Part shown: piece by piece, positions 1-64,000 of the stretch
How positions within the stretch are numbered: the first letter of the stretch is position 1
Layout of the letters: each line of letters begins with the position of its first letter
Source: Pseudomonadota bacterium
GTDB lineage: Bacteria; Pseudomonadota; Gammaproteobacteria; UBA5335
Length of the DNA stretch: 64,000 nt
Assembly: GCA_034189865.1 (NCBI GenBank)
Contig: JAXHTV010000013.1
Location: 1 to 64,000, forward strand
Direction of reading: 5' to 3'
The notes under the pieces: generated by a model
What the model saw: only the letters and a program-made list of their open reading frames with translations
Databases searched by the model: none
What the model was told of the DNA's origin: nothing
Program-made: the position numbers and the translations under genes

Positions 1-1
1 C

Positions 2-724
2 CAATTGGACGCCCTTGAGCGGCGAGCACTGGCACAGTTGGATGGCGTGATTTGCACCAGTGAATCCACCCGCCAGGCGTTGGTGGGCCGGGGCTACGAT
101 GGTGCTCGTGTCCGGGTGGTGAGCCCGGGAACCCGCCGTGCCGCCTGCCCGCCACGGCGTCCTCGCTCATCGACGCCGGCCTTGCTGTGCGTGGCCACCA
201 TCACGCCGCGTAAAGGGCATCCCGAGCTGTTGAGGGCCTTGGTCGGATTGCGTCATCGTCGTTGGCGACTGGAGTGTTTGGGTAGCGTGCATCGGGATGC
301 CGAGCAAACCCGGCGGGTGCGGGCGATCATTCGGAGGCAGCGTCTTGGATCAAGGGTTCGGCTGCGAGGCGAGTGTGACGAGCGTACGCTGGAGCGTGCT
401 TACCGCCGGGCCAGCGTATTCGTATTGCCTTCCCACCACGAGGGCTACGGCATGGCCTTGGCGGAAGCGTTGATCCATGGGCTTCCGGTGGTTAGCACCA
501 CCGCCGGCGCCATACCCGATACCGTGCCGCGCGGCGCTGGGTGGTTGGTACCGCCGGGCGATACCCGAGCCCTGCGGCGGGCCATCGCTGCGGTGCTTTG
601 CCAACCCCGCCGGGGGCGCCAGATGGCGCAGGCGGCCCGCCGTGCCGGACGGCAGCTGCGTAGCTGGTCCCAGGCTCGCTACGAATTCGACCGGGCCCTG
701 ACCGAGCTGGCAGGATTGAGGTAA
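2..724 (+). CDS. Glycosyltransferase family 4 (GT-B), 5'-truncated by window edge
   Basis: The reading frame is open from the first bases of the window, so the true start lies upstream and only the C-terminal half is visible. That half is the nucleotide-sugar binding Rossmann domain of a GT4-type glycosyltransferase. It has a strand and turn with ATITPRKGH, where the KG contacts the donor diphosphate in this family, and further on the EX7E motif in HHEGYGMALAEA. The enzyme should transfer a sugar from an NDP-sugar at the cytoplasmic side. Its stop is followed after 3 bases by the methyltransferase start, so it is the first visible gene of a three-gene operon with the methyltransferase and CDP-alcohol phosphatidyltransferase. 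The acceptor cannot be told from the sequence. Confidence 0.85.
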   Translation, partial: QLDALERRALAQLDGVICTSESTRQALVGRGYDGARVRVVSPGTRRAACPPRRPRSSTPALLCVATITPRKGHPELLRALVGLRHRRWRLECLGSVHRDAEQTRRVRAIIRRQRLGSRVRLRGECDERTLERAYRRASVFVLPSHHEGYGMALAEALIHGLPVVSTTAGAIPDTVPRGAGWLVPPGDTRALRRAIAAVLCQPRRGRQMAQAARRAGRQLRSWSQARYEFDRALTELAGLR

Positions 725-727
725 GCC

Positions 728-1609
728 ATGTCATCGACCGACGCCCATTTCGATTCGGACTGGCTGGCCCTCCGGGAACGGGCCGACGCCACCGCCCGCA
801 GCCGGCACTTTCAGCAGCGATTGGCGGAACATCTCACCGCCGGCGGTACGGTGTTGGAGTTCGCCGGCGGCACCGGTTCTCTGCTTAGAGCCTTGGTGCC
901 CCGTTTGACCGGTGAGATCTCTTGGCGACTTTTGGATCACGACGTCGCCTTATTGCAGCGTGCGCGCGATACGTTATTTGCCTGGGCCTCGGCCGCCGGA
1001 TGCCGCGCTCGCCACGTGGGGCCGGCGTTAGAGTTGAAAACACCGGACGCCACGCTGCGAATCACTTTTGAACAGCATGACTTGACCCGTTTGCCGACCA
1101 CGTTCTACGGTGATGCTATCGTGGCCTCGGCCTGGTGCGATTTGGTCTCGGCTGATTGGATCGAAAATTTTGCCCAGTGGTGCCGGCGCTGGCGCGTCCC
1201 GATGGTCTATCTGGCCATGACGGTGGACGGTTCGATCGATTTTTCCCCGTCCGATGAGCTGGATGAGGCTGTGAGCTCGGCCTTCCAAGCCCATATGCAA
1301 AAGGACAAGGGCTTCGGTCCCGCGATCGGGGGTGATGGCCACCGTTTGTTGTCCCGCGCATTGAACGAGTGCGGTTATCGCATCGCATCGGAATCCACGC
1401 CTTGGCAGTTGGATGGCATGGGCAACCGCTTGCTTGCCGAGTGGGTATGTGGGGTCGCCGCAGCCGCCGCGGAGCAGGAGACTGCGCATGCCAGTGGAAT
1501 CGCAGAGCACTGGCTACCGCTGCGGTTGCAGGAGGCTGCCGCCGGTCGACTGCGTGTTCGGGTGGGCCATTTCGATCTTTTGGCTCTTCGCCGGCCGGAC
1601 GATCCATGA
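728..1609 (+). CDS. Class I SAM-dependent methyltransferase
   Basis: This 293-residue protein has a SAM-binding motif I at residues 42-50 (VLEFAGGTG) and an acidic post-II region around residues 68-73 (LLDHD), as in Rossmann-fold methyltransferases. The substrate is unknown. The start ATG at 728 lies 3 bases after the glycosyltransferase stop. The stop TGA overlaps the ATG of the next gene (ATGA at 1606-1609), so translation of the three genes is probably coupled. With a glycosyltransferase before it and a CDP-alcohol phosphatidyltransferase after it, the methyl acceptor may be a glycolipid or lipid-linked intermediate. That is inference from neighbours only. Confidence 0.85.
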   Translation: MSSTDAHFDSDWLALRERADATARSRHFQQRLAEHLTAGGTVLEFAGGTGSLLRALVPRLTGEISWRLLDHDVALLQRARDTLFAWASAAGCRARHVGPALELKTPDATLRITFEQHDLTRLPTTFYGDAIVASAWCDLVSADWIENFAQWCRRWRVPMVYLAMTVDGSIDFSPSDELDEAVSSAFQAHMQKDKGFGPAIGGDGHRLLSRALNECGYRIASESTPWQLDGMGNRLLAEWVCGVAAAAAEQETAHASGIAEHWLPLRLQEAAAGRLRVRVGHFDLLALRRPDDP

Positions 1610-2376
1610 CCGATGCACTCGGGTCCGCCGCGAGGCGAAGCTTTCCCGCCCTTTGGTTGGTGACGGTGCTGGAACTCGCCTTGACCGGTTTGGTGCTCAC
1701 CTGGTTGTTGTGGTTTTTGGTTCAGGACGGCGTTCTTTTAAAAGGCTCTGCCCGTTGGTCGCTGGTGGCGTACTGGGCGGTTGCGGGGATTGTGCTTATG
1801 GGTATACCGGCCCACCGTCCCCATGATCGCTTCGGCTGGGGGAACCGGATCACCCTGCTTCGGGCCGTCTTGCTGTGCCTAATCGCCGGTGCTGCCTTTT
1901 TGCCCCGATCCGGCAGTTGGTGGCTAGTGCTGGGCAGCACGCTTTTTTTGGTGCTGGACGGGTTCGATGGCTACGCGGCCCGTCGCAGTGGCACCACCTC
2001 CCGTTTTGGCGCGCGGTTCGACATGGAAATGGATGCGCTCTTTGCCCTCGTAGCGGGTTTTCTCATCTGGCGTATGGACAAGACGGGCGCCTGGATTTTG
2101 CTATCCGGCTTTTTGCGCTACGGCTTTGTCGCATTCGGCTATGTGCTACCCCGCTTGCGTCGGCCGTTGCCCCCCAGCCGATTCCGCGGCACCTTGGCGA
2201 TGATCAACGCGGGCATATTGACCGGCTGCATGGCACCGATCATCGGTCCTTTGGTGGCCACCGTGGCGGCGCTGATCGGCCTGGTTTTGGTTGTCTGTTC
2301 TTTTGCCCGTGATACGTATGGGTTGCTCACCAGGCCGCTAGCCACTGCACCGTCAGGGGCAACAGGGAGGCTGTGA
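1606..2376 (+). CDS. CDP-alcohol phosphatidyltransferase family membrane protein
   Basis: The 256-residue integral membrane protein carries a complete CDP-alcohol phosphotransferase signature: D118-x2-D121-G122-x2-A125-R126-x8-G135-x3-D139-x3-D143. All four metal-binding aspartates are present. Enzymes of this family exchange CMP of a CDP-alcohol (such as CDP-diacylglycerol) for another alcohol at the inner membrane. An unusually long N-terminal part with two predicted membrane helices (about residues 15-40 and 52-68) precedes the catalytic core. I chose ATG 1606 because it gives the ATGA overlap with the methyltransferase and keeps the hydrophobic N terminus; the open frame extends further upstream only inside the other gene. 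The 3' end overlaps the convergent lrgB-like gene by 50 bases. Confidence 0.85.
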   Translation: MTDALGSAARRSFPALWLVTVLELALTGLVLTWLLWFLVQDGVLLKGSARWSLVAYWAVAGIVLMGIPAHRPHDRFGWGNRITLLRAVLLCLIAGAAFLPRSGSWWLVLGSTLFLVLDGFDGYAARRSGTTSRFGARFDMEMDALFALVAGFLIWRMDKTGAWILLSGFLRYGFVAFGYVLPRLRRPLPPSRFRGTLAMINAGILTGCMAPIIGPLVATVAALIGLVLVVCSFARDTYGLLTRPLATAPSGATGRL

Positions 2377-3049
2377 CAATGCCGGTCATTCCCAGGCCCA
2401 AGGCGGCGAAAGCCCCCGCCGTGGGGCCCCATTCGAAAGCCTTCACGGTCCCGAATCCGTGGGCGCTCACGCCCAGCGCAAAACCCTGAGCGGCCGGGTC
2501 GCGGATGCCCAACCATCGGTAAAGGCCCGGTGCCAGCAGGCAGCCGAACACGCCGGTTAAAAGCACCATCGCCGCGGCCAGCGACGGCAAACCGCCAATC
2601 TGCTCGGCGAGTTCGATAGCGATGGGCGTGGTGACTGACTTGGGTGCCATGGACCGCAAGGTGTCGCTATCCCCACCCAGCAAGTGGGCGATCAACACCG
2701 CCGATACCGGTGCGGTGATGGCGCCGGCGAGCAGGCCCAACACAATGGGTTTGGCCCGCTGGCGCACCAGCGTGAAGTTTTGATACAAAGGGACACCCAA
2801 AGCCACCGTGGCCGGGCCCAGCAGGAAATGCAGCGCATAGGCGCCCGAGAAATACGTTTCGTAAGGGACATCGAGCACAGTGAGCAAACTGATCAGCAGT
2901 GCGATGGCGACAATGGCCGGGTGCAGGATGGGATTGCGGCCACTGGCCTGGTAGCCCCAAAGGCCGATGCGGTAGGCCGTGAGGGTCAGTAACAGACCCA
3001 GCAGCGTTCGCGTATCGGCACGCTCCCAGAGAATTTGCCACGCCACCAT
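2327..3049 (-). CDS. lrgB: LrgB/CidB family membrane protein
   Basis: A polytopic protein of about 240 residues with the family hallmark near its C terminus: a glycine-rich loop (GVSAHGFGTVKA) followed by a hydrophobic hairpin. LrgB/CidB proteins work with LrgA/CidA holin-like partners, and have been linked to murein hydrolase control and, in several bacteria, to pyruvate or organic acid transport. The upstream gene in transcription order is the LrgA-type partner. The ATG at 3047-3049 overlaps the lrgA stop by one base (TGATG); a GTG at 3052 is an alternative start. The 3' end overlaps the convergent phosphatidyltransferase gene. Confidence 0.9.
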   Translation of the reverse strand: MVAWQILWERADTRTLLGLLLTLTAYRIGLWGYQASGRNPILHPAIVAIALLISLLTVLDVPYETYFSGAYALHFLLGPATVALGVPLYQNFTLVRQRAKPIVLGLLAGAITAPVSAVLIAHLLGGDSDTLRSMAPKSVTTPIAIELAEQIGGLPSLAAAMVLLTGVFGCLLAPGLYRWLGIRDPAAQGFALGVSAHGFGTVKAFEWGPTAGAFAALGLGMTGIVTASLLPLTVQWLAAW

Positions 3050-3408
3050 CACGGTTCACCGCCCGTCTCGGCAACGCCGAGACGGGACATCAGATAGCCG
3101 GTGACAATTAGCGTGACCGCGGTGCTGACAAACAGCCCGGCGATGATGGCGAACCACTGTTGGCCCAAGCGTTCGTATTGAGTCATCAGACCCACGCCCG
3201 TGGGCACGAATAGCAGGCCCATATGGCGTTGAACCCAAGTGCTCAAACGCAATAGTTCTTGGCCGGGGTTGTCCCGAATCCACAGCCAGAAAAACAGCAA
3301 CATCATACCTGCCACTGGGCCGGGCAGGGGCAGGCCGAGCCCGCGCACCAGTACTTCCCCGGCCAGCTGGAACGCCAACAGGCCAATCAACTGATTCAGC
3401 ATAGCCAT
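3049..3408 (-). CDS. lrgA: CidA/LrgA family holin-like protein
   Basis: A 119-residue protein with four hydrophobic segments and the family pattern: an N-terminal helix, then PLPGPVAGM at the start of helix 2 and a loop with FVPTGVGLM. These are typical of LrgA/CidA proteins, which are short holin-like membrane proteins acting with LrgB/CidB. I took ATG 3408 because it gives normal family length; the frame stays open for about 57 codons upstream, but those residues are hydrophilic and unlike the family. It is the first gene of a two-gene operon, and no regulatory gene (LytR, LysR) is adjacent. Confidence 0.88.
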   Translation of the reverse strand: MAMLNQLIGLLAFQLAGEVLVRGLGLPLPGPVAGMMLLFFWLWIRDNPGQELLRLSTWVQRHMGLLFVPTGVGLMTQYERLGQQWFAIIAGLFVSTAVTLIVTGYLMSRLGVAETGGEP

Positions 3409-3626
3409 TCCAGATCCGCTCCGGCGATGGAAAACACCGGCACAAATTACCAGATGGTGGGGATTAGTCCACCGGCATCGACCGTCACGGGCCCGTTTTT
3501 CTTCAGGCATCTGTTGGACAAGACGCTTGAACGGTAACAAGCTGGCGGTGAGCGATAGCGCGCCATTCGCTACACTCACTTTCCCAAACCGGGAACCCGC
3601 GATTTGCCGAGCCCTCGGAGGGCGAG

Positions 3627-4109
3627 ATGGACAAGTACATTGTCACAAGAAAAGAGATTGAGCAGTACGAAGGGATCAATAAGACCCACTTCCTTAATGA
3701 CAACGCGCAGCGCGTGAACAAGTCGCTGGGCGACCTCACCGGTCTAACCGGCCTCGGATTCCACATCATCGAGGTTCAGCCGGGCCATGAGTCCACGGAG
3801 TTCCACAAGCACTACTACGAAGATGAGTGCGTCTACGTGCTCGAAGGTCAGGCCGAGGCCGTGATCGGCGATCAGTCCTACCCGGTGAGCACCGGCGACT
3901 TTATCGGTTACCGAGCCGGTGGAGAAGCGCACACTTTGAGAAACACCGGTGATTCGCTGTTGAAGTGCATCGTGGTGGGACAGCGCCTGGACCACGATGT
4001 GGGTGACTATCCCCGGCTCGGAAAACGCTTGTATCGCCAGAAGGGTTTGCCGTGGAACCTGGTGGACATAGGCGATATCGATGAGCCAACGGCCGGCAAC
4101 GTGCGCTGA
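3627..4109 (+). CDS. Cupin domain protein
   Basis: A 160-residue single-domain cupin. Cupin motif 1 lies at residues 53-74 with H60, H62 and E66, and motif 2 around residues 90-106 with the fourth ligand H102, so a metal site of the 3-His/1-Glu type is intact. A GGAGG ribosome site stands just upstream of the ATG. Function is not predictable: small stand-alone cupins include isomerases, dioxygenases and sugar- or metabolite-binding proteins. The gene stands alone between the divergent lrgAB pair and the siderophore locus. It does not share the Fur box at 4383, which lies downstream of it. Confidence 0.8.
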   Translation: MDKYIVTRKEIEQYEGINKTHFLNDNAQRVNKSLGDLTGLTGLGFHIIEVQPGHESTEFHKHYYEDECVYVLEGQAEAVIGDQSYPVSTGDFIGYRAGGEAHTLRNTGDSLLKCIVVGQRLDHDVGDYPRLGKRLYRQKGLPWNLVDIGDIDEPTAGNVR

Positions 4110-4375
4110 ACAATAAGCGTCACATCGGAAACCCCGGCTGTGATTTCTGCGCCGGGTGTTGGGAAAGGCGTTGGTGGGCAGAATCATAAAAAAAAGCGTG
4201 GCCCAATCCATTTTTTAAGCTTGACCGCTCCTCCCCCATCAGCCTGCCCGAAATCGTGCGTTAGGTCAGACCCACGCTTCGCCTCCGGGCGCTCGTTCAT
4301 TCACCGGACTGTTTCGGCTGACAGCGCGCTCCGAACCCGATTTCCTGAAGATTGGCGCCTCCTGTGTTTGACCTG
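4110..4375. other. Non-coding stretch between cupin gene and siderophore promoter
   Basis: With the regulatory stretch to 4445, this leaves about 336 bases without a convincing gene. An A-run and a T-run near 4187-4217 are the only notable composition feature, and I could not pair them into a good terminator stem. An open frame of 79 codons starts here but has no ribosome site and encodes a low-complexity, cysteine- and serine-scattered peptide unlike any family I know. Confidence 0.5.
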
Positions 4376-4404
4376 TTGAAAGGGAAATGAGAATCATTTA
4401 CGAT
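4376..4404 (+). promoter_or_regulatory. Sigma70-type promoter of the siderophore operon
   Basis: TTGAAA at 4376-4381 is a 5/6 match to the -35 consensus. TACGAT at 4399-4404, a 4/6 match to -10, follows after exactly 17 bases. The decarboxylase ATG is at 4446 with GGGAG 5 bases before it, so a leader of about 35 bases is expected. The Fur box at 4383-4401 fills the spacer. Confidence 0.6.
4383..4401 (+). promoter_or_regulatory. Fur box
   Basis: The 19 bases centred on GAGAATCATT match the classical 19-bp Fur consensus at 14 positions. They sit inside the promoter spacer, where bound Fur would block RNA polymerase. A second, poorer Fur-like half (ATTCTCATCA, 4412-4421) follows within 30 bases, which would fit extended Fur binding. 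Repression by iron-loaded Fur is the expected control for a siderophore operon. Confidence 0.7.
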
Positions 4405-4445
4405 TAGCTCCCATTCTCATCAAGGGCTGATGCCAGGGAGCTGCG

Positions 4446-6029
4446 ATGTTGTTGGGATCTTCGCTCACGGACCTTGACGCCTCCGACTCTTCCGGAAGTG
4501 ATGCTTATCCGGATGCCACCCATGGCTTGTTAAACACCGACCATACAGCGGCATTCGAACAGGCAGTCGCGTGCGCGGCAAGTTTGCTTTCCGGCCGCCT
4601 GAAAAGCGTGGAGCAGCCATTTTCCGGGATCTTGCCGGCCGAGCTCGCCGAGTACTTTAACGCTGTCGACCTGGATGAACCCTTGCATTCGTTCAACGAG
4701 TCCTTGAACGAGCTGCAGTCGCTCTATCTCAACGATGCGGTGTATTTTCACCATCCGCGTTACATGGCGCACCTCAACTGCCCGATCGCCTACCCGGCGG
4801 TGGCGGCGGAGCTCATCACCGCGGCGGTTAACTCGTCGGTCGATACCTGGGATCAGAGCGCTGGGGCCACGCTGATCGAGCAGCATCTCATCGATTGGAC
4901 CGCGCGGCGGATCGGCTTTGCTGGTGAACGGGCGGACGGGGTATTCACCAGCGGCGGGACGCAGTCCAATCTGATGGCTCTGCTGTTGGCACGCGACAAT
5001 TACTGCTTGGTGCAGCTCAACGGCTACAGCATCCAACGGCAAGGCCTGCCAACCGAGGCGGCGGGCTTTCGGATTCTGGCCTCCCGAATTGCCCATTTCA
5101 GCCTGCAAAAGGCAGCTGCCATTCTCGGCCTTGGGGCGGATGCCATCGTGCCGGTGGATTGCGATGCCGACTACCGCATGTCGCCGGTGGCGCTGAAGAT
5201 GGCCATCGAGCAATGCCGTCGGGGCGGTCACACGCCGATTGCGGTCGTGGCAACGCTCGGCTCGACGGACTTCGGGAGTATCGACCCTATCGTCGAGTTG
5301 GCACCCATCTGCCGGCAAGCAGGCCTTTGGCTTCATGCCGATGCGGCCTACGGTTGCGGGCTGCTGGTCTCACGTAAAGCCCGTGAGCTGCTGGCCGGCA
5401 TCGAGCAGGCGGATTCGGTCACGGTGGATTTCCACAAGTCTTTCCTGCAGCCGGTGAGCTGCAGTGCATTCATGGTAAGAGAACGCGCTCACCTAGCCTG
5501 CCTGACCTACCACGCCGACTACCTCAATCCGCTCAGCCAGACGCAAGAGAAGACGCCGAACCTGGTCTGCAAGAGCCTTCAGACCACGCGCCGCTTCGAT
5601 GCGCTGAAGTTGTGGATGACCTTGCGGGTGCTGGGGCCGGACAAGCTGGGCGAGGCGTTCGAGCACGTCATGGCGCTGGCCCAGGCAGCGTACGACCTGT
5701 TGGCGCAGGATTCGGATTTCGAGGTCCTGCATCGGCCTGCACTGAGCACCCTGGTCTTCCGTTACCGGCCGGCAGGCGTAACCGATTCCGAGCAGCTGGA
5801 CCAACTCAACACCGCGATTCGCAAAGCGTTGATGCGGGAGGGTCGGGCCCTGGTCGCGGCCACCCGCGAGGCGGGTCGGTGTTATCTCAAATTCACCTTG
5901 CTCAATCCGGCCACCACGCTGGCCGACGTGCGGGCGGTTTTGGATGGTTTGCGCACGCACGGCCAGGCGTTGCTGGACACCGCCTCATCCGCCCCGCAAG
6001 CCGACGCTCGGCTTTTTGGAGTCAGTTGA
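4446..6029 (+). CDS. dfoJ: PLP-dependent decarboxylase of siderophore pathway (DfoJ/DesA-like)
   Basis: A 527-residue group II pyridoxal-phosphate decarboxylase. The Schiff-base lysine is K331 in VDFHKSFLQPVS, and the cofactor-pairing aspartate is D299 in HADAAYG. The SGGTQSN loop near residue 169 is also typical. This subfamily contains lysine decarboxylases DesA/DfoJ and 2,4-diaminobutyrate decarboxylases of siderophore clusters. It probably makes cadaverine (or putrescine) from lysine (or ornithine) as the diamine that the next gene hydroxylates. The start is set by GGGAG 5 bases before ATG 4446. It is the first gene behind the Fur-controlled promoter, and its stop TGA is directly followed by the next ATG. 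Exact amine specificity is not readable here. Confidence 0.85.
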   Translation: MLLGSSLTDLDASDSSGSDAYPDATHGLLNTDHTAAFEQAVACAASLLSGRLKSVEQPFSGILPAELAEYFNAVDLDEPLHSFNESLNELQSLYLNDAVYFHHPRYMAHLNCPIAYPAVAAELITAAVNSSVDTWDQSAGATLIEQHLIDWTARRIGFAGERADGVFTSGGTQSNLMALLLARDNYCLVQLNGYSIQRQGLPTEAAGFRILASRIAHFSLQKAAAILGLGADAIVPVDCDADYRMSPVALKMAIEQCRRGGHTPIAVVATLGSTDFGSIDPIVELAPICRQAGLWLHADAAYGCGLLVSRKARELLAGIEQADSVTVDFHKSFLQPVSCSAFMVRERAHLACLTYHADYLNPLSQTQEKTPNLVCKSLQTTRRFDALKLWMTLRVLGPDKLGEAFEHVMALAQAAYDLLAQDSDFEVLHRPALSTLVFRYRPAGVTDSEQLDQLNTAIRKALMREGRALVAATREAGRCYLKFTLLNPATTLADVRAVLDGLRTHGQALLDTASSAPQADARLFGVS

Positions 6030-7394
6030 ATGAACACGCGGGGAAAAATCCATGACTTTCTGGCGGTCGGCGTGGGGCCGTTCAATCTCAGCCTGGCCTG
6101 CCTGACTTCGACCATCGAGGGACTGGACGGAATCTTCGTCGACCAGAATCCCGGCTTCGATTGGCATCCCGGTGTGATGTTCGATGACGCGCATCTGCAA
6201 ACGCCGTTTCTGTCCGATCTGGTGACCCTCGCCGACCCCACCCATCCGCTGAGTTTTCTCAATTACATCAAGCGCCAGGGCAGGATCTACTCATTCTATA
6301 TACGGGAGGACTTTTTCCTTCTGCGGCGCGAATACAACCGCTACTGCCAGTGGGCGGCAGCTCAGTTGGATAGCATTCGCTGGAATACCCGCGTGGAAGG
6401 GATCCGATACGACGAGGCCGGCGCCTGTTACGAGGTGATCACGCGTCATGTGCACGATGGCGCAATCAGCACCTATCGGGCGGCACGGTTGGTGCTCGGC
6501 ACCGGTCCGGCGCCCTGGTGGCCGTCATGCTGTGATGGCGGAATTCAACAAGCCGCCAACGTGCACCACTCAAGCGAGTATCTGAACCAACACGAGATGC
6601 TCAAGACGTTGGGTGCCTTGACGGTGGTGGGCAGTGGCCAGAGCGCGGCGGAGATCTTTGTCGATCTGTTGCAGGGCATCGAGCGCCACCCCTATACCCT
6701 GAACTGGGTGACGCGATCGCCGCGCTTCGTGCCGTTGGAGTACACCAAGCTCACCCTGGAGATGACCTCACCCGAGTATGTGCGCTATTTCCATGCCCTG
6801 CCCGGCCGAACCCGCGATGCACTGATCGCCAGTCAGACGAATTTATACAAGGGCATCAATGGTTCGCTGATCAACGACATCCACGAGCTGCTTTACCAGA
6901 AACGATTGATCATGGATGAGCGGGGCGAGGATTTTGGTCAGCGGGTGCGGCTGTACACCAACAGTGAATTACGCGATGTGGTGCGTGTCAGCAGCGCGCT
7001 CGAACTGTCGCTGCATCATGCCGAGCAATGCCGCGATTACGTGCTGAACACCGACGGCCTGATTGTGGCGACCGGGTATCGTTATACCCCGCCGGCCTTC
7101 CTGGCCGGCATCGCCTCACGCATCCGTTTCGATGCCGCGGGCCGCTTTGCCGTGGCCGGGAACTACACCATCGATCGGGCCGGCGAGGAGATCTTCGTGC
7201 AAAACGCCGAGCTGCACACCCACGGGTTCGTCACCCCGGATCTCGGAATGGCGTGTTACCGCAACTCGCACATCATCAAGGCGATGACCGGCGTGGCACA
7301 TTACCCCGTCGAAGAGCGTATCGCCTTTCAGGAATTCGGCGTACCGGGCGATCTGGCCACTGCCTCGCGCCCGCTCCGGCAGGTGGCATCATGA
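6030..7394 (+). CDS. dfoA: Diamine/lysine/ornithine N-monooxygenase (DfoA/DesB/IucD family)
   Basis: A 454-residue flavin-dependent N-hydroxylating monooxygenase. The FAD motif GVGPFN is at residues 14-19, the NADPH motif GSGQSAAE at 201-208, and the family ATGY motif at 347-350. NAELHTHGF near residue 395 is also typical of the siderophore N-hydroxylase family. It should hydroxylate the terminal amine of the diamine using NADPH and O2, the step that creates the future hydroxamate. The ATG touches the decarboxylase stop, with a GGAG inside the end of that gene. The gene ends in an ATGA overlap with the transporter, so it belongs to the same operon. Confidence 0.88.
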   Translation: MNTRGKIHDFLAVGVGPFNLSLACLTSTIEGLDGIFVDQNPGFDWHPGVMFDDAHLQTPFLSDLVTLADPTHPLSFLNYIKRQGRIYSFYIREDFFLLRREYNRYCQWAAAQLDSIRWNTRVEGIRYDEAGACYEVITRHVHDGAISTYRAARLVLGTGPAPWWPSCCDGGIQQAANVHHSSEYLNQHEMLKTLGALTVVGSGQSAAEIFVDLLQGIERHPYTLNWVTRSPRFVPLEYTKLTLEMTSPEYVRYFHALPGRTRDALIASQTNLYKGINGSLINDIHELLYQKRLIMDERGEDFGQRVRLYTNSELRDVVRVSSALELSLHHAEQCRDYVLNTDGLIVATGYRYTPPAFLAGIASRIRFDAAGRFAVAGNYTIDRAGEEIFVQNAELHTHGFVTPDLGMACYRNSHIIKAMTGVAHYPVEERIAFQEFGVPGDLATASRPLRQVAS

Positions 7395-8578
7395 GCCTCA
7401 AGCACGGCTTGATCCTGCTGACGTGGGTCTCGGTCGTCGCCGACACCATGCTATTGCCTTTCTACCCTCAGTTCTTTGCCCGGGAGTTTGGCAACACCAG
7501 CCCTGAGCACGTGGGATTCTACATCGCCGCGTGTTGTTTCACGGTGATGATGAGCTTGCCCCTATGGGCCAAGGTGGCGCGGCGCATCAACGAGTTCCAT
7601 CTCTGGGTCTTGACGCAAATCGCTGCGGGAACACTTGGGATCGCCGCTTACTTCACCGAATCGTTGCCGCACTTCTGGGTCATCACCCAAGCCATGCTCG
7701 TGTTCAAGGCCAGCTATTTGCTGATCTACCCACTGGTGATGCGATTGGAGGAAAAGGACCAGCATCTGGGCGTGGCCGGGCTGTTCTCGGTGCTGATGCA
7801 CTTCGGCGCCATCGGCGGCGCGCTGGTCGGCGGCGCCATCCTCGAGTTTGCCGAGCCGCGCAGCATCTATCTCATTATGGCCGGTACCGATGTGCTGCAG
7901 GTGCTCGTCTGTGCACTCATTATCCGCAGCCGACACATCCCTGTGCTCCAGCCGCCTCCGGATATATCGGCTGTCGAGGAGGCGAGCGAAACCCGCGGTA
8001 ATCCACTGATGCTGCAACTGGGTGTGATCAGCCTGCTGTTTTATCTCAGCGCGTTCATGATGCGGCCGTTTTTCTCCCGCTATTGGGAGTCGGTTGCCCT
8101 GAGCGGCAGCGAGCTCCTGGCCGGCGTGATCTATTCCATTCCAGCGTGGGTGGCCTTGGCCGGGCTTTGGTTGAACAGTCGCTTCGGGCGCGCGCGCAAC
8201 AGTTTTGCTGTGGTCTTTCAGGCGTTGATCTTCGCCATGATCGGCGCGGCGATTCAAAGCCTGCCGCACCCGGTGGCCATTGTGCTGGGCCGGGTGGTGT
8301 TCGGCTGGGCGTTATTCCAGGGCGCCGTGCGGTTGGAGGTGTTGGTGTTCGAGCTGAGCAACCGTGCTCACTACGCCCTCGACTTCAGCAAGATCCACAT
8401 TTTTCAGAACGTCGGCGTGCTCGTGGCGTCCTTCGCGGTTGGATCGGTGGTGTCGAGCTACAACCTGCAGATGCCCTTCGTTGTCGCCCTGATCGGTTTT
8501 GCGCTGACCACCGTCGTTTTTGTTGTGCTATTCGGGAGTCGCCTGTGGCCATCACTCGCACGCATGCCCTCGGCCTGA
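7391..8578 (+). CDS. MFS transporter, probable siderophore exporter (DfoS-like)
   Basis: A 395-residue polytopic protein with about 12 hydrophobic segments in two halves, separated by a hydrophilic loop near residues 185-205 (PDISAVEEASETRG). This is the layout of a major facilitator. Its place between the N-hydroxylase (4-base ATGA overlap) and the synthetase (34-base overlap) argues for export of the finished siderophore, as proposed for MFS genes of dfo and other NIS clusters. Export rather than import is inferred from context; the receptor and PepSY genes downstream supply the uptake side. No periplasmic binding protein or ABC importer is encoded nearby. Confidence 0.8.
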   Translation: MSLKHGLILLTWVSVVADTMLLPFYPQFFAREFGNTSPEHVGFYIAACCFTVMMSLPLWAKVARRINEFHLWVLTQIAAGTLGIAAYFTESLPHFWVITQAMLVFKASYLLIYPLVMRLEEKDQHLGVAGLFSVLMHFGAIGGALVGGAILEFAEPRSIYLIMAGTDVLQVLVCALIIRSRHIPVLQPPPDISAVEEASETRGNPLMLQLGVISLLFYLSAFMMRPFFSRYWESVALSGSELLAGVIYSIPAWVALAGLWLNSRFGRARNSFAVVFQALIFAMIGAAIQSLPHPVAIVLGRVVFGWALFQGAVRLEVLVFELSNRAHYALDFSKIHIFQNVGVLVASFAVGSVVSSYNLQMPFVVALIGFALTTVVFVVLFGSRLWPSLARMPSA

Positions 8579-10971
8579 ATGCGCCGCAGTTGCTTCGCAG
8601 GACCGATCCCCTCGGTGAATTCGCGTTGCGTCGGTTGGCGCCGGAGGGCGATGCGGAGCAGGTCCAACGCTGGACCCGTGAGCCCTATGCCCGTTATTGG
8701 GGCATGTTGGATTCATCGGTGTCCGACGTGGCGGCGTTCTACGCCCAGTTGAATACCAAGCCGGGCTGTGCCGCCTACCTCGGCCTGTTCAATGGCGAGC
8801 CGAGCTTTCTGGTGGAGCGCTACGATCCGGCGACTGACCCCGTGGGCGGTTGTTACTGCGTGCGGCCCGGCGATGTCGGCATGCATCTTCTCATCGCACC
8901 GACCGATGAGCCACTGCACGGATTCAGTTTGGCGGTGATGCGTACCGTCATGGCTTACCTGTTCAGCCGGCCGGAGACGCGCCGGGTGGTGGTGGAGCCG
9001 GACTGGCGAAACCACAAGATTCACGCGTTGAATCGACGGGTCGGATTCGTCCATCGGCAAGTGGTGCAAATGGGGGAAAAAACCGCCTATCTGGCTTTTT
9101 GTACGCGGCGCCAGTACGACGCGGCGCTGCGTTGGCAAACCGCTCTGTCAGATACGCATGTACCTGTTTCCGCAGCCGAAAGCGTGCAAGCGGTGGGCGG
9201 TCCGCAATGGCAGGCCGTAAACCGCGCCCTGGTCCGTAAGTGTTTGGCGGAGTTTTCCCACGAGCGGATTATTCAACCGGTACTTGCCGCGCGGCAGGGG
9301 GAGTGGGGACGCTATGGATTGACCAGCCCGTGCGGAGCGGTTGCGTATGCCTTCAAGGCGCGGCGGTTGCCGCTGGATCATTGGGATATTGATCCGGCTT
9401 CCATCGAAAAATGGGTCCATGGACAGCCTGCGGCGCCGGATGCTGCCGAGTTCGTCGTGGAGTTTGCCGAGACGCTTGGGATCAAGCCACAGAATCTGCC
9501 GGTTTACGTCGAAGAGGTCGCGGCCACCGCGGCGGCGCGTGCGCGTAAATACCAGGCCTGCCCGTGGTCGGCCGAGGAACTGGCTGGTGCGGATTTCCAG
9601 ACCATCGAGACGGCCATGACCGAGGGCCATCCGGCGTTCATCGCCAACAGCGGGCGGATCGGCTTCGATGCCCAGGACATGCAGCGCTACGCGCCCGAGG
9701 CGGCATCCCCGGTGCAGCTCATCTGGTTGGCGGTTCACTGTAGTCGGGCGCGGTTTTCCGGAAGCCGGGATCTTGACTACCAACAATTGATGGACGAAGA
9801 GCTCGATATCACCACCCGTCGGCGCTTCGAGAAGCACCTGACGGATTCGGGTCGCGCACCCGAGGACTATCTTTGGATGCCCGTCCATCCCTGGCAGTGG
9901 GTCAATAAGCTCTCCCATCTGTTTGCGGGGGAGCTGGCCACGGGACATCTGGTGTATCTCGGGCGGAGTGACGACGCCTATCTGGCCCAGCAATCCATCC
10001 GAACGCTGTTTGATGTCAGCAATCCCGGTAAGCGCTACGTCAAGACGGCGCTTTCGGTGTTGAACATGGGGTTCACACGCGGTCTGTCGCCGGACTACAT
10101 GCAAACCAACCCCGCGGTCAACGATTGGGTGGCCAATCTGGTGGAAGAGGATCCCTACCTGCAGCAGCAAGGGTTTTGTGTGCTGCGGGAGGTTGCCGGT
10201 ATCGGCTACAGCCACCCGTTGTACGGCAAGGAGCCGCTGCGCGGCGGTCATCTGAACAAAACCTTGGCCGCCTTGTGGCGGGAAAGTCCGGTACACCGGC
10301 TCAGCGGCCATCAGCGCTTGATGACCATGGCGGCCTTGTTGCATGTGGATGCCGAAGGCGACGCGCTGCTACCGCAGCTGATTCGGCGCTCCGGGCGATC
10401 CATCGATGCCTGGCTGACGCGCTATTTTCGCGCCTACCTGACGCCGGTTCTGCATTGCTATTACCGCTACGGACTGGTGTTCATGCCCCATGGGGAAAAC
10501 GTGATCCTGGTGATTGAGGACGATGTGCCGGTGGGCGCGATCATGAAAGACATCGGTGAGGAAGTCTCGGTGCTCAATGGACGCACGCCGGTGCCCGGGA
10601 AAATCGCCCGCATCGCGGTCAAGATGCCCGAAGACAAAGAAACGTTGTCCATCTTTACTGATGTGTTCGACTGCTTTTTTCGGTATCTCAGTGCGATCTT
10701 GCTCGATCAGGCTGATTATCCGCCCGCTCGCTTTTGGGCCCGGGTGGCGGACTGCGTGATTGCCTACCAGCAGGCACACCCGCGAATGGCCGAGCGCTTT
10801 GCCGAACGGAATTTGTTCGCCGAGCGGTTCAAGTTGTCCTGTCTGAATCGTCTGCAACTGAGAAACAATCAGCAGCTGATCGATCTGGCCGATCCGTTCG
10901 AGGCGCTTTCCTTTGCCGGCCAGCTGGACAACCCCATTACGGCTTACCGTCCGAACCGGAGATCGACATGA
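8545..10971 (+). CDS. dfoC: Fused acyltransferase/NIS siderophore synthetase (DfoC-like)
   Basis: An 808-residue two-domain enzyme. Residues 20-190 are a GNAT-type N-acyltransferase of the IucB/DesC kind, with the signature EPDWRNHKIHALNRRVGF at 151-168. Residues 215-808 are an IucA/IucC (NRPS-independent) synthetase with GHPAFIANSGRIGF at 361-374, an HPWQW motif near 450 and a C-terminal FhuF-like segment with MPHGENVILV. The first domain should succinylate or acetylate the N-hydroxy diamine; the second uses ATP to condense and cyclise the units. The same fusion is known as DfoC in Erwinia desferrioxamine clusters. I chose GTG 8545 because GGGAG precedes it by 6 bases. The frame is open further upstream, but there it only shadows the transporter. 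Confidence 0.88.
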   Translation: MAITRTHALGLNAPQLLRRTDPLGEFALRRLAPEGDAEQVQRWTREPYARYWGMLDSSVSDVAAFYAQLNTKPGCAAYLGLFNGEPSFLVERYDPATDPVGGCYCVRPGDVGMHLLIAPTDEPLHGFSLAVMRTVMAYLFSRPETRRVVVEPDWRNHKIHALNRRVGFVHRQVVQMGEKTAYLAFCTRRQYDAALRWQTALSDTHVPVSAAESVQAVGGPQWQAVNRALVRKCLAEFSHERIIQPVLAARQGEWGRYGLTSPCGAVAYAFKARRLPLDHWDIDPASIEKWVHGQPAAPDAAEFVVEFAETLGIKPQNLPVYVEEVAATAAARARKYQACPWSAEELAGADFQTIETAMTEGHPAFIANSGRIGFDAQDMQRYAPEAASPVQLIWLAVHCSRARFSGSRDLDYQQLMDEELDITTRRRFEKHLTDSGRAPEDYLWMPVHPWQWVNKLSHLFAGELATGHLVYLGRSDDAYLAQQSIRTLFDVSNPGKRYVKTALSVLNMGFTRGLSPDYMQTNPAVNDWVANLVEEDPYLQQQGFCVLREVAGIGYSHPLYGKEPLRGGHLNKTLAALWRESPVHRLSGHQRLMTMAALLHVDAEGDALLPQLIRRSGRSIDAWLTRYFRAYLTPVLHCYYRYGLVFMPHGENVILVIEDDVPVGAIMKDIGEEVSVLNGRTPVPGKIARIAVKMPEDKETLSIFTDVFDCFFRYLSAILLDQADYPPARFWARVADCVIAYQQAHPRMAERFAERNLFAERFKLSCLNRLQLRNNQQLIDLADPFEALSFAGQLDNPITAYRPNRRST

Positions 10972-12137
10972 GTGTCACGCCCGATATACGGGGTTTCACG
11001 GCGACCGGACAGCCTGATCCGCTCACCGCCCACTCCGTAACCCCCGGCGTTTCCTCCCCCAGCGCGCGGGTGTTTGCCATTGATATGGCGCGGGGTGCGG
11101 CGGTGCTTTTTATGATCGCCGTCCACACCTTGTGGATGTTCGGAACCCGCGAGGCCCAAGTGGAATCCGGGTTCGGCCAGTGGGTCCATATTGCCGGCCA
11201 AGGCGCTTGTGCGTTTCTTATTACCATGGGATTTTCGTTCATGGTGGTGCGCGACCGGAGTCTGGGTCGCGCCCTGCGCCGTGGCGTGGTCATTTTGCTG
11301 GTGGCCTATGGCCTGAATACGCTGAAGTTCATCGTGCCCATTTACGTGTTCGGCACTATGCCCGAAGCGTTCATCGAGGCTTATGGCTGGCGGTCGCCAC
11401 TGACGCTAAATCAGGCGCTATACCTCGTGGCCACCGGCGACATCTTACCCATGGCCGGTATCTCGTTCGTCCTGATCGGTTTGGTACGCCACTGGGTGTC
11501 GAACAAGTACGGGGTATTGGCCCTCGCCTTCGTCGCGGTGGGGTTCTCCGCGTTGGTTCGCGGAACCCGTATCGGGCACCCGGTGGCGGATTACTGCCTG
11601 GATCTGCTCTGGGGTACGGAGTGGAACGTATATTTCCCGGTGTTTCCCTGGATCGCCAACATTTTGGTGGGCATGTTCCTGGGTATGCATTACCTGGAGA
11701 AGGGTCGCGATGAGCAGGCGTTGTTTCGGGCGGCGGGAATTCTCGGGCCGATCCTGTTGATCGGCGGCGGCGCGATCACCCTCACGGATTGGGCATACCA
11801 CTTTAACGATTTCTTCCACACCGGACCCGGTGGGGCGGTGTATCTCATCGGCGCCGGGCTGTGTGTGTTCTACCTCGGCGCCAGGTTTGTCGCCACGCCC
11901 TTTCGGGACCGGCAATGGTTTCGCGTTTCCCTGACCTACCTGAGCGCCCATGTCACCACCCTCTACGTCGTGCAGTGGACGCTGATCTGCTGGTTCATGG
12001 GGCTGATTGGCTATCAGACCCTGGGGGTCTGGCAAGTTGTGGGGATGATGCCGGTGATGGTTGTGGCCACCTTGGGTGTGGAGTGGATGCTACGCCGGGC
12101 GGTTGGGCAGTTGCGGCGGCAACAGCTGAGCGCGTGA
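10968..12137 (+). CDS. Polytopic membrane protein, DUF1624/HGSNAT-like acyltransferase family
   Basis: A 389-residue protein with a hydrophilic N terminus of about 33 residues and roughly ten membrane segments. The first segment reads RVFAIDMARGAAVLFMIAVH, the pattern of DUF1624/heparan-alpha-glucosaminide N-acetyltransferase-like and related membrane acyltransferases. H53 sits where the catalytic histidine of HGSNAT lies. Its ATG overlaps the synthetase stop (ATGA), so it is made with the siderophore enzymes. It may transfer an acyl group to the siderophore at the membrane or help its export. Neither is shown by sequence, and the family assignment itself is moderate. It is not one of the standard dfo genes I know. 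Confidence 0.6.
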   Translation: MSVTPDIRGFTATGQPDPLTAHSVTPGVSSPSARVFAIDMARGAAVLFMIAVHTLWMFGTREAQVESGFGQWVHIAGQGACAFLITMGFSFMVVRDRSLGRALRRGVVILLVAYGLNTLKFIVPIYVFGTMPEAFIEAYGWRSPLTLNQALYLVATGDILPMAGISFVLIGLVRHWVSNKYGVLALAFVAVGFSALVRGTRIGHPVADYCLDLLWGTEWNVYFPVFPWIANILVGMFLGMHYLEKGRDEQALFRAAGILGPILLIGGGAITLTDWAYHFNDFFHTGPGGAVYLIGAGLCVFYLGARFVATPFRDRQWFRVSLTYLSAHVTTLYVVQWTLICWFMGLIGYQTLGVWQVVGMMPVMVVATLGVEWMLRRAVGQLRRQQLSA

Positions 12138-12241
12138 GCGGTTGTATTCCGAGTGGATGCCGGGCTGCCTCGAATTGCCAATGGTCCGGTGGAAATTCGC
12201 GAAACGCTTTGTGCTGTTTTAATCGGGATTAGGAATCAAAC

Positions 12242-14431
12242 ATGTTTGGGTTACAAATTCTAAGGCGCTTAATCACGCTATTCGGGGTCGTGTTATTGGT
12301 CTTTCCGGGGGTAGCCGCGGCTGAAGGGACGGAGCCCCGAGAGCTGCCGACCTTGGTCGTGGAAAGCGAAACCTACCGCAGCACCGCGACCAAATCGGCA
12401 TTGGAACCGGAGGAGACGCCGGGCAGTATTACAGTGATTGACAGCGAGGCACTAGAGCGGCGCGGCGGCGACTCGGTGAGCGAAGCGCTGCGCTATACCC
12501 CCGGGGTGACGCCGGAGTTACGTGGTGGCGGCATTACCCGGCTGGATCAGTACACGATCCGTGGCTTTCAGAACTACCAAACGGCTTACGACGGCTTGTT
12601 GCTGCTTTTCAACGGCTGGAATTTGCAGCCGCAGATTGATTTGGCGGCGGTGGAACGGGTCGAGGTCTTCAAGGGGCCGGCGTCGGTTCTTTACGGCAAC
12701 CAGCCGCCCGGCGGGCTGGTAAATCTGTTGGCCAAACAACCGAGTGTCGATCGCTACAACGAACTGCGCTTTGCGCTGGGTAGTCGGAATCTGGTCGAAG
12801 TGCAAGGCGAGTTTACCGGGCAAGTGGCCGACTCCCCGATTTCCTACAGTGTGGTTGCCTTGGGCCGCCAACGCGACGGCCAAGCGATTACCTCGGAGGA
12901 AGAGCGCTATCTGTTCGCGCCGACGGTGAATTGGCAGCTGACGCCCGATACCTCGTTGAACCTGAATTTGTACTACCAGGATGATCCCTCGGCCGGTATC
13001 TACAATTCGTTACCGGCCAAGGGCACGGTGTATTCGAATCCCAACGGACGGCTCGAGCCGGACGCGTATGCGGGGGATGCCAACTACAATACCTTCGACC
13101 GGCAGATCATCATGCCGGGCTATCAGTTAGCCCATCGTTTCGGTCAGCGCTGGTCGTTTTTGCAGAACGCGCGTTTGCTCAAGGGCGATCTGTACCAGGA
13201 GAATACTTACAATACTGGCCTGGAAGCCGATGGCCGGACCTTGAACCGACGGGCGTATCGTACCGAAGAAACCAGCGAAGGGATCACCATCGACAACCAG
13301 CTGTCGGGATGGATCGATTTCGCCGGAATGCAACATCATCTGTTGCTGGGGCTGGATTATCTCAAGCTGGAATCCGGCATTATTTATCAGGATACGATCG
13401 CCGCGCCCCTCGACCTCTACGATCCGAATAACCGGGCCATTGATCCGGATGCATTGCGCTATGACATCGGGCTGGCCGATGTGCGTTCCATCGGCGATCT
13501 AAGGGCGTTGCTGGATTTCCGCGGGCGACAACTGAGTAGTGATTTCGATCTGGAATACGAGCAGACCGGGGTTTATCTGCAAGATCAGGTTCGTCTGGGC
13601 CGTTGGATACTGATCGCCGGTGGTCGTTACGATCGCTACGAGCAACGTGAGGACGGAAGGAAATACGGCTTCGAGGTACGAGACACCTTCGAGCAGACCG
13701 ACTTCAACGGCCGGGTGGGCATGCTCTACCAGTTCGACAACGGCTTTTCGCCCTACGTCAGTTATTCCGAGAGCTTCGAAGCCCTGGCCGGAACCGATCG
13801 CAACGGCAACAAGTTCGTGCCGGCGGAGGCGGCTCAGTGGGAAGCCGGGGTTAAGTACAGCTCCTTCGACTATCGGCATACCGTGACCCTAAGCGCCTTC
13901 AATATCACAAAGGAAAATGACCTCACCCGCGACCCGCAGGGCGGGCCATATGACCTGATTCAGGCCGGTGAGATTCGCTCCCGTGGCGTGGAGCTGGAGG
14001 CGTTCAGTGAGCCGCTTCATAATTTGCGTTTGTCGTTGAATGCGACGCTGCTCGACGCCGAGATCACTAGAGACAACCGTGGGCTGGCGGGTAAGACACC
14101 GGTTTGGGTCATCGAAGAGTCGGCATCGTTGTGGGCCAACTACGCCTTTGATGTCGGACCCTGGGCGGGTCTTGATGTGGGTGCAGGTTTGCGCTACGCC
14201 GGCAAGACGCAGTTGGATTCGTTGAATAGCGATACTGTGCCGTCCCGAACACTGGTGGACACGAGTGTGCTCTATGATCTCGGGCAGCTACATCCTCGCC
14301 TGACATCGATGACCGCGACTTTGACCGCGGCCAATGTATTCGATGAGACCTATTACACCTGTTTCGATGCCAACAATTGCTGGTTCGGCGAGGAGCGCAT
14401 TTACGAGGCCGGGTTGCGATACGTATTTTGA
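12242..14431 (+). CDS. TonB-dependent siderophore receptor
   Basis: A 729-residue outer-membrane receptor. A signal peptide ends near residue 27 (GVAAA), and the TonB-box region ELPTLVVE follows. The plug domain runs to about residue 165, with TPGSITVIDSEALERR and VEVFKGPASVLYGNQPPGG. A 22-strand-type barrel then ends in the outer-membrane C-terminal signal YVF. It is of the FhuA/FoxR/FecA kind without a visible N-terminal signalling domain, and no sigma/anti-sigma pair is adjacent. Lying 104 bases after the synthetase-linked membrane gene, it probably imports the ferric hydroxamate made by this locus. No separate Fur box is visible in that gap, so it likely depends on the upstream promoter. 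Confidence 0.9.
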   Translation: MFGLQILRRLITLFGVVLLVFPGVAAAEGTEPRELPTLVVESETYRSTATKSALEPEETPGSITVIDSEALERRGGDSVSEALRYTPGVTPELRGGGITRLDQYTIRGFQNYQTAYDGLLLLFNGWNLQPQIDLAAVERVEVFKGPASVLYGNQPPGGLVNLLAKQPSVDRYNELRFALGSRNLVEVQGEFTGQVADSPISYSVVALGRQRDGQAITSEEERYLFAPTVNWQLTPDTSLNLNLYYQDDPSAGIYNSLPAKGTVYSNPNGRLEPDAYAGDANYNTFDRQIIMPGYQLAHRFGQRWSFLQNARLLKGDLYQENTYNTGLEADGRTLNRRAYRTEETSEGITIDNQLSGWIDFAGMQHHLLLGLDYLKLESGIIYQDTIAAPLDLYDPNNRAIDPDALRYDIGLADVRSIGDLRALLDFRGRQLSSDFDLEYEQTGVYLQDQVRLGRWILIAGGRYDRYEQREDGRKYGFEVRDTFEQTDFNGRVGMLYQFDNGFSPYVSYSESFEALAGTDRNGNKFVPAEAAQWEAGVKYSSFDYRHTVTLSAFNITKENDLTRDPQGGPYDLIQAGEIRSRGVELEAFSEPLHNLRLSLNATLLDAEITRDNRGLAGKTPVWVIEESASLWANYAFDVGPWAGLDVGAGLRYAGKTQLDSLNSDTVPSRTLVDTSVLYDLGQLHPRLTSMTATLTAANVFDETYYTCFDANNCWFGEERIYEAGLRYVF

Positions 14432-14491
14432 TCCATCAGCGGGTCGTGGGGGCGCACTGCCGGGCGGGATGGGAGATTAAAAGGTTGGGAT

Positions 14492-15040
14492 ATGATGACA
14501 GGATGGATTGCGCTGGCGACTGACGCCTCAGGCGTCGCCCTATTGTATAGCGCCTGGTCGGCGAAGGGCCGTTCGCGGCGGCGGTTGGCTATTGGGGGTT
14601 GGTTGTTGGTTGCGACCTCATTCGCGGCGTGGGCCGGGATTAGCGGTTGGGAGTACGCGGCGGTCTACGTTTGTGTTGCCACTGCCGTTTTCGCTTGGGC
14701 CGTGGTCTTTTTTCGACGTCAATCCAAGCCATCGGCGGTTAATCACCGCCCGCGCGATCGTGTGCAATGGCCGGGCGGGACTAGAATCCGCCGGGTGGCG
14801 GCTCGGCTGATCGTGTTTGGTCCCCTCGCTTTCCTGTCGAGTGCCACCGCCGGGTTGGTGCTGGTTGGGTTCTTGCCGGGTGATCCGGCCGACCGGCTTG
14901 CCCTCGGCAGCTTCGGCTTTTTGATCGGTTGGGCGTTATGGGGCGTTTGGGTGGCCGCTGCGGAACGTCTGCGCGCACCCGCCTTGGCGGCGACCGGTGT
15001 CATTGCCGCTAATGTCGCCCTGCTGACATTCGTTCCATAG
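14492..15040 (+). CDS. Small integral membrane protein of iron-uptake locus
   Basis: A 182-residue protein with five likely membrane helices and a basic loop around residues 74-100. I do not recognise a named family. It lies 60 bases after the receptor gene and 2 bases before the PepSY gene, so it is very likely translated with both. In such loci, small membrane proteins of this size often accompany PepSY proteins in handling ferric siderophores at the inner membrane. That is inference from position. The start may be either ATG 14492 or the adjacent ATG 14495. Confidence 0.65.
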   Translation: MMTGWIALATDASGVALLYSAWSAKGRSRRRLAIGGWLLVATSFAAWAGISGWEYAAVYVCVATAVFAWAVVFFRRQSKPSAVNHRPRDRVQWPGGTRIRRVAARLIVFGPLAFLSSATAGLVLVGFLPGDPADRLALGSFGFLIGWALWGVWVAAAERLRAPALAATGVIAANVALLTFVP

Positions 15041-15042
15041 CC

Positions 15043-16464
15043 ATGGGCCGGCGAATTTCACCGGCGACCGTTCGCCGCTCCCTTTCGGCGCACTCAGGAA
15101 TCGGATTGGTCGTCGGTGCTCTGATGTATCTGATTTGTCTGACCGGCACACTGGTGGTGTTTTTCGAAGAGTTCGAGCGTTGGGAGCAACCTCAAGTCAC
15201 CGAAAACACCGATTATTCCGGATCGCAAATCGATGCGGCAATTGCTAACTTCCTCAAGCAATCCGCTTCGCTACCTGAGACCGTCTACGTTGTGTTGCCG
15301 TCGGTTGCCATGCCGCGCTTGCACCTATCTGCGGGCGACGAGGAGTGGTTCGTGGACGCCGACGGTACGCTGGGGATACGCTCTGAAGCGCGCTGGACGC
15401 GGATGTTGCAATCCTTGCATATCCAGCTCCATCTCCCCACGGTTCCCGGTGTGATTTTCGTGGGTGCATTGGGCGTTTTCCTCTGCAGCTTGATTTTTTC
15501 CGGGCTGTTGGCCCATCCGACCATCGTCCGTGATGCGTTCCGGCTCCGTACCGGAGGTGCGGGGCGTCTGGCGAAGGTGGATCTCCACAACCGTCTCAGC
15601 GTCTGGGGCTTGCCGTTCCACTTGATGATCGCACTGACCGGTGCCTTTCTGGGTTTGGTTAGTCTGTTTTACGCGGGCGTTGCGGAGACTTTTCACGACG
15701 GTGATCGCGAGCAAGTTTTCGCCCAAATGTACGGGTCAGACCCGGTGGTGTTTGTGCAGGAAGCGGTCTCGCCGGATGTGGATTCGGCATTGCGGTCGCT
15801 GGCGCTCGTGGACCCGAAGGCTGAGCCGATGTATGTCGCCCTGATGCATCCCGGCACGCGCCGGCAGTATGTGGAGATTGCCGCCCGCGTTCCCCGAAGA
15901 CTGATTTATTCGGAGATTTACCGTTTCACGTCGGCGGGCGAATACATGAATCGTCAGGCGCTGTCAGACGGGCCGCGTGGACGCCAGGTTGCCTACTCGG
16001 TTTATCGCTTGCACTTCGGGAACTTCGCCGGTCTATGGGTGAAGCTGCTTTACGGATTGATGGGATTGGCGTTGACGGCGATATGCGTGACCGGGGTCAA
16101 TATCTGGTTGGCCAAGCGCGCCTATCGCAGCGCGGTCAACGATCTGTGGGCAGGGTTTGTCTGGGGCGCACCGTTGGCCTTGTCGGTGGCCGCGTCAGGG
16201 GCGCTGCTTGGTGTCACGCCGTTGCCGGTTTTCGCACTGGGTCTTTTCACGGCCTGTTTGTTGGGTGTGATCCTACAAGACGAACGGAAAACCGCGAGGT
16301 GGCTGGTCTGGGCCTTAGCGGGCGGCTTGGCCGCCGTGGCCGTGATTCATCTGGCCCGATTCGGTATCCAAACGCAGACCGGGGCGACCGGTTGGGTTAA
16401 TGGCACGCTAATCGCAGTTGCGCTGGTTGCGGCTGTCCTGGGAGCCGGGTTACGCGGACGCTAA
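15043..16464 (+). CDS. PepSY-associated TM helix protein, probable ferric-siderophore reductase/uptake
   Basis: A 473-residue PepSY-TM protein. The first helix contains the family start pattern HSGIGLVVGALMYLICLTGT. A PepSY-type periplasmic domain lies between helices 1 and 2 (about residues 50-130). Helix pairs follow, with DLHNRLSVWGLPFHLMIALT near residue 185, where histidines could bind haem. Extra helices at the C terminus make it longer than the minimal family. FoxB, PiuB and related PepSY proteins act in release or reduction of iron from siderophores at the inner membrane. Its place after the receptor fits that role. A strong terminator palindrome follows at 16502. Confidence 0.82.
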   Translation: MGRRISPATVRRSLSAHSGIGLVVGALMYLICLTGTLVVFFEEFERWEQPQVTENTDYSGSQIDAAIANFLKQSASLPETVYVVLPSVAMPRLHLSAGDEEWFVDADGTLGIRSEARWTRMLQSLHIQLHLPTVPGVIFVGALGVFLCSLIFSGLLAHPTIVRDAFRLRTGGAGRLAKVDLHNRLSVWGLPFHLMIALTGAFLGLVSLFYAGVAETFHDGDREQVFAQMYGSDPVVFVQEAVSPDVDSALRSLALVDPKAEPMYVALMHPGTRRQYVEIAARVPRRLIYSEIYRFTSAGEYMNRQALSDGPRGRQVAYSVYRLHFGNFAGLWVKLLYGLMGLALTAICVTGVNIWLAKRAYRSAVNDLWAGFVWGAPLALSVAASGALLGVTPLPVFALGLFTACLLGVILQDERKTARWLVWALAGGLAAVAVIHLARFGIQTQTGATGWVNGTLIAVALVAAVLGAGLRGR

Positions 16465-16501
16465 CCGCACTTCATCAGTTTATGGCCGCTGCGCCTTCTG
16501 G

Positions 16502-16535
16502 CAAAACGGGGGTGTCTGCAGACACCCCCGTTTTG
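16502..16535. terminator. Perfect 34-bp palindrome, bidirectional terminator
   Basis: A 15-base arm (CAAAACGGGGGTGTC) and its exact complement flank TGCA, so the whole 34 bases are a perfect palindrome. A-rich bases begin it and TTTTG ends it, giving a GC-rich stem with a short U-tract on either strand. It lies 37 bases after the PepSY stop and 51 bases from the stop of the convergent small gene, so it can end transcription from both sides. Confidence 0.85.
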
Positions 16536-16586
16536 GGACGTCAATCCCGTCCGCGAGGAAGCAGGAAAATCATTCCGCTCGCCCGA

Positions 16587-16880
16587 TCAGTCGAGAATCG
16601 CCTCGAGAATATCGATTAGTACGGGCGGAATAGCGAATTCGGTTTCCAAGCTCTTTTCGAACGTGAAGAACTCCACGTTGGTGCCTCCACCGAAGGTTCC
16701 GAACGCGCCTTCGTAGGCGTATCCATAGCCGCCACCGAAACCACCACCAATGCTAAAGGAGGCTTGCCCGGTGACCGCTTTCAGCTCGGCATCGGCCATG
16801 GGGCGGAGCTCGGCGTGGGCAGCCAGCGGTAGGGCAAACAGACTTGTGGCGATCAAGGTGGTCTTGAGAACAGATTCCAT
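16587..16880 (-). CDS. Small secreted glycine-rich protein
   Basis: A 97-residue protein with a clear Sec signal peptide (hydrophobic core TTLIATSLFALPLA, cleavage after AHA at about residue 23). The mature start contains ELRPMADAELKAVTGQA. The pattern of acidic, EL, then VTGQA is shared by short exported proteins found in several gammaproteobacteria, some of them near pilus-like systems. The middle is glycine and aromatic rich (GGGFGGGYGYAYEG), and the end is hydrophobic and acidic. AAGGAG precedes the ATG. Function is unknown; a surface or fibre component is one possibility. It is monocistronic, with a terminator behind it and the V-ATPase operon ending 186 bases upstream. Confidence 0.7.
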   Translation of the reverse strand: MESVLKTTLIATSLFALPLAAHAELRPMADAELKAVTGQASFSIGGGFGGGYGYAYEGAFGTFGGGTNVEFFTFEKSLETEFAIPPVLIDILEAILD

Positions 16881-17066
16881 AGGGATGACTCCTTAACTTC
16901 TGGTTTGGATGTGACATCTCAATGATGTCGCGGTTAAGTAAAGCTCACCATAAGTTTGGCAAAGTCATCGAGCGATTCAAGTGTCCGTTTTTGTAACTTT
17001 GTCACTTGATTTTTTGGTATTGTGTGCTTCTCGCGGCGCTGGCGATTCAGAGTGATCGGGTCAGCT

Positions 17067-18944
17067 TTAGATGCGGGAAGCGGCTTGTTGAGCGGAATCA
17101 GCGAGGGATTGGATTTCCTGCCAGTATCGGTCGAATTCCTTTGAGCCATCGGCGGAGTAATTGAGGTTTTTCCATAGCCCGGTCATCCGCACGAAAAAGT
17201 CGCGGGCCGTTGCTTTATCGGCGAAGCGGTAGTCGCGAGTGAGAAGCTCATAAAGGCAATTGAACGATTTGCGTTGGCGTTTCAAGGGAACGGAAGCATC
17301 GACCGGATCGAAGGCGTCTTGCTGCAGATAGACCATATCGAGCATGAGGCTTTTCTGGTAGGTCACGAAGTCCTCATTGGAAACGCCCTCCTCGCCGGTT
17401 ACCTGCATCATTTGTAGGATGCTTTCTCCTCGGCGCAGTAAGTCCTGCATGTGCGAGACTTTTTCGGTCCAATCGGAACCCATTTCCTGTCGATACCAGG
17501 GGCGGAGCTGTTGCAAATAGCGGGACCAGGAGATCAGCGGGTCCACAGCGGGGTAGAATCGTTTGTAGGCGCGCTCGGCGCTGAGTCCCAGAAAGGTCTT
17601 GACGGTGTTCAGAGTCGACTGCGTCACGGGTTCTTCGAAGTTCCCGCCGGCTGGTGAGACGGTGCCGATCATGGTCAAACTGCCCGATTTCCCGTCGGCC
17701 GTCGTCAGTACGCCCGCGCGTTCGTAAATGCTGCGGATGGCTGAATCCAGGTAGGCAGGAAAGGCTTCCTCGCCGGGAATTTCCTCCAATCGGCCTGAGG
17801 TCTCCCGCATGGCCTGGGCCCAGCGCGAGGTCGAATCGGCGATCAGCAGCACCTCGTAACCCATTTGCCGATAGTATTCGCCCAGCGTCACGCCGGTATA
17901 GATGGATGCTTCCCGCGCCGCCACGGGCATGGACGAGGTATTACAGATGATGATGGTCCGATCCATCAGTGAGCCACCACTTTTCGGATCGACCATTTGC
18001 GGGTATTCCTGGATGGTTTCCACCACCTCACCGGCCCGTTCGCCGCAGGCCACGATAATCACCACATCGACGCTGGCAAAGCGGGAAATCAGGCTTTGCA
18101 GGACCGTTTTTCCGGCCCCGAAAGGCCCGGGAATACAGGCTGTACCACCCCGTGCCACGGGGAAAAACGTGTCGATCAGCCTTAAGGACGTGATCAGCGG
18201 TTCCTGAGGGTAGATTCGTTGGGCTCGGCGGGCATCAAGTAGCGGCCCGGATAAAGGCCGCCGCACCGGCCAACGCTGAGCCATGGTAATGGCGCTTTCC
18301 CGTCCTTGGCTGTCTTGTGCTCGGGCGATCACCGTGTCGATGGTAAAACTGCCTTCCTGTATCCACGCGATCTCGACCGCATCTGCTTGGTTGAAGGGCA
18401 GCATGATTTTATGGACAAAACGGCCTTCCTGAACCGTTCCCAGCACATCGCCGCCGTACATTGTGTCCCCTACCCGGGCCCGGGCGGTGAACGACCACTT
18501 TTTTTGTTCGTCCAGCGCGGGACTCTCCACGCCCCGCGGCAGGAAGGCGCCGTAGCCCGCGGCGAGTCCCGCAAGCGGATTTTGTAGTCCATCGTAGACC
18601 TGTCCCAGTAATCCGGGACCCAGGGAGACGGAAAGCATCTCGCCGGTTTGCACTACCGGGTCGCCAATGCCCACGCCGGCCGTATCCTCGAACACTTGAA
18701 CGTCAGCGACGCGACCCCGGACGCGAAGTGTTTCGGCCTTCAGCCGCTCTCCACGGTCACGTTTTTCGTCATCGGCAAAGGGGCAGATCAGCACCATCTC
18801 ATTTTTCATTAAAGGCGCTAAGCGACCGTCGAGCTGTTGTGCTTCGATGGTGACGATATCGTCGCGCACGCCGACGACTTTGGCCGGTGGTGAGTCCAGG
18901 GCCGGATCGCCGAAATTCGATTTCTTGCGGTCAGTTGCGTTCAT
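17067..18944 (-). CDS. ntpA: V-type ATP synthase/ATPase subunit A (catalytic)
   Basis: The 625-residue catalytic subunit of a V/A-type rotary ATPase. The Walker A loop GPFGAGKT is at residues 273-280, and the catalytic glutamate is in CGERAGE at about E302. The long non-homologous insertion before the P-loop (roughly residues 115-190) distinguishes A from B. Six A/B subunits form the cytoplasmic head. It is the last gene of a seven-gene operon, starting 18 bases after the DUF2764 gene. In related operons A is followed at once by B and D, but here those genes lead the operon instead. I found no clear terminator in the 186 bases after it. Confidence 0.95.
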   Translation of the reverse strand: MNATDRKKSNFGDPALDSPPAKVVGVRDDIVTIEAQQLDGRLAPLMKNEMVLICPFADDEKRDRGERLKAETLRVRGRVADVQVFEDTAGVGIGDPVVQTGEMLSVSLGPGLLGQVYDGLQNPLAGLAAGYGAFLPRGVESPALDEQKKWSFTARARVGDTMYGGDVLGTVQEGRFVHKIMLPFNQADAVEIAWIQEGSFTIDTVIARAQDSQGRESAITMAQRWPVRRPLSGPLLDARRAQRIYPQEPLITSLRLIDTFFPVARGGTACIPGPFGAGKTVLQSLISRFASVDVVIIVACGERAGEVVETIQEYPQMVDPKSGGSLMDRTIIICNTSSMPVAAREASIYTGVTLGEYYRQMGYEVLLIADSTSRWAQAMRETSGRLEEIPGEEAFPAYLDSAIRSIYERAGVLTTADGKSGSLTMIGTVSPAGGNFEEPVTQSTLNTVKTFLGLSAERAYKRFYPAVDPLISWSRYLQQLRPWYRQEMGSDWTEKVSHMQDLLRRGESILQMMQVTGEEGVSNEDFVTYQKSLMLDMVYLQQDAFDPVDASVPLKRQRKSFNCLYELLTRDYRFADKATARDFFVRMTGLWKNLNYSADGSKEFDRYWQEIQSLADSAQQAASRI

Positions 18945-18962
18945 GTTATCCTCAGCCGCCTC

Positions 18963-19652
18963 TCAGCCGGTCGCCGGCACCGTTTGTGCCGATTCCATCG
19001 CGTGCTCAAGCATGTGGCCGAATCGTTTTCGGGCCGCGTTATGGTCGTGAGTGGCGGCACGGGCGACGACGCCCCATCGCAAGACATAGATCACCACCGC
19101 CTCGAAGTCGAACGGGTGGCCGACGGACAGTTGTCCCATCAATCGCCAATTGAGCCGCAATAACATTTTTTCGATGCCCAGCGCATCGCCTTCCGAGATC
19201 ATCCGATTGGCTTCCGGAATCCACCGAAATACGCCGGCCAGATTAAAATCCGGGTGTTGCCAATGGGTCACGATGTGGCGGTTCCAACGTCCGCAACCCC
19301 ACACCTTGTCCATATTGGGCGGTCGATCGCCCCGTCGGCGGCGGCGTAGGGCCGCCATGACGGTACGAACTTCCAAGCGCCACAGCACGATCTCGTAAAT
19401 CAATGAGTTCTCAAGTGTCTGGAGCAGGCGTTTCGCCTGACGTACCAGCTTTTCGTCTGTACGGTGCATGGGAAGATCGTGCCATTGGACGATTTTTTGA
19501 ATGTCCGCCATGGTGGCGGCATCGTCTGGCAGCAGCATGTTGAGCCGTTGATCCAGCTTGACCCGTGAAATGGGGACGCGGCTGCCGGTGAAAGGCGGTG
19601 GCAGCTTCGGCAGGCTGGATATCAAGGTGTAGTAGGGTGCCAAGCGGTTCAA
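18963..19652 (-). CDS. DUF2764 protein of V-type ATPase operon (subunit C-like position)
   Basis: A 229-residue protein whose N terminus (YYTLISSLPKLPPPF at residues 7-21) matches the opening of DUF2764 proteins. These stand between subunits E and A in V-ATPase operons of chlamydiae, spirochaetes and Bacteroidetes, and are thought to replace subunit C, which links the rotor and Vo ring to the head. The start is a TTG at 19652 that overlaps the stop of subunit E (TTGA), and there is no ATG before the conserved opening. The E-DUF2764-A order is kept here. The assignment rests on the start motif, size and context. Confidence 0.75.
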   Translation of the reverse strand: MNRLAPYYTLISSLPKLPPPFTGSRVPISRVKLDQRLNMLLPDDAATMADIQKIVQWHDLPMHRTDEKLVRQAKRLLQTLENSLIYEIVLWRLEVRTVMAALRRRRRGDRPPNMDKVWGCGRWNRHIVTHWQHPDFNLAGVFRWIPEANRMISEGDALGIEKMLLRLNWRLMGQLSVGHPFDFEAVVIYVLRWGVVARAATHDHNAARKRFGHMLEHAMESAQTVPATG

Positions 19653-20362
19653 TGGACGATACCTTCCAGTAGCGCCCGGAAGCGGGGCTGCAGATGTTGC
19701 AGCAACAGCTCGCTCACGCCCTGATCGGTCAGGTCGAGTTCGACATTCTGTTCCACCAGGCGGACCTTAATACCGATTTGCCCGGCTGGCCCTAACGCCA
19801 GGGTCAAGCCGTTTCGTAATGACTCACCGGCGGTGGCCAACACGAACTGGCTCAACGGACCTTCTTTGATCTCCGCGGGACGGCTGCGCAGCTCTTCCAG
19901 GCCGACCGTGTCCCGGGGCAAAATCAGTTCCACGGAACCTTCGGATTCAGGCGTAATTTGGTCCGCGACTCGCCGGACGATTTCTATGATCATATCCTTA
20001 AGGACCGCTTCGTCTTGCAGTTGCTCAGAAACCAGCCGGGCGACTTCATCGGTGAAGTGGGTGGTCAACGCGGATTTGGTTTGCAGCACGGTATCTCGGG
20101 CGGCCACCTTGAGTGCTTCCTGGCCGGCCAGTTTGAGTCGTTCCGCTTCTGCTCTGGCCTCGGCGATGTGTTTGTCGGCCTCCATCTGAGCTTGCTCAAG
20201 CAGCCAATCGGCTCGGCTTTGGGCGTCGGCGATGAGTTTTTCCGCCGCCGCTTTGCCTTTTTCCAGCCCCTCGTCCCGGAGCTTCTCGATCAAAGCCTCA
20301 ACGCCAGAGGCCGTGGGTGAAGAAACCGAAGACGTCTCGGAGCGATCCGCCGTTTTACTCAT
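19649..20362 (-). CDS. ntpE: V-type ATPase subunit E (peripheral stalk)
   Basis: A 237-residue protein. The first 110 residues form a charged, alanine- and glutamate-rich coiled coil (KGKAAAEKLIADAQSRADWL). A mixed alpha/beta C-terminal domain then binds the head, as in subunit E of V/A-ATPases. It forms the stator that keeps the A/B hexamer from turning. GAGGAG lies 7 bases before ATG 20362; a GTG one codon upstream is possible. The gene starts 11 bases after subunit K. No separate subunit G/H gene is visible, so the partner of the stalk coiled coil is missing or elsewhere. Confidence 0.85.
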   Translation of the reverse strand: MSKTADRSETSSVSSPTASGVEALIEKLRDEGLEKGKAAAEKLIADAQSRADWLLEQAQMEADKHIAEARAEAERLKLAGQEALKVAARDTVLQTKSALTTHFTDEVARLVSEQLQDEAVLKDMIIEIVRRVADQITPESEGSVELILPRDTVGLEELRSRPAEIKEGPLSQFVLATAGESLRNGLTLALGPAGQIGIKVRLVEQNVELDLTDQGVSELLLQHLQPRFRALLEGIVH

Positions 20363-20373
20363 CACTTCGCTCC

Positions 20374-20820
20374 TCAGCTGGGAATGCCGGCGCTAATGAC
20401 CAGGGCGAAAATGAACGCGAAAACCGCGAAGCCTTCAATAATGGCCGCGGGCGCCAGTGACAGGCCGAATACCTCCGGTTTGTCTTTGGACACATTGATC
20501 GACGAAGCGCAGCATTGTCCCTGGCGAACACCGCTGACCATCAACGCCAGACCCACCAGCACGCCGATACCGAAAATGCCCGGGGCGGCCTCTACGGTGA
20601 TGTCCCGGTTCAGAGTGAACATCACTACGATGCCGAAAATAATCTGGGACGAGGGCATGGCGGAAACGCCGACATAACGTCCATAGCCGCTTTCAGTTTC
20701 CAGCATGGCGCCGATCGCCGCCTGCCCGGCGATGCCGCAGCCGATCATGCTGCCGATGGCGCCCAGGGCCATCGGTGCGTAGACACCCAGCCAACCGAGC
20801 GCAATGACCAGCTCGTTCAC
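20374..20820 (-). CDS. ntpK: V-type ATPase subunit K (rotor ring proteolipid)
   Basis: A 148-residue proteolipid with four membrane helices, i.e. two fused hairpins as in V-type rings. The ion-carrying glutamate is E129 in helix 4 (APAAIIEGFAVF); the first hairpin has Q59 (PSSQI) at the equivalent place. S58, Q59, Q100 and E129 fall where T64, Q65, Q110 and E139 bind Na+ in Enterococcus NtpK, with the same 29-residue Q-to-E spacing. This suggests Na+ rather than H+ coupling (inference). The GTG start at 20818-20820 overlaps the subunit I stop (GTGA); the longer upstream frame is only a shadow. Confidence 0.9.
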   Translation of the reverse strand: MNELVIALGWLGVYAPMALGAIGSMIGCGIAGQAAIGAMLETESGYGRYVGVSAMPSSQIIFGIVVMFTLNRDITVEAAPGIFGIGVLVGLALMVSGVRQGQCCASSINVSKDKPEVFGLSLAPAAIIEGFAVFAFIFALVISAGIPS

Positions 20821-22637
20821 GATTCCGTCTCCTTCTTGGCATAGGGGCGGAACGGATAACCCTCGTCCGACAGACCCCAATGAAAAAACTCGATATAGTT
20901 CAGCCGCAGCCCATGGACCACGCCGCTGACGATGGCGAGCAAAATGTTCAAGGTGTGGCCGAGCAATAGGATCAACCCCGCCAACAGCAGACCCAGGCCG
21001 GGAATCGCCGCTGCAACCTGGCCGGCGATATCGTTGAAGGTAATCGCCAGCGACGCGCTGCCCAAGCCTAGCGCAAACAGCCGCATGTAGCTCAGTACGT
21101 CGCCGAACGCCTTCGAAATGCCGGTGAGCGCGAGGGAACCGTTCAACGCGCGTCGCAACAGCGCCTTGCTCCAGGGCGTGGTTTCATCCATCGACTGTGC
21201 CCCGCTGAACAGAAAGACCAAAGGTGTTCCGATGGCGACCAGCACCGGCCCGGCAGCGGTCCACATGTCTTGTTTGCCTTGGGTGAGCCACCACAGTAGC
21301 CCCCCCACCACGATTGCCATCCAACCCAGCGGGGCCAATGCGGCGGCGGTTTTGCGCTGCTGCCAAGCCGTTAGTCCGTTCGCCAGAATCACATGGGCTG
21401 CGCCGATGATCAGGGAAATTCGCATCATCCCGGCGAAATCGTTCATGTCGAGAATACGCAGCCAGTCCAAGAAACTGCCGGCGGGCGGTTCGACTCCGAA
21501 GTAACTGCCGATGGCGATGCCGTACAACAGTGAAAAACCGGCCAGCACCGTCAGCAACACTCGCCACCGGGCGGCCGTTTCGGTTTTGCCCAATCGACGC
21601 CAATAAAAAGCCAGTCCCACGGCCATGAGGGCCGCATAGCCGCCGTCGGCCAAGATCATGGCAAAAAACAATGCGAAAGAGAGAAACACCACCACCGACG
21701 GATCCCATGCGCGGTAGGCGGGCGTTTGGTAAAACCGCACCAGATCTTCGCCTCCGGATAAGGCACGGGGGTTCTGCAGCAAAGTGGGCGGGGATTCTTC
21801 AGGCCCGGGTTTCTCTGCCAGCATCACCAGGCCGTGGGTGTCGGCAAATTCCCGAACCGGCGCCAACTGGGATTCGGCCACCCAACCTTGCACGGCGAAC
21901 AAGCCTTCGCGTTCCAGGGTCAGGTCGGCAGCCAACTGCTGGTTGGCCTGATCTTCCAAGTGGGCAAGATCGAGTTTGAGCAGATATCGCCACCGGGTGA
22001 GCGCCACCCGTTCAGCGGCGTGTTCCTCCACGGCCACTTCTGCGGCCTCCAACTCTTGCTCCAACTGACGCAGAGGGAGCTCGCCGGTGTGGGTGCGTGC
22101 CACCGGCATGCGGTGCTCTCCGGGTTCTTCTTTGGAGATGACGACCACGAACGCATTCCGGCGATCCCGGCCCACAATTGCCCACGTCAATCCGCTTTCG
22201 GCGACCAGGGGCATTTGATAGTGCGGTACGATGTAAAACCAGAACCGATAGCCGCCGAGTTCTTCGAGTCCGGGTAGTCGAAAATTTCCCCACGGCGTCA
22301 CGTCCGATATCCGTTTACGCAAAAAATCCCGGCGATCCTCGGCTTCTTTAAGGGCTCGTTGGTTGGCGTTGATCTGTCCCACGATCTCTGTGGCATCGAA
22401 GGCGTTATCATGCCGGATTGCTCGGCGTTGGACGGGACTGTCGCGCAACCAGCGCAGTGCTTTTTTTGCGCCACTGGTGTCCCGCCCCCCCGGTCCTGCC
22501 TCGGCGTTCGTTTCTGATTTGGGCGAAGCCAAATTTACCAAGTGCAAAAGCCCCAGGGATTGCAGCCCATCGAGAATCTCGGCTTTCTCTTGGCGGCGGC
22601 CGATCAGGCTGATTTTTTGCAGGCGGAGTATGCTCAT
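20817..22637 (-). CDS. ntpI: V-type ATPase subunit I (Vo stator, a-subunit)
   Basis: A 606-residue membrane subunit. A hydrophilic N-terminal half of about 320 residues includes a long coiled coil near 200-250. The C-terminal half has about seven to eight membrane helices, including LYGIAIGSYFGVEPP and SYMRLFALGLGSASLA, the strongly conserved region with the arginine (SYMRLFALG) that faces the K ring. It forms the ion half-channels. ATG 22637 overlaps the subunit D stop (ATGA). A longer open frame to 22895 exists but has no similarity to the family. Confidence 0.93.
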   Translation of the reverse strand: MSILRLQKISLIGRRQEKAEILDGLQSLGLLHLVNLASPKSETNAEAGPGGRDTSGAKKALRWLRDSPVQRRAIRHDNAFDATEIVGQINANQRALKEAEDRRDFLRKRISDVTPWGNFRLPGLEELGGYRFWFYIVPHYQMPLVAESGLTWAIVGRDRRNAFVVVISKEEPGEHRMPVARTHTGELPLRQLEQELEAAEVAVEEHAAERVALTRWRYLLKLDLAHLEDQANQQLAADLTLEREGLFAVQGWVAESQLAPVREFADTHGLVMLAEKPGPEESPPTLLQNPRALSGGEDLVRFYQTPAYRAWDPSVVVFLSFALFFAMILADGGYAALMAVGLAFYWRRLGKTETAARWRVLLTVLAGFSLLYGIAIGSYFGVEPPAGSFLDWLRILDMNDFAGMMRISLIIGAAHVILANGLTAWQQRKTAAALAPLGWMAIVVGGLLWWLTQGKQDMWTAAGPVLVAIGTPLVFLFSGAQSMDETTPWSKALLRRALNGSLALTGISKAFGDVLSYMRLFALGLGSASLAITFNDIAGQVAAAIPGLGLLLAGLILLLGHTLNILLAIVSGVVHGLRLNYIEFFHWGLSDEGYPFRPYAKKETES

Positions 22638-23239
22638 AACGACTCCCGCTGCACGGCCCGTTCCTTGGCCAGTTTGGCCCGGACAACGGCGGCCCGCTCT
22701 GCATCGGCGAGATAGATCTGAATGCGGCGGATGTTCTCCTCGGTGCGCGGGATCAAAACCTTCTCGAACAGATTCACCCGCTGGGTGATCTTCCGAACCG
22801 CCTGTTCCAGTTGGGTCAACCGGCTCTGCGCGAGCTGCCGTTCCACACTCAGTTTCACGGCCTGCTCCAATTCCGCAGCGACCTGATCTACCCAATGCGG
22901 TTTGGCGAGGAACGAGTATTGGCGCCTTTGGACTTCCAATCGGCGGAGCACCGGCAACGGCGTGGCCAGCAGGTTCTCCGTGCCCACCTCCAAATGGGCG
23001 ATGGTGACCAGATCTTTCAAATCCATCGATTCGTCCGCCAGCATGGGCAGCCGCGGCCCGACATTGGCCAGCAGTTTTTCCAGCTCCGCCTCCACATGGG
23101 CCAATCGATGGGCGGCCTGGTTTTTTTCAGCCATGAGTTGGCGTCGCTTCATATCGAGCGGTGGCAGGAACCGTTGGTAGGTTTTAAGTACCGCATCCTG
23201 CTGATGCAATGCGCTTTTGTTAAACGCTAATCGCGCCAC
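22634..23239 (-). CDS. ntpD: V-type ATPase subunit D (central rotor shaft)
   Basis: A 201-residue, mostly helical protein. The N-terminal segment (NKSALHQQDAVLKTYQRFLP) and the C-terminal segment (RVNLFEKVLIPRTEENIRRI) carry the conserved long antiparallel coiled coil of subunit D. VNLFEKVLIP is a family signature. D is the shaft that turns within the A/B hexamer and normally needs subunit F. No F gene is visible in this operon. The start overlaps the end of subunit B by 20 bases, showing translational coupling. Confidence 0.93.
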   Translation of the reverse strand: MARLAFNKSALHQQDAVLKTYQRFLPPLDMKRRQLMAEKNQAAHRLAHVEAELEKLLANVGPRLPMLADESMDLKDLVTIAHLEVGTENLLATPLPVLRRLEVQRRQYSFLAKPHWVDQVAAELEQAVKLSVERQLAQSRLTQLEQAVRKITQRVNLFEKVLIPRTEENIRRIQIYLADAERAAVVRAKLAKERAVQRESL

Positions 23240-24596
23240 GGGCGGATTCCTCGTTCAAGCTGGGCGTGGGCTTGGGGAAGTACTTTTCCACCAAATGGGG
23301 TTTCATCAGCAGCTCTTCGGGCTTGAAACACTCGGCCAGGGTCTGCCAACAGAGGTCCAGCGCAGTCTCCAGCGGCATGGCGACCTCGATGTCCATGAAG
23401 CGCTGGCGGAATAGTTCTCCAAACTTCAGAAGCTTATGATCGAACTCGGACAGTTCGAAAGCCATCGCTTGCTTCTGTTCCGCATCGCGGGCACCGGAAT
23501 AGAAGCGGATCATGGTGTTCATGATTTGGGCGTGATCTTCGCGCGTAATCTTGCCGATGACGTGTTGTTTCAGTCGCGAAAGCGACCCGAACGGATCCAG
23601 CACGCCGTCGTGCAGGTAAAATTGGCCTTCGGTGATATAGCCGGTGTTATCCGGTACCGGATGGGTGACGTCGTTACCCGGCATCGTCGTCACCGACAGG
23701 ATGGTGACCGAGCCGGCGCCTTTGAAATCGCAGGCTTTCTCGTAGCGTCGCGCTAACTGGGAGTAGAGATCACCGACGTAACCGCGGTTCGATGGCACAT
23801 GGTCCATGGCAATGGCCACTTCTTTCAGCGCATCGGCGTAGGCCGTCATATCCGACAATAGCACCAAGACGCGCTTGCCTTCTTCCAGCGCGAAGCGCTC
23901 CGCCACCGCCAGCGCCATGTCGGGAACCAGCAAGCGCTCGACGATCGGGTCGGAGGCCAGGTTGACGAACATCACGGTGCGGGAGAACACACCGGCGTCC
24001 TCGAACGCCGATCGAAACAAGTGGTAGTCGTCGTAAATCAGGCCAAGACCACCGAATACGACAATGTCGGCATCGGCTTGGATGCCGATCCTGGCCAGTA
24101 GGGCATTGTAAGGCTCACCGGCCACTGAAAAGATCGGTATCTTCTGACTCTCCACCAGACAGTTGAAGACGTCGATCATGGGGACGTCGGTACGGATCAT
24201 TTGGGACGCCAGTACCCGGCGCATGGGGTTCACCGAAGGGCCGCCGATGGGGACGGTCGGGTCTTGATCCAGTTCCGGGCCGCCATCCAACGGCGTGCCC
24301 GTGCCATCGAAAACGCGTCCGAGGATGTTTTCCGAGCAGGTGACCCGTATGGGTTGATTCAGTAACCGGACGCTGGCCTGGGTCGACAGACCGCGGGTTC
24401 CGGAAAAAACTTGTAAGGAAACCACATCACCCTGGAGACGAATGATTTGCGCCAGCGATCGTTCGCCATCGACGTTTTCCACCAGGGCCAAATCACCGAA
24501 CCGCGCAGCGCCTCCGGATTCTTTGGGGATACGGATCTTGATCAGGTCGCCGACGATTTCGAGTACGTTGGAATAACGGGTGAGGGACTCGAGCAT
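23220..24596 (-). CDS. ntpB: V-type ATPase subunit B (non-catalytic)
   Basis: The 458-residue non-catalytic head subunit. The order is a beta-barrel N-domain, then a nucleotide-fold domain lacking a Walker A loop (FSVAGEPYNALLARI in its place), then the conserved SDMTAYADALKEVA and PGNDVTHPVPDNTGYITEGQ segments typical of B. It is the first gene of the operon, which is unusual because B normally follows A. The 529 bases upstream hold no other ATPase gene, so the operon starts here. The ATG is two bases from the stop of a short open frame that I do not believe is a gene. Confidence 0.95.
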   Translation of the reverse strand: MLESLTRYSNVLEIVGDLIKIRIPKESGGAARFGDLALVENVDGERSLAQIIRLQGDVVSLQVFSGTRGLSTQASVRLLNQPIRVTCSENILGRVFDGTGTPLDGGPELDQDPTVPIGGPSVNPMRRVLASQMIRTDVPMIDVFNCLVESQKIPIFSVAGEPYNALLARIGIQADADIVVFGGLGLIYDDYHLFRSAFEDAGVFSRTVMFVNLASDPIVERLLVPDMALAVAERFALEEGKRVLVLLSDMTAYADALKEVAIAMDHVPSNRGYVGDLYSQLARRYEKACDFKGAGSVTILSVTTMPGNDVTHPVPDNTGYITEGQFYLHDGVLDPFGSLSRLKQHVIGKITREDHAQIMNTMIRFYSGARDAEQKQAMAFELSEFDHKLLKFGELFRQRFMDIEVAMPLETALDLCWQTLAECFKPEELLMKPHLVEKYFPKPTPSLNEESARGAISV

Positions 24597-25125
24597 GCTA
24601 TTGGGCCTTGATGTCGCGGCGTGTTGTCAGTGGCAAATGGAAAGGCTGTGGATCCGTGATTCTGCCGTCTCTATCTTTTCGGCTTGAAACAGACTGATGA
24701 CGGGCCGGGCAGCACGTACTTCGCAATTGACTTGCAATAATCATGCGCGCTCCTGCCCTTCCGCTTCGCGGCGCTAACTGTACAGGCTCATCATCGGCAG
24801 CTTGAGTCATAATTTAAGCCTCAGATGCAGGATCCGGCCGGACTGACCTCTATCCCATCGCCTCGGAGCCTTCTGAGCGTTAACGATAAGTCACTGATCA
24901 CAGAGCTCCAGAATCTTCTGTCCCTCTCCTATCGTAGAAGATGATTGGCACGGGTGGGCGGCGCTACCGGTGAGCTGGCGGTACTGTGGCCCGATCGTTC
25001 AGTGGGCCTTTCCAGGAGATTTGCCTCGTATCCCCATGTTGTTCAGACCGCATCGATATGGTGCGAGGGGCGAGCGCCACGCCGGCCGTGGTTGCGTCAC
25101 ACCTCAGATGCGACTCGAAGGTTGA
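24597..25125. other. Long non-coding stretch upstream of the V-ATPase operon
   Basis: About 530 bases without a convincing gene, between ntpB and the dioxygenase gene on the same strand. It should hold the V-ATPase promoter and any leader. A short stem (ATCTTCT at 24913-24919 with AGAAGAT at 24936-24942) is the only inverted repeat I noticed. I could not find a good -10/-35 pair on the minus strand. Small open frames on both strands here look random. Confidence 0.5.
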
Positions 25126-25977
25126 CTATCGCCCGCCGCTCGCCGTCGATGGGTGTGTGGACCACAAAAATGCACTGGCCCTTTTTCCCATAACCGTGCC
25201 GTGGTAGACCTGTTGTCCCACCTGATCGGCCAGTCCGCAGCAGACGTGGAGTGGCAAGAGATGCTCTTCCCGTGGGTGACAGTATCGGGCAAACGGTGCT
25301 TTCTGCCATCGAATCAGACGTTCTTCCCGTTCCGCGGAATCGAGCGCTGGGTTGGTGCAGGTATCCACCAGCCAGCGTTCAAATGCGTCGTTCTTTGGGT
25401 CCGCGATCCCCGAATGCGGTGACATGAGGGCATGCATGTTGTGAAACGACAAGCCGGAGCCGATGACGAGAATATTTTCCTGCCGCAGGGGAGCGAGTGC
25501 TTTCCCCATTCGGAGGTGGGCGGACGGATCCAGGCTCTTTAGCAGGGAGAGTTGAACGCACGGAATCCGGGCGTCGGGAAACAGGATTTTCAGTGGGACG
25601 AACATCCCGTGGTCGAAGCCCCTTTGAGGGTCGAGTTTGGCGTTCATTCCGCTTTGCGTGAGCAGTCCGTGCACCTGGGTCGCCAATGTGGGGTGACCGG
25701 GCGCCGGGTACCGAATGTCGTAGGCTGGCTCTGGGAAGCCGTAATAGTCGTAGATGAGGCCGGGACTCTTGCCGCTGGTGAGGGTGGCCACCGACGCTTC
25801 CCAATGGGCGCTGATCAACAAGATGGCCTCGGGTGTGCCGAGCGTGGGGCCGATCTCTTCCAGGAAACGCACCAAGACTTCGTGTCCGGGATCGCGGAGA
25901 AGGGGTAACGGGCCCCCGCCATGCGGGATGAACAGGACCGAACCGGACGATGGGGCTTGGGGTGTGGCGTTGTTCAT
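25126..25977 (-). CDS. Class III extradiol dioxygenase (YgiD/LigB family)
   Basis: A 283-residue protein of the LigB/4,5-DOPA-dioxygenase superfamily. H19 (FIPHGGGP) and H58 (ISAHWE) are the expected iron ligands. FDHGMFVPL near residue 121 and SGLSFHNMHA near 174 supply further conserved histidines. These enzymes open catechol rings with Fe(II) and O2; YgiD acts on DOPA. Bacterial members are common as orphan genes and their physiological substrates are often unknown. The gene stands alone on the minus strand. The C terminus extends slightly beyond the usual size (about 260-270 residues) with a low-complexity tail. Confidence 0.85.
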   Translation of the reverse strand: MNNATPQAPSSGSVLFIPHGGGPLPLLRDPGHEVLVRFLEEIGPTLGTPEAILLISAHWEASVATLTSGKSPGLIYDYYGFPEPAYDIRYPAPGHPTLATQVHGLLTQSGMNAKLDPQRGFDHGMFVPLKILFPDARIPCVQLSLLKSLDPSAHLRMGKALAPLRQENILVIGSGLSFHNMHALMSPHSGIADPKNDAFERWLVDTCTNPALDSAEREERLIRWQKAPFARYCHPREEHLLPLHVCCGLADQVGQQVYHGTVMGKRASAFLWSTHPSTASGGR

Positions 25978-26152
25978 TGTGAACCGATCCTACGGATCGC
26001 CGTCGGGATTGGGAGGATTGGCCGCGGGATTAAAGGCCCGAACGATCCAGGAGACGGAGGCTTGCTTTAAAGCCTAAAGGGAACCATACGATGCATCGCC
26101 AGGCCTGTCGAGGCGTCGTTGGTCGCCCCCACGCCCGAGCACCCATATCGGA

Positions 26153-26926
26153 TCACGATTCGATTGTTCCGAAGTAGAGTTCGGTATCGTACAGAAAGGT
26201 GACGCGGCCGCCGTGCTGGTGCCGGTTGAATAACGCCTTGAGCTCGGCGAGCATGGGTTCGAAGCGCGGATCGCCTTCGGTGGGAACGTAGGATGACGAA
26301 AGTACGCGACCTTTCAGTGCTTCGAAATCGAAGACTTGCTGGTTGGCCAGCTGATGACGCTCGAAGCCTTGCGGGAAAAACGCCTCGATGACCGCGTCGT
26401 CCACGTTGCGGCGTCGGACCTTATGGTAGTCCGTGCCGAAGCGCCGCAATAGCTGTTCGTAGTCGGTTAAAAAGGGTGTCACCGCGCCGCTGCGCGTATT
26501 CCATAGCAGAACGACCCAGCCGTGAGGGGTCAGAATCCGCTTGAATTCTTGCCGGGCCGCGGCAGCCTCGAACCAGTGGAAGGCTTGGGCGGCCACCACA
26601 TAGTTCACGCTGTGGTTGGGTAGAGTCGTCGCTTCCGCCTGGGCCGCGATGCTGTGAAACCCCGGCCAGGAGCTCAACGCTTCTTCCGCTGCCCGGCGCA
26701 TGGGTTCGTTCGGTTCCACCGCCCAGACGGCATGACCGGCACGCAGGAACAGCTCAGCCGAGATGCCAGTCCCCGAGCCCACGTCGGCGATGACCGATTC
26801 GGGGGCGAGGCCGGTCCGTTGCCGTAAAATCTCCAAGACCTCGGCGGGATAGTGCGGGCGGTAGTGGCGATAGTTCTCCACCCGATCGGAAAAGCGCACT
26901 TTGGGATCGCGGTCTTGGATGGGCAT
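26153..26926 (-). CDS. Class I SAM-dependent methyltransferase (Methyltransf_11 type)
   Basis: A 257-residue methyltransferase with SAM motif I IADVGSGTG near residue 45, an acidic end of strand 2 (WAVEPNEPM) near residue 69, and AQAFHWF near residue 113. It belongs to the small-molecule group often annotated as methyltransferase type 11; the opening FSDRVENYRHYRPHYP is typical of them. The substrate is unknown. It lies 34 bases after the thioesterase-like gene on the same strand and may be transcribed with it. Confidence 0.85.
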   Translation of the reverse strand: MPIQDRDPKVRFSDRVENYRHYRPHYPAEVLEILRQRTGLAPESVIADVGSGTGISAELFLRAGHAVWAVEPNEPMRRAAEEALSSWPGFHSIAAQAEATTLPNHSVNYVVAAQAFHWFEAAAARQEFKRILTPHGWVVLLWNTRSGAVTPFLTDYEQLLRRFGTDYHKVRRRNVDDAVIEAFFPQGFERHQLANQQVFDFEALKGRVLSSSYVPTEGDPRFEPMLAELKALFNRHQHGGRVTFLYDTELYFGTIES

Positions 26927-26960
26927 ACCGGCTCTACAACGAATAGTTACAAGGCGCCGA

Positions 26961-27866
26961 TCAGCGGCGTCGCGGTGGCCGAACCAAGTGCGTCATGGTG
27001 CCGAAAGCTTTCAAACGGCCAGAGTCCGCGCCATACAAATGAATTTGATTGTGACTCAAGCCTTGTTCCCGGCGGAAGGCTTGGCTGTATCCGATCACAT
27101 CCTCGCCCGCCACCGGCTCACAGAAAGCGGCCTGGATGGTTAGGGTCACCGCTAAACCGAATTCACTGGCCAGGGATGAACCTGATCCGCCCCCCACGTT
27201 ATCGAAAAACGTCAGCAATTGGCCCGCCGATATGTTTCCCTGAAAATCGTATTGTTCAGGATAGTCCGCCTGGACCATACGGCATATGCCCGGCGCCATA
27301 TAGTCTACAGCACTTCCGGGGTGGGCTTGTTTCATCGCTTGGTTGAACAACTTAACGATATTTTTATGGGGAGAGTCTTCTAGGCTCCCGGGCAATTGGA
27401 ACGGCGGTTGCTCCAGAGTTGGGTGGTTATGGTGTGTCGGTGATTCAGCGGCGTCTGCGTCGTAATGGCGAAAAACCACGTTGGCCTGTGCAATGGGCTC
27501 CTGCTCGCTGTTCACAACCACGCTGGAGACGAAAATGAACTCTTGGGTTCGCCGGGTGATGCGAGCCTGTGCCGTCAGTGTTTCTCGCCCGCCGCCTTTC
27601 AAGTAGGAGACTTGAAAGTCCAGCAACTGCGAGGTTTTTTCGGGAGCCTGTGCCGTGTGTGCGTGCACCAGCAATTTGGCCGCGTCGACCAGAAAGGTGG
27701 CGATTTTTCCCCCGTGGGTTCTCCCGCCCATGTTCATGTTGGACGCTTTAAATGGCACAGTGAGGGTCAAAGACTGATCGTCTGACAGGGCGGACACGAA
27801 AGCGCCGGTTTCCTGTCCCCAGAGATCCTGTTTATATGTCTCGTTGATTGTATCTTTGGTTAGCAT
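26961..27866 (-). CDS. Double-hotdog acyl-CoA thioesterase-like protein
   Basis: A 301-residue protein with two hotdog folds. The first (residues about 35-150) contains MNMGGRTHGGKIATFLVDAA, the loop-helix pattern of PaaI-type thioesterases. The second (about 195-295) has DFQGNISAGQLLTFFDNVGG. Fused double hotdogs of this kind hydrolyse acyl-CoA. In the second half the usual H-G-G is replaced by I-S-A-G, so only the first site may be catalytic. ATG 27866 is preferred; a TTG four codons upstream at 27878 is possible. The gene is divergent from the diguanylate cyclase at 28074. Confidence 0.7.
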   Translation of the reverse strand: MLTKDTINETYKQDLWGQETGAFVSALSDDQSLTLTVPFKASNMNMGGRTHGGKIATFLVDAAKLLVHAHTAQAPEKTSQLLDFQVSYLKGGGRETLTAQARITRRTQEFIFVSSVVVNSEQEPIAQANVVFRHYDADAAESPTHHNHPTLEQPPFQLPGSLEDSPHKNIVKLFNQAMKQAHPGSAVDYMAPGICRMVQADYPEQYDFQGNISAGQLLTFFDNVGGGSGSSLASEFGLAVTLTIQAAFCEPVAGEDVIGYSQAFRREQGLSHNQIHLYGADSGRLKAFGTMTHLVRPPRRR

Positions 27867-28073
27867 TGACTGGCCCAAGGTTTAAAACGCCAAAGAATAC
27901 TCGACTGATCGACAAATGGACAGGCTTAACTGGTTGATTAGCTGGATTTGTTCCCGGAAAAAGATATTGGGGCGTCAGGCAAACTTTGCGTGTTGCCGTG
28001 AATAGGCGCACAATGCGGGCGCCAACGCGTTGCCGGTGTTGCGACAATGGAACGGACGGTCTGTTTATAGCGT

Positions 28074-30005
28074 ATGGAGCTCGCGGAAATATCAGCTAGA
28101 TATCACCCAGGGAAGGGCGTTTGGACGGTGAATACCGCGCATCGTGGGTATGAGGCGGCTACTCGGCAGTTCGGCCGACGTAAGGTGCTGTTTCCTGTCT
28201 TCCGAATCCTCTTGGTGCTTTCCCTGTTGCTCCTTAGCAACACAGCGATGGCCGAGCGTCACGGAACTGAAATGCCGGTTTCGCTCGAAGCTCGCCAATT
28301 TTCGTTGGCGGAATACGCCGAGCACTTGATTGATCCCACCGGGAATTTAAATCTTCGCGACGTACGCTCGATGGAATCGGGTTCCGCCTGGACCGGAGTG
28401 GACAACACTGCGACCAACCTTGGTTTTACCGGTGCGACTCATTGGTTTCGTTTTCGCCTGAAAAACGAAACGGATTCCGCTGGCACCTGGATGTTACTGA
28501 TCTCCAATCCCCTTTTGGATGATTTGCAACTCTCTATTATTGCCTCGGACGGGCGGATTACGGACTATGCAACGGGCGACCGGTGGTTGTTCGAACAGCG
28601 GCCGGTTCGTAATCGGAATTTCGTTTTCCCGATCGCGATGTTGCCCGGTGAGCGGGTCGACGTCTATGTGAGGGCCCGCAACGAGGGGTCGTTGCAGGTA
28701 CCCATGTCGTTGATGACCGAACATGCGTTCCACCTGCGTGAGCGCAATGAGCAACTTCTACTGGGTTGCTATTACGGCATCGTTATCGCCTTGGCACTTT
28801 ACAACCTACTAATTTTCCTATCAATCCGGGACCGGAACTATCTGTACTATGTGATCTATCTGGTCAGTTTCGGATTGCTCCAATTCACCTTAAACGGTTT
28901 GGCATACGAATACTTATGGCCAAACAGCCCGATTTTGGCGAATCGCTCCATTCCGTTTCTGATTGCGGTTTCGATGATGGGGGTAGCCCAGTTTACCCGC
29001 ACCTTCCTCGCGCTGTCCGAGAACTCGCGGCCTTGGGATTGGTTCTTTCGGGGGCTTTTGGTGGTATTCGGGGCCATTGCCGCCGTCGGTTGGTTCTTGC
29101 CGTTCGCGATCATTCTCCAGGTCGTCACCGCCATTACTTTAATGACTGTGCTTGCCATTTTCACGGTGGCCGGTCTTTGTTTTGTGTGGTCTGTGCGGGC
29201 GGTTCGATATTTTCTGTTGGCGTGGACGCTTTTTCTACTGGGCATCGTCGTCTACATCATTAAGACGTTCGGATGGCTGCCGCCGGTCTTTGTCACTGAG
29301 TATGGGATTCAGATCGGTGCGGCACTGGAAGTGATCCTCTTGTCCTTTGCATTGGCCGATCGCATTCGCTTGCTGAAAGAGGATAAAGCCGAGCTTCAGC
29401 GCGAAGCTGCGGCGTCGTTGGAACGCAAAGTCGCCCATCGCACCCGTGCCCTCGATGCCGCATTGCGGGAGCTGTCGTTGGCCAACGAGAAACTCAAGGC
29501 GCAGAGCGCAACCGACGAGTTGACGGGGATTAAGAACAGAGGCTTCTTTGAGAGCGAGCTGCGGGCGGAGTGGCGCCGCGCTCACCGTGCTCGATATCCG
29601 GTGGCCCTGTTGATGATCGATATCGATCACTTCAAACGGGTGAACGATACGTACGGCCATCTCACGGGCGATGAAACATTAAAACAAGTGGCCAAACTGA
29701 TTTCCCAGTCGCTGCGACGCCCGGGCGACATGGTCGCCCGCTATGGTGGTGAAGAGTTTGCGGTGTTGCTGCCCCAAACTGACTGGGACGGCGCATTGCA
29801 CTTGGCCGAGCGGACCCGCCGCAGCATCGAGCAGACGCCCGTGGAATCCGCACAACGTAAGATTCCTCTCACCATCAGTGTGGGTGTGGCGGTCCGCGTT
29901 CCGGAGGATACTGACGGGTATACTCAACTGGTCGCCGATGCCGATGAATGTCTCTACAAAGCCAAGGCGGCGGGCCGTAACCAGGTTCAAATGTTAGAGA
30001 CTTAA
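28074..30005 (+). CDS. 7TM-DISM diguanylate cyclase
   Basis: A 643-residue signalling protein. A signal sequence around residues 42-62 is followed by a periplasmic 7TMR-DISMED2-type sensor domain (about 65-215), seven membrane helices (about 220-420), a short coiled coil and a C-terminal GGDEF domain. The active site reads GGEEF, and the inhibitory site RxxD (RPGD) stands five residues before it, so it should make cyclic-di-GMP and be product-inhibited. The 7TM-DISM part binds an unknown extracellular ligand, often a carbohydrate. The start is uncertain: ATG 28074 lacks a good ribosome site, and a GTG at 28128 is possible. Confidence 0.9.
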   Translation: MELAEISARYHPGKGVWTVNTAHRGYEAATRQFGRRKVLFPVFRILLVLSLLLLSNTAMAERHGTEMPVSLEARQFSLAEYAEHLIDPTGNLNLRDVRSMESGSAWTGVDNTATNLGFTGATHWFRFRLKNETDSAGTWMLLISNPLLDDLQLSIIASDGRITDYATGDRWLFEQRPVRNRNFVFPIAMLPGERVDVYVRARNEGSLQVPMSLMTEHAFHLRERNEQLLLGCYYGIVIALALYNLLIFLSIRDRNYLYYVIYLVSFGLLQFTLNGLAYEYLWPNSPILANRSIPFLIAVSMMGVAQFTRTFLALSENSRPWDWFFRGLLVVFGAIAAVGWFLPFAIILQVVTAITLMTVLAIFTVAGLCFVWSVRAVRYFLLAWTLFLLGIVVYIIKTFGWLPPVFVTEYGIQIGAALEVILLSFALADRIRLLKEDKAELQREAAASLERKVAHRTRALDAALRELSLANEKLKAQSATDELTGIKNRGFFESELRAEWRRAHRARYPVALLMIDIDHFKRVNDTYGHLTGDETLKQVAKLISQSLRRPGDMVARYGGEEFAVLLPQTDWDGALHLAERTRRSIEQTPVESAQRKIPLTISVGVAVRVPEDTDGYTQLVADADECLYKAKAAGRNQVQMLET

Positions 30006-30016
30006 GTCGCTCAATT

Positions 30017-30037
30017 ATCCGCCGCGAGCCGGCGGAT
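30017..30037 (+). terminator. GC-rich hairpin after the diguanylate cyclase gene
   Basis: ATCCGCCG and its exact complement CGGCGGAT enclose a 5-base loop, 12 bases after the cyclase stop. There is no T-run behind it, so it is at best a weak terminator or a stabilising 3' structure. Confidence 0.35.
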
Positions 30038-30100
30038 CAAAGCGCGATCCGTAGCGCTTTCGCACCTGCCGATCACCCGCAACAGGGAGTTTGACCCCCT

Positions 30101-30622
30101 ATGGTCGATTCTACCGAACTGCTGTTTTCCGGTGATTTTCTCACCCTGGTGCGTGAGTCCGTTGAGCTTCCGGGAAACATTCGAACGCGTTTGGAGATTA
30201 TCCGCCATCCGGGTGCATCGGCGGTGTTGGCCTTGGATGCCTCGGCCCGGCTTTGCATGCTCCGGCAATACCGCCATGCGGCCGGTGGCTGGTTATGGGA
30301 GATCCCCGCCGGGAAGCTGGACGGTGCGGAAGACCCTCAACTCGCGGCCCGGCGTGAGCTGGAGGAAGAAACGGGATACCGCGCCGATACGTGGTCCAGT
30401 CTCGGGGAGATTGTTCCCAGCCCTGGGTTTTGTGACGAAGTGATTCATCTGTTTTTGGCTCGCGATCTCATTCTGGGTGAGGTAAATCGGGAGGTCGATG
30501 AAGTGATGGAAGTGCATTGGTTGGAAACCGAGCAGCTCGATGCCATGGTTCTAGACGGCCGTATCCGCGATGCCAAAACCTTGGCCGCCTTGTACCGTTT
30601 CCGGTTGTCAGGAAATACTTAG
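30101..30622 (+). CDS. NUDIX hydrolase (ADP-ribose pyrophosphatase type)
   Basis: A 173-residue protein with a perfect Nudix box: GKLDGAEDPQLAARRELEEE followed by TG, i.e. G-x5-E-x7-R-E-L-x-E-E-x-G-Y, at about residues 74-96. The sequence after it (PSPGFCDEVIHLFLARDL) with a proline-rich loop is typical of ADP-ribose pyrophosphatases such as NudF. It should cleave ADP-ribose or a similar nucleoside diphosphate sugar to AMP and sugar phosphate with Mg2+. AGGGAG lies 11 bases before the ATG. The gene is convergent with the small membrane protein gene. Confidence 0.88.
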   Translation: MVDSTELLFSGDFLTLVRESVELPGNIRTRLEIIRHPGASAVLALDASARLCMLRQYRHAAGGWLWEIPAGKLDGAEDPQLAARRELEEETGYRADTWSSLGEIVPSPGFCDEVIHLFLARDLILGEVNREVDEVMEVHWLETEQLDAMVLDGRIRDAKTLAALYRFRLSGNT

Positions 30623-30644
30623 CGGCCGGTTTTAGGCGTCGGGT

Positions 30645-30920
30645 TCAGGACTGATAGACTCCCATTCGCCGCGGTATCCACCAGATGAATCCGAAAACGA
30701 GTGTTTTCGCGATCAGTGTCATTGGCGGGACGTCTTTGTCTTTCAGGGCCAGGAAAGCCACACCAATTTCCAGGACATGAATCACAAGAATAATCAGCCA
30801 CAGCATCCCAAGCGGGTGAGCGAACCACTGGCCGGTGATGGCCATCACCGCGATGGCCGCCATATGAAAAGCGATGATGCCCGCCCCTTGGGCGATCCAG
30901 AAACTGCGGGATTCGAACAT
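30645..30920 (-). CDS. Small three-helix membrane protein, unknown
   Basis: A 91-residue protein with three hydrophobic segments (about 8-28, 36-58, 66-83) and a short basic C terminus (IPRRMGVYQS). The histidine, proline, leucine and glutamate pattern (HPLGMLWLIILVIHVLE) vaguely recalls DUF4499/TMEM254-type proteins, but I cannot confirm this. Codon use looks normal and the frame is clean. It lies 111 bases downstream of the spoVR stop on the opposite side of transcription order, so it is not clearly part of that operon. Confidence 0.55.
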   Translation of the reverse strand: MFESRSFWIAQGAGIIAFHMAAIAVMAITGQWFAHPLGMLWLIILVIHVLEIGVAFLALKDKDVPPMTLIAKTLVFGFIWWIPRRMGVYQS

Positions 30921-31031
30921 GAGCCCTTCCCTGGGTTGAAATTACACAATTGATGAGTGCGTCCTGCACTCGAAAACGATCACTCTAGCATAGCAAATGA
31001 AAGGCCTATGGCCATCAGTCCTACTTTGGGG

Positions 31032-32408
31032 TCATTCGCCGACGCTGATTTTGGTCTCCCGGCCTTGGCTGTTAATGGTGTGAAGAATGACCGGGCGGCG
31101 CCAAACAGTGTGGATGTAACCCAAAACTTTCCTCGCCGAGTCGGCATCGAGTCCTCGGCCGTCCGTCTCGTGGTCGTGGGTGAGTATCAGGGTGCCGTCC
31201 TTTTTCAGCTCGGTGACATTCACATGGGGTGCGCCAAAGTGATATTTCGGTGACACGATGGCTTCTCTGATTTCATCGATATCCCAGTCGGCCACGGTTG
31301 CTTCGCGGCCACCGCGGCGGGCAGTGTAGCGGAACAGGCCGAGTTCCTGAGCCAGAGATTCGTCCAGGTTGTTGCGAATAAACGCGAAATCATCTTCCAG
31401 GCTCATGATTTCGCGGGCCGCTTTCAAGCCTTTGTCCTCAATGATTTTTTCCCACATCTTGAACCCGAGGTGGTATGGGTTCACTGACAGCGACACTTGT
31501 TGTTCGCCGGCATAGGGGCGCACCACGTCGGAATGGGTTTTGATGGCATCGACATACATCTCCTGCGGGAGAAAATCCGCCTCTCGGAGCAAGCGCGCGT
31601 GCCAATAGGAGGCCCAACCTTCGTTCATGATTTGGCAGGCATAGACGGGTTGAAAATAGAACGATTCCTCGCGAACGGCGAGGAAGATGTCCCGTTCCCA
31701 TCCCGCCATTTCAGGCGCGTACTCGGCAATAAACCAGAGTAAATCGCCTTCCGGGCGAGGCGGAATGGCAATTCGGTTGTCGCCGATTGTCGATGGTTTA
31801 TCCAACTCGCTGCCGGGAAGTTGTCGATAGCGATCCTGGAAGGCGGATTTTGGCTTGGGGCTGGCCTGTTCACGAATCTGGTCGGCGTACAGCGGCCGAC
31901 GTAGATCCTGATGAATCTCAATGTGTTGTTCCAGGGCGAACGCCGCATCCAAGACCTGCTCGACCCGTTCTTGGCCGTAAGTCTCGATGGCGTCGTTGAT
32001 CCGTTGGGCGTGGCCAGCGGCCTGCTCTACGATGTGATAACCGGCCTGCTCTTGAACCCGCCGAAACAGCACGTTGTTTTTGCTGAAATCGGCATGACCG
32101 AGAACATGAGCGGTAACCAGCACGTTTTCGGTATCTTTGTTGGTGTTGGCCAGGTAGGCGTGGCCGGGATTGCCTGGGACGACCACTTCGAATATGTGGG
32201 AATGGCCCATGCGGTGTTGAATCAACTGATAGATATAGCGGACACCGAATGACCAGTGGGGCATCCGCACCGGCAGGCCGTAAACGGCCACTTCCATCAT
32301 GAAACTCGGCGGTACGTGTTCGAATTGCACCGGGTAGTAGTCGAGGCCATATTGGTCGGCGAGCTGCTCGATATCAGCTTGATATTGGATTTGATTGGTC
32401 GCGTTCAT
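31032..32408 (-). CDS. spoVR: SpoVR family protein (YcgB)
   Basis: A 458-residue SpoVR family member with the conserved MPHWSFGVRYIYQ, HSHIFEVVVPGNPGHAYL, DFSKNNVLF and NEGWASYWHARLL segments. In bacilli SpoVR affects the spore cortex, but in proteobacteria, which do not sporulate, the protein (YcgB) is encoded with yeaG and yeaH as a starvation and stress set whose molecular activity is not settled. It is the third gene of that operon here, 23 bases after yeaH. The length is close to the usual 480-510, slightly short. Confidence 0.95.
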   Translation of the reverse strand: MNATNQIQYQADIEQLADQYGLDYYPVQFEHVPPSFMMEVAVYGLPVRMPHWSFGVRYIYQLIQHRMGHSHIFEVVVPGNPGHAYLANTNKDTENVLVTAHVLGHADFSKNNVLFRRVQEQAGYHIVEQAAGHAQRINDAIETYGQERVEQVLDAAFALEQHIEIHQDLRRPLYADQIREQASPKPKSAFQDRYRQLPGSELDKPSTIGDNRIAIPPRPEGDLLWFIAEYAPEMAGWERDIFLAVREESFYFQPVYACQIMNEGWASYWHARLLREADFLPQEMYVDAIKTHSDVVRPYAGEQQVSLSVNPYHLGFKMWEKIIEDKGLKAAREIMSLEDDFAFIRNNLDESLAQELGLFRYTARRGGREATVADWDIDEIREAIVSPKYHFGAPHVNVTELKKDGTLILTHDHETDGRGLDADSARKVLGYIHTVWRRPVILHTINSQGRETKISVGE

Positions 32409-32431
32409 GACCTCTCCCCGTCAACGTAAAA

Positions 32432-33580
32432 TCAGGCGGCATCCACTGACTGATGCCCGAAAAAGGCGCGTATGCCTTCCCAGATATCGTCTTGTGTGCC
32501 CAAGGTGAATCGAGAACCTAAATCTTGCTCCGCAACCACTTCGTCGAAGATGCGGGCAAACTCGGGATAACGTGGCAGTTGCGTGATGGCACCGACCTCG
32601 ACAAAACCGGTGAAGTTGGAGATTCCCGCCAAGCGGGACAAGGATTGGGTCGCCGCATCGTGATCGTCGGGGAAGTTCTCCCCGTCGGAGGCGTACATGA
32701 AATAAATGTTGTACTGGCTGGGGTCGTAGCGCTCGTCAATGATGTTCAGCGCTTTCTCAAAGCAGGTGGAAGCGACGGTTCCGCCTTGACCACTGACCTG
32801 GAAAAAATCTTCTTCCGAAAACTCCCACGCTTCCATCGTGTGGCCGATGAACACCGAATCGAGCTGTTTGTATTGTCGCCGAATCCCTTGCAAGGTCCAG
32901 AAGAAGAACGTTTTGGCCAGCACCCGTTCCCGTTCGCCCATAGAACTGGATGCGTCCAGGCCGAAAATGACCACCGCCCGGGCGCTGGGTTGCGGGCGCA
33001 TTCGAAGTTGACGAAAACGCAGGTCGTCGTTGGTGAATGCGGGTTGGCCTTGGTGCACGCTGCGCCGCTTTAGTGCCTCCTTCATGGTCCGGCGACGGTC
33101 GAGCCGGGCCCGTGCACCCTTTTTATCCCAACCTTCCCGTCGCCAGTCGGATTCTTCCACTTCGCCGGCGACTCGCGGCTGGAGGTCCGGAAGTTTGAGT
33201 TCTTCCCAGAGCCAGTCGACGATCTCATCGACCTTCATCTCCAGAACGAACTCCATGCCACCTTGGTTGTTGCCACCACCCTTATCGTCCCCCTGCTGTT
33301 GCTGCGGGTTGACGAGTTGGTCGCCGGGTTCGACCTCGCCTTGGCCGACGCCGCTCTGCTCCTCGGGGCGGTTGAGCTTGAACCGGTAGTGTTCCAGAAA
33401 CTTCACCGGTACCCGAACCCGGCGGTTGCCATTGCCGCTCATGACGTCGGCCTGGCCGATCAGACCGGGTAGTTGTTCGCGTACCGACTCACGAACTTTT
33501 TGGTTATGTCGAAGCCAATCCCGGGCACCTCGGGAAAACAGGTCGTACCATTGCTGTTCGTGATGGTCAAACATCGTCAA
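32432..33580 (-). CDS. yeaH: YeaH/YhbH family protein (DUF444, VWA domain)
   Basis: A 382-residue DUF444 protein. A basic N-terminal part (about residues 1-60) and a variable glutamine- and glycine-rich linker (about 75-110) precede a von Willebrand A-like domain with the MIDAS start FGLDASSSMG near residue 210. The MIDAS serines are intact, so metal-dependent partner binding is possible. YeaH works with the kinase YeaG in E. coli stress and nitrogen-starvation responses. It lies between yeaG and spoVR, with 162 bases separating it from yeaG. Confidence 0.93.
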   Translation of the reverse strand: MTMFDHHEQQWYDLFSRGARDWLRHNQKVRESVREQLPGLIGQADVMSGNGNRRVRVPVKFLEHYRFKLNRPEEQSGVGQGEVEPGDQLVNPQQQQGDDKGGGNNQGGMEFVLEMKVDEIVDWLWEELKLPDLQPRVAGEVEESDWRREGWDKKGARARLDRRRTMKEALKRRSVHQGQPAFTNDDLRFRQLRMRPQPSARAVVIFGLDASSSMGERERVLAKTFFFWTLQGIRRQYKQLDSVFIGHTMEAWEFSEEDFFQVSGQGGTVASTCFEKALNIIDERYDPSQYNIYFMYASDGENFPDDHDAATQSLSRLAGISNFTGFVEVGAITQLPRYPEFARIFDEVVAEQDLGSRFTLGTQDDIWEGIRAFFGHQSVDAA

Positions 33581-33742
33581 AACCTCTCAACCAATGTGGT
33601 CGCGTGTGTTTTTGTTCTCCTCTGTCCCTGCGGGGGCGTTCAGTTCCCGCGCACGCTCCAAATCAAACCTTTGCAGTTCGATGTTCCGTTACGATATTGG
33701 AGGCACGTTTTGTGCCAAAGATTATCGTTTTTGTTTGATCTT

Positions 33743-35686
33743 CTATTCTTGCGACAGAAGCGTGGTGACGTAGTTCAATGCTTCTTCCGCGCTGTATTCG
33801 TCATACCCGTATTCATTGACCAATCGTTCTTGAACTGCCGAAATCTTACGTTGGGTTTCTTCGTCCGGGCGGGTCTTGGAACTGACTAGGCGCAGCACAT
33901 CCCGACGTTCTTCGAATAGGTACTGCTCAATGGCCTCGTGCAGGCGGGAATGGCTGTCGAGGGTGAATTTCTCGCCTTGTTTGTAGGCCACCATCGCTTT
34001 GCGAACGACCTCTTGCCGAAACGATTCCTTGCCGGAATCGGACACGCGAATTTTCTCCTCCACTTGGCGCAAAAAGCGTTCGTCAGGTTTGCGCTGTTCC
34101 GCGGTGACCGGATCGGTTACGTCTCGTTTGTCCAACACCGCTTCGACTTCGTCGAGGTATTTTTCCAACAGCCCCTGGGCTTCGTCTTCGAAGGAGGCAA
34201 ACAGGGCCTTGTGAACGTCTTGTTTGACCCAGCGGTTGTAGAAGTCCTTACGGGCCGCTACCAGGTAATCCACCCATTGGCGTTTTTGTTTAGTGTCCAT
34301 TCGGGCATCGGCTTCAATGGCGTCTTTCAATGCCAGCAGTACTTCCATGGTGCTCAGGCTCTTAACCCGATTGCGGACGATGGCGTTCGAGAGTGCATTG
34401 ATGACGAACCGCGGACTGATGCCGGAAAGGCCCTCTTCCGGGTTATCGGCATGGACTCGGTCTACTTCGTTTGCGCTGACACCTTCCACATCTTCACCGG
34501 CATACAGACGCGCTTTCTGGGACGGTTCCATGTTCTCGGTATCGTGCAGACGGGTGAGCGAGGCGAATACCGCCGCAACTTCGAGTGCGTGAGGGTCCAG
34601 ATGCACATCGTGAAAAGCGCTTGCCTTGGCAATGAGCTTGCGATAGATCTGGGCTTCGTCTTTGTAGGAGAGCGTGTAGGGAACCTGGACGATGACCATT
34701 CGATCGAGGAGGGCTTCGTTCTCTTTTTCCTGCAAGAACTTATGGAACTCGGCCAGGTTGGTGTGCGCCAGGATGGTTTCATCCAGGTGGATCAGCGGAA
34801 AACGTGACACCTTGACGTTTTTCTCTTGTGTCAGGGTGAGCAGCAAGTAGAGAAATTCTCGTTTAACTTTGAGAATTTCGATCATTTCCAACACGCCCCG
34901 ACTGGCAGCATAGACTGCCCCGGACCACGACCACGCCCGCGGATCGCCTTCGTCGCCGATTTCGGCCACTTTGGATAGATCCACCGAACCTACCAAATCG
35001 GCAATGTCGGCCGTGGTCGGGTCGTGGGGGGCATAGGTTCCGATACCCATGCGGTCCGATTCGGACAGAAAAATGCGCTCAACAGGGACTTGCATGAAGT
35101 CGCCGTCGAACTCGTCTTCCAATCGGCTGCGAGTGTAAGGTGAAATCTCCCCCGATATTTCGATACCGTAGGTTTCGCGGAACGACGGCCGCACGCTGTG
35201 CGGAATCAGGTTGAGCGGATTGCCGTGAACCGGACAACCTTCGATGGCGAAGAGTGCGCCGTCATCGGTGTGGCTGTACTCTTCCAGACCCCGCTTGAGC
35301 AGGATCACCAAACTGGATTTGCCGCCCGAAGGAGGGCCGAGTAGCAGTAGGAGGCGTCGCCCGACTTCGGTGCCGGCGGCGGCGGCTTTGAAGTAATCAA
35401 CGACTCGGCCCAGGGCCTCATCGACACCATAGAGATCCTGGGTAAACAGGCCGGTAGGTGGGTTGTCGCCCGGTTCTTCGCCGGTGATGCTCCGGTGCTT
35501 CCAGCGGAGCATGTCCCACATGTACTGGTGACTGTTACGGGCCACCAATTGAGGCGAATGGGGCAGCACGTCATTGAGAAACTCGCGGAGGGTTCCGCGC
35601 CAACGGGTCGCCTTGTGTTCCCGAGAATACGCTTCGAGCGTTTCGATCAGTTTCCCCGGATCGCTTCGACGTCGGTTACTCGGCAT
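33743..35686 (-). CDS. yeaG: PrkA-type serine/threonine protein kinase (YeaG)
   Basis: A 647-residue PrkA family protein. The N-terminal AAA-type ATPase part has the Walker A loop GPPSGGKSS near residue 117. The C-terminal part (about residues 430-640) is the PrkA kinase-like region. YeaG is a stress-induced kinase in E. coli; PrkA acts in sporulation in Bacillus. Size and the following yeaH and spoVR genes make the assignment safe. A GG-N10-GC sigma54-like element lies about 195 bases upstream of the ATG on the same strand. CTAGGAGGCC just before the ATG is a strong ribosome site. Confidence 0.95.
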   Translation of the reverse strand: MPSNRRRSDPGKLIETLEAYSREHKATRWRGTLREFLNDVLPHSPQLVARNSHQYMWDMLRWKHRSITGEEPGDNPPTGLFTQDLYGVDEALGRVVDYFKAAAAGTEVGRRLLLLLGPPSGGKSSLVILLKRGLEEYSHTDDGALFAIEGCPVHGNPLNLIPHSVRPSFRETYGIEISGEISPYTRSRLEDEFDGDFMQVPVERIFLSESDRMGIGTYAPHDPTTADIADLVGSVDLSKVAEIGDEGDPRAWSWSGAVYAASRGVLEMIEILKVKREFLYLLLTLTQEKNVKVSRFPLIHLDETILAHTNLAEFHKFLQEKENEALLDRMVIVQVPYTLSYKDEAQIYRKLIAKASAFHDVHLDPHALEVAAVFASLTRLHDTENMEPSQKARLYAGEDVEGVSANEVDRVHADNPEEGLSGISPRFVINALSNAIVRNRVKSLSTMEVLLALKDAIEADARMDTKQKRQWVDYLVAARKDFYNRWVKQDVHKALFASFEDEAQGLLEKYLDEVEAVLDKRDVTDPVTAEQRKPDERFLRQVEEKIRVSDSGKESFRQEVVRKAMVAYKQGEKFTLDSHSRLHEAIEQYLFEERRDVLRLVSSKTRPDEETQRKISAVQERLVNEYGYDEYSAEEALNYVTTLLSQE

Positions 35687-35879
35687 GGCTCGGCCTCCTA
35701 GTGGCTCTCGTTGGGACGGGCAATCGAGGGTTATGGTCCCGCGGTTGCTCCCCGCCTTTGTCGGTTTGCTTCCCTAGCGTTGATTTTCCTTATGTACTCG
35801 ATGTTTATGATGTTGGCTTTTGGCATGCGGCCGGATCCATTTCGCTCCGACCACCCGTGGCAAGCCTTGTTGTAGACTC

Positions 35880-35897
35880 AAGCATAAAGCATGCCAA
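35880..35897 (-). promoter_or_regulatory. Candidate sigma54 (-24/-12) promoter for yeaG-yeaH-spoVR
   Basis: On the minus strand the 18 bases read TTGGCATGCTTTATGCTT. They keep the invariant GG and GC separated by 10 bases, as in the -24/-12 consensus TGGCACG-N4-TTGCA, with mismatches at three less conserved positions. Transcription would begin near 35871, giving a leader of about 185 bases to yeaG. Sigma54 and NtrC control of yeaGH is known in E. coli, which supports the reading. The match is not perfect, so this remains a candidate. Confidence 0.45.
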
Positions 35898-36041
35898 GCG
35901 AGTGTTTCGGCTAAAGGCCAGTGCTTAGTTCTTCGGTGATCCTTTAGACTGTGTTTTCTCGCGCTGGTTCGGTGCGCGGGCCGTAACTGTAATGTTTGTA
36001 TAGGTTTTCGGTCGATTCGAGCCTTCACTTGAGTCATTGTG

Positions 36042-36058
36042 CGCCCCCGAATGGTGCA
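36042..36058. promoter_or_regulatory. NtrC-like enhancer site (weak)
   Basis: The right half TGGTGCA is a perfect NtrC half-site. The left half, CGCCC in place of TGCAC, matches at three of five positions with correct 17-base geometry. It lies about 180 bases upstream of the proposed sigma54 start, within the reach of an enhancer-binding protein. One good half-site can occur by chance. Confidence 0.25.
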
Positions 36059-36213
36059 ACGACGTGATGCCCGGCTGCGCTGTCGGTGGGGTGAGCGGTG
36101 ACTGTTTCTTGGCGGTTGGTTCTTGACGCTTACCGATGCCGGGCCGTTGTTGTCGGCGTATTCAGCCGTTAGGATGGCGCCAGCAAATCACAGCGGGGAG
36201 GCGCACTCGGCGG

Positions 36214-37251
36214 ATGGAAGCAGACCTTTTCGACTTATGCGAAGCCAGTGGTACCCACGAAACCCATTTCCGGGTCGACCCGGAAACGGGAATGCGGGCG
36301 ATCATTGCGATTCACAGCACCACGTTGGGCCCGGCGCTGGGCGGTTGTCGATTCAGGGCCTATCCGGATACCACCCATGCCGTACAAGATGCCTTAAGAC
36401 TGGCCCGCGGTATGAGCTACAAAGCGGCCATGAGCGGTCTTCCTTTGGGCGGGGGCAAGGCGGTGATGTTATATCCGGAACAGACGTTTGATCGCGCACG
36501 GCTGTTTACTGCCTTCGGACGTTTCGTCGAATCCTTAGGGGGGCGCTATATCACGGCAGTGGATAGCGGAAGCTCCGTTGCGGACATGGACGTGATCGGC
36601 GCTGTGACCCCGCACGTCAGCTGCACGTCCCAAGGCGGACACGGCGATCCGTCTTCGCACACCGCCTACGGGGTTCTCCGTGCGATGGCCTCTGCCGCGG
36701 CATACCGGTTTGGTGATCCCGACTTGGCAGGTCGGCATGTCGCTATCCAGGGTGTTGGCAATGTCGGTTACCATCTCGCCGGTCTGCTCCACCAACAGGG
36801 TGCACAACTGACGGTGGCCGATACGGATAACGAACGCGTGGCACGCTGTGTCCGTGAGTTTTCTGCTGACGCGGTATCGTCCAAAGATATTCTGAGTGTC
36901 GATTGCGACATCCTGGCCCCCTGCGCCATGGGCGCGGTACTTGACGCCTCGACCGTAGACACGATTAGAGCAAAGGTGATCGGGGGTGGTGCGAATAACC
37001 AGCTGGCGGAACCCGAGATGGGCCGGATTCTCCAGCGACGGGGCGTTTTATATATACCGGACTACGTTGCCAACGCCGGTGGCATTATTCAAATTATGGG
37101 CGCTTATCGAGGTGAGTCGCCCACCGATACGAGACGGCGCCTCTCGGCCATCTACGAAACCGTGTCGTCTGTCATCGAGTATGCAGAGCGACACCATCTG
37201 GCGATGAGCGATGCGGCGGACCAAATGGCGGCCGCCAAGATCGGCGAGTAA
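36214..37251 (+). CDS. Leucine/phenylalanine dehydrogenase family protein
   Basis: A 345-residue Glu/Leu/Phe/Val dehydrogenase. The substrate-binding lysine region (ARGMSYKAAMSGLPLGGGKAV, about residues 67-87) and the NAD-binding loop GVGNVG near residue 177 are intact. Enzymes of this family deaminate branched-chain or aromatic amino acids to 2-oxoacids with NAD+. The start is uncertain: ATG 36214 begins the conserved part, with a GGGGAGG about 13 bases upstream; the frame is open another 26 codons. The gene is convergent with the SDR gene. Confidence 0.85.
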   Translation: MEADLFDLCEASGTHETHFRVDPETGMRAIIAIHSTTLGPALGGCRFRAYPDTTHAVQDALRLARGMSYKAAMSGLPLGGGKAVMLYPEQTFDRARLFTAFGRFVESLGGRYITAVDSGSSVADMDVIGAVTPHVSCTSQGGHGDPSSHTAYGVLRAMASAAAYRFGDPDLAGRHVAIQGVGNVGYHLAGLLHQQGAQLTVADTDNERVARCVREFSADAVSSKDILSVDCDILAPCAMGAVLDASTVDTIRAKVIGGGANNQLAEPEMGRILQRRGVLYIPDYVANAGGIIQIMGAYRGESPTDTRRRLSAIYETVSSVIEYAERHHLAMSDAADQMAAAKIGE

Positions 37252-37312
37252 GGTCCATTGCCTTTCGCCGACATGGAATGTCTGGGCGGCGTATTCTCCT
37301 GCTGGCGATCTG

Positions 37313-38089
37313 TCAGGGCTTATTCGAAAGCCCACCGTCGAGCGGAATCACGGTTCCCGTGACGAATGCACCGGCGCGCGAGGAGAGAAAAATCGCCATG
37401 CCGGCCACGTCCTCTGGCGTACCGATGCGCCCTAACGGGATTTGTTTGGCCATGGCTTTTTCCATCGACGGATTATCCAGCATGAAGGAGGTCATTTTGG
37501 TGTGAAATGGCCCCGGCGCGATGGCGTTGACGGTGATGTGTTTCGGGGCCAGTTCGTTGGCCAGCAAGTGGGTGACATGGTGAAGAGCGGCCTTGCTGGC
37601 CGAGTATGCGTAAGCTTGCATGATGTCGGTGCGCATCCCGGCAATTGAACCGGTATTGATCACCCGCGCGGGATCCTCGAGCGTACCGGCGGCTTTGAGT
37701 TGGGGCAGAAGTTCACGGGTGAGCGTGAACGGCGCTTTGACGTTCAACCCCAGGACTTTGTCCCACGCTTTATCGGGATATTCCGCCAGGGGGGCGCCCC
37801 ATGTCGTTCCGGCATTGTTGATTAGGATATGGAGCTTCTCTTCCCGCTCCCGAAATGAATTGGCTAAGGCCTGAATACCCGCTTCTCGTGACAGGTCGGC
37901 GCTCAGGCCGATGCATTCGCCGCTTTCGGCCAGCTTGTTGGCGGCATGGGCGACGGCATCGGCTTTTCGCGAAACGATATAGACCTTGGCGCCCGCTTCG
38001 ACCATGCCCTGGGCGATCATCAATCCGATGCCGCGTGATCCCCCGGTAATCAGAGCCGTTTTTCCCCGAATATTGAACAGATCGTTCAT
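37313..38089 (-). CDS. Short-chain dehydrogenase/reductase (SDR)
   Basis: A 258-residue classical SDR. The cofactor loop TGGSRGIG is at residues 15-22, NNAG near residue 91, the catalytic S in NTGSIAG near 147, YSASK near 162 and the C-terminal PLDGGLSNKP. An arginine (SRK, near 41) after the second strand suggests NADPH preference. The closest general resemblance is to eukaryotic-like acetoin or gluconate-type reductases and to 3-oxoacyl-ACP-reductase-like SDRs. The substrate cannot be told. It stands alone. Confidence 0.88.
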   Translation of the reverse strand: MNDLFNIRGKTALITGGSRGIGLMIAQGMVEAGAKVYIVSRKADAVAHAANKLAESGECIGLSADLSREAGIQALANSFREREEKLHILINNAGTTWGAPLAEYPDKAWDKVLGLNVKAPFTLTRELLPQLKAAGTLEDPARVINTGSIAGMRTDIMQAYAYSASKAALHHVTHLLANELAPKHITVNAIAPGPFHTKMTSFMLDNPSMEKAMAKQIPLGRIGTPEDVAGMAIFLSSRAGAFVTGTVIPLDGGLSNKP

Positions 38090-38316
38090 AGAACATCCTC
38101 GTTGAGTGTTTCGCTCTTGATCCCGGCGAAGTCACGTGTCTTCAGCCTATGGGCGCGGTTCGAATCATGCCCTGTCGCCCGATTAGAATCCGGCAATATG
38201 ATCGGACAGTTCGCTGGATTAATCATTATAATTTCAATCGTTTACGAATCTGATAGCCGGTGCGGACGGTGGCTTTCGAGTTCTCGATATCATCAGCAAA
38301 TCGATACCGTATCGGT

Positions 38317-38658
38317 TCACCCGAATACCGCAAGCAGTAGCGCAATCAATCCTGCGTAGCCCAGTGATCCGTGTGCCAAGGCGACGATGAGCGGTCGTTC
38401 TTTGCCTCGGTAAACGATCCCGAAAAGAAATGCGCCGCCGACCATGGCGGCTGCAAATATCCCGAAGGCGATCCAGCCCATCATGTTGCCGGTTTCACTG
38501 AGTTGAGCCATCAGTAGCACGATCAGCCCCGCGCCGCCGGCAATGGCGTGCATCACGGGCCAATTGCCGGGGATGGGATCTTTGCGCGCAATACGCAGTG
38601 TCATCAGCGAACCGAAACCTGCCACAGCGGCGAAAATCACAACGGCCAAGATATCCAT
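38317..38658 (-). CDS. Small four-helix membrane protein with internal repeat, unknown
   Basis: A 113-residue protein with four membrane helices. The second and fourth helices share a pattern: VMHAIAGGAGLIVLL and ALAHGSLGYAGLIALLL. Each has a histidine at the start and G-x2-AGLI in the middle, which suggests an internal duplication. Paired histidines in helices could bind haem or a metal, but nothing proves this. I do not recognise a family. It lies between the SDR gene and the divergent diguanylate cyclase pair. Confidence 0.55.
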   Translation of the reverse strand: MDILAVVIFAAVAGFGSLMTLRIARKDPIPGNWPVMHAIAGGAGLIVLLMAQLSETGNMMGWIAFGIFAAAMVGGAFLFGIVYRGKERPLIVALAHGSLGYAGLIALLLAVFG

Positions 38659-38878
38659 ATGTGCTGTCTCCTACTAGAACAATGTGTCTGTGTGCACAAG
38701 GCTAGGTTAACCCTCCGCCCAAGACAAGCGGCACGGGCAGAACCATCTTCGGTATCAAGGAACCTGGGAAAGCATCCGCTAACTCATTAGTAAACGCGTT
38801 CGCGTTGACAGACAAGCAGCGGCAAAGACCGCGCCGAGAGAGGGATAGAAGAATCCAAGACTTTGTGAGGATAAAAAT

Positions 38879-40132
38879 TTGGAGACGCAATCCAACCTAG
38901 AAAGAAAAAGAAAGGTTGCGCAACGAGCATCATTGACGAGCATTGGCATTTGGGTGGCGGTACTGACTCTACATGCCGCTGGGGCCCGCTATGGTCTGAC
39001 CCAAATGACCTTTATCCAGTCCGGCGCCATCGTGGCTGTCGCACTGTCTGTCATCCTGCTTCATCAACTGTATTTCCGGACCCGGATGTGTCTGGTGGTT
39101 CCGCTTGCTTTCAAAACGGTGGGTACATTGAATCTGGTCGCGCAGGGAATTTGCGGCATGGTTCTGGTGTGGTTCGACCGGTTCAGCTACCTGACATTGA
39201 TTCTGCTCACGATGGGGGTGCCGGCCGCCCCGGCGTTTTTGGGGCTCAACTATGGTTTTCGCGGAACCATTGCGGTGTTGGGTTTGCTGATGCCGTTACT
39301 CATAGTGGTATACGCATTGATTCCCGACAACTCCACGACGACCGATCCGAAGATCTTTTTGTTTTTCCTCGCAGCGTGGATTGTGAACTGGACCATCGGC
39401 GCCATCGTCAATGGTCACAACATCCGCAAGAAATATCTGATCCTCAATCTGTTTAAGGAGCAGCAAGACAACAACCGGACGATTCAGGAACAGAATCAAC
39501 GCCTGGATGAGAAAACCAAGGCGTTGGAGCAGGCGAATGCGCGGTTGCGCTATATGTCCATGGTCGATGGCCTGACCGGCGTTGCAAATCGGCGCCACTT
39601 TGATGAAACGTTACAAGACGAATGGGGGCGAGCCGTTCGCCAGCAAGCTGCTCGGCAACCACGTAAATCGGACACAAAGCCGGAAATGCTGTCGCTGTTG
39701 CTGATCGACATCGACTTTTTCAAAGAGTTTAACGACCACTATGGCCACCTGGCTGGCGATGACTGTCTGCGGCAGGTTGCCCGCACCCTGGTTTCAAGCT
39801 TGAAGCGCTCCAGTGATTTGGCCGCCCGCTACGGTGGGGAAGAATTTGCCGTACTGTTGCCGGGCACGCCACCGGAGGGTGCGCTCAAGGTGGCAGAACG
39901 AATCCGTCGAAGGATTGAGATGCTGCGCATTCCCCATGAAGCCTCGAATGTTTCGGATGTCGTGACGGTCAGTCTGGGTATGGCGACGCGATTTGAAATC
40001 AAAGAAAGTGCCCCGGGTGAATTGATCGAAATGGCAGATCGGGCCTTGTATCGGGCCAAAGCGAGCGGGCGCAACTGCTGCGTGTCAGCGGATATTGACA
40101 GCGGCGCCAGCGACAATACGACTTTTGCTTAA
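38879..40132 (+). CDS. Membrane diguanylate cyclase, tandem copy 1
   Basis: A 417-residue protein. Five or six membrane helices (about residues 18-185) are followed by a coiled coil with EQNQRLDEKTKALEQANARL, then a GGDEF domain. The active site is GGEEF with an intact RxxD inhibitory site (RSSD) five residues before it, and DGLTGVANRRHFDE opens the domain. It should synthesise c-di-GMP under control of the membrane part, whose ligand is unknown. The start is a TTG at 38879 with GAGG about 9 bases upstream; no ATG is available before the first helix. Its closest relative in the window is the next gene. Confidence 0.88.
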   Translation: METQSNLERKRKVAQRASLTSIGIWVAVLTLHAAGARYGLTQMTFIQSGAIVAVALSVILLHQLYFRTRMCLVVPLAFKTVGTLNLVAQGICGMVLVWFDRFSYLTLILLTMGVPAAPAFLGLNYGFRGTIAVLGLLMPLLIVVYALIPDNSTTTDPKIFLFFLAAWIVNWTIGAIVNGHNIRKKYLILNLFKEQQDNNRTIQEQNQRLDEKTKALEQANARLRYMSMVDGLTGVANRRHFDETLQDEWGRAVRQQAARQPRKSDTKPEMLSLLLIDIDFFKEFNDHYGHLAGDDCLRQVARTLVSSLKRSSDLAARYGGEEFAVLLPGTPPEGALKVAERIRRRIEMLRIPHEASNVSDVVTVSLGMATRFEIKESAPGELIEMADRALYRAKASGRNCCVSADIDSGASDNTTFA

Positions 40133-40303
40133 GGCCTGATGATCGGCATGGCGCTGTATGCACGGGGGTTAAGTTTCTCGGCGGTTAGCCGACCAAATCG
40201 TAGATTGGCCCGCTCGGAAATCTAATATCCGAAGGTGCAGACATGACTTGGCAACCGGCAATCATTCCCTGTATATCAATAACGTAGAAAAAAGAGGACT
40301 TGG

Positions 40304-41572
40304 GTGGATTCAAACCCCGATCATGATCAGGCGGTCAACCGAAAGCGCCGCACTGCACGCCGGGCGGCGTTGACCGCCAGCTTCGTTTGGATCTTGGTCG
40401 CGGGTCTTCACGCGGTCACGCGGGAATTGGGTTTGGCCTCCATGAGTTACGCCACGGCCGCCACGTTTTACCTGCTTGGCGCCACCTATATCCTTATCCA
40501 ATACAGCTATTTCCGCAGCCCGCTTTGCGTGGCGTTGCCGCTCCGTTTCAACGTGGTCAGTTTTTGGGGGCTATGCTTGCATGCCGGGACGGGTATGCTG
40601 ATGTTTATCGCCGATGGTTTTAGCTACTTCACCATCGTGGGTATTACCATGGTCCTCCCGGCTGGCCCGGCATTCATCGGGCTAAACTATGGGTTTCTCG
40701 GATCGCTCGCGGGCGGGGTTGTCGTTCTGAGCTTTCCGGCTTTGGGTTATCTGTTGGTGCCCCATCACGAAATGACCATGTCACCGTTGCTGTTCTGGCT
40801 GTTTATGGTGGCATGGGCCACCGCGTGGACGATTCAGTCCATCGCTAACGGCAACAACAGCAAGAAAAAGTATTTGATCGTCGATTTGTTCAAACAGCAG
40901 AAAGATAACAATCGGATCATTGAAGAACAAAATCAGCGGCTCGACGATAAAACCACGCAATTGGAGCGAGCCAACAACGCCCTTCGGTATATGTCGATGG
41001 TGGATGGGTTGACCCTGGTTCCCAATCGGCGCCGTTTCGACGAAGTTCTCCATGACGAGTGGCGTCGCGCCACCCGGCATCACGTCGGGCGACAGTTCAA
41101 TGGCCGTGGATCAGAGCCGGAGTCGGTGTCTCTGGTACTGATCGATATCGACCACTTCAAACAATACAACGATCACTATGGGCATCTCGCCGGCGATGAG
41201 TGCCTTCGGCGAGTCGCGAAAACCGTCGCCGACAGTCTCAACCGATGCGGCGATTTGGTTGCGCGCTACGGCGGCGAAGAGTTCGCGGTGCTGTTGCCCT
41301 CGACCACGATCGAGGGTGCGGTGGCCATTGCCGAGCGAATTAGAGCGGCGGTGGAGGCCCTGTCGATCCCCCATCATGGCTCGGTCACAAGCGACCACGT
41401 CACTATCAGCCTGGGCGTGGCCGGTATGGATCAAATCGAAGAGTCGGTGCCTTCGAATTTGGTCGAACGTGCGGATCGCGCACTCTATGAAGCCAAAGCG
41501 AACGGACGCAATCAGGTCGCGCAGTACGATCCCTACACCTCGCGCGGCGACGGTATGGCATTGGTTGAGTGA
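40304..41572 (+). CDS. Membrane diguanylate cyclase, tandem copy 2
   Basis: A 422-residue paralogue of the preceding cyclase with the same architecture throughout: five or six N-terminal helices, the matching coiled coil (EQNQRLDDKTTQLERANNAL) and a GGDEF domain with GGEEF and RxxD (RCGD). The domain opening reads DGLTLVPNRRRFDE, where the usual glycine of LTG is a leucine. That change lies near the substrate pocket and may alter activity, though the catalytic motif is intact. GTG 40304 has GAGGA 6-7 bases upstream. The pair is separated by 171 bases and probably arose by duplication. Confidence 0.85.
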   Translation: MDSNPDHDQAVNRKRRTARRAALTASFVWILVAGLHAVTRELGLASMSYATAATFYLLGATYILIQYSYFRSPLCVALPLRFNVVSFWGLCLHAGTGMLMFIADGFSYFTIVGITMVLPAGPAFIGLNYGFLGSLAGGVVVLSFPALGYLLVPHHEMTMSPLLFWLFMVAWATAWTIQSIANGNNSKKKYLIVDLFKQQKDNNRIIEEQNQRLDDKTTQLERANNALRYMSMVDGLTLVPNRRRFDEVLHDEWRRATRHHVGRQFNGRGSEPESVSLVLIDIDHFKQYNDHYGHLAGDECLRRVAKTVADSLNRCGDLVARYGGEEFAVLLPSTTIEGAVAIAERIRAAVEALSIPHHGSVTSDHVTISLGVAGMDQIEESVPSNLVERADRALYEAKANGRNQVAQYDPYTSRGDGMALVE

Positions 41573-41775
41573 GGGCCGGAATCAGCTGGCGTGGTTGTTT
41601 ATGGCTCGTTCAGTGAGTCTAAAGCCAGCGGCCTTGCACGCGCATTTCCCTTTCTTTCTCCTTGATTTCCCGCACCTTTGGACCGTTGAGGGTCGTTTCT
41701 CCCGGCGGGGTGGAGTGCGGCTCGTCATCCCGCTTGATCAGAATCGCTAAGGACAACCGCCCCGGGCTGGGTGTC

Positions 41776-43110
41776 TTAGAGTCCGAAACTCAATTGCAGT
41801 CCGGCGCCGTATTCACCTGATCCTCCCATCACCGATGCGTCCAAACCGAATTTCCAAAGACGCAGCCCCAAACCGGCGGTCAGAACGTCGCCGCTGGAGG
41901 CGTTGTTTTGCATATTGTGACGATAGCCGGCTCGGAGTTTCAGCCAATCCCACATCGATAGTTCCCCGCCCACGGAGACAAACTGGGTCGATCGATCCAA
42001 TGTGCCAAGGGGGTCGTTTTTGACCATATCCAGATCCAGCGCCACCTCAAACTCGGTGGTCTGATACATGAGGCCGAGCCGGACCTGTGGCTTGATGTGC
42101 AATCGGTTACCGAGCACGGTTTTGTAATCGTGAGCGATCAGGTTCTTGGCTACCAAGCCTACACGCCAGTGCTCTCCGAGTTCCTTGATCGCGCCAATGT
42201 CCAGATTAACGTCTTCGTAGACTTTGCGGCCTTGATCGAAATCGATATCGGCCTCAGCGACGGTCTGGACGTAATCGAAGGTTTGTATCTGTTGGGCTTT
42301 GGGCGAAATGCCCAATGTCAGTCCGCTCCAGTGATCGAAGCGACGGGCGACGGACAGGCCGATTTCGCGTATTACCGCACCTCGGTAGTTAACGGTCGAT
42401 CGCAATAGTTCTTCCGGCGGGACCGGTGGCGGCAATCCCAAAGAAACCGACTTCCGGATGGCGCGCAGAATGCGTTGATCGCGTTCGTCGTAGAATGCCT
42501 GGGCGTTGGCCAGCGCCTGGGCCCCGGCAAACAGCGACAGGCCCAGTTTGGGATTCGAACGGGCCAATGCGAGGCCAACAAAGGCGTCCAGTTCGACAAG
42601 GTCGTGGTTGAGTTCCACGAGTTGGCGTTGTAAGTCGTCCAGTGCAGCGAGCGCCGCGTCGGTATCGATCGCAGTACTGGTGTTGAGTAAGGTGTCTAAG
42701 ACTTCCACGGCGCCGACGACAAGCGCTCCTCGGTCGATGGGCCAACCGCTCGCCAATACACCGTCGGCGAACTCTTCCACCGCTTGTTCCACACTGTCGG
42801 TATCAATCGCGTCGCTGACGCGCTCGAGACGGTCGAACGTGTCCTGGATATCATCGATTTCGGCAATGGCTTCCCCTTGGTCCGACACGCGGGCGACCGC
42901 TGTAGGCAGGAGTATCGAGTAGCGGGTCGTGGATTCGCCGCTTGCGACCAGTGCGGGATTGTAAAACCCGGCCACCGCGGTATCTGCGGAGACCACGCCG
43001 GTACCGCCCATGCCCTGTGATCGTGAATCGTAGATGCCAAAGGGCGCGGCCGAGGCCGCCGGGAGGCCAAGGGCCAAGCACGCGAGCAGCGCGCACGACC
43101 GAAAATACAT
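41776..43110 (-). CDS. TraF-like (PF13729 type) outer-membrane protein, array copy 3
   Basis: A 444-residue protein with a signal peptide cleaved near residue 21 (AASA). The mature start PFGIYDSRSQGMGGTGVVSA is followed by FYNPAL, then a helical, charged insert (about residues 75-190) and a C-terminal barrel-like half rich in alternating strands that ends in SFGL. The family is often labelled conjugal transfer TraF, but here there is no transfer system; it resembles FadL-type outer-membrane barrels. YVQTVAEADIDFDQGRK is a family landmark. The helical insert is larger here than in the other two copies. It is the last in transcription order of three tandem paralogues. Confidence 0.75.
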   Translation of the reverse strand: MYFRSCALLACLALGLPAASAAPFGIYDSRSQGMGGTGVVSADTAVAGFYNPALVASGESTTRYSILLPTAVARVSDQGEAIAEIDDIQDTFDRLERVSDAIDTDSVEQAVEEFADGVLASGWPIDRGALVVGAVEVLDTLLNTSTAIDTDAALAALDDLQRQLVELNHDLVELDAFVGLALARSNPKLGLSLFAGAQALANAQAFYDERDQRILRAIRKSVSLGLPPPVPPEELLRSTVNYRGAVIREIGLSVARRFDHWSGLTLGISPKAQQIQTFDYVQTVAEADIDFDQGRKVYEDVNLDIGAIKELGEHWRVGLVAKNLIAHDYKTVLGNRLHIKPQVRLGLMYQTTEFEVALDLDMVKNDPLGTLDRSTQFVSVGGELSMWDWLKLRAGYRHNMQNNASSGDVLTAGLGLRLWKFGLDASVMGGSGEYGAGLQLSFGL

Positions 43111-43238
43111 GAGATTCTCTCCCCCGCACTACGCGGAGTTTGTTATTCCTTGTTCTCTATATATCGGTCGAAGGGCGGGGCAAGTTGAGGCGTCTTATGC
43201 CCGGGTCGAGAGCGGGGGAAAGCTTACATCATTGAGTT

Positions 43239-43271
43239 ATCTGCCCTTTCGCTCGATGCGAAAGGGCAGAT
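43239..43271 (-). terminator. Perfect 14-bp stem hairpin between TraF-like copies
   Basis: ATCTGCCCTTTCGC pairs exactly with GCGAAAGGGCAGAT across a 5-base loop. The hairpin begins 45 bases after the stop of copy 2 on the minus strand. There is no T-run behind it, so it may be an imperfect terminator, a 3' stabiliser or an attenuator for copy 3. Confidence 0.5.
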
Positions 43272-43316
43272 ATGTGAACGCGTTAGCAAGGGTTGCCAGT
43301 GTGAGCTTCGGCTACC

Positions 43317-44528
43317 TTAAAGGCGGAAGCCGGTTTGGAGCCCGACGGCGTACTCGTCATTACCGACCATTCCGGCGAAATCGAGGTGGAGGCCCAGTAC
43401 CTGGAAGCCGAATCCGGCCGTGAACAACTCTTCGTTGTAGTCGCTGTCGGCAAGATTTGCTCGATAGCCGGCCCTGAGTTTCAGGGTGTTCAGCAGGTTC
43501 AGCTCGGCGCCTACGGAGGCGTACTGCGTTTTACTGTCGAGCGGGCCCAGCGGGTCGTTTTCTATCACGTCCACATCGCCGGTCAAGGTTACGGTGCCGG
43601 TGTCCCAGGCCAATCCCAGGCGAGCTTGTGGCTCGATGCGAATGGTATTGCCGCGGACGGTTTCATAGCTGTCGGAGATCAGGTTTTTTCCCACCAGACC
43701 GATTTTCAGTCGGTCCGTCAGTGCTTTGGCGATTCCCAGGTCTACATTAAAGTCATCGTAGTCCCGGCGCCCCTCGTCGACATCCAGCTCGGCTTCGGCG
43801 ACGGTCTGGACGTAGTCGAACGTCGCGATTCGAGTGTATTTTGGCGTAATACCGACGGCCAGGTCGCCGATCCAAGGGATGTCGAAATTACGGGCAAAGG
43901 CGATGCCCGCTTCACCGATCACGGCGCCGGTGTATTGGACCTCTGAATCCAGCAGTTGCTCAGGGTCCTCGGCCAGTTCGTAGACGATCGTCGAAAAAAC
44001 CGGGACATCCAAAAAGCGCAGATCGCGCTCGGCGACATTGACTTGCGCGCCAACCAAGCCCCGGGCGTCTGCGAACACGGAAATGCCCCACCGTTTGGAT
44101 GGAACGCCCACGGTAAATCCCACCAGGGCTTCGGCCTCGACTCGGTCGCCGTCGGCTTTTCGAAGTAATCGCTCCAACTCATTTATATCATCAAATGTTT
44201 GGGGGGCGTCGTCGACGGAATCCACCGCCTCCAAGCGATCGAGGACGTCCTGAAGTTCATCCAGGTCATCGCGGAACTTGTCCTTGTCAGACACTCGCAC
44301 GCCGATGATGGGCAAGGCCAGTGCGAAATCTTCCTCGGAACGGGCGGCGGCCAGCAGGGCCGGGTTGAAAAATGCCGCGTTGCTGGCGTTCCCCGCAGCG
44401 ACCCCGCTGCCTCCCATCGCCTGAGATCGGGGGTCGTAGCTGCTGAACGGTAGCGCGGAAGCGACCGAGGTAAAAAGGCAAAGACCGATCGCGGTTATCT
44501 GTTTGGAGCGAGTGATGATCGTTTGCAT
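43317..44528 (-). CDS. TraF-like outer-membrane protein, array copy 2
   Basis: A 403-residue paralogue of its neighbours. A signal peptide (cleavage near ASA, residue 25) and the start LPFSSYDPRSQAMGGSGVAA lead into FFNPALL and a shorter helical insert (DDLDELQDVLDRLEAV). The common YVQTVAEAELDVDEGRRDYD and the barrel half end in TGFRL. ATG 44528 is preferred because it begins directly before the signal peptide; the frame is open another 13 codons. It starts 64 bases after the stop of copy 1. Substrate is unknown; a hydrophobic-compound channel or structural outer-membrane role are options. Confidence 0.75.
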   Translation of the reverse strand: MQTIITRSKQITAIGLCLFTSVASALPFSSYDPRSQAMGGSGVAAGNASNAAFFNPALLAAARSEEDFALALPIIGVRVSDKDKFRDDLDELQDVLDRLEAVDSVDDAPQTFDDINELERLLRKADGDRVEAEALVGFTVGVPSKRWGISVFADARGLVGAQVNVAERDLRFLDVPVFSTIVYELAEDPEQLLDSEVQYTGAVIGEAGIAFARNFDIPWIGDLAVGITPKYTRIATFDYVQTVAEAELDVDEGRRDYDDFNVDLGIAKALTDRLKIGLVGKNLISDSYETVRGNTIRIEPQARLGLAWDTGTVTLTGDVDVIENDPLGPLDSKTQYASVGAELNLLNTLKLRAGYRANLADSDYNEELFTAGFGFQVLGLHLDFAGMVGNDEYAVGLQTGFRL

Positions 44529-44591
44529 AAAGTGTCCATTGCCTCCGAATCGGCACATTGGGGTCAAGAGAGGTCACGGGTTGCCCGTGGG

Positions 44592-45800
44592 TTATAAGCC
44601 GAAGTTGAGTCCTAAGCCGAGGCCGTATTCGTTGTCGCCTACCATCCCGGAGACATCCAAAGTCGCGCCGAATACCGAAACGCCAAAGCCGAGTGTGATG
44701 GTGTCTTCTACCGTGGAATTATCACTGAGGTTGGTCCTCAGGCCCCCGCGGATACGCAGCGCGCGGGTCAAATCGTACTCTCCGCCCAAGCCGATGAACT
44801 GCGTCGGGCGGTCCAGTGAGCCCAACGGGTCATTCTCAATCAGATCGGCGTCCAAGGTGGCGCGCCAACGTTCCTTCTCATATAGCACGCCCAGACGGTA
44901 CTGGGGCTGGATGACGATCTCGTTGTCCAAAGCCGTTTCGTATCGGTTTTTTACGACGTTCTTAATCGCCAACCCGGCGCTCCATTGGGGCGAGAATCGC
45001 TTGGCGATTCCGATATCCACATTGAAATCGGAGTAGTCTTTCCGGCCCTCGTCAAAATCCAGGTCGGCCTCTTCCACAGTCTGCACGTAGTCGAAGGTGT
45101 TGACCACCATGATCTTCGGTGTGATACCCAGTGAGATCCCCCACAGCGTCTCAAAATGCTGGCCGAAGGCGATTCCGAACTCTTGAATGATCGCGCCCCG
45201 GTAGTCGACCGTGGAGTCGACATCTTCTTCCAGGGGAATGATGGGGGGTAGGCCAGCCCGCAGAAGGTTGAGGTTGATCCGCAATACCGCTTCGTCGGTG
45301 GGCTCAACATTGGCCCGGGCACCGGCGATGATCCAGGCCTTGGCCAACAAGGCCACGCCTTGGCCCCGACCGGTGATACCCCCGGTAAATCCGAAGGTCA
45401 CATCCGCTTCCAGTCGGTCTTCCTTCAGCTCGTTCAGCGCCCCTTGCACGGTTTCGATCGCTTCAATGGCCTGGCGTCGTGCGGTCAGGGAGGGTTCCAG
45501 TTGTTCCAACTCGTCGAACAGGTCTTGGTAGTCGTCCAAGTCGTCCAGAAAGTCGCTTTTGTCGGACGCGTAGGCCGTGAGGTTTGGGAACGAGATGAAT
45601 GAATTCGAAGAGCCGCGGGTGTCTCCGAGTAGCGCCGGATTATAAAAGGCGGCCACAACGGTTTCGGCACTGGCGACACCGGTGCCGCCCATCGACTGAG
45701 ATCGAGCATCGTAGTAACGGAAGGGGCTGGCCAGGCTGGTGGTCGCCGTTAACAAAAGTGCAGTCGCGAAGATGACATGACGTTTGGGGGCGTGCAGCAT
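44592..45800 (-). CDS. TraF-like outer-membrane protein, array copy 1
   Basis: A 402-residue protein with a signal peptide (AATALLLTATTSLAS-like hydrophobic core, cleavage near residue 25). It has the family start SPFRYYDARSQSMGGTGVAS, FYNPALLGD, a helical insert (about residues 70-130), YVQTVEEADLDFDEGRKDYS and a barrel half ending in LNFGL. I chose ATG 45800 for the signal peptide. AAGGA lies about 10 bases before it; the frame continues upstream only through arginine-rich residues. It is the first of the three in transcription order and follows the secreted esterase gene on the same strand by about 200 bases. Confidence 0.75.
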   Translation of the reverse strand: MLHAPKRHVIFATALLLTATTSLASPFRYYDARSQSMGGTGVASAETVVAAFYNPALLGDTRGSSNSFISFPNLTAYASDKSDFLDDLDDYQDLFDELEQLEPSLTARRQAIEAIETVQGALNELKEDRLEADVTFGFTGGITGRGQGVALLAKAWIIAGARANVEPTDEAVLRINLNLLRAGLPPIIPLEEDVDSTVDYRGAIIQEFGIAFGQHFETLWGISLGITPKIMVVNTFDYVQTVEEADLDFDEGRKDYSDFNVDIGIAKRFSPQWSAGLAIKNVVKNRYETALDNEIVIQPQYRLGVLYEKERWRATLDADLIENDPLGSLDRPTQFIGLGGEYDLTRALRIRGGLRTNLSDNSTVEDTITLGFGVSVFGATLDVSGMVGDNEYGLGLGLNFGL

Positions 45801-45997
45801 GGGGTTGCGATCCTTGCAGTGGTGGCGGGTGCACGTGCGTCTCATCCGAATGCGCACACGCATGACGCCTCCGGCTTGTAGTGGCAAGCTTGAAACGACG
45901 GGCTAAACGGTGTCAATGGAATTTTCGCTGCACCGCCGAGATGAGCGCGGTCGGCGGAAGGGGTGGTTCGGCGTCCACGCCGGTTGTTGCCGACGGG

Positions 45998-47005
45998 TCA
46001 GGACCCGGAGTCGGTCAGATGATGGCGTTGGAAAAACGTCCAGATTTCCGCGCTGGCATCGATCACGTCGTAAGCGCCGCCGGCCAGCAGCTGGATATGG
46101 GGCGGTTGATAGCCACCTGGCCACACGTGGCCGGCACCGTGGAGCTCCCACAAGACAATTTCGGTGTTGGCGTTGCACGGTCGCCAGACCTTTCGCACCG
46201 CCCGCCAAGTGTGGGTTTTGTCCGGCGGTCCGGCTCGCTCACGATCAATTGTGGGTTCTTTGGGGCAGTCGGCGTATTGCGCCCACAGTTTCAGCGTTTC
46301 CGCGCCACTTTGGATCGGTAGGGGCAAATTGGCTCGGCCGCGGTAGGGAAGTAGCGGGTCGTCATAACTTTGGATATGCATGATGGAGATGGGTCGACTG
46401 GGACTAAATTCATTCGAGGCCATGTTACCGGCCACGGCGGCGATGGCCGCGAACTGCTCCGGGGCCTCCAGTGCCAGGCGATAGGTCATCATGGCCCCAT
46501 TGGACATCCCCGTCACGTAGACCCGGCTGGTGTCCACCGGAAAGAATCGTTTGACTTGCGCTAGGGCGGAGAGAATAAAGCCCACATCGTCCTGCTGGGT
46601 CACCTGCGGCCAGCCGCAACAGGTTCCGGCATTCCATAGCCGCAGGCCGGCCATCCGAGTGCCATAGGGGTAGAGCACCATAAATCGGTGCTTATCGGCC
46701 AAGCGATCCAGTCCCGCCTGTTTTCGGTACATGCCAACGGACAGGGTGGCACCATGAATGGAGACCACCAAGGGTATGGGCTCGTTGTCCCAATCAGGGG
46801 GTAAATGAAGTTCGAATGAACGCAACTGACCGCCGTGCTGCAACTCGAAGTAGTGGTCACTTCCGACATCCAGGGGATCGGGCGCCGTAAGCGTGCCATT
46901 TGAATCATCGCTGCCGCCTACCGGGCTTAGCCATCCTAGGGCGAACAGCGCGACGACCAGCCACACAAGCGGTAGGATGCGAACTCTCGGGTGTTTGGTC
47001 AGCAT
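45998..47005 (-). CDS. Secreted PHB-depolymerase/feruloyl-esterase-type hydrolase
   Basis: A 335-residue alpha/beta hydrolase of the LpqC/poly(3-hydroxybutyrate) depolymerase family. An N-terminal hydrophobic segment (about residues 9-25) is a signal peptide or anchor. The oxyanion region SIHGATLSVGMY and the family CCGWPQ segment precede the nucleophile GMSNGAM (Ser near residue 166), and a histidine appears in HGAGHVWPGG near residue 293. It should act on polyester or aromatic ester bonds outside the cytoplasm. ATG 47005 begins the signal-like segment. The gene is divergent from phoD, 152 bases away. Confidence 0.85.
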   Translation of the reverse strand: MLTKHPRVRILPLVWLVVALFALGWLSPVGGSDDSNGTLTAPDPLDVGSDHYFELQHGGQLRSFELHLPPDWDNEPIPLVVSIHGATLSVGMYRKQAGLDRLADKHRFMVLYPYGTRMAGLRLWNAGTCCGWPQVTQQDDVGFILSALAQVKRFFPVDTSRVYVTGMSNGAMMTYRLALEAPEQFAAIAAVAGNMASNEFSPSRPISIMHIQSYDDPLLPYRGRANLPLPIQSGAETLKLWAQYADCPKEPTIDRERAGPPDKTHTWRAVRKVWRPCNANTEIVLWELHGAGHVWPGGYQPPHIQLLAGGAYDVIDASAEIWTFFQRHHLTDSGS

Positions 47006-47157
47006 GATTAGGTGTGGGTTATTCGAATTCTGTGGGGTACACGTTTGTCCAATCAGACCGCCATCATGCGTAAAAATTCCGCGAAATTCACTTCGGCACG
47101 CCACTGTCACCTGACATCGGTATGATGGGCCGCTGAAACCGAGATTGGGGGGGTTAC

Positions 47158-48921
47158 ATGAGTCGTTTCAGCCGGAGGCAGGTACTCGGCATGTTGGGGG
47201 TGGGCTTGGCGACGCCGTATTCGGCAGGTTTGAGCCGAACGGCGGGTGGCCTGTCCAACACCGATTCTACCAGCGCCGATCAGGTCTTTTCGCTCTCGGT
47301 GATGTCCGGAGATCCCAGCCCGAGCGGCGTGGTGTTATGGACCCGAATCGATCCCCACGCCTATGTCGAGGGCCGCCCGTTGGGTTTTCAGGTGGCGCAA
47401 GATCCGGCCTTCCGCGTGATTGCGTTTGAAGGAACCATCGGATCGGAGCAGATCGGCTCGGCGCGTGACTACACCGTCACGGTGGATCTCGACGGCCGCC
47501 TCCTGCCGGGCATGAGGTACTACTACCGCTTCATCTACGGCGGTGTTTCCAGTCGCCGGGGACGTTGTCGCACCGCGCCGCATCCCGCGCTGGGTGCGCG
47601 GTCGTTGCGCTTCGCAGTACTCTCCTGTCAGGACTATACCAACGGTTACTACGGGGCGTTTCGTACGCTGTCGCAGCGGGATGACGTGGATTTCGTCATC
47701 CACCTCGGCGATTTCATTTATGAGTCGGCGGCCGATCCCCGCTTCCAGTTTTTACCGTTTGAGGACCGTCAACTGGTCTTGCCCAGCGGCGGGTCGGTGG
47801 CGCTGGATCTGGAAGACTTTCGCCACATTTATCGTACCTATCGGTCCGATCCCGATTTCCAGCGGTGCTTGGAGAATCACACTTTCATCGTGGTTTGGGA
47901 CGATCACGAAACCGCCAATGATGCGTATTGGGATTATGAGCGTGACACTCTGGGCGCGCCGGATCATCCGTTTACATTGGATCCGGCTTACGGCAACGAT
48001 GCCGGCCGCTTGAGACGTTTGGCGCTGGATGCCCGCCGCGCTTGGCTGGAGTACGTACCGGCGCGGGTCAAGATCAACCGAGATGCCAGCCATCCTCATG
48101 ACTTTGTCCAGATCTACCGCAAGTTGGAGTTCGGTGGACTGCTGGATTTGTTCATGACCGACGGTCGAAGTTATCGCTCGCCGCACCCCTGCGGTGAAGG
48201 CGTGTTCGGCGAGCGCTTCGTTCCCCAAAACTGCGATTTTTATCAGGCGCCGGAGCGCACCATGCTGGGACCCGCACAGCGCGACTGGTTGGTCCAGGAA
48301 ACCCTGCGCTCACGCGCCCAATGGCAGGTCTGGGGCAATCAAGTCCTCATGGCGGAGCTGAGCGTGGGGCGGGGTGGCCAGGCGTTGCCTCTCAACGTCG
48401 ATGCCTGGGACGGGTTTCAGGCCGAGCGGCAATTCATCGCCGAGGAAATGCGCGGTATCCGGCGGCCCAACCTGGTGGTGCTGACCGGCGATTTTCACTC
48501 CTACGTCGTTTCGTATTTGAAGGTCAATTACGGCCGTGATATTAACCACAATCCGCTCAATACCATCGGCGTCGAGTTTATGACGACCTCGGTGACCTCC
48601 GCCGGCGGGCTGGATCAGATCAACGCTGCTCTGTCTTTGAGTCAACGACAACCGATTTTGGATTTGGCGGTCGGCCAGGGCCTCATTCAATCTTTGAATC
48701 CGCACATTCGTTTGGCCGATCTAAGTCAGCATGGCTATTCGGTGATTGAGTTCAATCACCGCTACTGCGAGTGGACCGCCTATGTAGTGGACAAGAACCG
48801 GCGCGGACCGATTCCGCCGCGCGAACGCGTTTACCGAAAGTATCGCCACTACGCCGGCACAGACGATCTGGATGAGTTGCCGGCCTGGGGGCCGGTCGAT
48901 CGCGTGACCCGCTGGCTATGA
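47158..48921 (+). CDS. phoD: PhoD-type alkaline phosphatase/phosphodiesterase
   Basis: A 587-residue PhoD family enzyme. The N terminus holds a twin-arginine signal (SRRQVLGMLG, residues 5-14). A beta-sandwich PhoD_N domain (about 40-140) and the metallophosphoesterase domain follow, with LSCQDYTNGYYG, HLGDFIY, WDDHETANDAYWD and TGDFHSY motifs that bind Fe/Ca in this family. It should cleave phosphomonoesters or diesters in the periplasm after folding and metal loading in the cytoplasm, which explains Tat export. No Pho box was found by eye. The DUF481 gene is convergent, 18 bases away. Confidence 0.92.
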   Translation: MSRFSRRQVLGMLGVGLATPYSAGLSRTAGGLSNTDSTSADQVFSLSVMSGDPSPSGVVLWTRIDPHAYVEGRPLGFQVAQDPAFRVIAFEGTIGSEQIGSARDYTVTVDLDGRLLPGMRYYYRFIYGGVSSRRGRCRTAPHPALGARSLRFAVLSCQDYTNGYYGAFRTLSQRDDVDFVIHLGDFIYESAADPRFQFLPFEDRQLVLPSGGSVALDLEDFRHIYRTYRSDPDFQRCLENHTFIVVWDDHETANDAYWDYERDTLGAPDHPFTLDPAYGNDAGRLRRLALDARRAWLEYVPARVKINRDASHPHDFVQIYRKLEFGGLLDLFMTDGRSYRSPHPCGEGVFGERFVPQNCDFYQAPERTMLGPAQRDWLVQETLRSRAQWQVWGNQVLMAELSVGRGGQALPLNVDAWDGFQAERQFIAEEMRGIRRPNLVVLTGDFHSYVVSYLKVNYGRDINHNPLNTIGVEFMTTSVTSAGGLDQINAALSLSQRQPILDLAVGQGLIQSLNPHIRLADLSQHGYSVIEFNHRYCEWTAYVVDKNRRGPIPPRERVYRKYRHYAGTDDLDELPAWGPVDRVTRWL

Positions 48922-48933
48922 ACCTCTGACGGG

Positions 48934-48951
48934 TGGGACTTAGAAGTCCCA
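48934..48951. terminator. Perfect inverted repeat at convergent junction
   Basis: TGGGACTT and AAGTCCCA flank two bases. The repeat spans the stop codon of the DUF481 gene and follows the phoD stop by 12 bases. It lacks T-runs, so a terminator role is uncertain. Confidence 0.3.
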
Positions 48952-49728
48952 GCGGAAACCGAGTTGGTATTCGACATCGGTATTCTCGATTCCCGGTGGC
49001 GGTTTGCTGTCGTAGGTCGCTTCCAGGCCGACTTGTAGCGAGATGGGGTCGACCAAGCTCACCGATAAACTCAACTGGTCGAGCCCTCGTAGGTCCGACG
49101 CGTCTTCCAAAGACGGTTGCAGATACAGCGTGTTGGTGAAGCTCACGTGCGCGTTCAATTGGCGTTTTTCGGTCCAATATGTGGCCAGCCGAACGGTCTC
49201 ATTGGATTGTTCGAGGCCGTTAATCAGCTCCCGCTCGTACTCGTAGAATGCGCCGATACCGATGGCACTCAGGCGCTGGGGCGTGGATGTGAACCGTTCG
49301 ATGCGATAGCCGCCGCCGATCAGAGTGCGGTCTTTGAGATCGCGAAACTCGTCGCGGCGATATTGCGTGTATCCTTCCACAGCGCGCCGAGGTGAGATTT
49401 CCTGAACCCGGCGCAAGTGGGCGAAGGATTTGTCAGTGTCTTTCACGTCGTTGGTTTTACCGTACTCGCGTCCGACAATGCCGAGCCAGGTACGAGGACC
49501 CGCCTTGTGTATCAACTTTGCTGAAAGCTCCCAGTCGATCTCGTCGGTGTTGCCCTGCTTGCCGGCCAGACCTAACTCTGCGTGACCACTGTAGCCTTCC
49601 GGTGGCACGGCGATGCGTTCACTCTCGATGTTGGTGATCCCGTACGCATGGGGCGAAACGGAACCTAACAAGAGCGGAACAATCAAAAGTTTTTTCCAAC
49701 GGTTGCGATGATCAAGAGAGTTGGTCAT
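48940..49728 (-). CDS. DUF481 outer-membrane protein (YdiY-like)
   Basis: A 262-residue exported barrel. The signal peptide (KKLLIVPLLLGSVSPHAYG) starts near residue 12, and the mature protein begins with a short linker. GYSGHAELGLAGKQGNTDE is the DUF481 opening. Many alternating amphipathic strands follow, ending in FRWDF, a typical outer-membrane C-terminal aromatic. Salt-induced outer-membrane YdiY is the best known relative; function is not settled. ATG 49728 fits the signal peptide; the frame is open 22 more codons upstream. The gene is divergent from the purple-acid-phosphatase-like gene. Confidence 0.82.
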   Translation of the reverse strand: MTNSLDHRNRWKKLLIVPLLLGSVSPHAYGITNIESERIAVPPEGYSGHAELGLAGKQGNTDEIDWELSAKLIHKAGPRTWLGIVGREYGKTNDVKDTDKSFAHLRRVQEISPRRAVEGYTQYRRDEFRDLKDRTLIGGGYRIERFTSTPQRLSAIGIGAFYEYERELINGLEQSNETVRLATYWTEKRQLNAHVSFTNTLYLQPSLEDASDLRGLDQLSLSVSLVDPISLQVGLEATYDSKPPPGIENTDVEYQLGFRWDF

Positions 49729-49871
49729 TCCAAGTACTTTGTCCGTGGTGATGAAGTAAAACGAAAGCGGGTCGAGCCATTGCGATATCGTCATGACCGC
49801 GCCGTTATACTAGGCGCACGATCACGCGCCGGATCGACATCGAATCGGCGATCCGGACTGGGGAGTTCCGT

Positions 49872-51224
49872 TTGTTGAGCATGCTTCGAAATAGCCCTGC
49901 GGCCTTCATGGTCGTCGCCCTGATGCTGGCAAGCGGCTTTGTGCCTTCGGGGGCGCAGAACTTGCCCACACCAGCGGAAATCCTCAGCGAACATTACGCG
50001 TCCACCCGCGTACCGGATCGCGTGATATTAACTTGGACGTCCGATCCGGCCACCAGCCAGGCGGTAACATGGCGGATGGCCGCCCCGGCCGGGACGGCCG
50101 TTGCGGAGTTGGCCGAAGCCACCGCTTCCCCCAAATTCGGCCAGGGCGCAGAAAGGTTTGATGCGACCACCAGCGCCATGATCCTGGATGGTGTTTCATC
50201 CTTTCATCACACGGTAAATTTTACCGGGCTCACGCCTGACACCTTGTATGCCTACCGGGTGGGCGATGGCCAGATCTGGAGCGAATGGTGCCATTTTCGC
50301 ACAGCCAAGCGCGAGTCGGCCCCCTTTTCGTTTATCTACTTTGGGGATGCGCAAAACCAGATCAAGTCCTTGTGGTCTCGTGTCATCCGGCAGGCGTACT
50401 CGAATCTGCCCGATGCGTCGTTCATGCTGCACGCGGGGGACTTGGTGAATGTGCCCCACAGCGATTTGGAGTGGGGCGAGTGGTTTGAAGCGGGGGGTTG
50501 GCTGAATTGTTCCACCCCGTCCATTGCCACTCCCGGCAACCACGAATACCGGGATGGGAAACTATCGCCCCAGTGGCGTCCTCATTTTGCGTTTCCTCAC
50601 AATGGACCGGCATTCCCCGGCCTGGAAGAGACCGTTTATTATCTGGACTACCAAGGGGTTCGCTTTATTTCCCTGGATACCGAAGCGATGGTCGATGCCG
50701 GCGGTCCAGCCGTGGCTGTCGCGCAGGCGCGTTGGTTGGACGAGGTGCTGAAAACCAATCCCCATCGCTGGACCATCGTCACCCATCATCGCCCCATGTT
50801 CAGCGCACGGGCGAGCCGGACCAACTCCTTTCTACTGAATTACTACATCAAGCCGCTCTACGAGAAATACGGTGTCGATCTGGTATTGCAGGGGCATGAT
50901 CATTCGTACGCCCGCGGCGAAAATCTCAGTTTGGGAGGGCGGGTCTTGGGGCGCCACGGTGTTCCGATGTACGTCGTCTCGGTCAGTGGACCCAAGATGT
51001 ACCCGGGAGGGGCCGACTGGCCGGAACGCAGCTTGACCGGGACGCAGCTCTATCAGTTGGTGACCGTGGATGGCGATCGACTGCGCTTCGAGGCCTATAC
51101 GGCCACCGGAGAACTTTTCGATGCCTTCGAACTGCACAAAGCTGCCGACGGTACCAGTGAAGTGCTCGAGTTTCCGACGTCGGATGCTGTGCGTCGCGAG
51201 GCCGCAACCGCGGTGGCCGATTAG
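49872..51224 (+). CDS. Purple-acid-phosphatase-like secreted metallophosphoesterase
   Basis: A 450-residue exported enzyme. A signal peptide (AAFMVVALMLASGF) ends near residue 29, a fibronectin/PAP N-terminal beta domain spans about 45-145, and the metallophosphatase domain has the ordered motifs FGDAQ, GDLV, PGNHEY, THHRP and GHDH. These supply the usual bimetal ligands. Plant-like purple acid phosphatases of bacteria share this two-domain layout. GGGGAG is 6 bases before the TTG at 49872, which argues for that start; ATG 49881 is an alternative. Substrate is probably an organic phosphate ester. Confidence 0.85.
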   Translation: MLSMLRNSPAAFMVVALMLASGFVPSGAQNLPTPAEILSEHYASTRVPDRVILTWTSDPATSQAVTWRMAAPAGTAVAELAEATASPKFGQGAERFDATTSAMILDGVSSFHHTVNFTGLTPDTLYAYRVGDGQIWSEWCHFRTAKRESAPFSFIYFGDAQNQIKSLWSRVIRQAYSNLPDASFMLHAGDLVNVPHSDLEWGEWFEAGGWLNCSTPSIATPGNHEYRDGKLSPQWRPHFAFPHNGPAFPGLEETVYYLDYQGVRFISLDTEAMVDAGGPAVAVAQARWLDEVLKTNPHRWTIVTHHRPMFSARASRTNSFLLNYYIKPLYEKYGVDLVLQGHDHSYARGENLSLGGRVLGRHGVPMYVVSVSGPKMYPGGADWPERSLTGTQLYQLVTVDGDRLRFEAYTATGELFDAFELHKAADGTSEVLEFPTSDAVRREAATAVAD

Positions 51225-51231
51225 TCTTTCG

Positions 51232-52002
51232 TCAAAACTGTTCTGCCAGCTGAAGAATCTCCGTCCGGCTGCGCATTCCCCGCGATTCGCAATACGTCTG
51301 CAAGAGGCGAAAACGGTCCGTAACCGATGTGATCGGTTTGAGGGTGCGCCCCAACACCGTCAGATCGCCGGTCGCAGCCGTCAGGCTCAATGGTCCGCAT
51401 TGCCGAGTCGGGCCGGCCGGGGTCAAGCCGACCCGAACGGGTGTTCCTGGGCGCGCCTCAACGAAGATGTGCTCCCCATCCAGCGCCGGATGATGAAATC
51501 CTGCCTCGTGGAGCTTGGCCACCATGGCCCCGACGGCTCGGAGTGTCTGACGTCGCAGGCGCAGTGAACCCGCCGCCGCCAAGGGGTCGCCCGGGTTTGA
51601 GAGGAAAACATCCAGCGCGATCCCGGCCGGCAGTTCGGCGATGGTGTAGGGGTGCCCGGCGACGCGGCCCCGCAGGGAAATGGCGGTGACCGGCAGCCCC
51701 GAGCGAATCAGTTGTGCCGTCAGCCGATCGAATCGATAGGCGGCATCCCCCCGTAGCGCATTCCAGATCCGAAGCGGCCAGGAAGCCCGCGGGAAAATCC
51801 GCATCTCGAACAACGGCGGAGCCTGGGTGCGCGCGATCCGCACCGAATCGGTTTCGCCGACCACGCGCCAGCCGGGCGCGGTGCCGTATTCCAACAGTTG
51901 CTGTACCGCTTCGTTGAGGGCGAAAAAGTACAGTGCGCCGGGTTCTCCGCTCCCGGGATTCGCTGGGGCGGCAGCGCGGTCTTGAGTCCGAGGCGTTGTC
52001 AT
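51232..52002 (-). CDS. Degenerate LPS-kinase-like protein
   Basis: A 256-residue protein with the size and layout of Kdo/heptose-kinase-type small kinases (InaA/WaaP group). The recognisable core is KLHEAGFHHPALDGEHIFVE near residues 160-179. Where active kinases have HxDL-x3-N, here the sequence reads HPAL-DGEH, so the catalytic aspartate is replaced by alanine and the asparagine by histidine. That suggests a pseudokinase or an adaptor. It is the last gene of the LPS-core operon, 46 bases after the active kinase gene. Loss of the catalytic loop is seen directly; function is not. Confidence 0.55.
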   Translation of the reverse strand: MTTPRTQDRAAAPANPGSGEPGALYFFALNEAVQQLLEYGTAPGWRVVGETDSVRIARTQAPPLFEMRIFPRASWPLRIWNALRGDAAYRFDRLTAQLIRSGLPVTAISLRGRVAGHPYTIAELPAGIALDVFLSNPGDPLAAAGSLRLRRQTLRAVGAMVAKLHEAGFHHPALDGEHIFVEARPGTPVRVGLTPAGPTRQCGPLSLTAATGDLTVLGRTLKPITSVTDRFRLLQTYCESRGMRSRTEILQLAEQF

Positions 52003-52048
52003 GACGGCTCTCTACTGATCTTGGTCGGTCGCGGCGCCCACGAGCGGT

Positions 52049-52753
52049 TCATCGCTTCTCTTCCGCCTCCCGCTCACGTATGAGCGCATCGAACCAGCAC
52101 TGAACCGGCGGGTTTTGTTGCCAGTTGCGACGCAAGATTCGCCAGTCGCGGGCATAGCCGCGTCGGCGCCGCCAGGGCAGGCGCGGGCGGCGCACCGCAT
52201 CCAAGTCCAACACATGAGTCGTCCCGTCGTCTATCAGGAAGTTTGAGTCTTTGGTATCGCCGTGAGCCAATCCGTTGCGATGCAGTGTCGCCACGGTATC
52301 GACAATCTGTCCAGCTGCGGCCTGCTTGTCCTGGTCACTACGACCGGAGTCATTGAAGAACGACCGGGCGTTGGTGCCCGGTAGGTAGTCGGTGATGAGA
52401 AAGGCCCGGCCGGTCAGGCTCCAATGACGATTTTCAACCAGCGCAATGGGCGTGACGGTGCTCACGCCGGCTGCGTGGAGCCATTGCGCCGCGCGCCAGG
52501 AGGCCCAGGCCTTGCTGGGGCGCAGGGCACGACTGATGCCTTTGATGCCCGATCTGGGATGGTAAGCCTTGACCACGAACACGCTCTCCCCGACCCGAAC
52601 GGTAACCACCGTGGCCGCATGATCGTTCTTCATGGGTGGCGCGACGGACCAGCGCTGATAATCATCGATCTGCGCCAATAAGGTAGCCAACGCCGGGTGA
52701 TCGACGAAATCCGGATGGATGCGAACGCGTCGGTGAGGCGACTGGCGGCTCAT
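52049..52753 (-). CDS. LPS core kinase-like protein (InaA/WaaP type)
   Basis: A 234-residue small kinase of the lipopolysaccharide kinase group. VVKAYHP near residue 55 supplies the ATP-binding lysine. HGDTKDSNFLI near residue 165 is the catalytic loop, and HVLDLDAVRRP supplies the DFG-like metal aspartate. It should phosphorylate a sugar of the LPS inner core. ATG 52753 begins the conserved part; the open frame runs about 85 codons further upstream but there overlaps another gene in a different frame. A 28-codon frame ends in an ATGA overlap with this start. Confidence 0.75.
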   Translation of the reverse strand: MSRQSPHRRVRIHPDFVDHPALATLLAQIDDYQRWSVAPPMKNDHAATVVTVRVGESVFVVKAYHPRSGIKGISRALRPSKAWASWRAAQWLHAAGVSTVTPIALVENRHWSLTGRAFLITDYLPGTNARSFFNDSGRSDQDKQAAAGQIVDTVATLHRNGLAHGDTKDSNFLIDDGTTHVLDLDAVRRPRLPWRRRRGYARDWRILRRNWQQNPPVQCWFDALIREREAEEKR

Positions 52754-52836
52754 GGCGCAGCGCCCTTGATCGCCGCCGGGACGGTGTGTTGCCGGGCCAG
52801 ATCCATGATGGGGGCGAGTGGACGATGGGTTGCCAT
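52750..52836 (-). CDS. Possible 28-codon leader or coupling ORF
   Basis: On the minus strand an ATG at 52836, just after the glycosyltransferase stop, opens a frame of 28 codons. It ends in TGA within ATGA of the kinase start. It bridges the 87-base gap so that ribosomes could pass from the glycosyltransferase to the kinase. There is no clear ribosome site and no recognisable peptide; it may be chance. Confidence 0.25.
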   Translation of the reverse strand: MATHRPLAPIMDLARQHTVPAAIKGAAP

Positions 52837-52839
52837 GGT

Positions 52840-54003
52840 TCAGTCCGGTTTGGCGGATTCTGCCATGAGGCGTTGATAGAGGGCCGTCAGATTCCGGCCC
52901 ATGGTCTCCAGGCTGAGCGGTTCCACCGTGGCGCGCCCCGCCCGGCCGATACGCGCCCGCGTTTGCGGATCTCGAACGGCGTCCATTTGCCGGGACAGTG
53001 TTTGCCAATCCAGAGCGTCACAGACGTAGCCGTTCTCTCCCGTGCGGATCAGGTCCACCGCGCCGCACTTCTCGCTGGTCAGCACCGGCAAGCCGCAAGC
53101 GAAGGCCTCCAAGGTCGCATTGGCGAAGGGATCGTAGAGCGTGGGCAGCACGAAGGCATCGGCAGCCGAGTAGTACGCGACGACATTGATCTGTTTGCCC
53201 ACCAGGTGAACCCGGTCGGCCACGCCCAGGCGTTGGGCCAGCCGCCGATAATGACCGGGGCGTTTGTCCTGACCGACCGCGATCAGGTGGCTGTCCTCCG
53301 GTAGCCGGGAGAAGGCGCGAATGGCGCTGGCCAGTCCCTTGCGTTCGAAGCCGGAACCGACAAACACGAAGGCCGTGTCGCCATCGCCGATGCCCAGCTC
53401 GGAACGGATGCGTGCCCGCCCTGCCGGGTCGGCATCGGGGCGGAAGCGATCCAGATCCACGCCGTTGTAGATGACGTGTATTTTGTCCTCGGGGAAGTTG
53501 AAATCGCGCCGAATCTCGTCGGCTACCATGCGCGAGTTGCAGATCACCGCTTTCAGTTTCGGGCTCTGATAGAGGTCGCGTTCCTGTCGCAATTTGAACC
53601 GGTGAAACAGGCTCAGCGAGGTGCCGATCCGGCCCCGCCAGCCGCGCATTCTGTCGCGCTGTCGGAGCCACTCGCGGTGAACACCACCGCCGGCACGGTA
53701 AATATCGCAGCAGGGAATTCGTACCTGGGCCTGGACCAGATCGGTGTCTAGATCGCGAAGCGCCCGGCAAGCCGCGCGGGCAAAGCTCCATTCCCGCCAC
53801 AAGCGTCCGACGTAGAACGGGTCGCATTTCAAGAGCTCGCGGGCGTCGTTGGTCAGATCCGCCGCCTGCCAGTTGCGGCTGACCACGGTGATTTGCATGT
53901 CCTCGCCCTGAAGGGCGGTGAGAATGCGAGAGAGAATCTGTTCGGCGCCGCCGTCAGGTCGGTATTTGGGCTGTACCAGCGCCAGGTGATAGCCGTGCTT
54001 CAT
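52840..54003 (-). CDS. LPS core glycosyltransferase family 4 (WaaG-like)
   Basis: A 387-residue GT-B glycosyltransferase of the WaaG (LPS glucosyltransferase I) kind. The N-terminal acceptor domain has LVQPKYRPDGGAEQ, and the donor domain has FVGSGFERKGL near residue 205 and the EX7E-like end TLYDPFANATLEAFACGLP near residue 288. It should add glucose or a related sugar to the inner core on the cytoplasmic face. Order and neighbours (O-antigen ligase, GT2, kinases) support an LPS role. It is the third gene of the operon, 108 bases after the GT2 gene. Confidence 0.85.
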   Translation of the reverse strand: MKHGYHLALVQPKYRPDGGAEQILSRILTALQGEDMQITVVSRNWQAADLTNDARELLKCDPFYVGRLWREWSFARAACRALRDLDTDLVQAQVRIPCCDIYRAGGGVHREWLRQRDRMRGWRGRIGTSLSLFHRFKLRQERDLYQSPKLKAVICNSRMVADEIRRDFNFPEDKIHVIYNGVDLDRFRPDADPAGRARIRSELGIGDGDTAFVFVGSGFERKGLASAIRAFSRLPEDSHLIAVGQDKRPGHYRRLAQRLGVADRVHLVGKQINVVAYYSAADAFVLPTLYDPFANATLEAFACGLPVLTSEKCGAVDLIRTGENGYVCDALDWQTLSRQMDAVRDPQTRARIGRAGRATVEPLSLETMGRNLTALYQRLMAESAKPD

Positions 54004-54042
54004 GGTGTTGAGATGGTTGATGGTTGTTTAAAGATCGCTGCC

Positions 54043-54100
54043 CCGGTCCGGCTCCGCGCCGGCGGGATGGGCGTGGCGACTCCGAGCGGAGCCGGACCGG
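54043..54100. repeat. Inverted repeat with perfect 14-bp arms
   Basis: CCGGTCCGGCTCCG at 54043-54056 is exactly complementary to CGGAGCCGGACCGG at 54087-54100, across 30 bases. It fills most of the 108-base gap between the GT2 and WaaG-like genes. It may be a transcription or mRNA stability element, or a remnant of a small repeat family. Confidence 0.6.
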
Positions 54101-54111
54101 CGGAAGGGATG

Positions 54112-55023
54112 TCAGTTCGCTTTGTCACGTCGCAGAGACCGAAGATATTTTGCCAACGCGTTCATCCGGAACAGATGGCGCGGGTAGATCTTAATCGCCT
54201 GATGGTATTGCGCCCGCGCTTCGGCAAAGCGCTTGTCCCGATACAGGGTTCGAAAACGGGCCAAATGGCGGCTGGATTGAAACTCTGCTTGGTGGCGTAT
54301 GAATGCCGGCGGCAGGATATTCGCATCGAACAGCAATTGGGCCGCGCGCTGCGAGGCTTCGGCAACCGCGGCCTGATCGTAGCGCAAGCTCCCGACCCTT
54401 TTGTATTTCAGCAAAATAGGGTCAGGCAGCGAGGCCACGACACGGGTGGCCAGGATCTGGGCGAACAGCACCACATCTTCGTTGTTGCGGATCGACTCTG
54501 GGTAATGCAGCTGATCGAACACTTTGCGCCGTATGGCCACCGCGCCATGGGTGGGGGTGACGCCTCGGCCACGAATGTAATTCAGAAAGTTACGCATGGG
54601 GTCAGCGGCGACCGGCTCGGGACAGTAGGCTTTGCGATCACCATCCAAACTGACGGAGAAATAGCCTGCAAAGACCATTTCCACCTCCGGCACCTGCGCG
54701 ATTTTCTCGGCGAAAAGCCCCAGCGCCTCGGGCACTAACTCATCGTCGGCGTCCAGACACAAGATGAAATCGCCTTGCGCCTTGCTGATGCCATGATTTC
54801 GTGCCGCGCCGGGCCCCTGGTTGGTTTGCTCGACAAAGCGCACGCGATCGGGATGCTGCGTTTGATAGTCCGCTGCCATTGCCGGCGTGCCGTCGGTGGA
54901 GCCGTCATCGACAATGATGATTTCCACCTCCTCCCATGCCTGGGCGAGGGCAGAATCCACTGCCCGACGGAGAAAGCCTACAGCGTTGTAGGCCGGGATG
55001 ATAATGCTGAACGAGGCGGCCAT
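54112..55023 (-). CDS. Glycosyltransferase family 2
   Basis: A 303-residue GT-A enzyme. The opening FSIIIPAYNAVGFLRRAVDS, the IIIVDDGSTDGT strand and turn near residue 35, and the donor-binding DADDE near residue 91 are standard for GT2. A C-terminal helical part (about 220-303) with charged repeats follows. It should add one sugar from an NDP-donor to the LPS core or O-unit. It lies 8 bases after the O-antigen ligase gene, so the two are cotranscribed. The acceptor is unknown. Confidence 0.88.
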   Translation of the reverse strand: MAASFSIIIPAYNAVGFLRRAVDSALAQAWEEVEIIIVDDGSTDGTPAMAADYQTQHPDRVRFVEQTNQGPGAARNHGISKAQGDFILCLDADDELVPEALGLFAEKIAQVPEVEMVFAGYFSVSLDGDRKAYCPEPVAADPMRNFLNYIRGRGVTPTHGAVAIRRKVFDQLHYPESIRNNEDVVLFAQILATRVVASLPDPILLKYKRVGSLRYDQAAVAEASQRAAQLLFDANILPPAFIRHQAEFQSSRHLARFRTLYRDKRFAEARAQYHQAIKIYPRHLFRMNALAKYLRSLRRDKAN

Positions 55024-55031
55024 GGCTGAGC

Positions 55032-56447
55032 TCAGGTCGCCGCTTTGGCGGTGGGCATGGGTGGGTTCTCTAGCGCTTCAGGTGTGGCCTGATGCCATAA
55101 CTCCAAGGAATAGAGCGCGCCGCCGAACAGGGCAATATAGGGCCAAAAGATCCATTTGGTGACATGGGCCTCAGTGAAATTGGCGACGAAAAACAACACG
55201 AACAGACACAGGTTCAGCATCAGGTAGCGATACGGCAAGTGGCCTCGTCGATAAGCACGAATGGCCGCTCTGGCCACGAAGTAAAAGAAGGCGGCGAAAA
55301 ACCCCACGCCGAGCAGTCCGGTGGTGAGCAGAATTTCCAGCCAGGTATTGTGAACATGGGTGGTCTCGAAACCGTCCAGCACCTGGGGTAACTCACTCTG
55401 AGCCGCCAGCGGTGCTGTGCTGCGGATACCCCAGCCGATCAGCGGCCGCTCGCGCCAGGTTTCGATGGCCCAAAGCCACATGTGAATCCGCCGCCCCAAG
55501 GACGTGTTGGGTATCTCTTCCAGATGACCGCTGACCACTGCATCCCACACCGGCCTCTCTTGCGCCAGTCGTTGGCTCAGGGTATCGAATTGGCTGGCGG
55601 TCAGGACGATCGCCAGCACCAGTGCGCCCACACTGATCCAGGCATAGCGGCGGGATGATCGATCGGAGGGTCCCCGAAACACATGCCACAGGTAGAACGG
55701 CAGCGCGGCCAACAAAGCCGACACGATTCCGAGCCAAACGCCGCGGGTTTGATTGAACACCACGGCCAGCACCATCAACACCAGTAAGACACCCCAGAGC
55801 GTGATTCGCTGCACGTACCAGCGCCCGCGCCGGTCACCCCAAAAATCACGGGCCAGAAATATCAGACCGAAAACCGTGGTGGCGATGAAAAGTCCGCTGC
55901 GCTGGGCGTTCATACCATACCGCAAGCGCCCGCCGGTGACGCCCAAAGACCAATAGTGGGGATAGAGAAAGAACGGCAACATATGCAGCGTGAAGCCGAT
56001 CAACAGCAGCAGATACAGACGCTTGAGCGAGGTGAGACTGCCACCCATCCACCACGCCACAATGGCGATCCAGCCCAGCCGCCACCAGGGCCGGGCATGG
56101 CTCAGTTGGCTGCCGAGTTCCACCGGTGTGACCTGGGTGGCCAGAACGCTCACCACGACGAGATAGGCCCCCCAAATCAAAAACAAGCGGAAGACCGGGT
56201 CGCGACGCAGATGGGGACCGGCGGTTCGCCAAGCCAGCAACAGTGCCGGCACCATTAACCATTCGCCGTAGTAACACAGTTTTTTGTGGAGCGGGAAAAA
56301 CGTGGCGTAGAGAAATAAGCCGATCAAGCCGATGCGCTCGGGCCAAACGCTCGCTGCGCGGCGGGCGCCGCCCTGTGCAGGAAACCACTGTGTAGGCTCC
56401 CGGTTCACCTTGGCAACAAGCTCTTTAGCCTGTTGGCTCACGCCCAA
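55032..56447 (-). CDS. waaL: O-antigen ligase family protein (WaaL)
   Basis: A 471-residue polytopic protein with about twelve helices. The large periplasmic loop (about residues 285-360) contains the Wzy/WaaL pattern: RRIHMWLWAIETWRERPLIGWG, followed by THVHNTWLEILLTTGLLG, where the conserved H is catalytic in WaaL. It should join O-antigen to the lipid A core in the periplasm. A Wzy polymerase is an alternative, but the LPS-core neighbours favour ligase. It is the first gene of the minus-strand operon and divergent from the acyl-CoA synthetase operon. Confidence 0.78.
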   Translation of the reverse strand: MGVSQQAKELVAKVNREPTQWFPAQGGARRAASVWPERIGLIGLFLYATFFPLHKKLCYYGEWLMVPALLLAWRTAGPHLRRDPVFRLFLIWGAYLVVVSVLATQVTPVELGSQLSHARPWWRLGWIAIVAWWMGGSLTSLKRLYLLLLIGFTLHMLPFFLYPHYWSLGVTGGRLRYGMNAQRSGLFIATTVFGLIFLARDFWGDRRGRWYVQRITLWGVLLVLMVLAVVFNQTRGVWLGIVSALLAALPFYLWHVFRGPSDRSSRRYAWISVGALVLAIVLTASQFDTLSQRLAQERPVWDAVVSGHLEEIPNTSLGRRIHMWLWAIETWRERPLIGWGIRSTAPLAAQSELPQVLDGFETTHVHNTWLEILLTTGLLGVGFFAAFFYFVARAAIRAYRRGHLPYRYLMLNLCLFVLFFVANFTEAHVTKWIFWPYIALFGGALYSLELWHQATPEALENPPMPTAKAAT

Positions 56448-56748
56448 TTCGAAGCCCCCCGGTATCGATTTGTGATCCAGTCAAACGATTCTTGGAACGG
56501 TCGCGGCCGATCGATTTTCCCACCAGCGGGTTTCTCACCACACACCGTTCTCGCAACTTGCGGTGGCACGATACCATGAATGATCAGTGCCGCCGAGTCT
56601 CTGGGTTCCTGGCTGCGGCTGGATGTGACACCCGCATGACGGAGCGCCCGGGTGGGCGTGTTTGGCGGGGATCGTTTGATTTGTATCAAGCGTTGTCCCG
56701 CTTCGCGCTGCCTATGCTAGTTGTATCAGCTAGACACGGAGCTTGGAC
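56448..56748. other. Divergent intergenic region between LPS and dehydrogenase operons
   Basis: About 300 bases with promoters for both directions. The FNR-type element and -10 listed separately sit at the plus-strand end. For the LPS operon I saw no convincing minus-strand promoter. Short open frames here look random. Confidence 0.5.
56676..56718 (+). promoter_or_regulatory. FNR/ANR-type class II promoter of the synthetase/dehydrogenase/ACP operon
   Basis: TTGAT-TTGT-ATCAA at 56676-56689 is a perfect match to the FNR/ANR consensus TTGAT-N4-ATCAA, with extra outward symmetry. TATGCT at 56713-56718 is a good -10. The start expected from it, near 56725, puts the site centre close to -41.5, the class II activator position. 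The synthetase ATG is at 56749. This geometry predicts activation without oxygen. Confidence 0.75.
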
Positions 56749-58512
56749 ATGACCGCGGACATCATTCACAAGCGCGCTCAGGCGTTCGCCGTTGCCCCGA
56801 ATCTGACAGACTACGAGGCGAGCCAGCGGGACTTCTCCTGGGACACCGCCCGCGGAGCGTTGGACGGGTTAGCCGGCGGCGGGCTGAATATCGCCTACGA
56901 GGCGGTGGATCGCCACGTGGCGCATGGCATGGGCAGCAAAACCGCCATTCGGTGGCTCGATAAAGAGGGCCAGGCTCATGATTTCAGCTACGCTGAACTG
57001 AAACGCCTCACCGACCGCTTTGCCGGTGTGCTGCGAACTTTGGGCCTGGGCAAAGGCGATGGCGTGTTCGCACTGGCCGGTCGCATCCCGCAACTTTATA
57101 TCGCCGCGCTCGGAACGCTGAAAAACGGCAGCGTGTTCTGTCCCATGTTCTCGGCTTTCGGGCCGGAACCCATTCACCAGCGCATGAGTATCGGGCGGGC
57201 CAAAGTGTTGGTGACCACCGCCCCGCTCTATCGGCGCAAGGTCTCCCAGTTGCGGGAATCGCTGCCGGATCTGCAGCAGGTGTTGATTGCCGGCTTGCCG
57301 GCCGACGCTGACCCGCCCGAGGGGACGCTTAACCTGCAGGGGTTGATGGATGGCGCCCGCGATGAGTTCGTGATCGCGCCCACCGCCGAGGAAGATCTCG
57401 CCTTGTTGCATTTCACCAGTGGGACCACCGGTCGGCCCAAAGGCGCGATGCATGTGCATGGGGCTGTCGTGGCGCACCAGGCGACTGGACGCTACGCCTT
57501 GGATTTGCATCCCGAGGACGTTTTCTGGTGCACCGCCGATCCGGGCTGGGTGACCGGAACCTCTTACGGCATCATCGCGCCCCTGACCATCGGCGCGACC
57601 ATGCTGGTGGACGAACAGGAGTTCGACGCCGAGCGGTGGTATCGCACCTTACAGAACGAATCGGTTTCGGTCTGGTATACCGCCCCCACCGCCATCCGAA
57701 TGATGATGAAGCTCGGTACCGATTTGGTTCGTGGGTATCAATACCCGTCGTTGCGCTTTATGGCCAGCGTCGGCGAACCGTTGAATTCGGAAGCCGTGAT
57801 CTGGAGCAATCAGGCTTTCGGGAGGCCGTTTCATGACAATTGGTGGCAAACCGAGACGGGCGGCATCATGATCGCCAACTACGCGGCATGTGACGTGAAA
57901 CCCGGTTCAATGGGCCGTCCGCTGCCCGGGATCGAGGCCGCCATCGCCCGGCCGACGGATGAGGGTCGCCTGGTGTTTGTGGACCAGCCGGGCGAGCAAG
58001 GTCAACTGGTACTCAAGACGGGTTGGCCGTCCATGTTTCGTGGCTATCTCAACGAAGAAGCGCGCTATCGCAAATGCTTTATCGGCGATTGGTACCTCAC
58101 GGGCGATTTGGCCAAGCGGGATGAGGACGGTTACTTTTGGTTTGTCGGCCGTGCCGATGATGTGATCAAGACCTCGGGCCATCTGATCGGCCCGTTCGAA
58201 GTGGAAGATGTGCTGATGGAGCATCCGGCGGTGGCCGAGGTCGGGGTGATCGGTAAACCCGATCCGGTGGCGATGGAAATCGTCAAGGCTTTCGTCGCCT
58301 TGAAGCCGGGTTTCGAAGCGGATGACGACCTTCGTATGGCGCTGCTTGCCCACGCCCGAAAGCGCTTGGGTGCGGTGGTGGCTCCGAAAGAGATCGATTT
58401 TCTCCCCAGCTTGCCCAAGACTCGCAGCGGCAAAATCATGCGGCGGCTGCTCAAGGCCCGCGAGTTGGGTTTGCCGGAAGGTGACACTTCGACGCTGGAG
58501 AACAACCCATGA
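56749..58512 (+). CDS. AMP-forming acyl-CoA synthetase (acetyl-CoA synthetase-like)
   Basis: A 587-residue ANL-family ligase. The P-loop [10 protein letters not shown] is at residues 223-232, WWQTETGG near residue 364, and the C-terminal acylation lysine K562 in RSGKIM. It is shorter than classical Acs (about 650) and closer to the short acetyl- or acyl-CoA synthetases. It should activate acetate or a similar acid with ATP and CoA, or load the operon's own ACP (inference). GGAG lies 7 bases before ATG 56749; a TTG two codons upstream is less likely. The stop overlaps the E1alpha ATG (ATGA). First gene behind the FNR-type promoter. Confidence 0.85.
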
Positions 58513-59507
58513 ACGCTTTGCCGTCCTTACCCGATGATTATTCGGCTGATCATGCCACCGAACTGCTCCGGGAGATGATGCGGATTCGCCGTTTCGAAGA
58601 GCGATGCGCCGAGCTGTACACTCAAACCAAAATCCGCGGTTTTCTCCACCTATATATCGGTGAAGAGGCGGTGGCTACCGGCGTGAACAAAGCCCTGACC
58701 GACGACGATGCCGTGGTGGCGACCTACCGGGAGCACGGCCATGCCCTGGTGCGAGGGGTTTCCATGAACACGGTGATGGCGGAGATGTACGGTAAGCAGG
58801 AAGGCTGCAGCCGTGGACGCGGCGGCTCCATGCACCTGTTCGATGCCGAGCGGCGATTCTATGGCGGCAGCGCCATCGTTGCCGGGGGCATTCCGCTGGC
58901 AGTGGGTTTGGCGCTGGCCGACAAGATGCAGGGAAGGCAACGCGTAACGGTGTGTTTTTTTGGTGAGGGTGCGGTGGCGGAGGGCGAGTTCCACGAATCC
59001 ATGAATCTGGCGGAGTTGTGGCAACTGCCGGTGTTGTTCGTTTGTGAGAACAACCTTTACGCCATGGGCACCCACATTGCCCGCTCCGAGTCCGTCACGG
59101 ACATCTGCCGCAAGTTACAGGGTTATGCCGTGCCGTGTACCAGCGTCGATGGTATGGACGTGGTGGCTGTGGAAACGGCCGCGGGGCAAGCCGCCGATGC
59201 CGTTCGTTGTGGTCAGGGACCTCAGTTCCTGGAGTTTCGCACCTACCGGTTTCGGGCGCACTCCATGTTCGATGCGCAGCTCTATCGTGATAAGTCGGAG
59301 GTGGCACAGTGGCAGCACCGCTGCCCCATCGACACCTTTCGCCAGCGCGCCGTGAGCGCCGGCTTGCTCGATGAGGCGACGCTCACCGCTATGGAGTCGG
59401 AAGTCACGCAAGAAGTCAATGGCGCGGTTGCCTTCGCCGAGGCGGGCACCTGGGAGCCGCTGGAGGCGTTAACCCGCGATGTCTACACCGAAGAGGCTGC
59501 GTCATGA
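58509..59507 (+). CDS. 2-oxoacid (acetoin/pyruvate-type) dehydrogenase E1 component, alpha subunit
   Basis: A 332-residue E1alpha of the heterotetramer type used by acetoin, branched-chain and some pyruvate dehydrogenases. The opening [20 protein letters not shown], the [15 protein letters not shown] segment and ENN near residue 180 form the thiamine diphosphate and Mg2+ site; the first motif reads GEG rather than the usual [15 protein letters not shown] is also family-typical. It decarboxylates the 2-oxoacid and passes the acyl group to E2 lipoate. It overlaps both neighbours by 4 bases. The oxoacid cannot be told from this sequence alone. Confidence 0.88.
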
Positions 59508-60508
59508 ACCGTGTCGAAAAACCCCACATCATGCAAACGACCTACCGCGAAGCGGTGCGGGCCGCTATTCGTCAAGCCATGTTGGATGATCCGCGGGTCT
59601 TCCTCATGGGGGAGGATGTGGGCAGATACGGGGGTTGTTTCGCCGTTAGCATGGGTCTGCTCGATGAGTTCGGCGAGCAGCGCGTGCGCGACACCCCGCT
59701 GTCTGAGTCCGGTTTCGTGGGGGCCGGTATTGGCGCGGCCATGGGCGGCATGCGCCCCATCGTCGAGATCATGACGGTCAACTTCAGCCTGCTGGCCCTC
59801 GATCAGATCATGAACAATGCCGCCACCATCCGCCACATGTCCGGTGGGCAGTTCAGCGTGCCCATCGTGATTCGCATGTCGACCGGGGCCGGCAAGCAGC
59901 TTGCCGCCCAGCATTCCCACAGCCTGGAGGGCTGGTATGCCCATATTCCCGGATTGAAGGTCCTCACCCCCGCCACGGTGGAAGACGCCCGCGGGATGTT
60001 GCCGGCCGCTCTGGCCGATCCGGATCCGGTGCTGATTTTCGAGAACGCCACACTTTACAACATGGAGGGTTGGTTGCCGGCCACCGCGGGTGCGGTGAAC
60101 ATCGATCGGGCGCAGGTACATCGCGAGGGCACGGACATCAGCTTGTTCGCCTATAGCGCCAGCTTCCACAAAGCCATGACCGCGGCGGACAGGCTGGCCG
60201 AGGAGGGCATTTCCGCGGAGGTGGTGGACTTGCGCACCCTGCGTCCTCTGGATGACGAAACCATCATGGCTTCAGTGGCGAAAACGCACCGTGCAGTCAT
60301 CGTGGATGAAGGCTGGCGCAGCGGCAGTATCTCGGCGGAGATCATGGCGCGGATCATGGAGCAATCGTTCTATGAGCTCGACGCGCCGGTGGCGCGGGTG
60401 TGCAGTGCCGAAGTGCCCATCCCCTACCCCAAACATTTGGAAGAAGCCGCCATCCCCCAGCCGGAGCGCATTGTTCAAACGGTGCGTGAGGTGTTGGGCC
60501 GTGGCTGA
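59504..60508 (+). CDS. 2-oxoacid dehydrogenase E1 component, beta subunit
   Basis: A 334-residue transketolase-like beta subunit. [15 protein letters not shown]-like opening, [31 protein letters not shown] and the [19 protein letters not shown] end are the conserved landmarks that complete the E1 active site with alpha. The first codons overlap alpha, the last 8 bases overlap E2. The beta subunit also docks E1 onto the E2 binding domain. Similar to acetoin and pyruvate dehydrogenase beta. Confidence 0.9.
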
Positions 60509-61685
60509 TTTTCGGATGCCCTCTTTGGGCGCTGACATGGAAGCCGGGACGCTGGTGGAATGGCACATCAAACCAGGCGACATGGTGCACCGGGGGCAGA
60601 TCGTCGCCGTGGTAGAAACGGTGAAAGGCGCCATCGACGTGGAAATCTTCGAAGACGGCGTGGTGGAAACGCTGGTGGTGGCCCCGGGTACTGAAGTGCC
60701 GGTGGGTACCGTGCTGGCCCGTGTTCGCGCCGCAGGCGCGGCGGAACCGGTTTCAGCCGAGCCGATCGCCGCGGCGCCCGTTAAGCCGCCGCCCGAGTCG
60801 GGTGGCGGTCTGCCGCCATCGCTCGGTCAAGCCAGGCCGGCGTCGGGGGGTGAGCGGATTCGGATCTCGCCGTTGGCGTTCCGTCAGGCGGCGGCCCTGG
60901 GCGTGGAGTTGGCCACTCTGACCGGGACCGGCCCGGGCGGGGCGATCACGGTCGACGATGTGACGGCGGCCGCGCCAGCCAAGCCCAAAACGCCCTCGCC
61001 GATCCCTGCGTCAGGACGGGATACCGCCGCCATGCGCCAAGCCATCGGCGCGGCCATGGCGCGATCGAAACGGGAGATTCCTCACTACTACTTGAGCACC
61101 TCGGTGGACATGGAGGCGGCGAGTGCCTGGCTCGAGCGCTACAACACCGAGCGGGAACCGGAGGATCGCTTGTTGTACGCCGTGTTGCTGGTCAAGGCCG
61201 TGGCATTGGCGCTGGCGAAGTTTCCGGAGTTCAATGGCTTTTACGTGAACGATGGCTTCAGCCCCAGCACAGCGGTCCATGTGGGGATGGCCGTGGCGTT
61301 GCGGGGTGGTGGCTTGGTCGCCCCGGCCCTGCACGACGCGGGGGAGAAGGATTTGGGTGCGCTGATGGGCGATTTTAAGGCCATGGTCCAGCGGGCCCGC
61401 GCCAACCGCCTGCGCAGTTCGGAACTGACCGACCCCACCATCACCGTGAGCAGCCTGGGCGAACGCGGGGTGGAGGATGTCTTTCCCATTATCTATCCGC
61501 CGCAAGTGGCGATTGTCGGTTTTGGCGCACTTTCGCAGCGCCCGGCGGTGGTGGACGGTCAGGTGGTGGCCCGCAAAATGCTGACCGCCAGTTTGGCCGG
61601 CGATCACCGCGTCAGCGACGGCCGCCGAGGGGGGCTTTTTCTGGCCGAGATTGCGGATCGTTTACAGCAACCGGAGCGCCTATGA
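60501..61685 (+). CDS. 2-oxoacid dehydrogenase E2 component (dihydrolipoyl acyltransferase)
   Basis: A 394-residue E2. One lipoyl domain (residues 1-78) has lipoate lysine K42 in [10 protein letters not shown], a proline/alanine linker follows, then a peripheral-subunit-binding domain (about 108-140, [16 protein letters not shown]) and the catalytic domain with the acyl-transfer motif DHRVSDG at 368-374. The start is GTG 60501, overlapping E1beta by 8 bases; upstream residues in that frame are not conserved. It should accept the acyl group from E1 on lipoate and hand it to CoA, or possibly to the ACP encoded next (inference). No E3 gene is present in this operon. Confidence 0.9.
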
Positions 61686-61924
61686 ACCGCGACGAAATAC
61701 AAACCCGCCTGCTGCAGATTCTGTCCACTATCGCACCGGAGATGGAAGCGGAGAGCCTCGACCCGGCCGAAGACTTCCGCGAACAGCTGGATATCGACTC
61801 CATGGACTTGTTGAACTTCATCACTGCCATTCACAAGCAAATGGGGGTCAATATCCCGGAAGCCGATTACCCACAATTGACCAGTCTGAACGCCTGCATC
61901 GCCTATGTGGCGGCACGTCTTTGA
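61682..61924 (+). CDS. Acyl carrier protein
   Basis: An 80-residue acidic helical ACP. The phosphopantetheine attachment serine is S40 in LDIDSMDLLNF, the standard DSM/DSL motif, and all four-helix landmarks fit. It overlaps the E2 stop (ATGA), so it is translated with the dehydrogenase. The fatty acid synthesis ACP is normally encoded elsewhere with fab genes, so this is likely a dedicated carrier for the product of this operon. The C terminus lacks any other domain. A 4'-phosphopantetheinyl transferase must be provided from elsewhere. Confidence 0.88.
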   Translation: MNRDEIQTRLLQILSTIAPEMEAESLDPAEDFREQLDIDSMDLLNFITAIHKQMGVNIPEADYPQLTSLNACIAYVAARL

Positions 61925-61972
61925 GCGCGCGGGTGTCGCCAGATGACGTCCCGCCATGTGCAGCGATGGCGT

Positions 61973-62416
61973 TCAGTCGCAGACTATTTTATAGAGTTTG
62001 GAGTCGGCGCTTAGATATTTACAGATCGACCCTTCGGTGGTGACAATCGCCAGTGGCTGTACAGCCAATAGGTTTCCGTATCCGTCCGTGTCTGGTGTGA
62101 TCGGCGTGATCTCATTGCCCTGCTCATCCCGGACTACAAGTTTAGTGATGACTCGGTCTTTGATGGTGAGTTTCTTGACCGACAGCGAAAAAAGAAATTT
62201 TTCTTCATAATCAATGAAGTCGAGTCCTTCAACAAGCGACATTTCGCCGGCGGTTTCGGGTTCGACGACCGACGGCTCTGACGGATCGGCCGGCGACTCG
62301 GTAACCTCAGCCACGTCAGTTTTCTCGTGGTCCGTTTCCGAGTCGCCGCAAGCGGTCAGCATCAGTGCCAATGCCAGCGCGACGCCTATTCGAACCCAAG
62401 TGGCTCGTAGTTTCAT
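61973..62416 (-). CDS. Lipoprotein of unknown function
   Basis: A 147-residue protein with a type II signal peptide: basic start, hydrophobic core, then the lipobox LTAC at residues 20-23, so it should be lipidated at C23 and anchored in a membrane. A long acidic and serine/proline-rich linker (about 25-65) precedes a small folded C-terminal part with two cysteines (CKYLSADSKLYKIVCD) likely to form a disulfide. No family recognised. It lies between the convergent ACP gene and the receptor-like gene upstream of it on the same strand (49 bases), and may be cotranscribed with that receptor. Confidence 0.65.
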   Translation of the reverse strand: MKLRATWVRIGVALALALMLTACGDSETDHEKTDVAEVTESPADPSEPSVVEPETAGEMSLVEGLDFIDYEEKFLFSLSVKKLTIKDRVITKLVVRDEQGNEITPITPDTDGYGNLLAVQPLAIVTTEGSICKYLSADSKLYKIVCD

Positions 62417-62465
62417 GATTCATTCCTTGCCGTGTCGGTCCGTGGTGGGAAGATTTCGGGCGGTT

Positions 62466-64000
62466 TTATCGAAAATTCAATGTTAACCGCCCGAACAGGA
62501 AGCGCTCCGGATAGAACCACTGGCTTTCCGGGTCCGAATCCTGGAATTGAAAGCGCTCATCCAATAGATTTTTAACGCCCACCGAGAACTCGCCCCGCCG
62601 AGCCGGGAGTTGCCAACCGATCGCGGCATCCAGCACCCAGAATTGGCTCTCGCCTCGCTCCCGACGGTCCGGAAATACCAGAAAGTTGCCGCTCTGGCGG
62701 GCATGGGTTGCGGTCAGCATGGTCGTGAGGCCACGGGGGTGAAAATAGCGCAACGAGATAGGCCACAGCTGGGTCGTCAGGCGATTGAAGCCGAGATTGG
62801 AGATGTCTTCGTCCTGCTCGATCCGCTCGAACAGGTACGAAAGCTTAACCGCCAGTCGATCGGTGGCGGCAAAATAGCCGTAGGCTTGTAGCAGTTCTTC
62901 ATCGCGGTCGTAGCGCTCGGCGATGCCGGTATTGAGATCGGTCACGGGTACCTCCATGTCGCGACCACTGACCTGAAGCCCGAGGAAACTGCCGCTTCCG
63001 AGTTGATGATCTACGCCGGCGCCGTAGCGCCAGGCGCGGGTGCCGGTGAAGTCGTCGAAGAACTGATTGAATCCCGCCACGTGACTGGGCTCGATTGTGC
63101 CTTTGGCCACCAAGTCCCGTTGTAGCGTCCGAAATGCGGCGGCGCGAAGTTGGGTGCGGGGTGTGGCCAACCAAGTCACACCCAGTTTGGGATTCGCTTG
63201 GCGTGTCCTGAGTCGACCTTCGTCGACGTCGTCGTAACTGAGCCCCGCGGTCAGCGCCCATTGCTCCGTCAATTGATCTTGCCAGTACACATAAAGGTTG
63301 TTGTGGTCTGTATCGAAGCTGAGCGACTCGTCAATGAGCAGCTCTTGCGGCCCCAACACGCGCACGATCAGAGGGGCGCCGGAGACGTCCAGAGGCACGG
63401 TTTTCGCCGCTTCGTCGAACGCGGCCCGATAGATTCCGGCACCGGTGATCAGACTGCCCCAGTGTGAACGCCAAACGTGCTGGGCCTCGCCTATGACCGG
63501 CTTTCCCTCCAACTCAAGCGTGACTTCCAGGTCCACGCCATCGACGAAGAAACGATCGTAAACTTCGACGTCGCGGTTTTGTGTCGCCAGCGAGACAATG
63601 GCCTGACGGGCGGGAGTGAAAGCATGCTTCACGCCCAAACGAAGGGTTTCCACTTGTGAGGACTGCCGAAGGTTGGGGCTGATTTGGTCGGGCAAATAGA
63701 ATTGGGTGATATCGCCTTCGGTTTTTTCCAGGCGGCGGATTTCCAGTTGAACGTCGGTTTGGGCGTTCAACCGGTTTTGGGCGAACAATTCGATGATGTC
63801 TTGCTCGCGATCGGCATTGTCGCGAAATCCATCGGTCTCATAGTGATAGTGGCCCAGGTTCGCCGCCCACCGGCCGGAACGAATACCCGCGACAATTTCA
63901 TCCCCGAAAAGGCCATCCTGTCCGCCGAGAAGGTCGGCATAAAGATACGGACCATCTTGCAGAAACAGTCGGGCGTATTCGTTCGGGCTGGCGCTGGAAG
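62466..64000 (-). CDS. TonB-dependent-receptor-like outer-membrane barrel, N terminus beyond window
   Basis: About 510 residues of a large beta-barrel protein are visible, and the frame stays open to the window end, so the start is outside. Alternating aromatic strands (YVYWQDQLTEQWALTAGLSY, LGVTWLATPRTQLRAAAFRT) and the end FGVKNLLDERF with RLTLNFR resemble the barrel half of TonB-dependent receptors, where GVKNLLDERY near the end is typical. No plug is visible in this part. The first methionine codons seen inside the window are not the true start. The substrate is unknown. Confidence 0.7.
   Translation of the reverse strand, partial: SSASPNEYARLFLQDGPYLYADLLGGQDGLFGDEIVAGIRSGRWAANLGHYHYETDGFRDNADREQDIIELFAQNRLNAQTDVQLEIRRLEKTEGDITQFYLPDQISPNLRQSSQVETLRLGVKHAFTPARQAIVSLATQNRDVEVYDRFFVDGVDLEVTLELEGKPVIGEAQHVWRSHWGSLITGAGIYRAAFDEAAKTVPLDVSGAPLIVRVLGPQELLIDESLSFDTDHNNLYVYWQDQLTEQWALTAGLSYDDVDEGRLRTRQANPKLGVTWLATPRTQLRAAAFRTLQRDLVAKGTIEPSHVAGFNQFFDDFTGTRAWRYGAGVDHQLGSGSFLGLQVSGRDMEVPVTDLNTGIAERYDRDEELLQAYGYFAATDRLAVKLSYLFERIEQDEDISNLGFNRLTTQLWPISLRYFHPRGLTTMLTATHARQSGNFLVFPDRRERGESQFWVLDAAIGWQLPARRGEFSVGVKNLLDERFQFQDSDPESQWFYPERFLFGRLTLNFR

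Follow-up and report, generated by a model that had tools for sequence, protein, structure and literature searches.

A predicted membrane acyltransferase accompanies a subset of desferrioxamine-type siderophore operons in distant bacterial lineages

A putative transmembrane acyltransferase of the HGSNAT/AT3 superfamily is encoded in a siderophore operon of a gammaproteobacterium, within a 64,000-nucleotide stretch of DNA (hereafter the window). Close relatives of this gene occupy the same type of operon in bacteria that are only distantly related, pointing to a possible additional finishing step for siderophores. With moderate confidence, we propose that the gene encodes a siderophore-tailoring enzyme that would act at the periplasmic face of the membrane on an open-chain siderophore, most likely by N-acetylation of its terminal amine.

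Results

The operon and its membrane acyltransferase gene

All genes of the operon lie on the forward strand. Upstream of them, a Fur-box-like sequence (AATGAGAATCATT, forward strand, positions 4386–4398) was matched by eye, unscored, against the Fur consensus. The first gene encodes a PLP-dependent amino-acid decarboxylase, the predicted diamine maker (4446–6029; PF00282, E 1.6e-65), which reached 400 bits with the DABA decarboxylase model NF052646, under the cut-off of that model. It is followed by a lysine/ornithine-type N-monooxygenase for diamine N-hydroxylation (6030–7394; PF13434, E 8.6e-114), an MFS transporter that is probably the siderophore exporter (7391–8578; PF07690, E 6.3e-17) and a fusion of a GNAT acyltransferase with an IucA/IucC siderophore synthetase (8545–10971; PF13523, PF04183 and PF06276, with FhuF also matched). 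The start of this last gene is uncertain: the GTG at 8545 was chosen, and the mechanical open reading frame runs from 8083. Searched against the PDB, the synthetase part matched DfoC (5o7o) first, with 683 bits, and then DesD and AlcC. The joint presence of a decarboxylase, an N-monooxygenase, a GNAT domain and an IucA/IucC synthetase of the DfoC/DesD/AlcC type is that of desferrioxamine/bisucaberin-type (HSD) loci, and supports the prediction that this is a desferrioxamine-type hydroxamate siderophore operon, whose product would be built of N-hydroxy-N-succinyl diamines.

The acyltransferase gene (10968–12137, ATG start, 389 amino acids, ten predicted helices) overlaps the end of the synthetase gene at 10971 by 4 bases and precedes a TonB-dependent siderophore receptor of FhuA/FoxA-like type (12242–14431; TIGR01783, 355 bits, cut-off 223.5), an arrangement that the initial annotation had described correctly. 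The closest models of the receptor are FhuA and FoxA, each scoring under its own cut-off. Downstream lie a small membrane protein of unknown family (14492–15040; no Pfam match) and a PepSY-TM protein (15043–16464; PF03929, E 2.4e-53), which we take to be of the siderophore-reductase type, such as FoxB. In three related loci (L009, L010 and L012) the small membrane protein also adjoins the receptor and the PepSY-TM protein is kept.

Family and fold of the acyltransferase

Two Pfam families matched the acyltransferase above their curated cut-offs: PF07786, HGSNAT_cat (E 1.3e-20, 74.3 bits, cut-off 22), and PF01757, Acyl_transf_3 (E 2.3e-11, 43.7 bits, cut-off 31). No family was assigned by the NCBIfam search, no homologue was found by sequence in the PDB, and a search of the same genome revealed no second copy. 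The AlphaFold model (pLDDT 88.5, pTM 0.86) had human HGSNAT as its top structural match (Z 23.6 over 300 residues, 3.7 Å), followed by the acyltransferase GWT1 (Z 16.7). Together with the DxxR motif, the Pfam scores and the ten-helix core fold of HGSNAT and OafB place the protein in the TmAT superfamily. The initial identification of an HGSNAT-like membrane acyltransferase inside a siderophore operon thus agrees with Pfam, fold and neighbouring families; motif and modelled fold support a genuine HGSNAT/AT3-superfamily acyltransferase, whose catalysis is predicted.

Conservation was analysed in an alignment of 43 relatives, from which redundant or broken sequences had been omitted by choice. 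The conserved residues are R34, D39, R42, H53, N117, D158, Y222, W228 and H284, with H53, N117, D158 and H284 invariant in 43/43. The first core helix carries the DxxR motif at its cytosolic end, with D39 present in all 43 sequences and position 42 occupied by R in 41 and K in two. D39, R42 and H53, with a spacing of 10, form the published AT3 motif DxxRx10H (PMC12423673). In HGSNAT, the catalytic H269 lies eleven residues past the acetyl-CoA-binding N258 (numbering of PMC11357348). Gln or Trp occupies the equivalent position here, residue 64 (53+11), in 43/43, judged by spacing rather than by residue-level superposition. By the same spacing, H53 corresponds to HGSNAT N258 and is an AT3-type histidine; its equivalence to H269 is ruled out. 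The earlier reading of H53 as a catalytic-type histidine therefore stands as regards conservation and the AT3 motif, but not as regards the catalytic histidine of HGSNAT. Loops placed inside the cell hold 13 K/R residues versus 4 outside, and because the K/R-rich loops are placed inside, H53, D158 and H284 are predicted to lie on the outer side.

Distribution and co-occurrence

A search with the acyltransferase alone recovered 32 loci with close relatives, in Gammaproteobacteria, Bacteroidota, a myxobacterium and Pseudobacteriovorax. The same operon was present at 30 of them, and the genomes of the other two also encode such a synthetase, which excludes a chance neighbour. The gene was present in each of the 21 Tenacibaculum genomes that have a bisucaberin-B-type cluster, just past the published cluster. 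Identities of acyltransferase and synthetase covary (Mantel r 0.45, 37 pairs; none of 5000 permutations was as high).

Conservation in other desferrioxamine loci, proposed at the outset as a check, was thus observed, though limited to a subset of such loci. In four family- or class-level samples of synthetase-bearing genomes, an intact gene was found in 7/10, 2/6, 3/5 and 2/9, ruling out its presence in all dfo loci. One miss in the first sample (G666, locus L046) has a locus ending at a contig edge, and a whole-genome search gave no match; the last sample includes one further genome with a remnant and one (G057) with no match in the genome search. The gene was absent from the sampled dfo/des/alc loci of Pantoea, Acinetobacter, Streptomyces, Caballeronia and Cupriavidus, including alcaligin-like ones, which otherwise share core chemistry and synthetase family with the window (as in desferrioxamine E and alcaligin). 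Neither the locus whose synthetase is nearest to the solved DfoC (L058) nor that nearest to AlcC (L061) carries it; both are presumably macrocycle makers. In one genome (G021) the whole operon is kept while the acyltransferase is reduced to a remnant, so the step is dispensable. The acyltransferase gene accompanies one subset of desferrioxamine-type loci as an accessory.

Neighbouring genes were counted at 77 loci, near-identical ones included; L012, which has a remnant, and L055, where the gene lies 19 kb off, were counted as lacking the gene, and L008 and L123–L127 were kept out. An MFS gene was present in 57/58 loci with the acyltransferase versus 7/19 without it, these loci being related and not independent.

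A quick-method tree of the synthetases, built from 81 of 82 rows (the partial L035 omitted) and excluding BsbD2, required 10 changes of the label for acyltransferase presence, compared with a shuffled mean of 21.6. The synthetases of acyltransferase-bearing loci are therefore not one clade, and the gene does not mark one. In this tree the window synthetase groups with L009–L012, near the Streptomyces DesD-like L060 and apart from the Tenacibaculum D2 copies. Membership of clade III of Fujita 2018, the linear-product synthetases, would show as grouping with BsbD2. The L060 locus lacks the acyltransferase.

Discussion

Like human HGSNAT (heparan-alpha-glucosaminide N-acetyltransferase), which acts on a sugar amine, the protein has the PF07786 domain, the fold and the cytosolic DxxR motif of an enzyme that takes acyl-CoA across the membrane to an acceptor on the opposite side; unlike it, at 13% identity, it has no luminal domain and, with H53 at the N258 position, no clear equivalent of H269. 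With the AT3 proteins OafB and OatA it shares the PF01757 match and DxxRx10H, but it lacks a fused SGNH domain, and known AT3 acceptors are sugars and cell-wall polymers. A siderophore is a plausible acceptor, receiving either an acetyl group as an amine cap or a lipid group. In the reaction that we favour, acyl-CoA would enter from the cytoplasm past R34, D39 and R42, and its acyl group would be presented near H53 and D158/H284 at the outer face of the inner membrane. The open-chain hydroxamate siderophore would receive this group either while the MFS protein of the operon exports it or afterwards. N-acetylation of the free terminal amine would then yield a capped linear desferrioxamine-type siderophore. 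The siderophore as acceptor, the amine as site, acetyl as the group and the direction of transfer are what we infer here.

Candidate products exist in Tenacibaculum maritimum, whose desferrioxamine-like siderophores have their terminal amine N-acetylated (PMC12224167) and whose published cluster is alike in its MFS gene and CD-duplication layout. Evidence from T. mesophilum points the other way. Its bsb cluster resembles the window in decarboxylase, monooxygenase, MFS and GNAT–NIS fusion genes, and bisucaberin B, with a free amine, is reported as its sole secreted siderophore (PMC6270104). Two of our loci, L106 and L117, match the screening primers of the research group behind that report (one locus exactly, the other with 1 mismatch) and carry the acyltransferase just downstream, so this report argues against N-acetylation. 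A third locus, L070, was ruled out as T. mesophilum since the primers do not match. The published bsb cluster stops at bsbD2, whereas L106 and L117 run on through a nitroreductase, the acyltransferase, a lipase, a hydroxylase and a crotonase. The scatter of the gene over the synthetase tree, the gene-free L060, the G021 remnant, reductase neighbours and the fatty-acid genes of Bacteroidota also count against the reading that we favour.

Those fatty-acid genes would suit the second idea of the initial annotation, in which the enzyme moves a fatty acyl chain in place of acetyl and so fixes the siderophore to the membrane. Bacteroidota operons extend past the acyltransferase with genes for a lipase of HSL type, a member of the fatty-acid-hydroxylase family and an RpfF-like crotonase; in L106 the successive gaps measure 2, 7 and 11 bases. 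Among the 58 loci with the acyltransferase, 24 have the crotonase, 23 the hydroxylase and 15 the lipase, compared with none of the 19 without it, a pattern consistent with a lipid, instead of acetyl, in that phylum. RpfF enzymes make chains of the cis-2-enoyl kind; tenacibactin K is described as bearing a cis-2-enoyl iso-C15 chain, and GWT1, of the same fold, has been solved with palmitoyl-CoA bound. The tenacibactin K tail, however, is attached to the N-hydroxy nitrogen of cadaverine, where a cytoplasmic GNAT of the operon would place it, loci with fatty-acid genes have two GNATs, and the window and the gammaproteobacterial loci have no such genes; we consider lipid transfer unlikely. Less likely again is a role in uptake, in which the siderophore would be acylated in the periplasm after iron release, as a mark or for recycling. 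Ferrichrome offers a precedent for such acylation. In gammaproteobacteria, a TIGR03950-type siderophore ferric reductase often adjoins the gene (14/58 loci with it, a count that missed L032, whose reductase-like neighbour appeared by clustering), which would fit uptake, and in the window the gene precedes the receptor and the PepSY-TM protein. At most loci, though, it stays with the biosynthesis genes with no receptor like that of the window nearby, and in L006 its position is between the MFS gene and the synthetase gene.

The least probable of these alternatives is that the protein, under the control of iron, acylates some other molecule of the periplasm or cell surface, or that it transports the siderophore. 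AT3 proteins are reported to modify mostly surface sugars, and relatives occur outside siderophore loci, on an Aeromonas plasmid (L008) and beside a phosphoglycerate-kinase-like reading frame (L125). Such relatives are far more distant (26% identity; 117 bits versus 480 or more), and the co-occurrence is with biosynthesis genes. A transporter identity is unlikely, as the transporters in the structural match list had Z scores of 5.5 and lower, nowhere near that of HGSNAT.

The initial annotation knew of no such step for desferrioxamine loci, and our literature searches concur. They returned no case of siderophore tailoring by HGSNAT/AT3-superfamily membrane acyltransferases and no gene assignment for the lipid-tailed or acetylated Tenacibaculum siderophores, and the word 'siderophore' was absent from the AT3/TmAT papers searched for it. 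In broader terms, and with confidence that is again about evenly balanced, a dedicated membrane acyltransferase may finish desferrioxamine-type siderophores in the periplasm of distant lineages, joined in Bacteroidota by fatty-acid genes that would make cis-2-enoyl lipid siderophores (tenacibactins). If so, acylation outside the cytoplasm would be added to NIS siderophore biosynthesis, the published bisucaberin B cluster would be extended, and the gene would serve as a marker for capped open-chain siderophores and, in Tenacibaculum, give genetic access to the lipid-tailed and acetylated siderophores. The superfamily would in turn gain a small-molecule metal chelator as an acceptor.

Operon layout

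The siderophore genes of the window form one compact run on the same strand. The run contains a decarboxylase (4446-6029, +), an N-monooxygenase (6030-7394, +), an MFS protein (7391-8578, +), a GNAT-IucA/IucC fusion synthetase ending at 10971 (+), the acyltransferase (10968-12137, +), a TonB receptor starting at 12242 (+) and a PepSY-TM protein (15043-16464, +), with a Fur-box-like stretch, judged by eye, at 4386. The synthetase part belongs to the DfoC/DesD/AlcC type, with 683, 620 and 613 bits, respectively. The acyltransferase ORF is real, with an ATG start and 389 amino acids. These coordinates confirm the initial annotation, which had placed an acyltransferase gene in a siderophore operon, overlapping the synthetase by 4 bases and ahead of the receptor.

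Between the receptor and the PepSY-TM gene lies a 182-aa membrane protein (14492-15040) with no Pfam match and with counterparts at the corresponding position in three other loci (L009, L010 and L012; 31-34% identity). A gene set on the minus strand (17067-20880) resembles, by eye, that of a V/A-type ATPase.

Family, fold and motif

The acyltransferase matched the Pfam families HGSNAT_cat (74.3 bits) and Acyl_transf_3 (43.7 bits), each above its cut-off. A structure model built with 22 sequences, from the window and the fetched loci, reached a pLDDT of 88.5 and a pTM of 0.86. Among its top 15 Foldseek rows, 13 were titled human HGSNAT and two ‘membrane proteins'; one of the latter, 8JKV, is HGSNAT according to the available text of a JBC 2025 superfamily paper (PMC12423673). 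VIA-align superposed the model on HGSNAT with Z 23.6 (300 residues, 3.7 Å), followed by GWT1 (Z 16.7), all others scoring at most 5.5.

The accessible part of the same paper states that in AT3 proteins a histidine, within a DxxRx10H motif, replaces an important HGSNAT asparagine, and D39, R42 and H53 have exactly this spacing. Because the key HGSNAT residues are given as D244, R247, N258 and the catalytic H269 (PMC11357348, in excerpt), this spacing places H53 at N258. The ‘catalytic-type histidine' first noted at H53 is therefore present and AT3-type, but does not occupy the position of H269. Invariant among 43 relatives are R34, D39, H53, N117, G157, D158, Y222, F223, W228, H284, S326, T330, Y333, W337 and W342. 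Lysines and arginines in the loops number 13 inside versus 4 outside, a distribution that assigns H53, D158 and H284 to the outer face. The acyltransferase is a conserved, enzyme-like protein, and we infer that it is active as an enzyme.

Association with siderophore operons

Scanning a genome collection of 84,980 species with a profile built from five acyltransferase sequences and no other gene recovered 32 loci, 30 of them with siderophore genes within the examined flanks. As for the exceptions, in Pseudobacteriovorax (L027) the contig also carries a two-synthetase operon at a distance of ∼19 kb, and in L043 the acyltransferase is on a 3.5-kb contig and the synthetase on another contig of the genome. 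Hosts include the gammaproteobacteria Pseudoalteromonas, Alteromonas, Veronia and Marinibactrum, the Bacteroidota Aquimarina, Tenacibaculum and Fulvivirga, and also Plesiocystis and Pseudobacteriovorax. Among 369 genomes sampled from one class, the two with a full-strength match (at least 480 bits) both contained the synthetase. The subfamily is dedicated to siderophore operons; since the scan picks up close relatives only, this is not claimed for all HGSNAT proteins. More distant relatives occur in other settings, on an Aeromonas plasmid (L008) and adjoining a phosphoglycerate-kinase-like ORF (L125).

Several arrangements were observed. In Pseudobacteriovorax (L055 and L027), two synthetase genes flank the receptor and PepSY-TM genes, ∼19 kb from the acyltransferase on the same contig; in Plesiocystis pacifica (L034:8256-13551), two GNAT-synthetase genes flank the acyltransferase. 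In Pseudoalteromonas THAF3 and CuT4-3 (L006 and L007), the entire operon is on ∼0.8 Mb replicons recorded as plasmids. A gene with weak or clear likeness to the TIGR03950 siderophore ferric reductase occurs in L007, L014, L015, L033, L036 and L050, in gammaproteobacteria often between synthetase and acyltransferase.

Operons without the acyltransferase

When sampling started from the synthetase, an intact acyltransferase was nearby in 2/9, 7/10, 2/6 and 3/5 synthetase-bearing genomes (four samples), and in all 21 of the genus of T. agarivorans (L042 and 20 further loci). It is absent at the loci of Pantoea vagans, Acinetobacter venetianus, Streptomyces californicus, Caballeronia, Cupriavidus and Pseudoalteromonas CF6-2. 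In twelve genomes (G178, G278, G285, G556, G644, G666, G742, G750, G808, G870, G1055 and G1225), searching the whole genome recovered no full-length copy, and the matches in G644 and G1225 were weak and partial (20-25 bits). The check initially suggested, conservation in other such loci, gave a positive result, with the acyltransferase accompanying a subset of these loci.

On a synthetase tree made by a quick method (81 rows), presence of the acyltransferase changed 10 times against a shuffled mean of 21.6; it is clustered, yet with several gains or losses. One genome (G021; L012, ∼6454-6930, minus strand) retains only both ends of the gene, most of the middle including H53 being lost, in an otherwise intact operon that keeps its remaining genes. 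With related loci counted singly, the MFS gene is present in 57 of 58 loci with the acyltransferase versus 7 of 19 without.

Possible roles

The bsb cluster for bisucaberin B in Tenacibaculum mesophilum has the gene set of the window operon and, in the available text, ends at bsbD2 (PMC6164419). A screening primer from this source matches two loci exactly (L106 and L117; partner primer with one mismatch). As these are also 95% identical to each other, one or both represent T. mesophilum or a closely related sister. Each locus extends further, through a nitroreductase, the acyltransferase, an HSL-type lipase, a fatty-acid-hydroxylase-family protein and an RpfF-like crotonase, separated in L106 by 1 to 11 bases. 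The bisucaberin B operon appears to extend beyond bsbD2 to the crotonase (L106:9924-14428; other Tenacibaculum loci, L103-L121).

In excerpts of the respective reports, tenacibactin K, from another Tenacibaculum, bears a cis-2-enoyl iso-C15 chain on a hydroxamate (PMC8767563), the tbs locus of T. maritimum has the same layout of MFS and CD duplication (PMC5561996), and the desferrioxamine-like products of T. maritimum fall into three families, of which one is N-acetylated at the terminal amine (PMC12224167). The crotonase could account for the cis-2-enoyl chain of tenacibactin K. Gene layout and compounds together lead us to propose a division of labour in which the crotonase would shape the tail, a GNAT would attach it and the acyltransferase would acetylate the terminal amine of the siderophore.

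T. mesophilum is reported, in the accessible part of the source, to release only bisucaberin B, with its amine free (PMC6270104). Either the acyltransferase gene is silent there, or its product is retained with the cells, a hydrolase strips the group, or the acceptor is some other molecule. A role on the uptake side is possible, since a siderophore ferric reductase often adjoins the acyltransferase in gammaproteobacterial loci. Addition of a lipid tail by the window acyltransferase is less likely, the fatty-acid genes of the Tenacibaculum loci being absent from the window. The initial interpretation, a capped amine or a lipid tail on the siderophore, is partly supported: the superfamily and the operon membership hold, and H53 is conserved as the AT3-type histidine.

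No paper combining this acyltransferase with a siderophore operon was found in the open-access literature, most subscription papers falling outside the coverage. The acyltransferase belongs to an enzyme superfamily already described and occurs in a setting that is both new and conserved.
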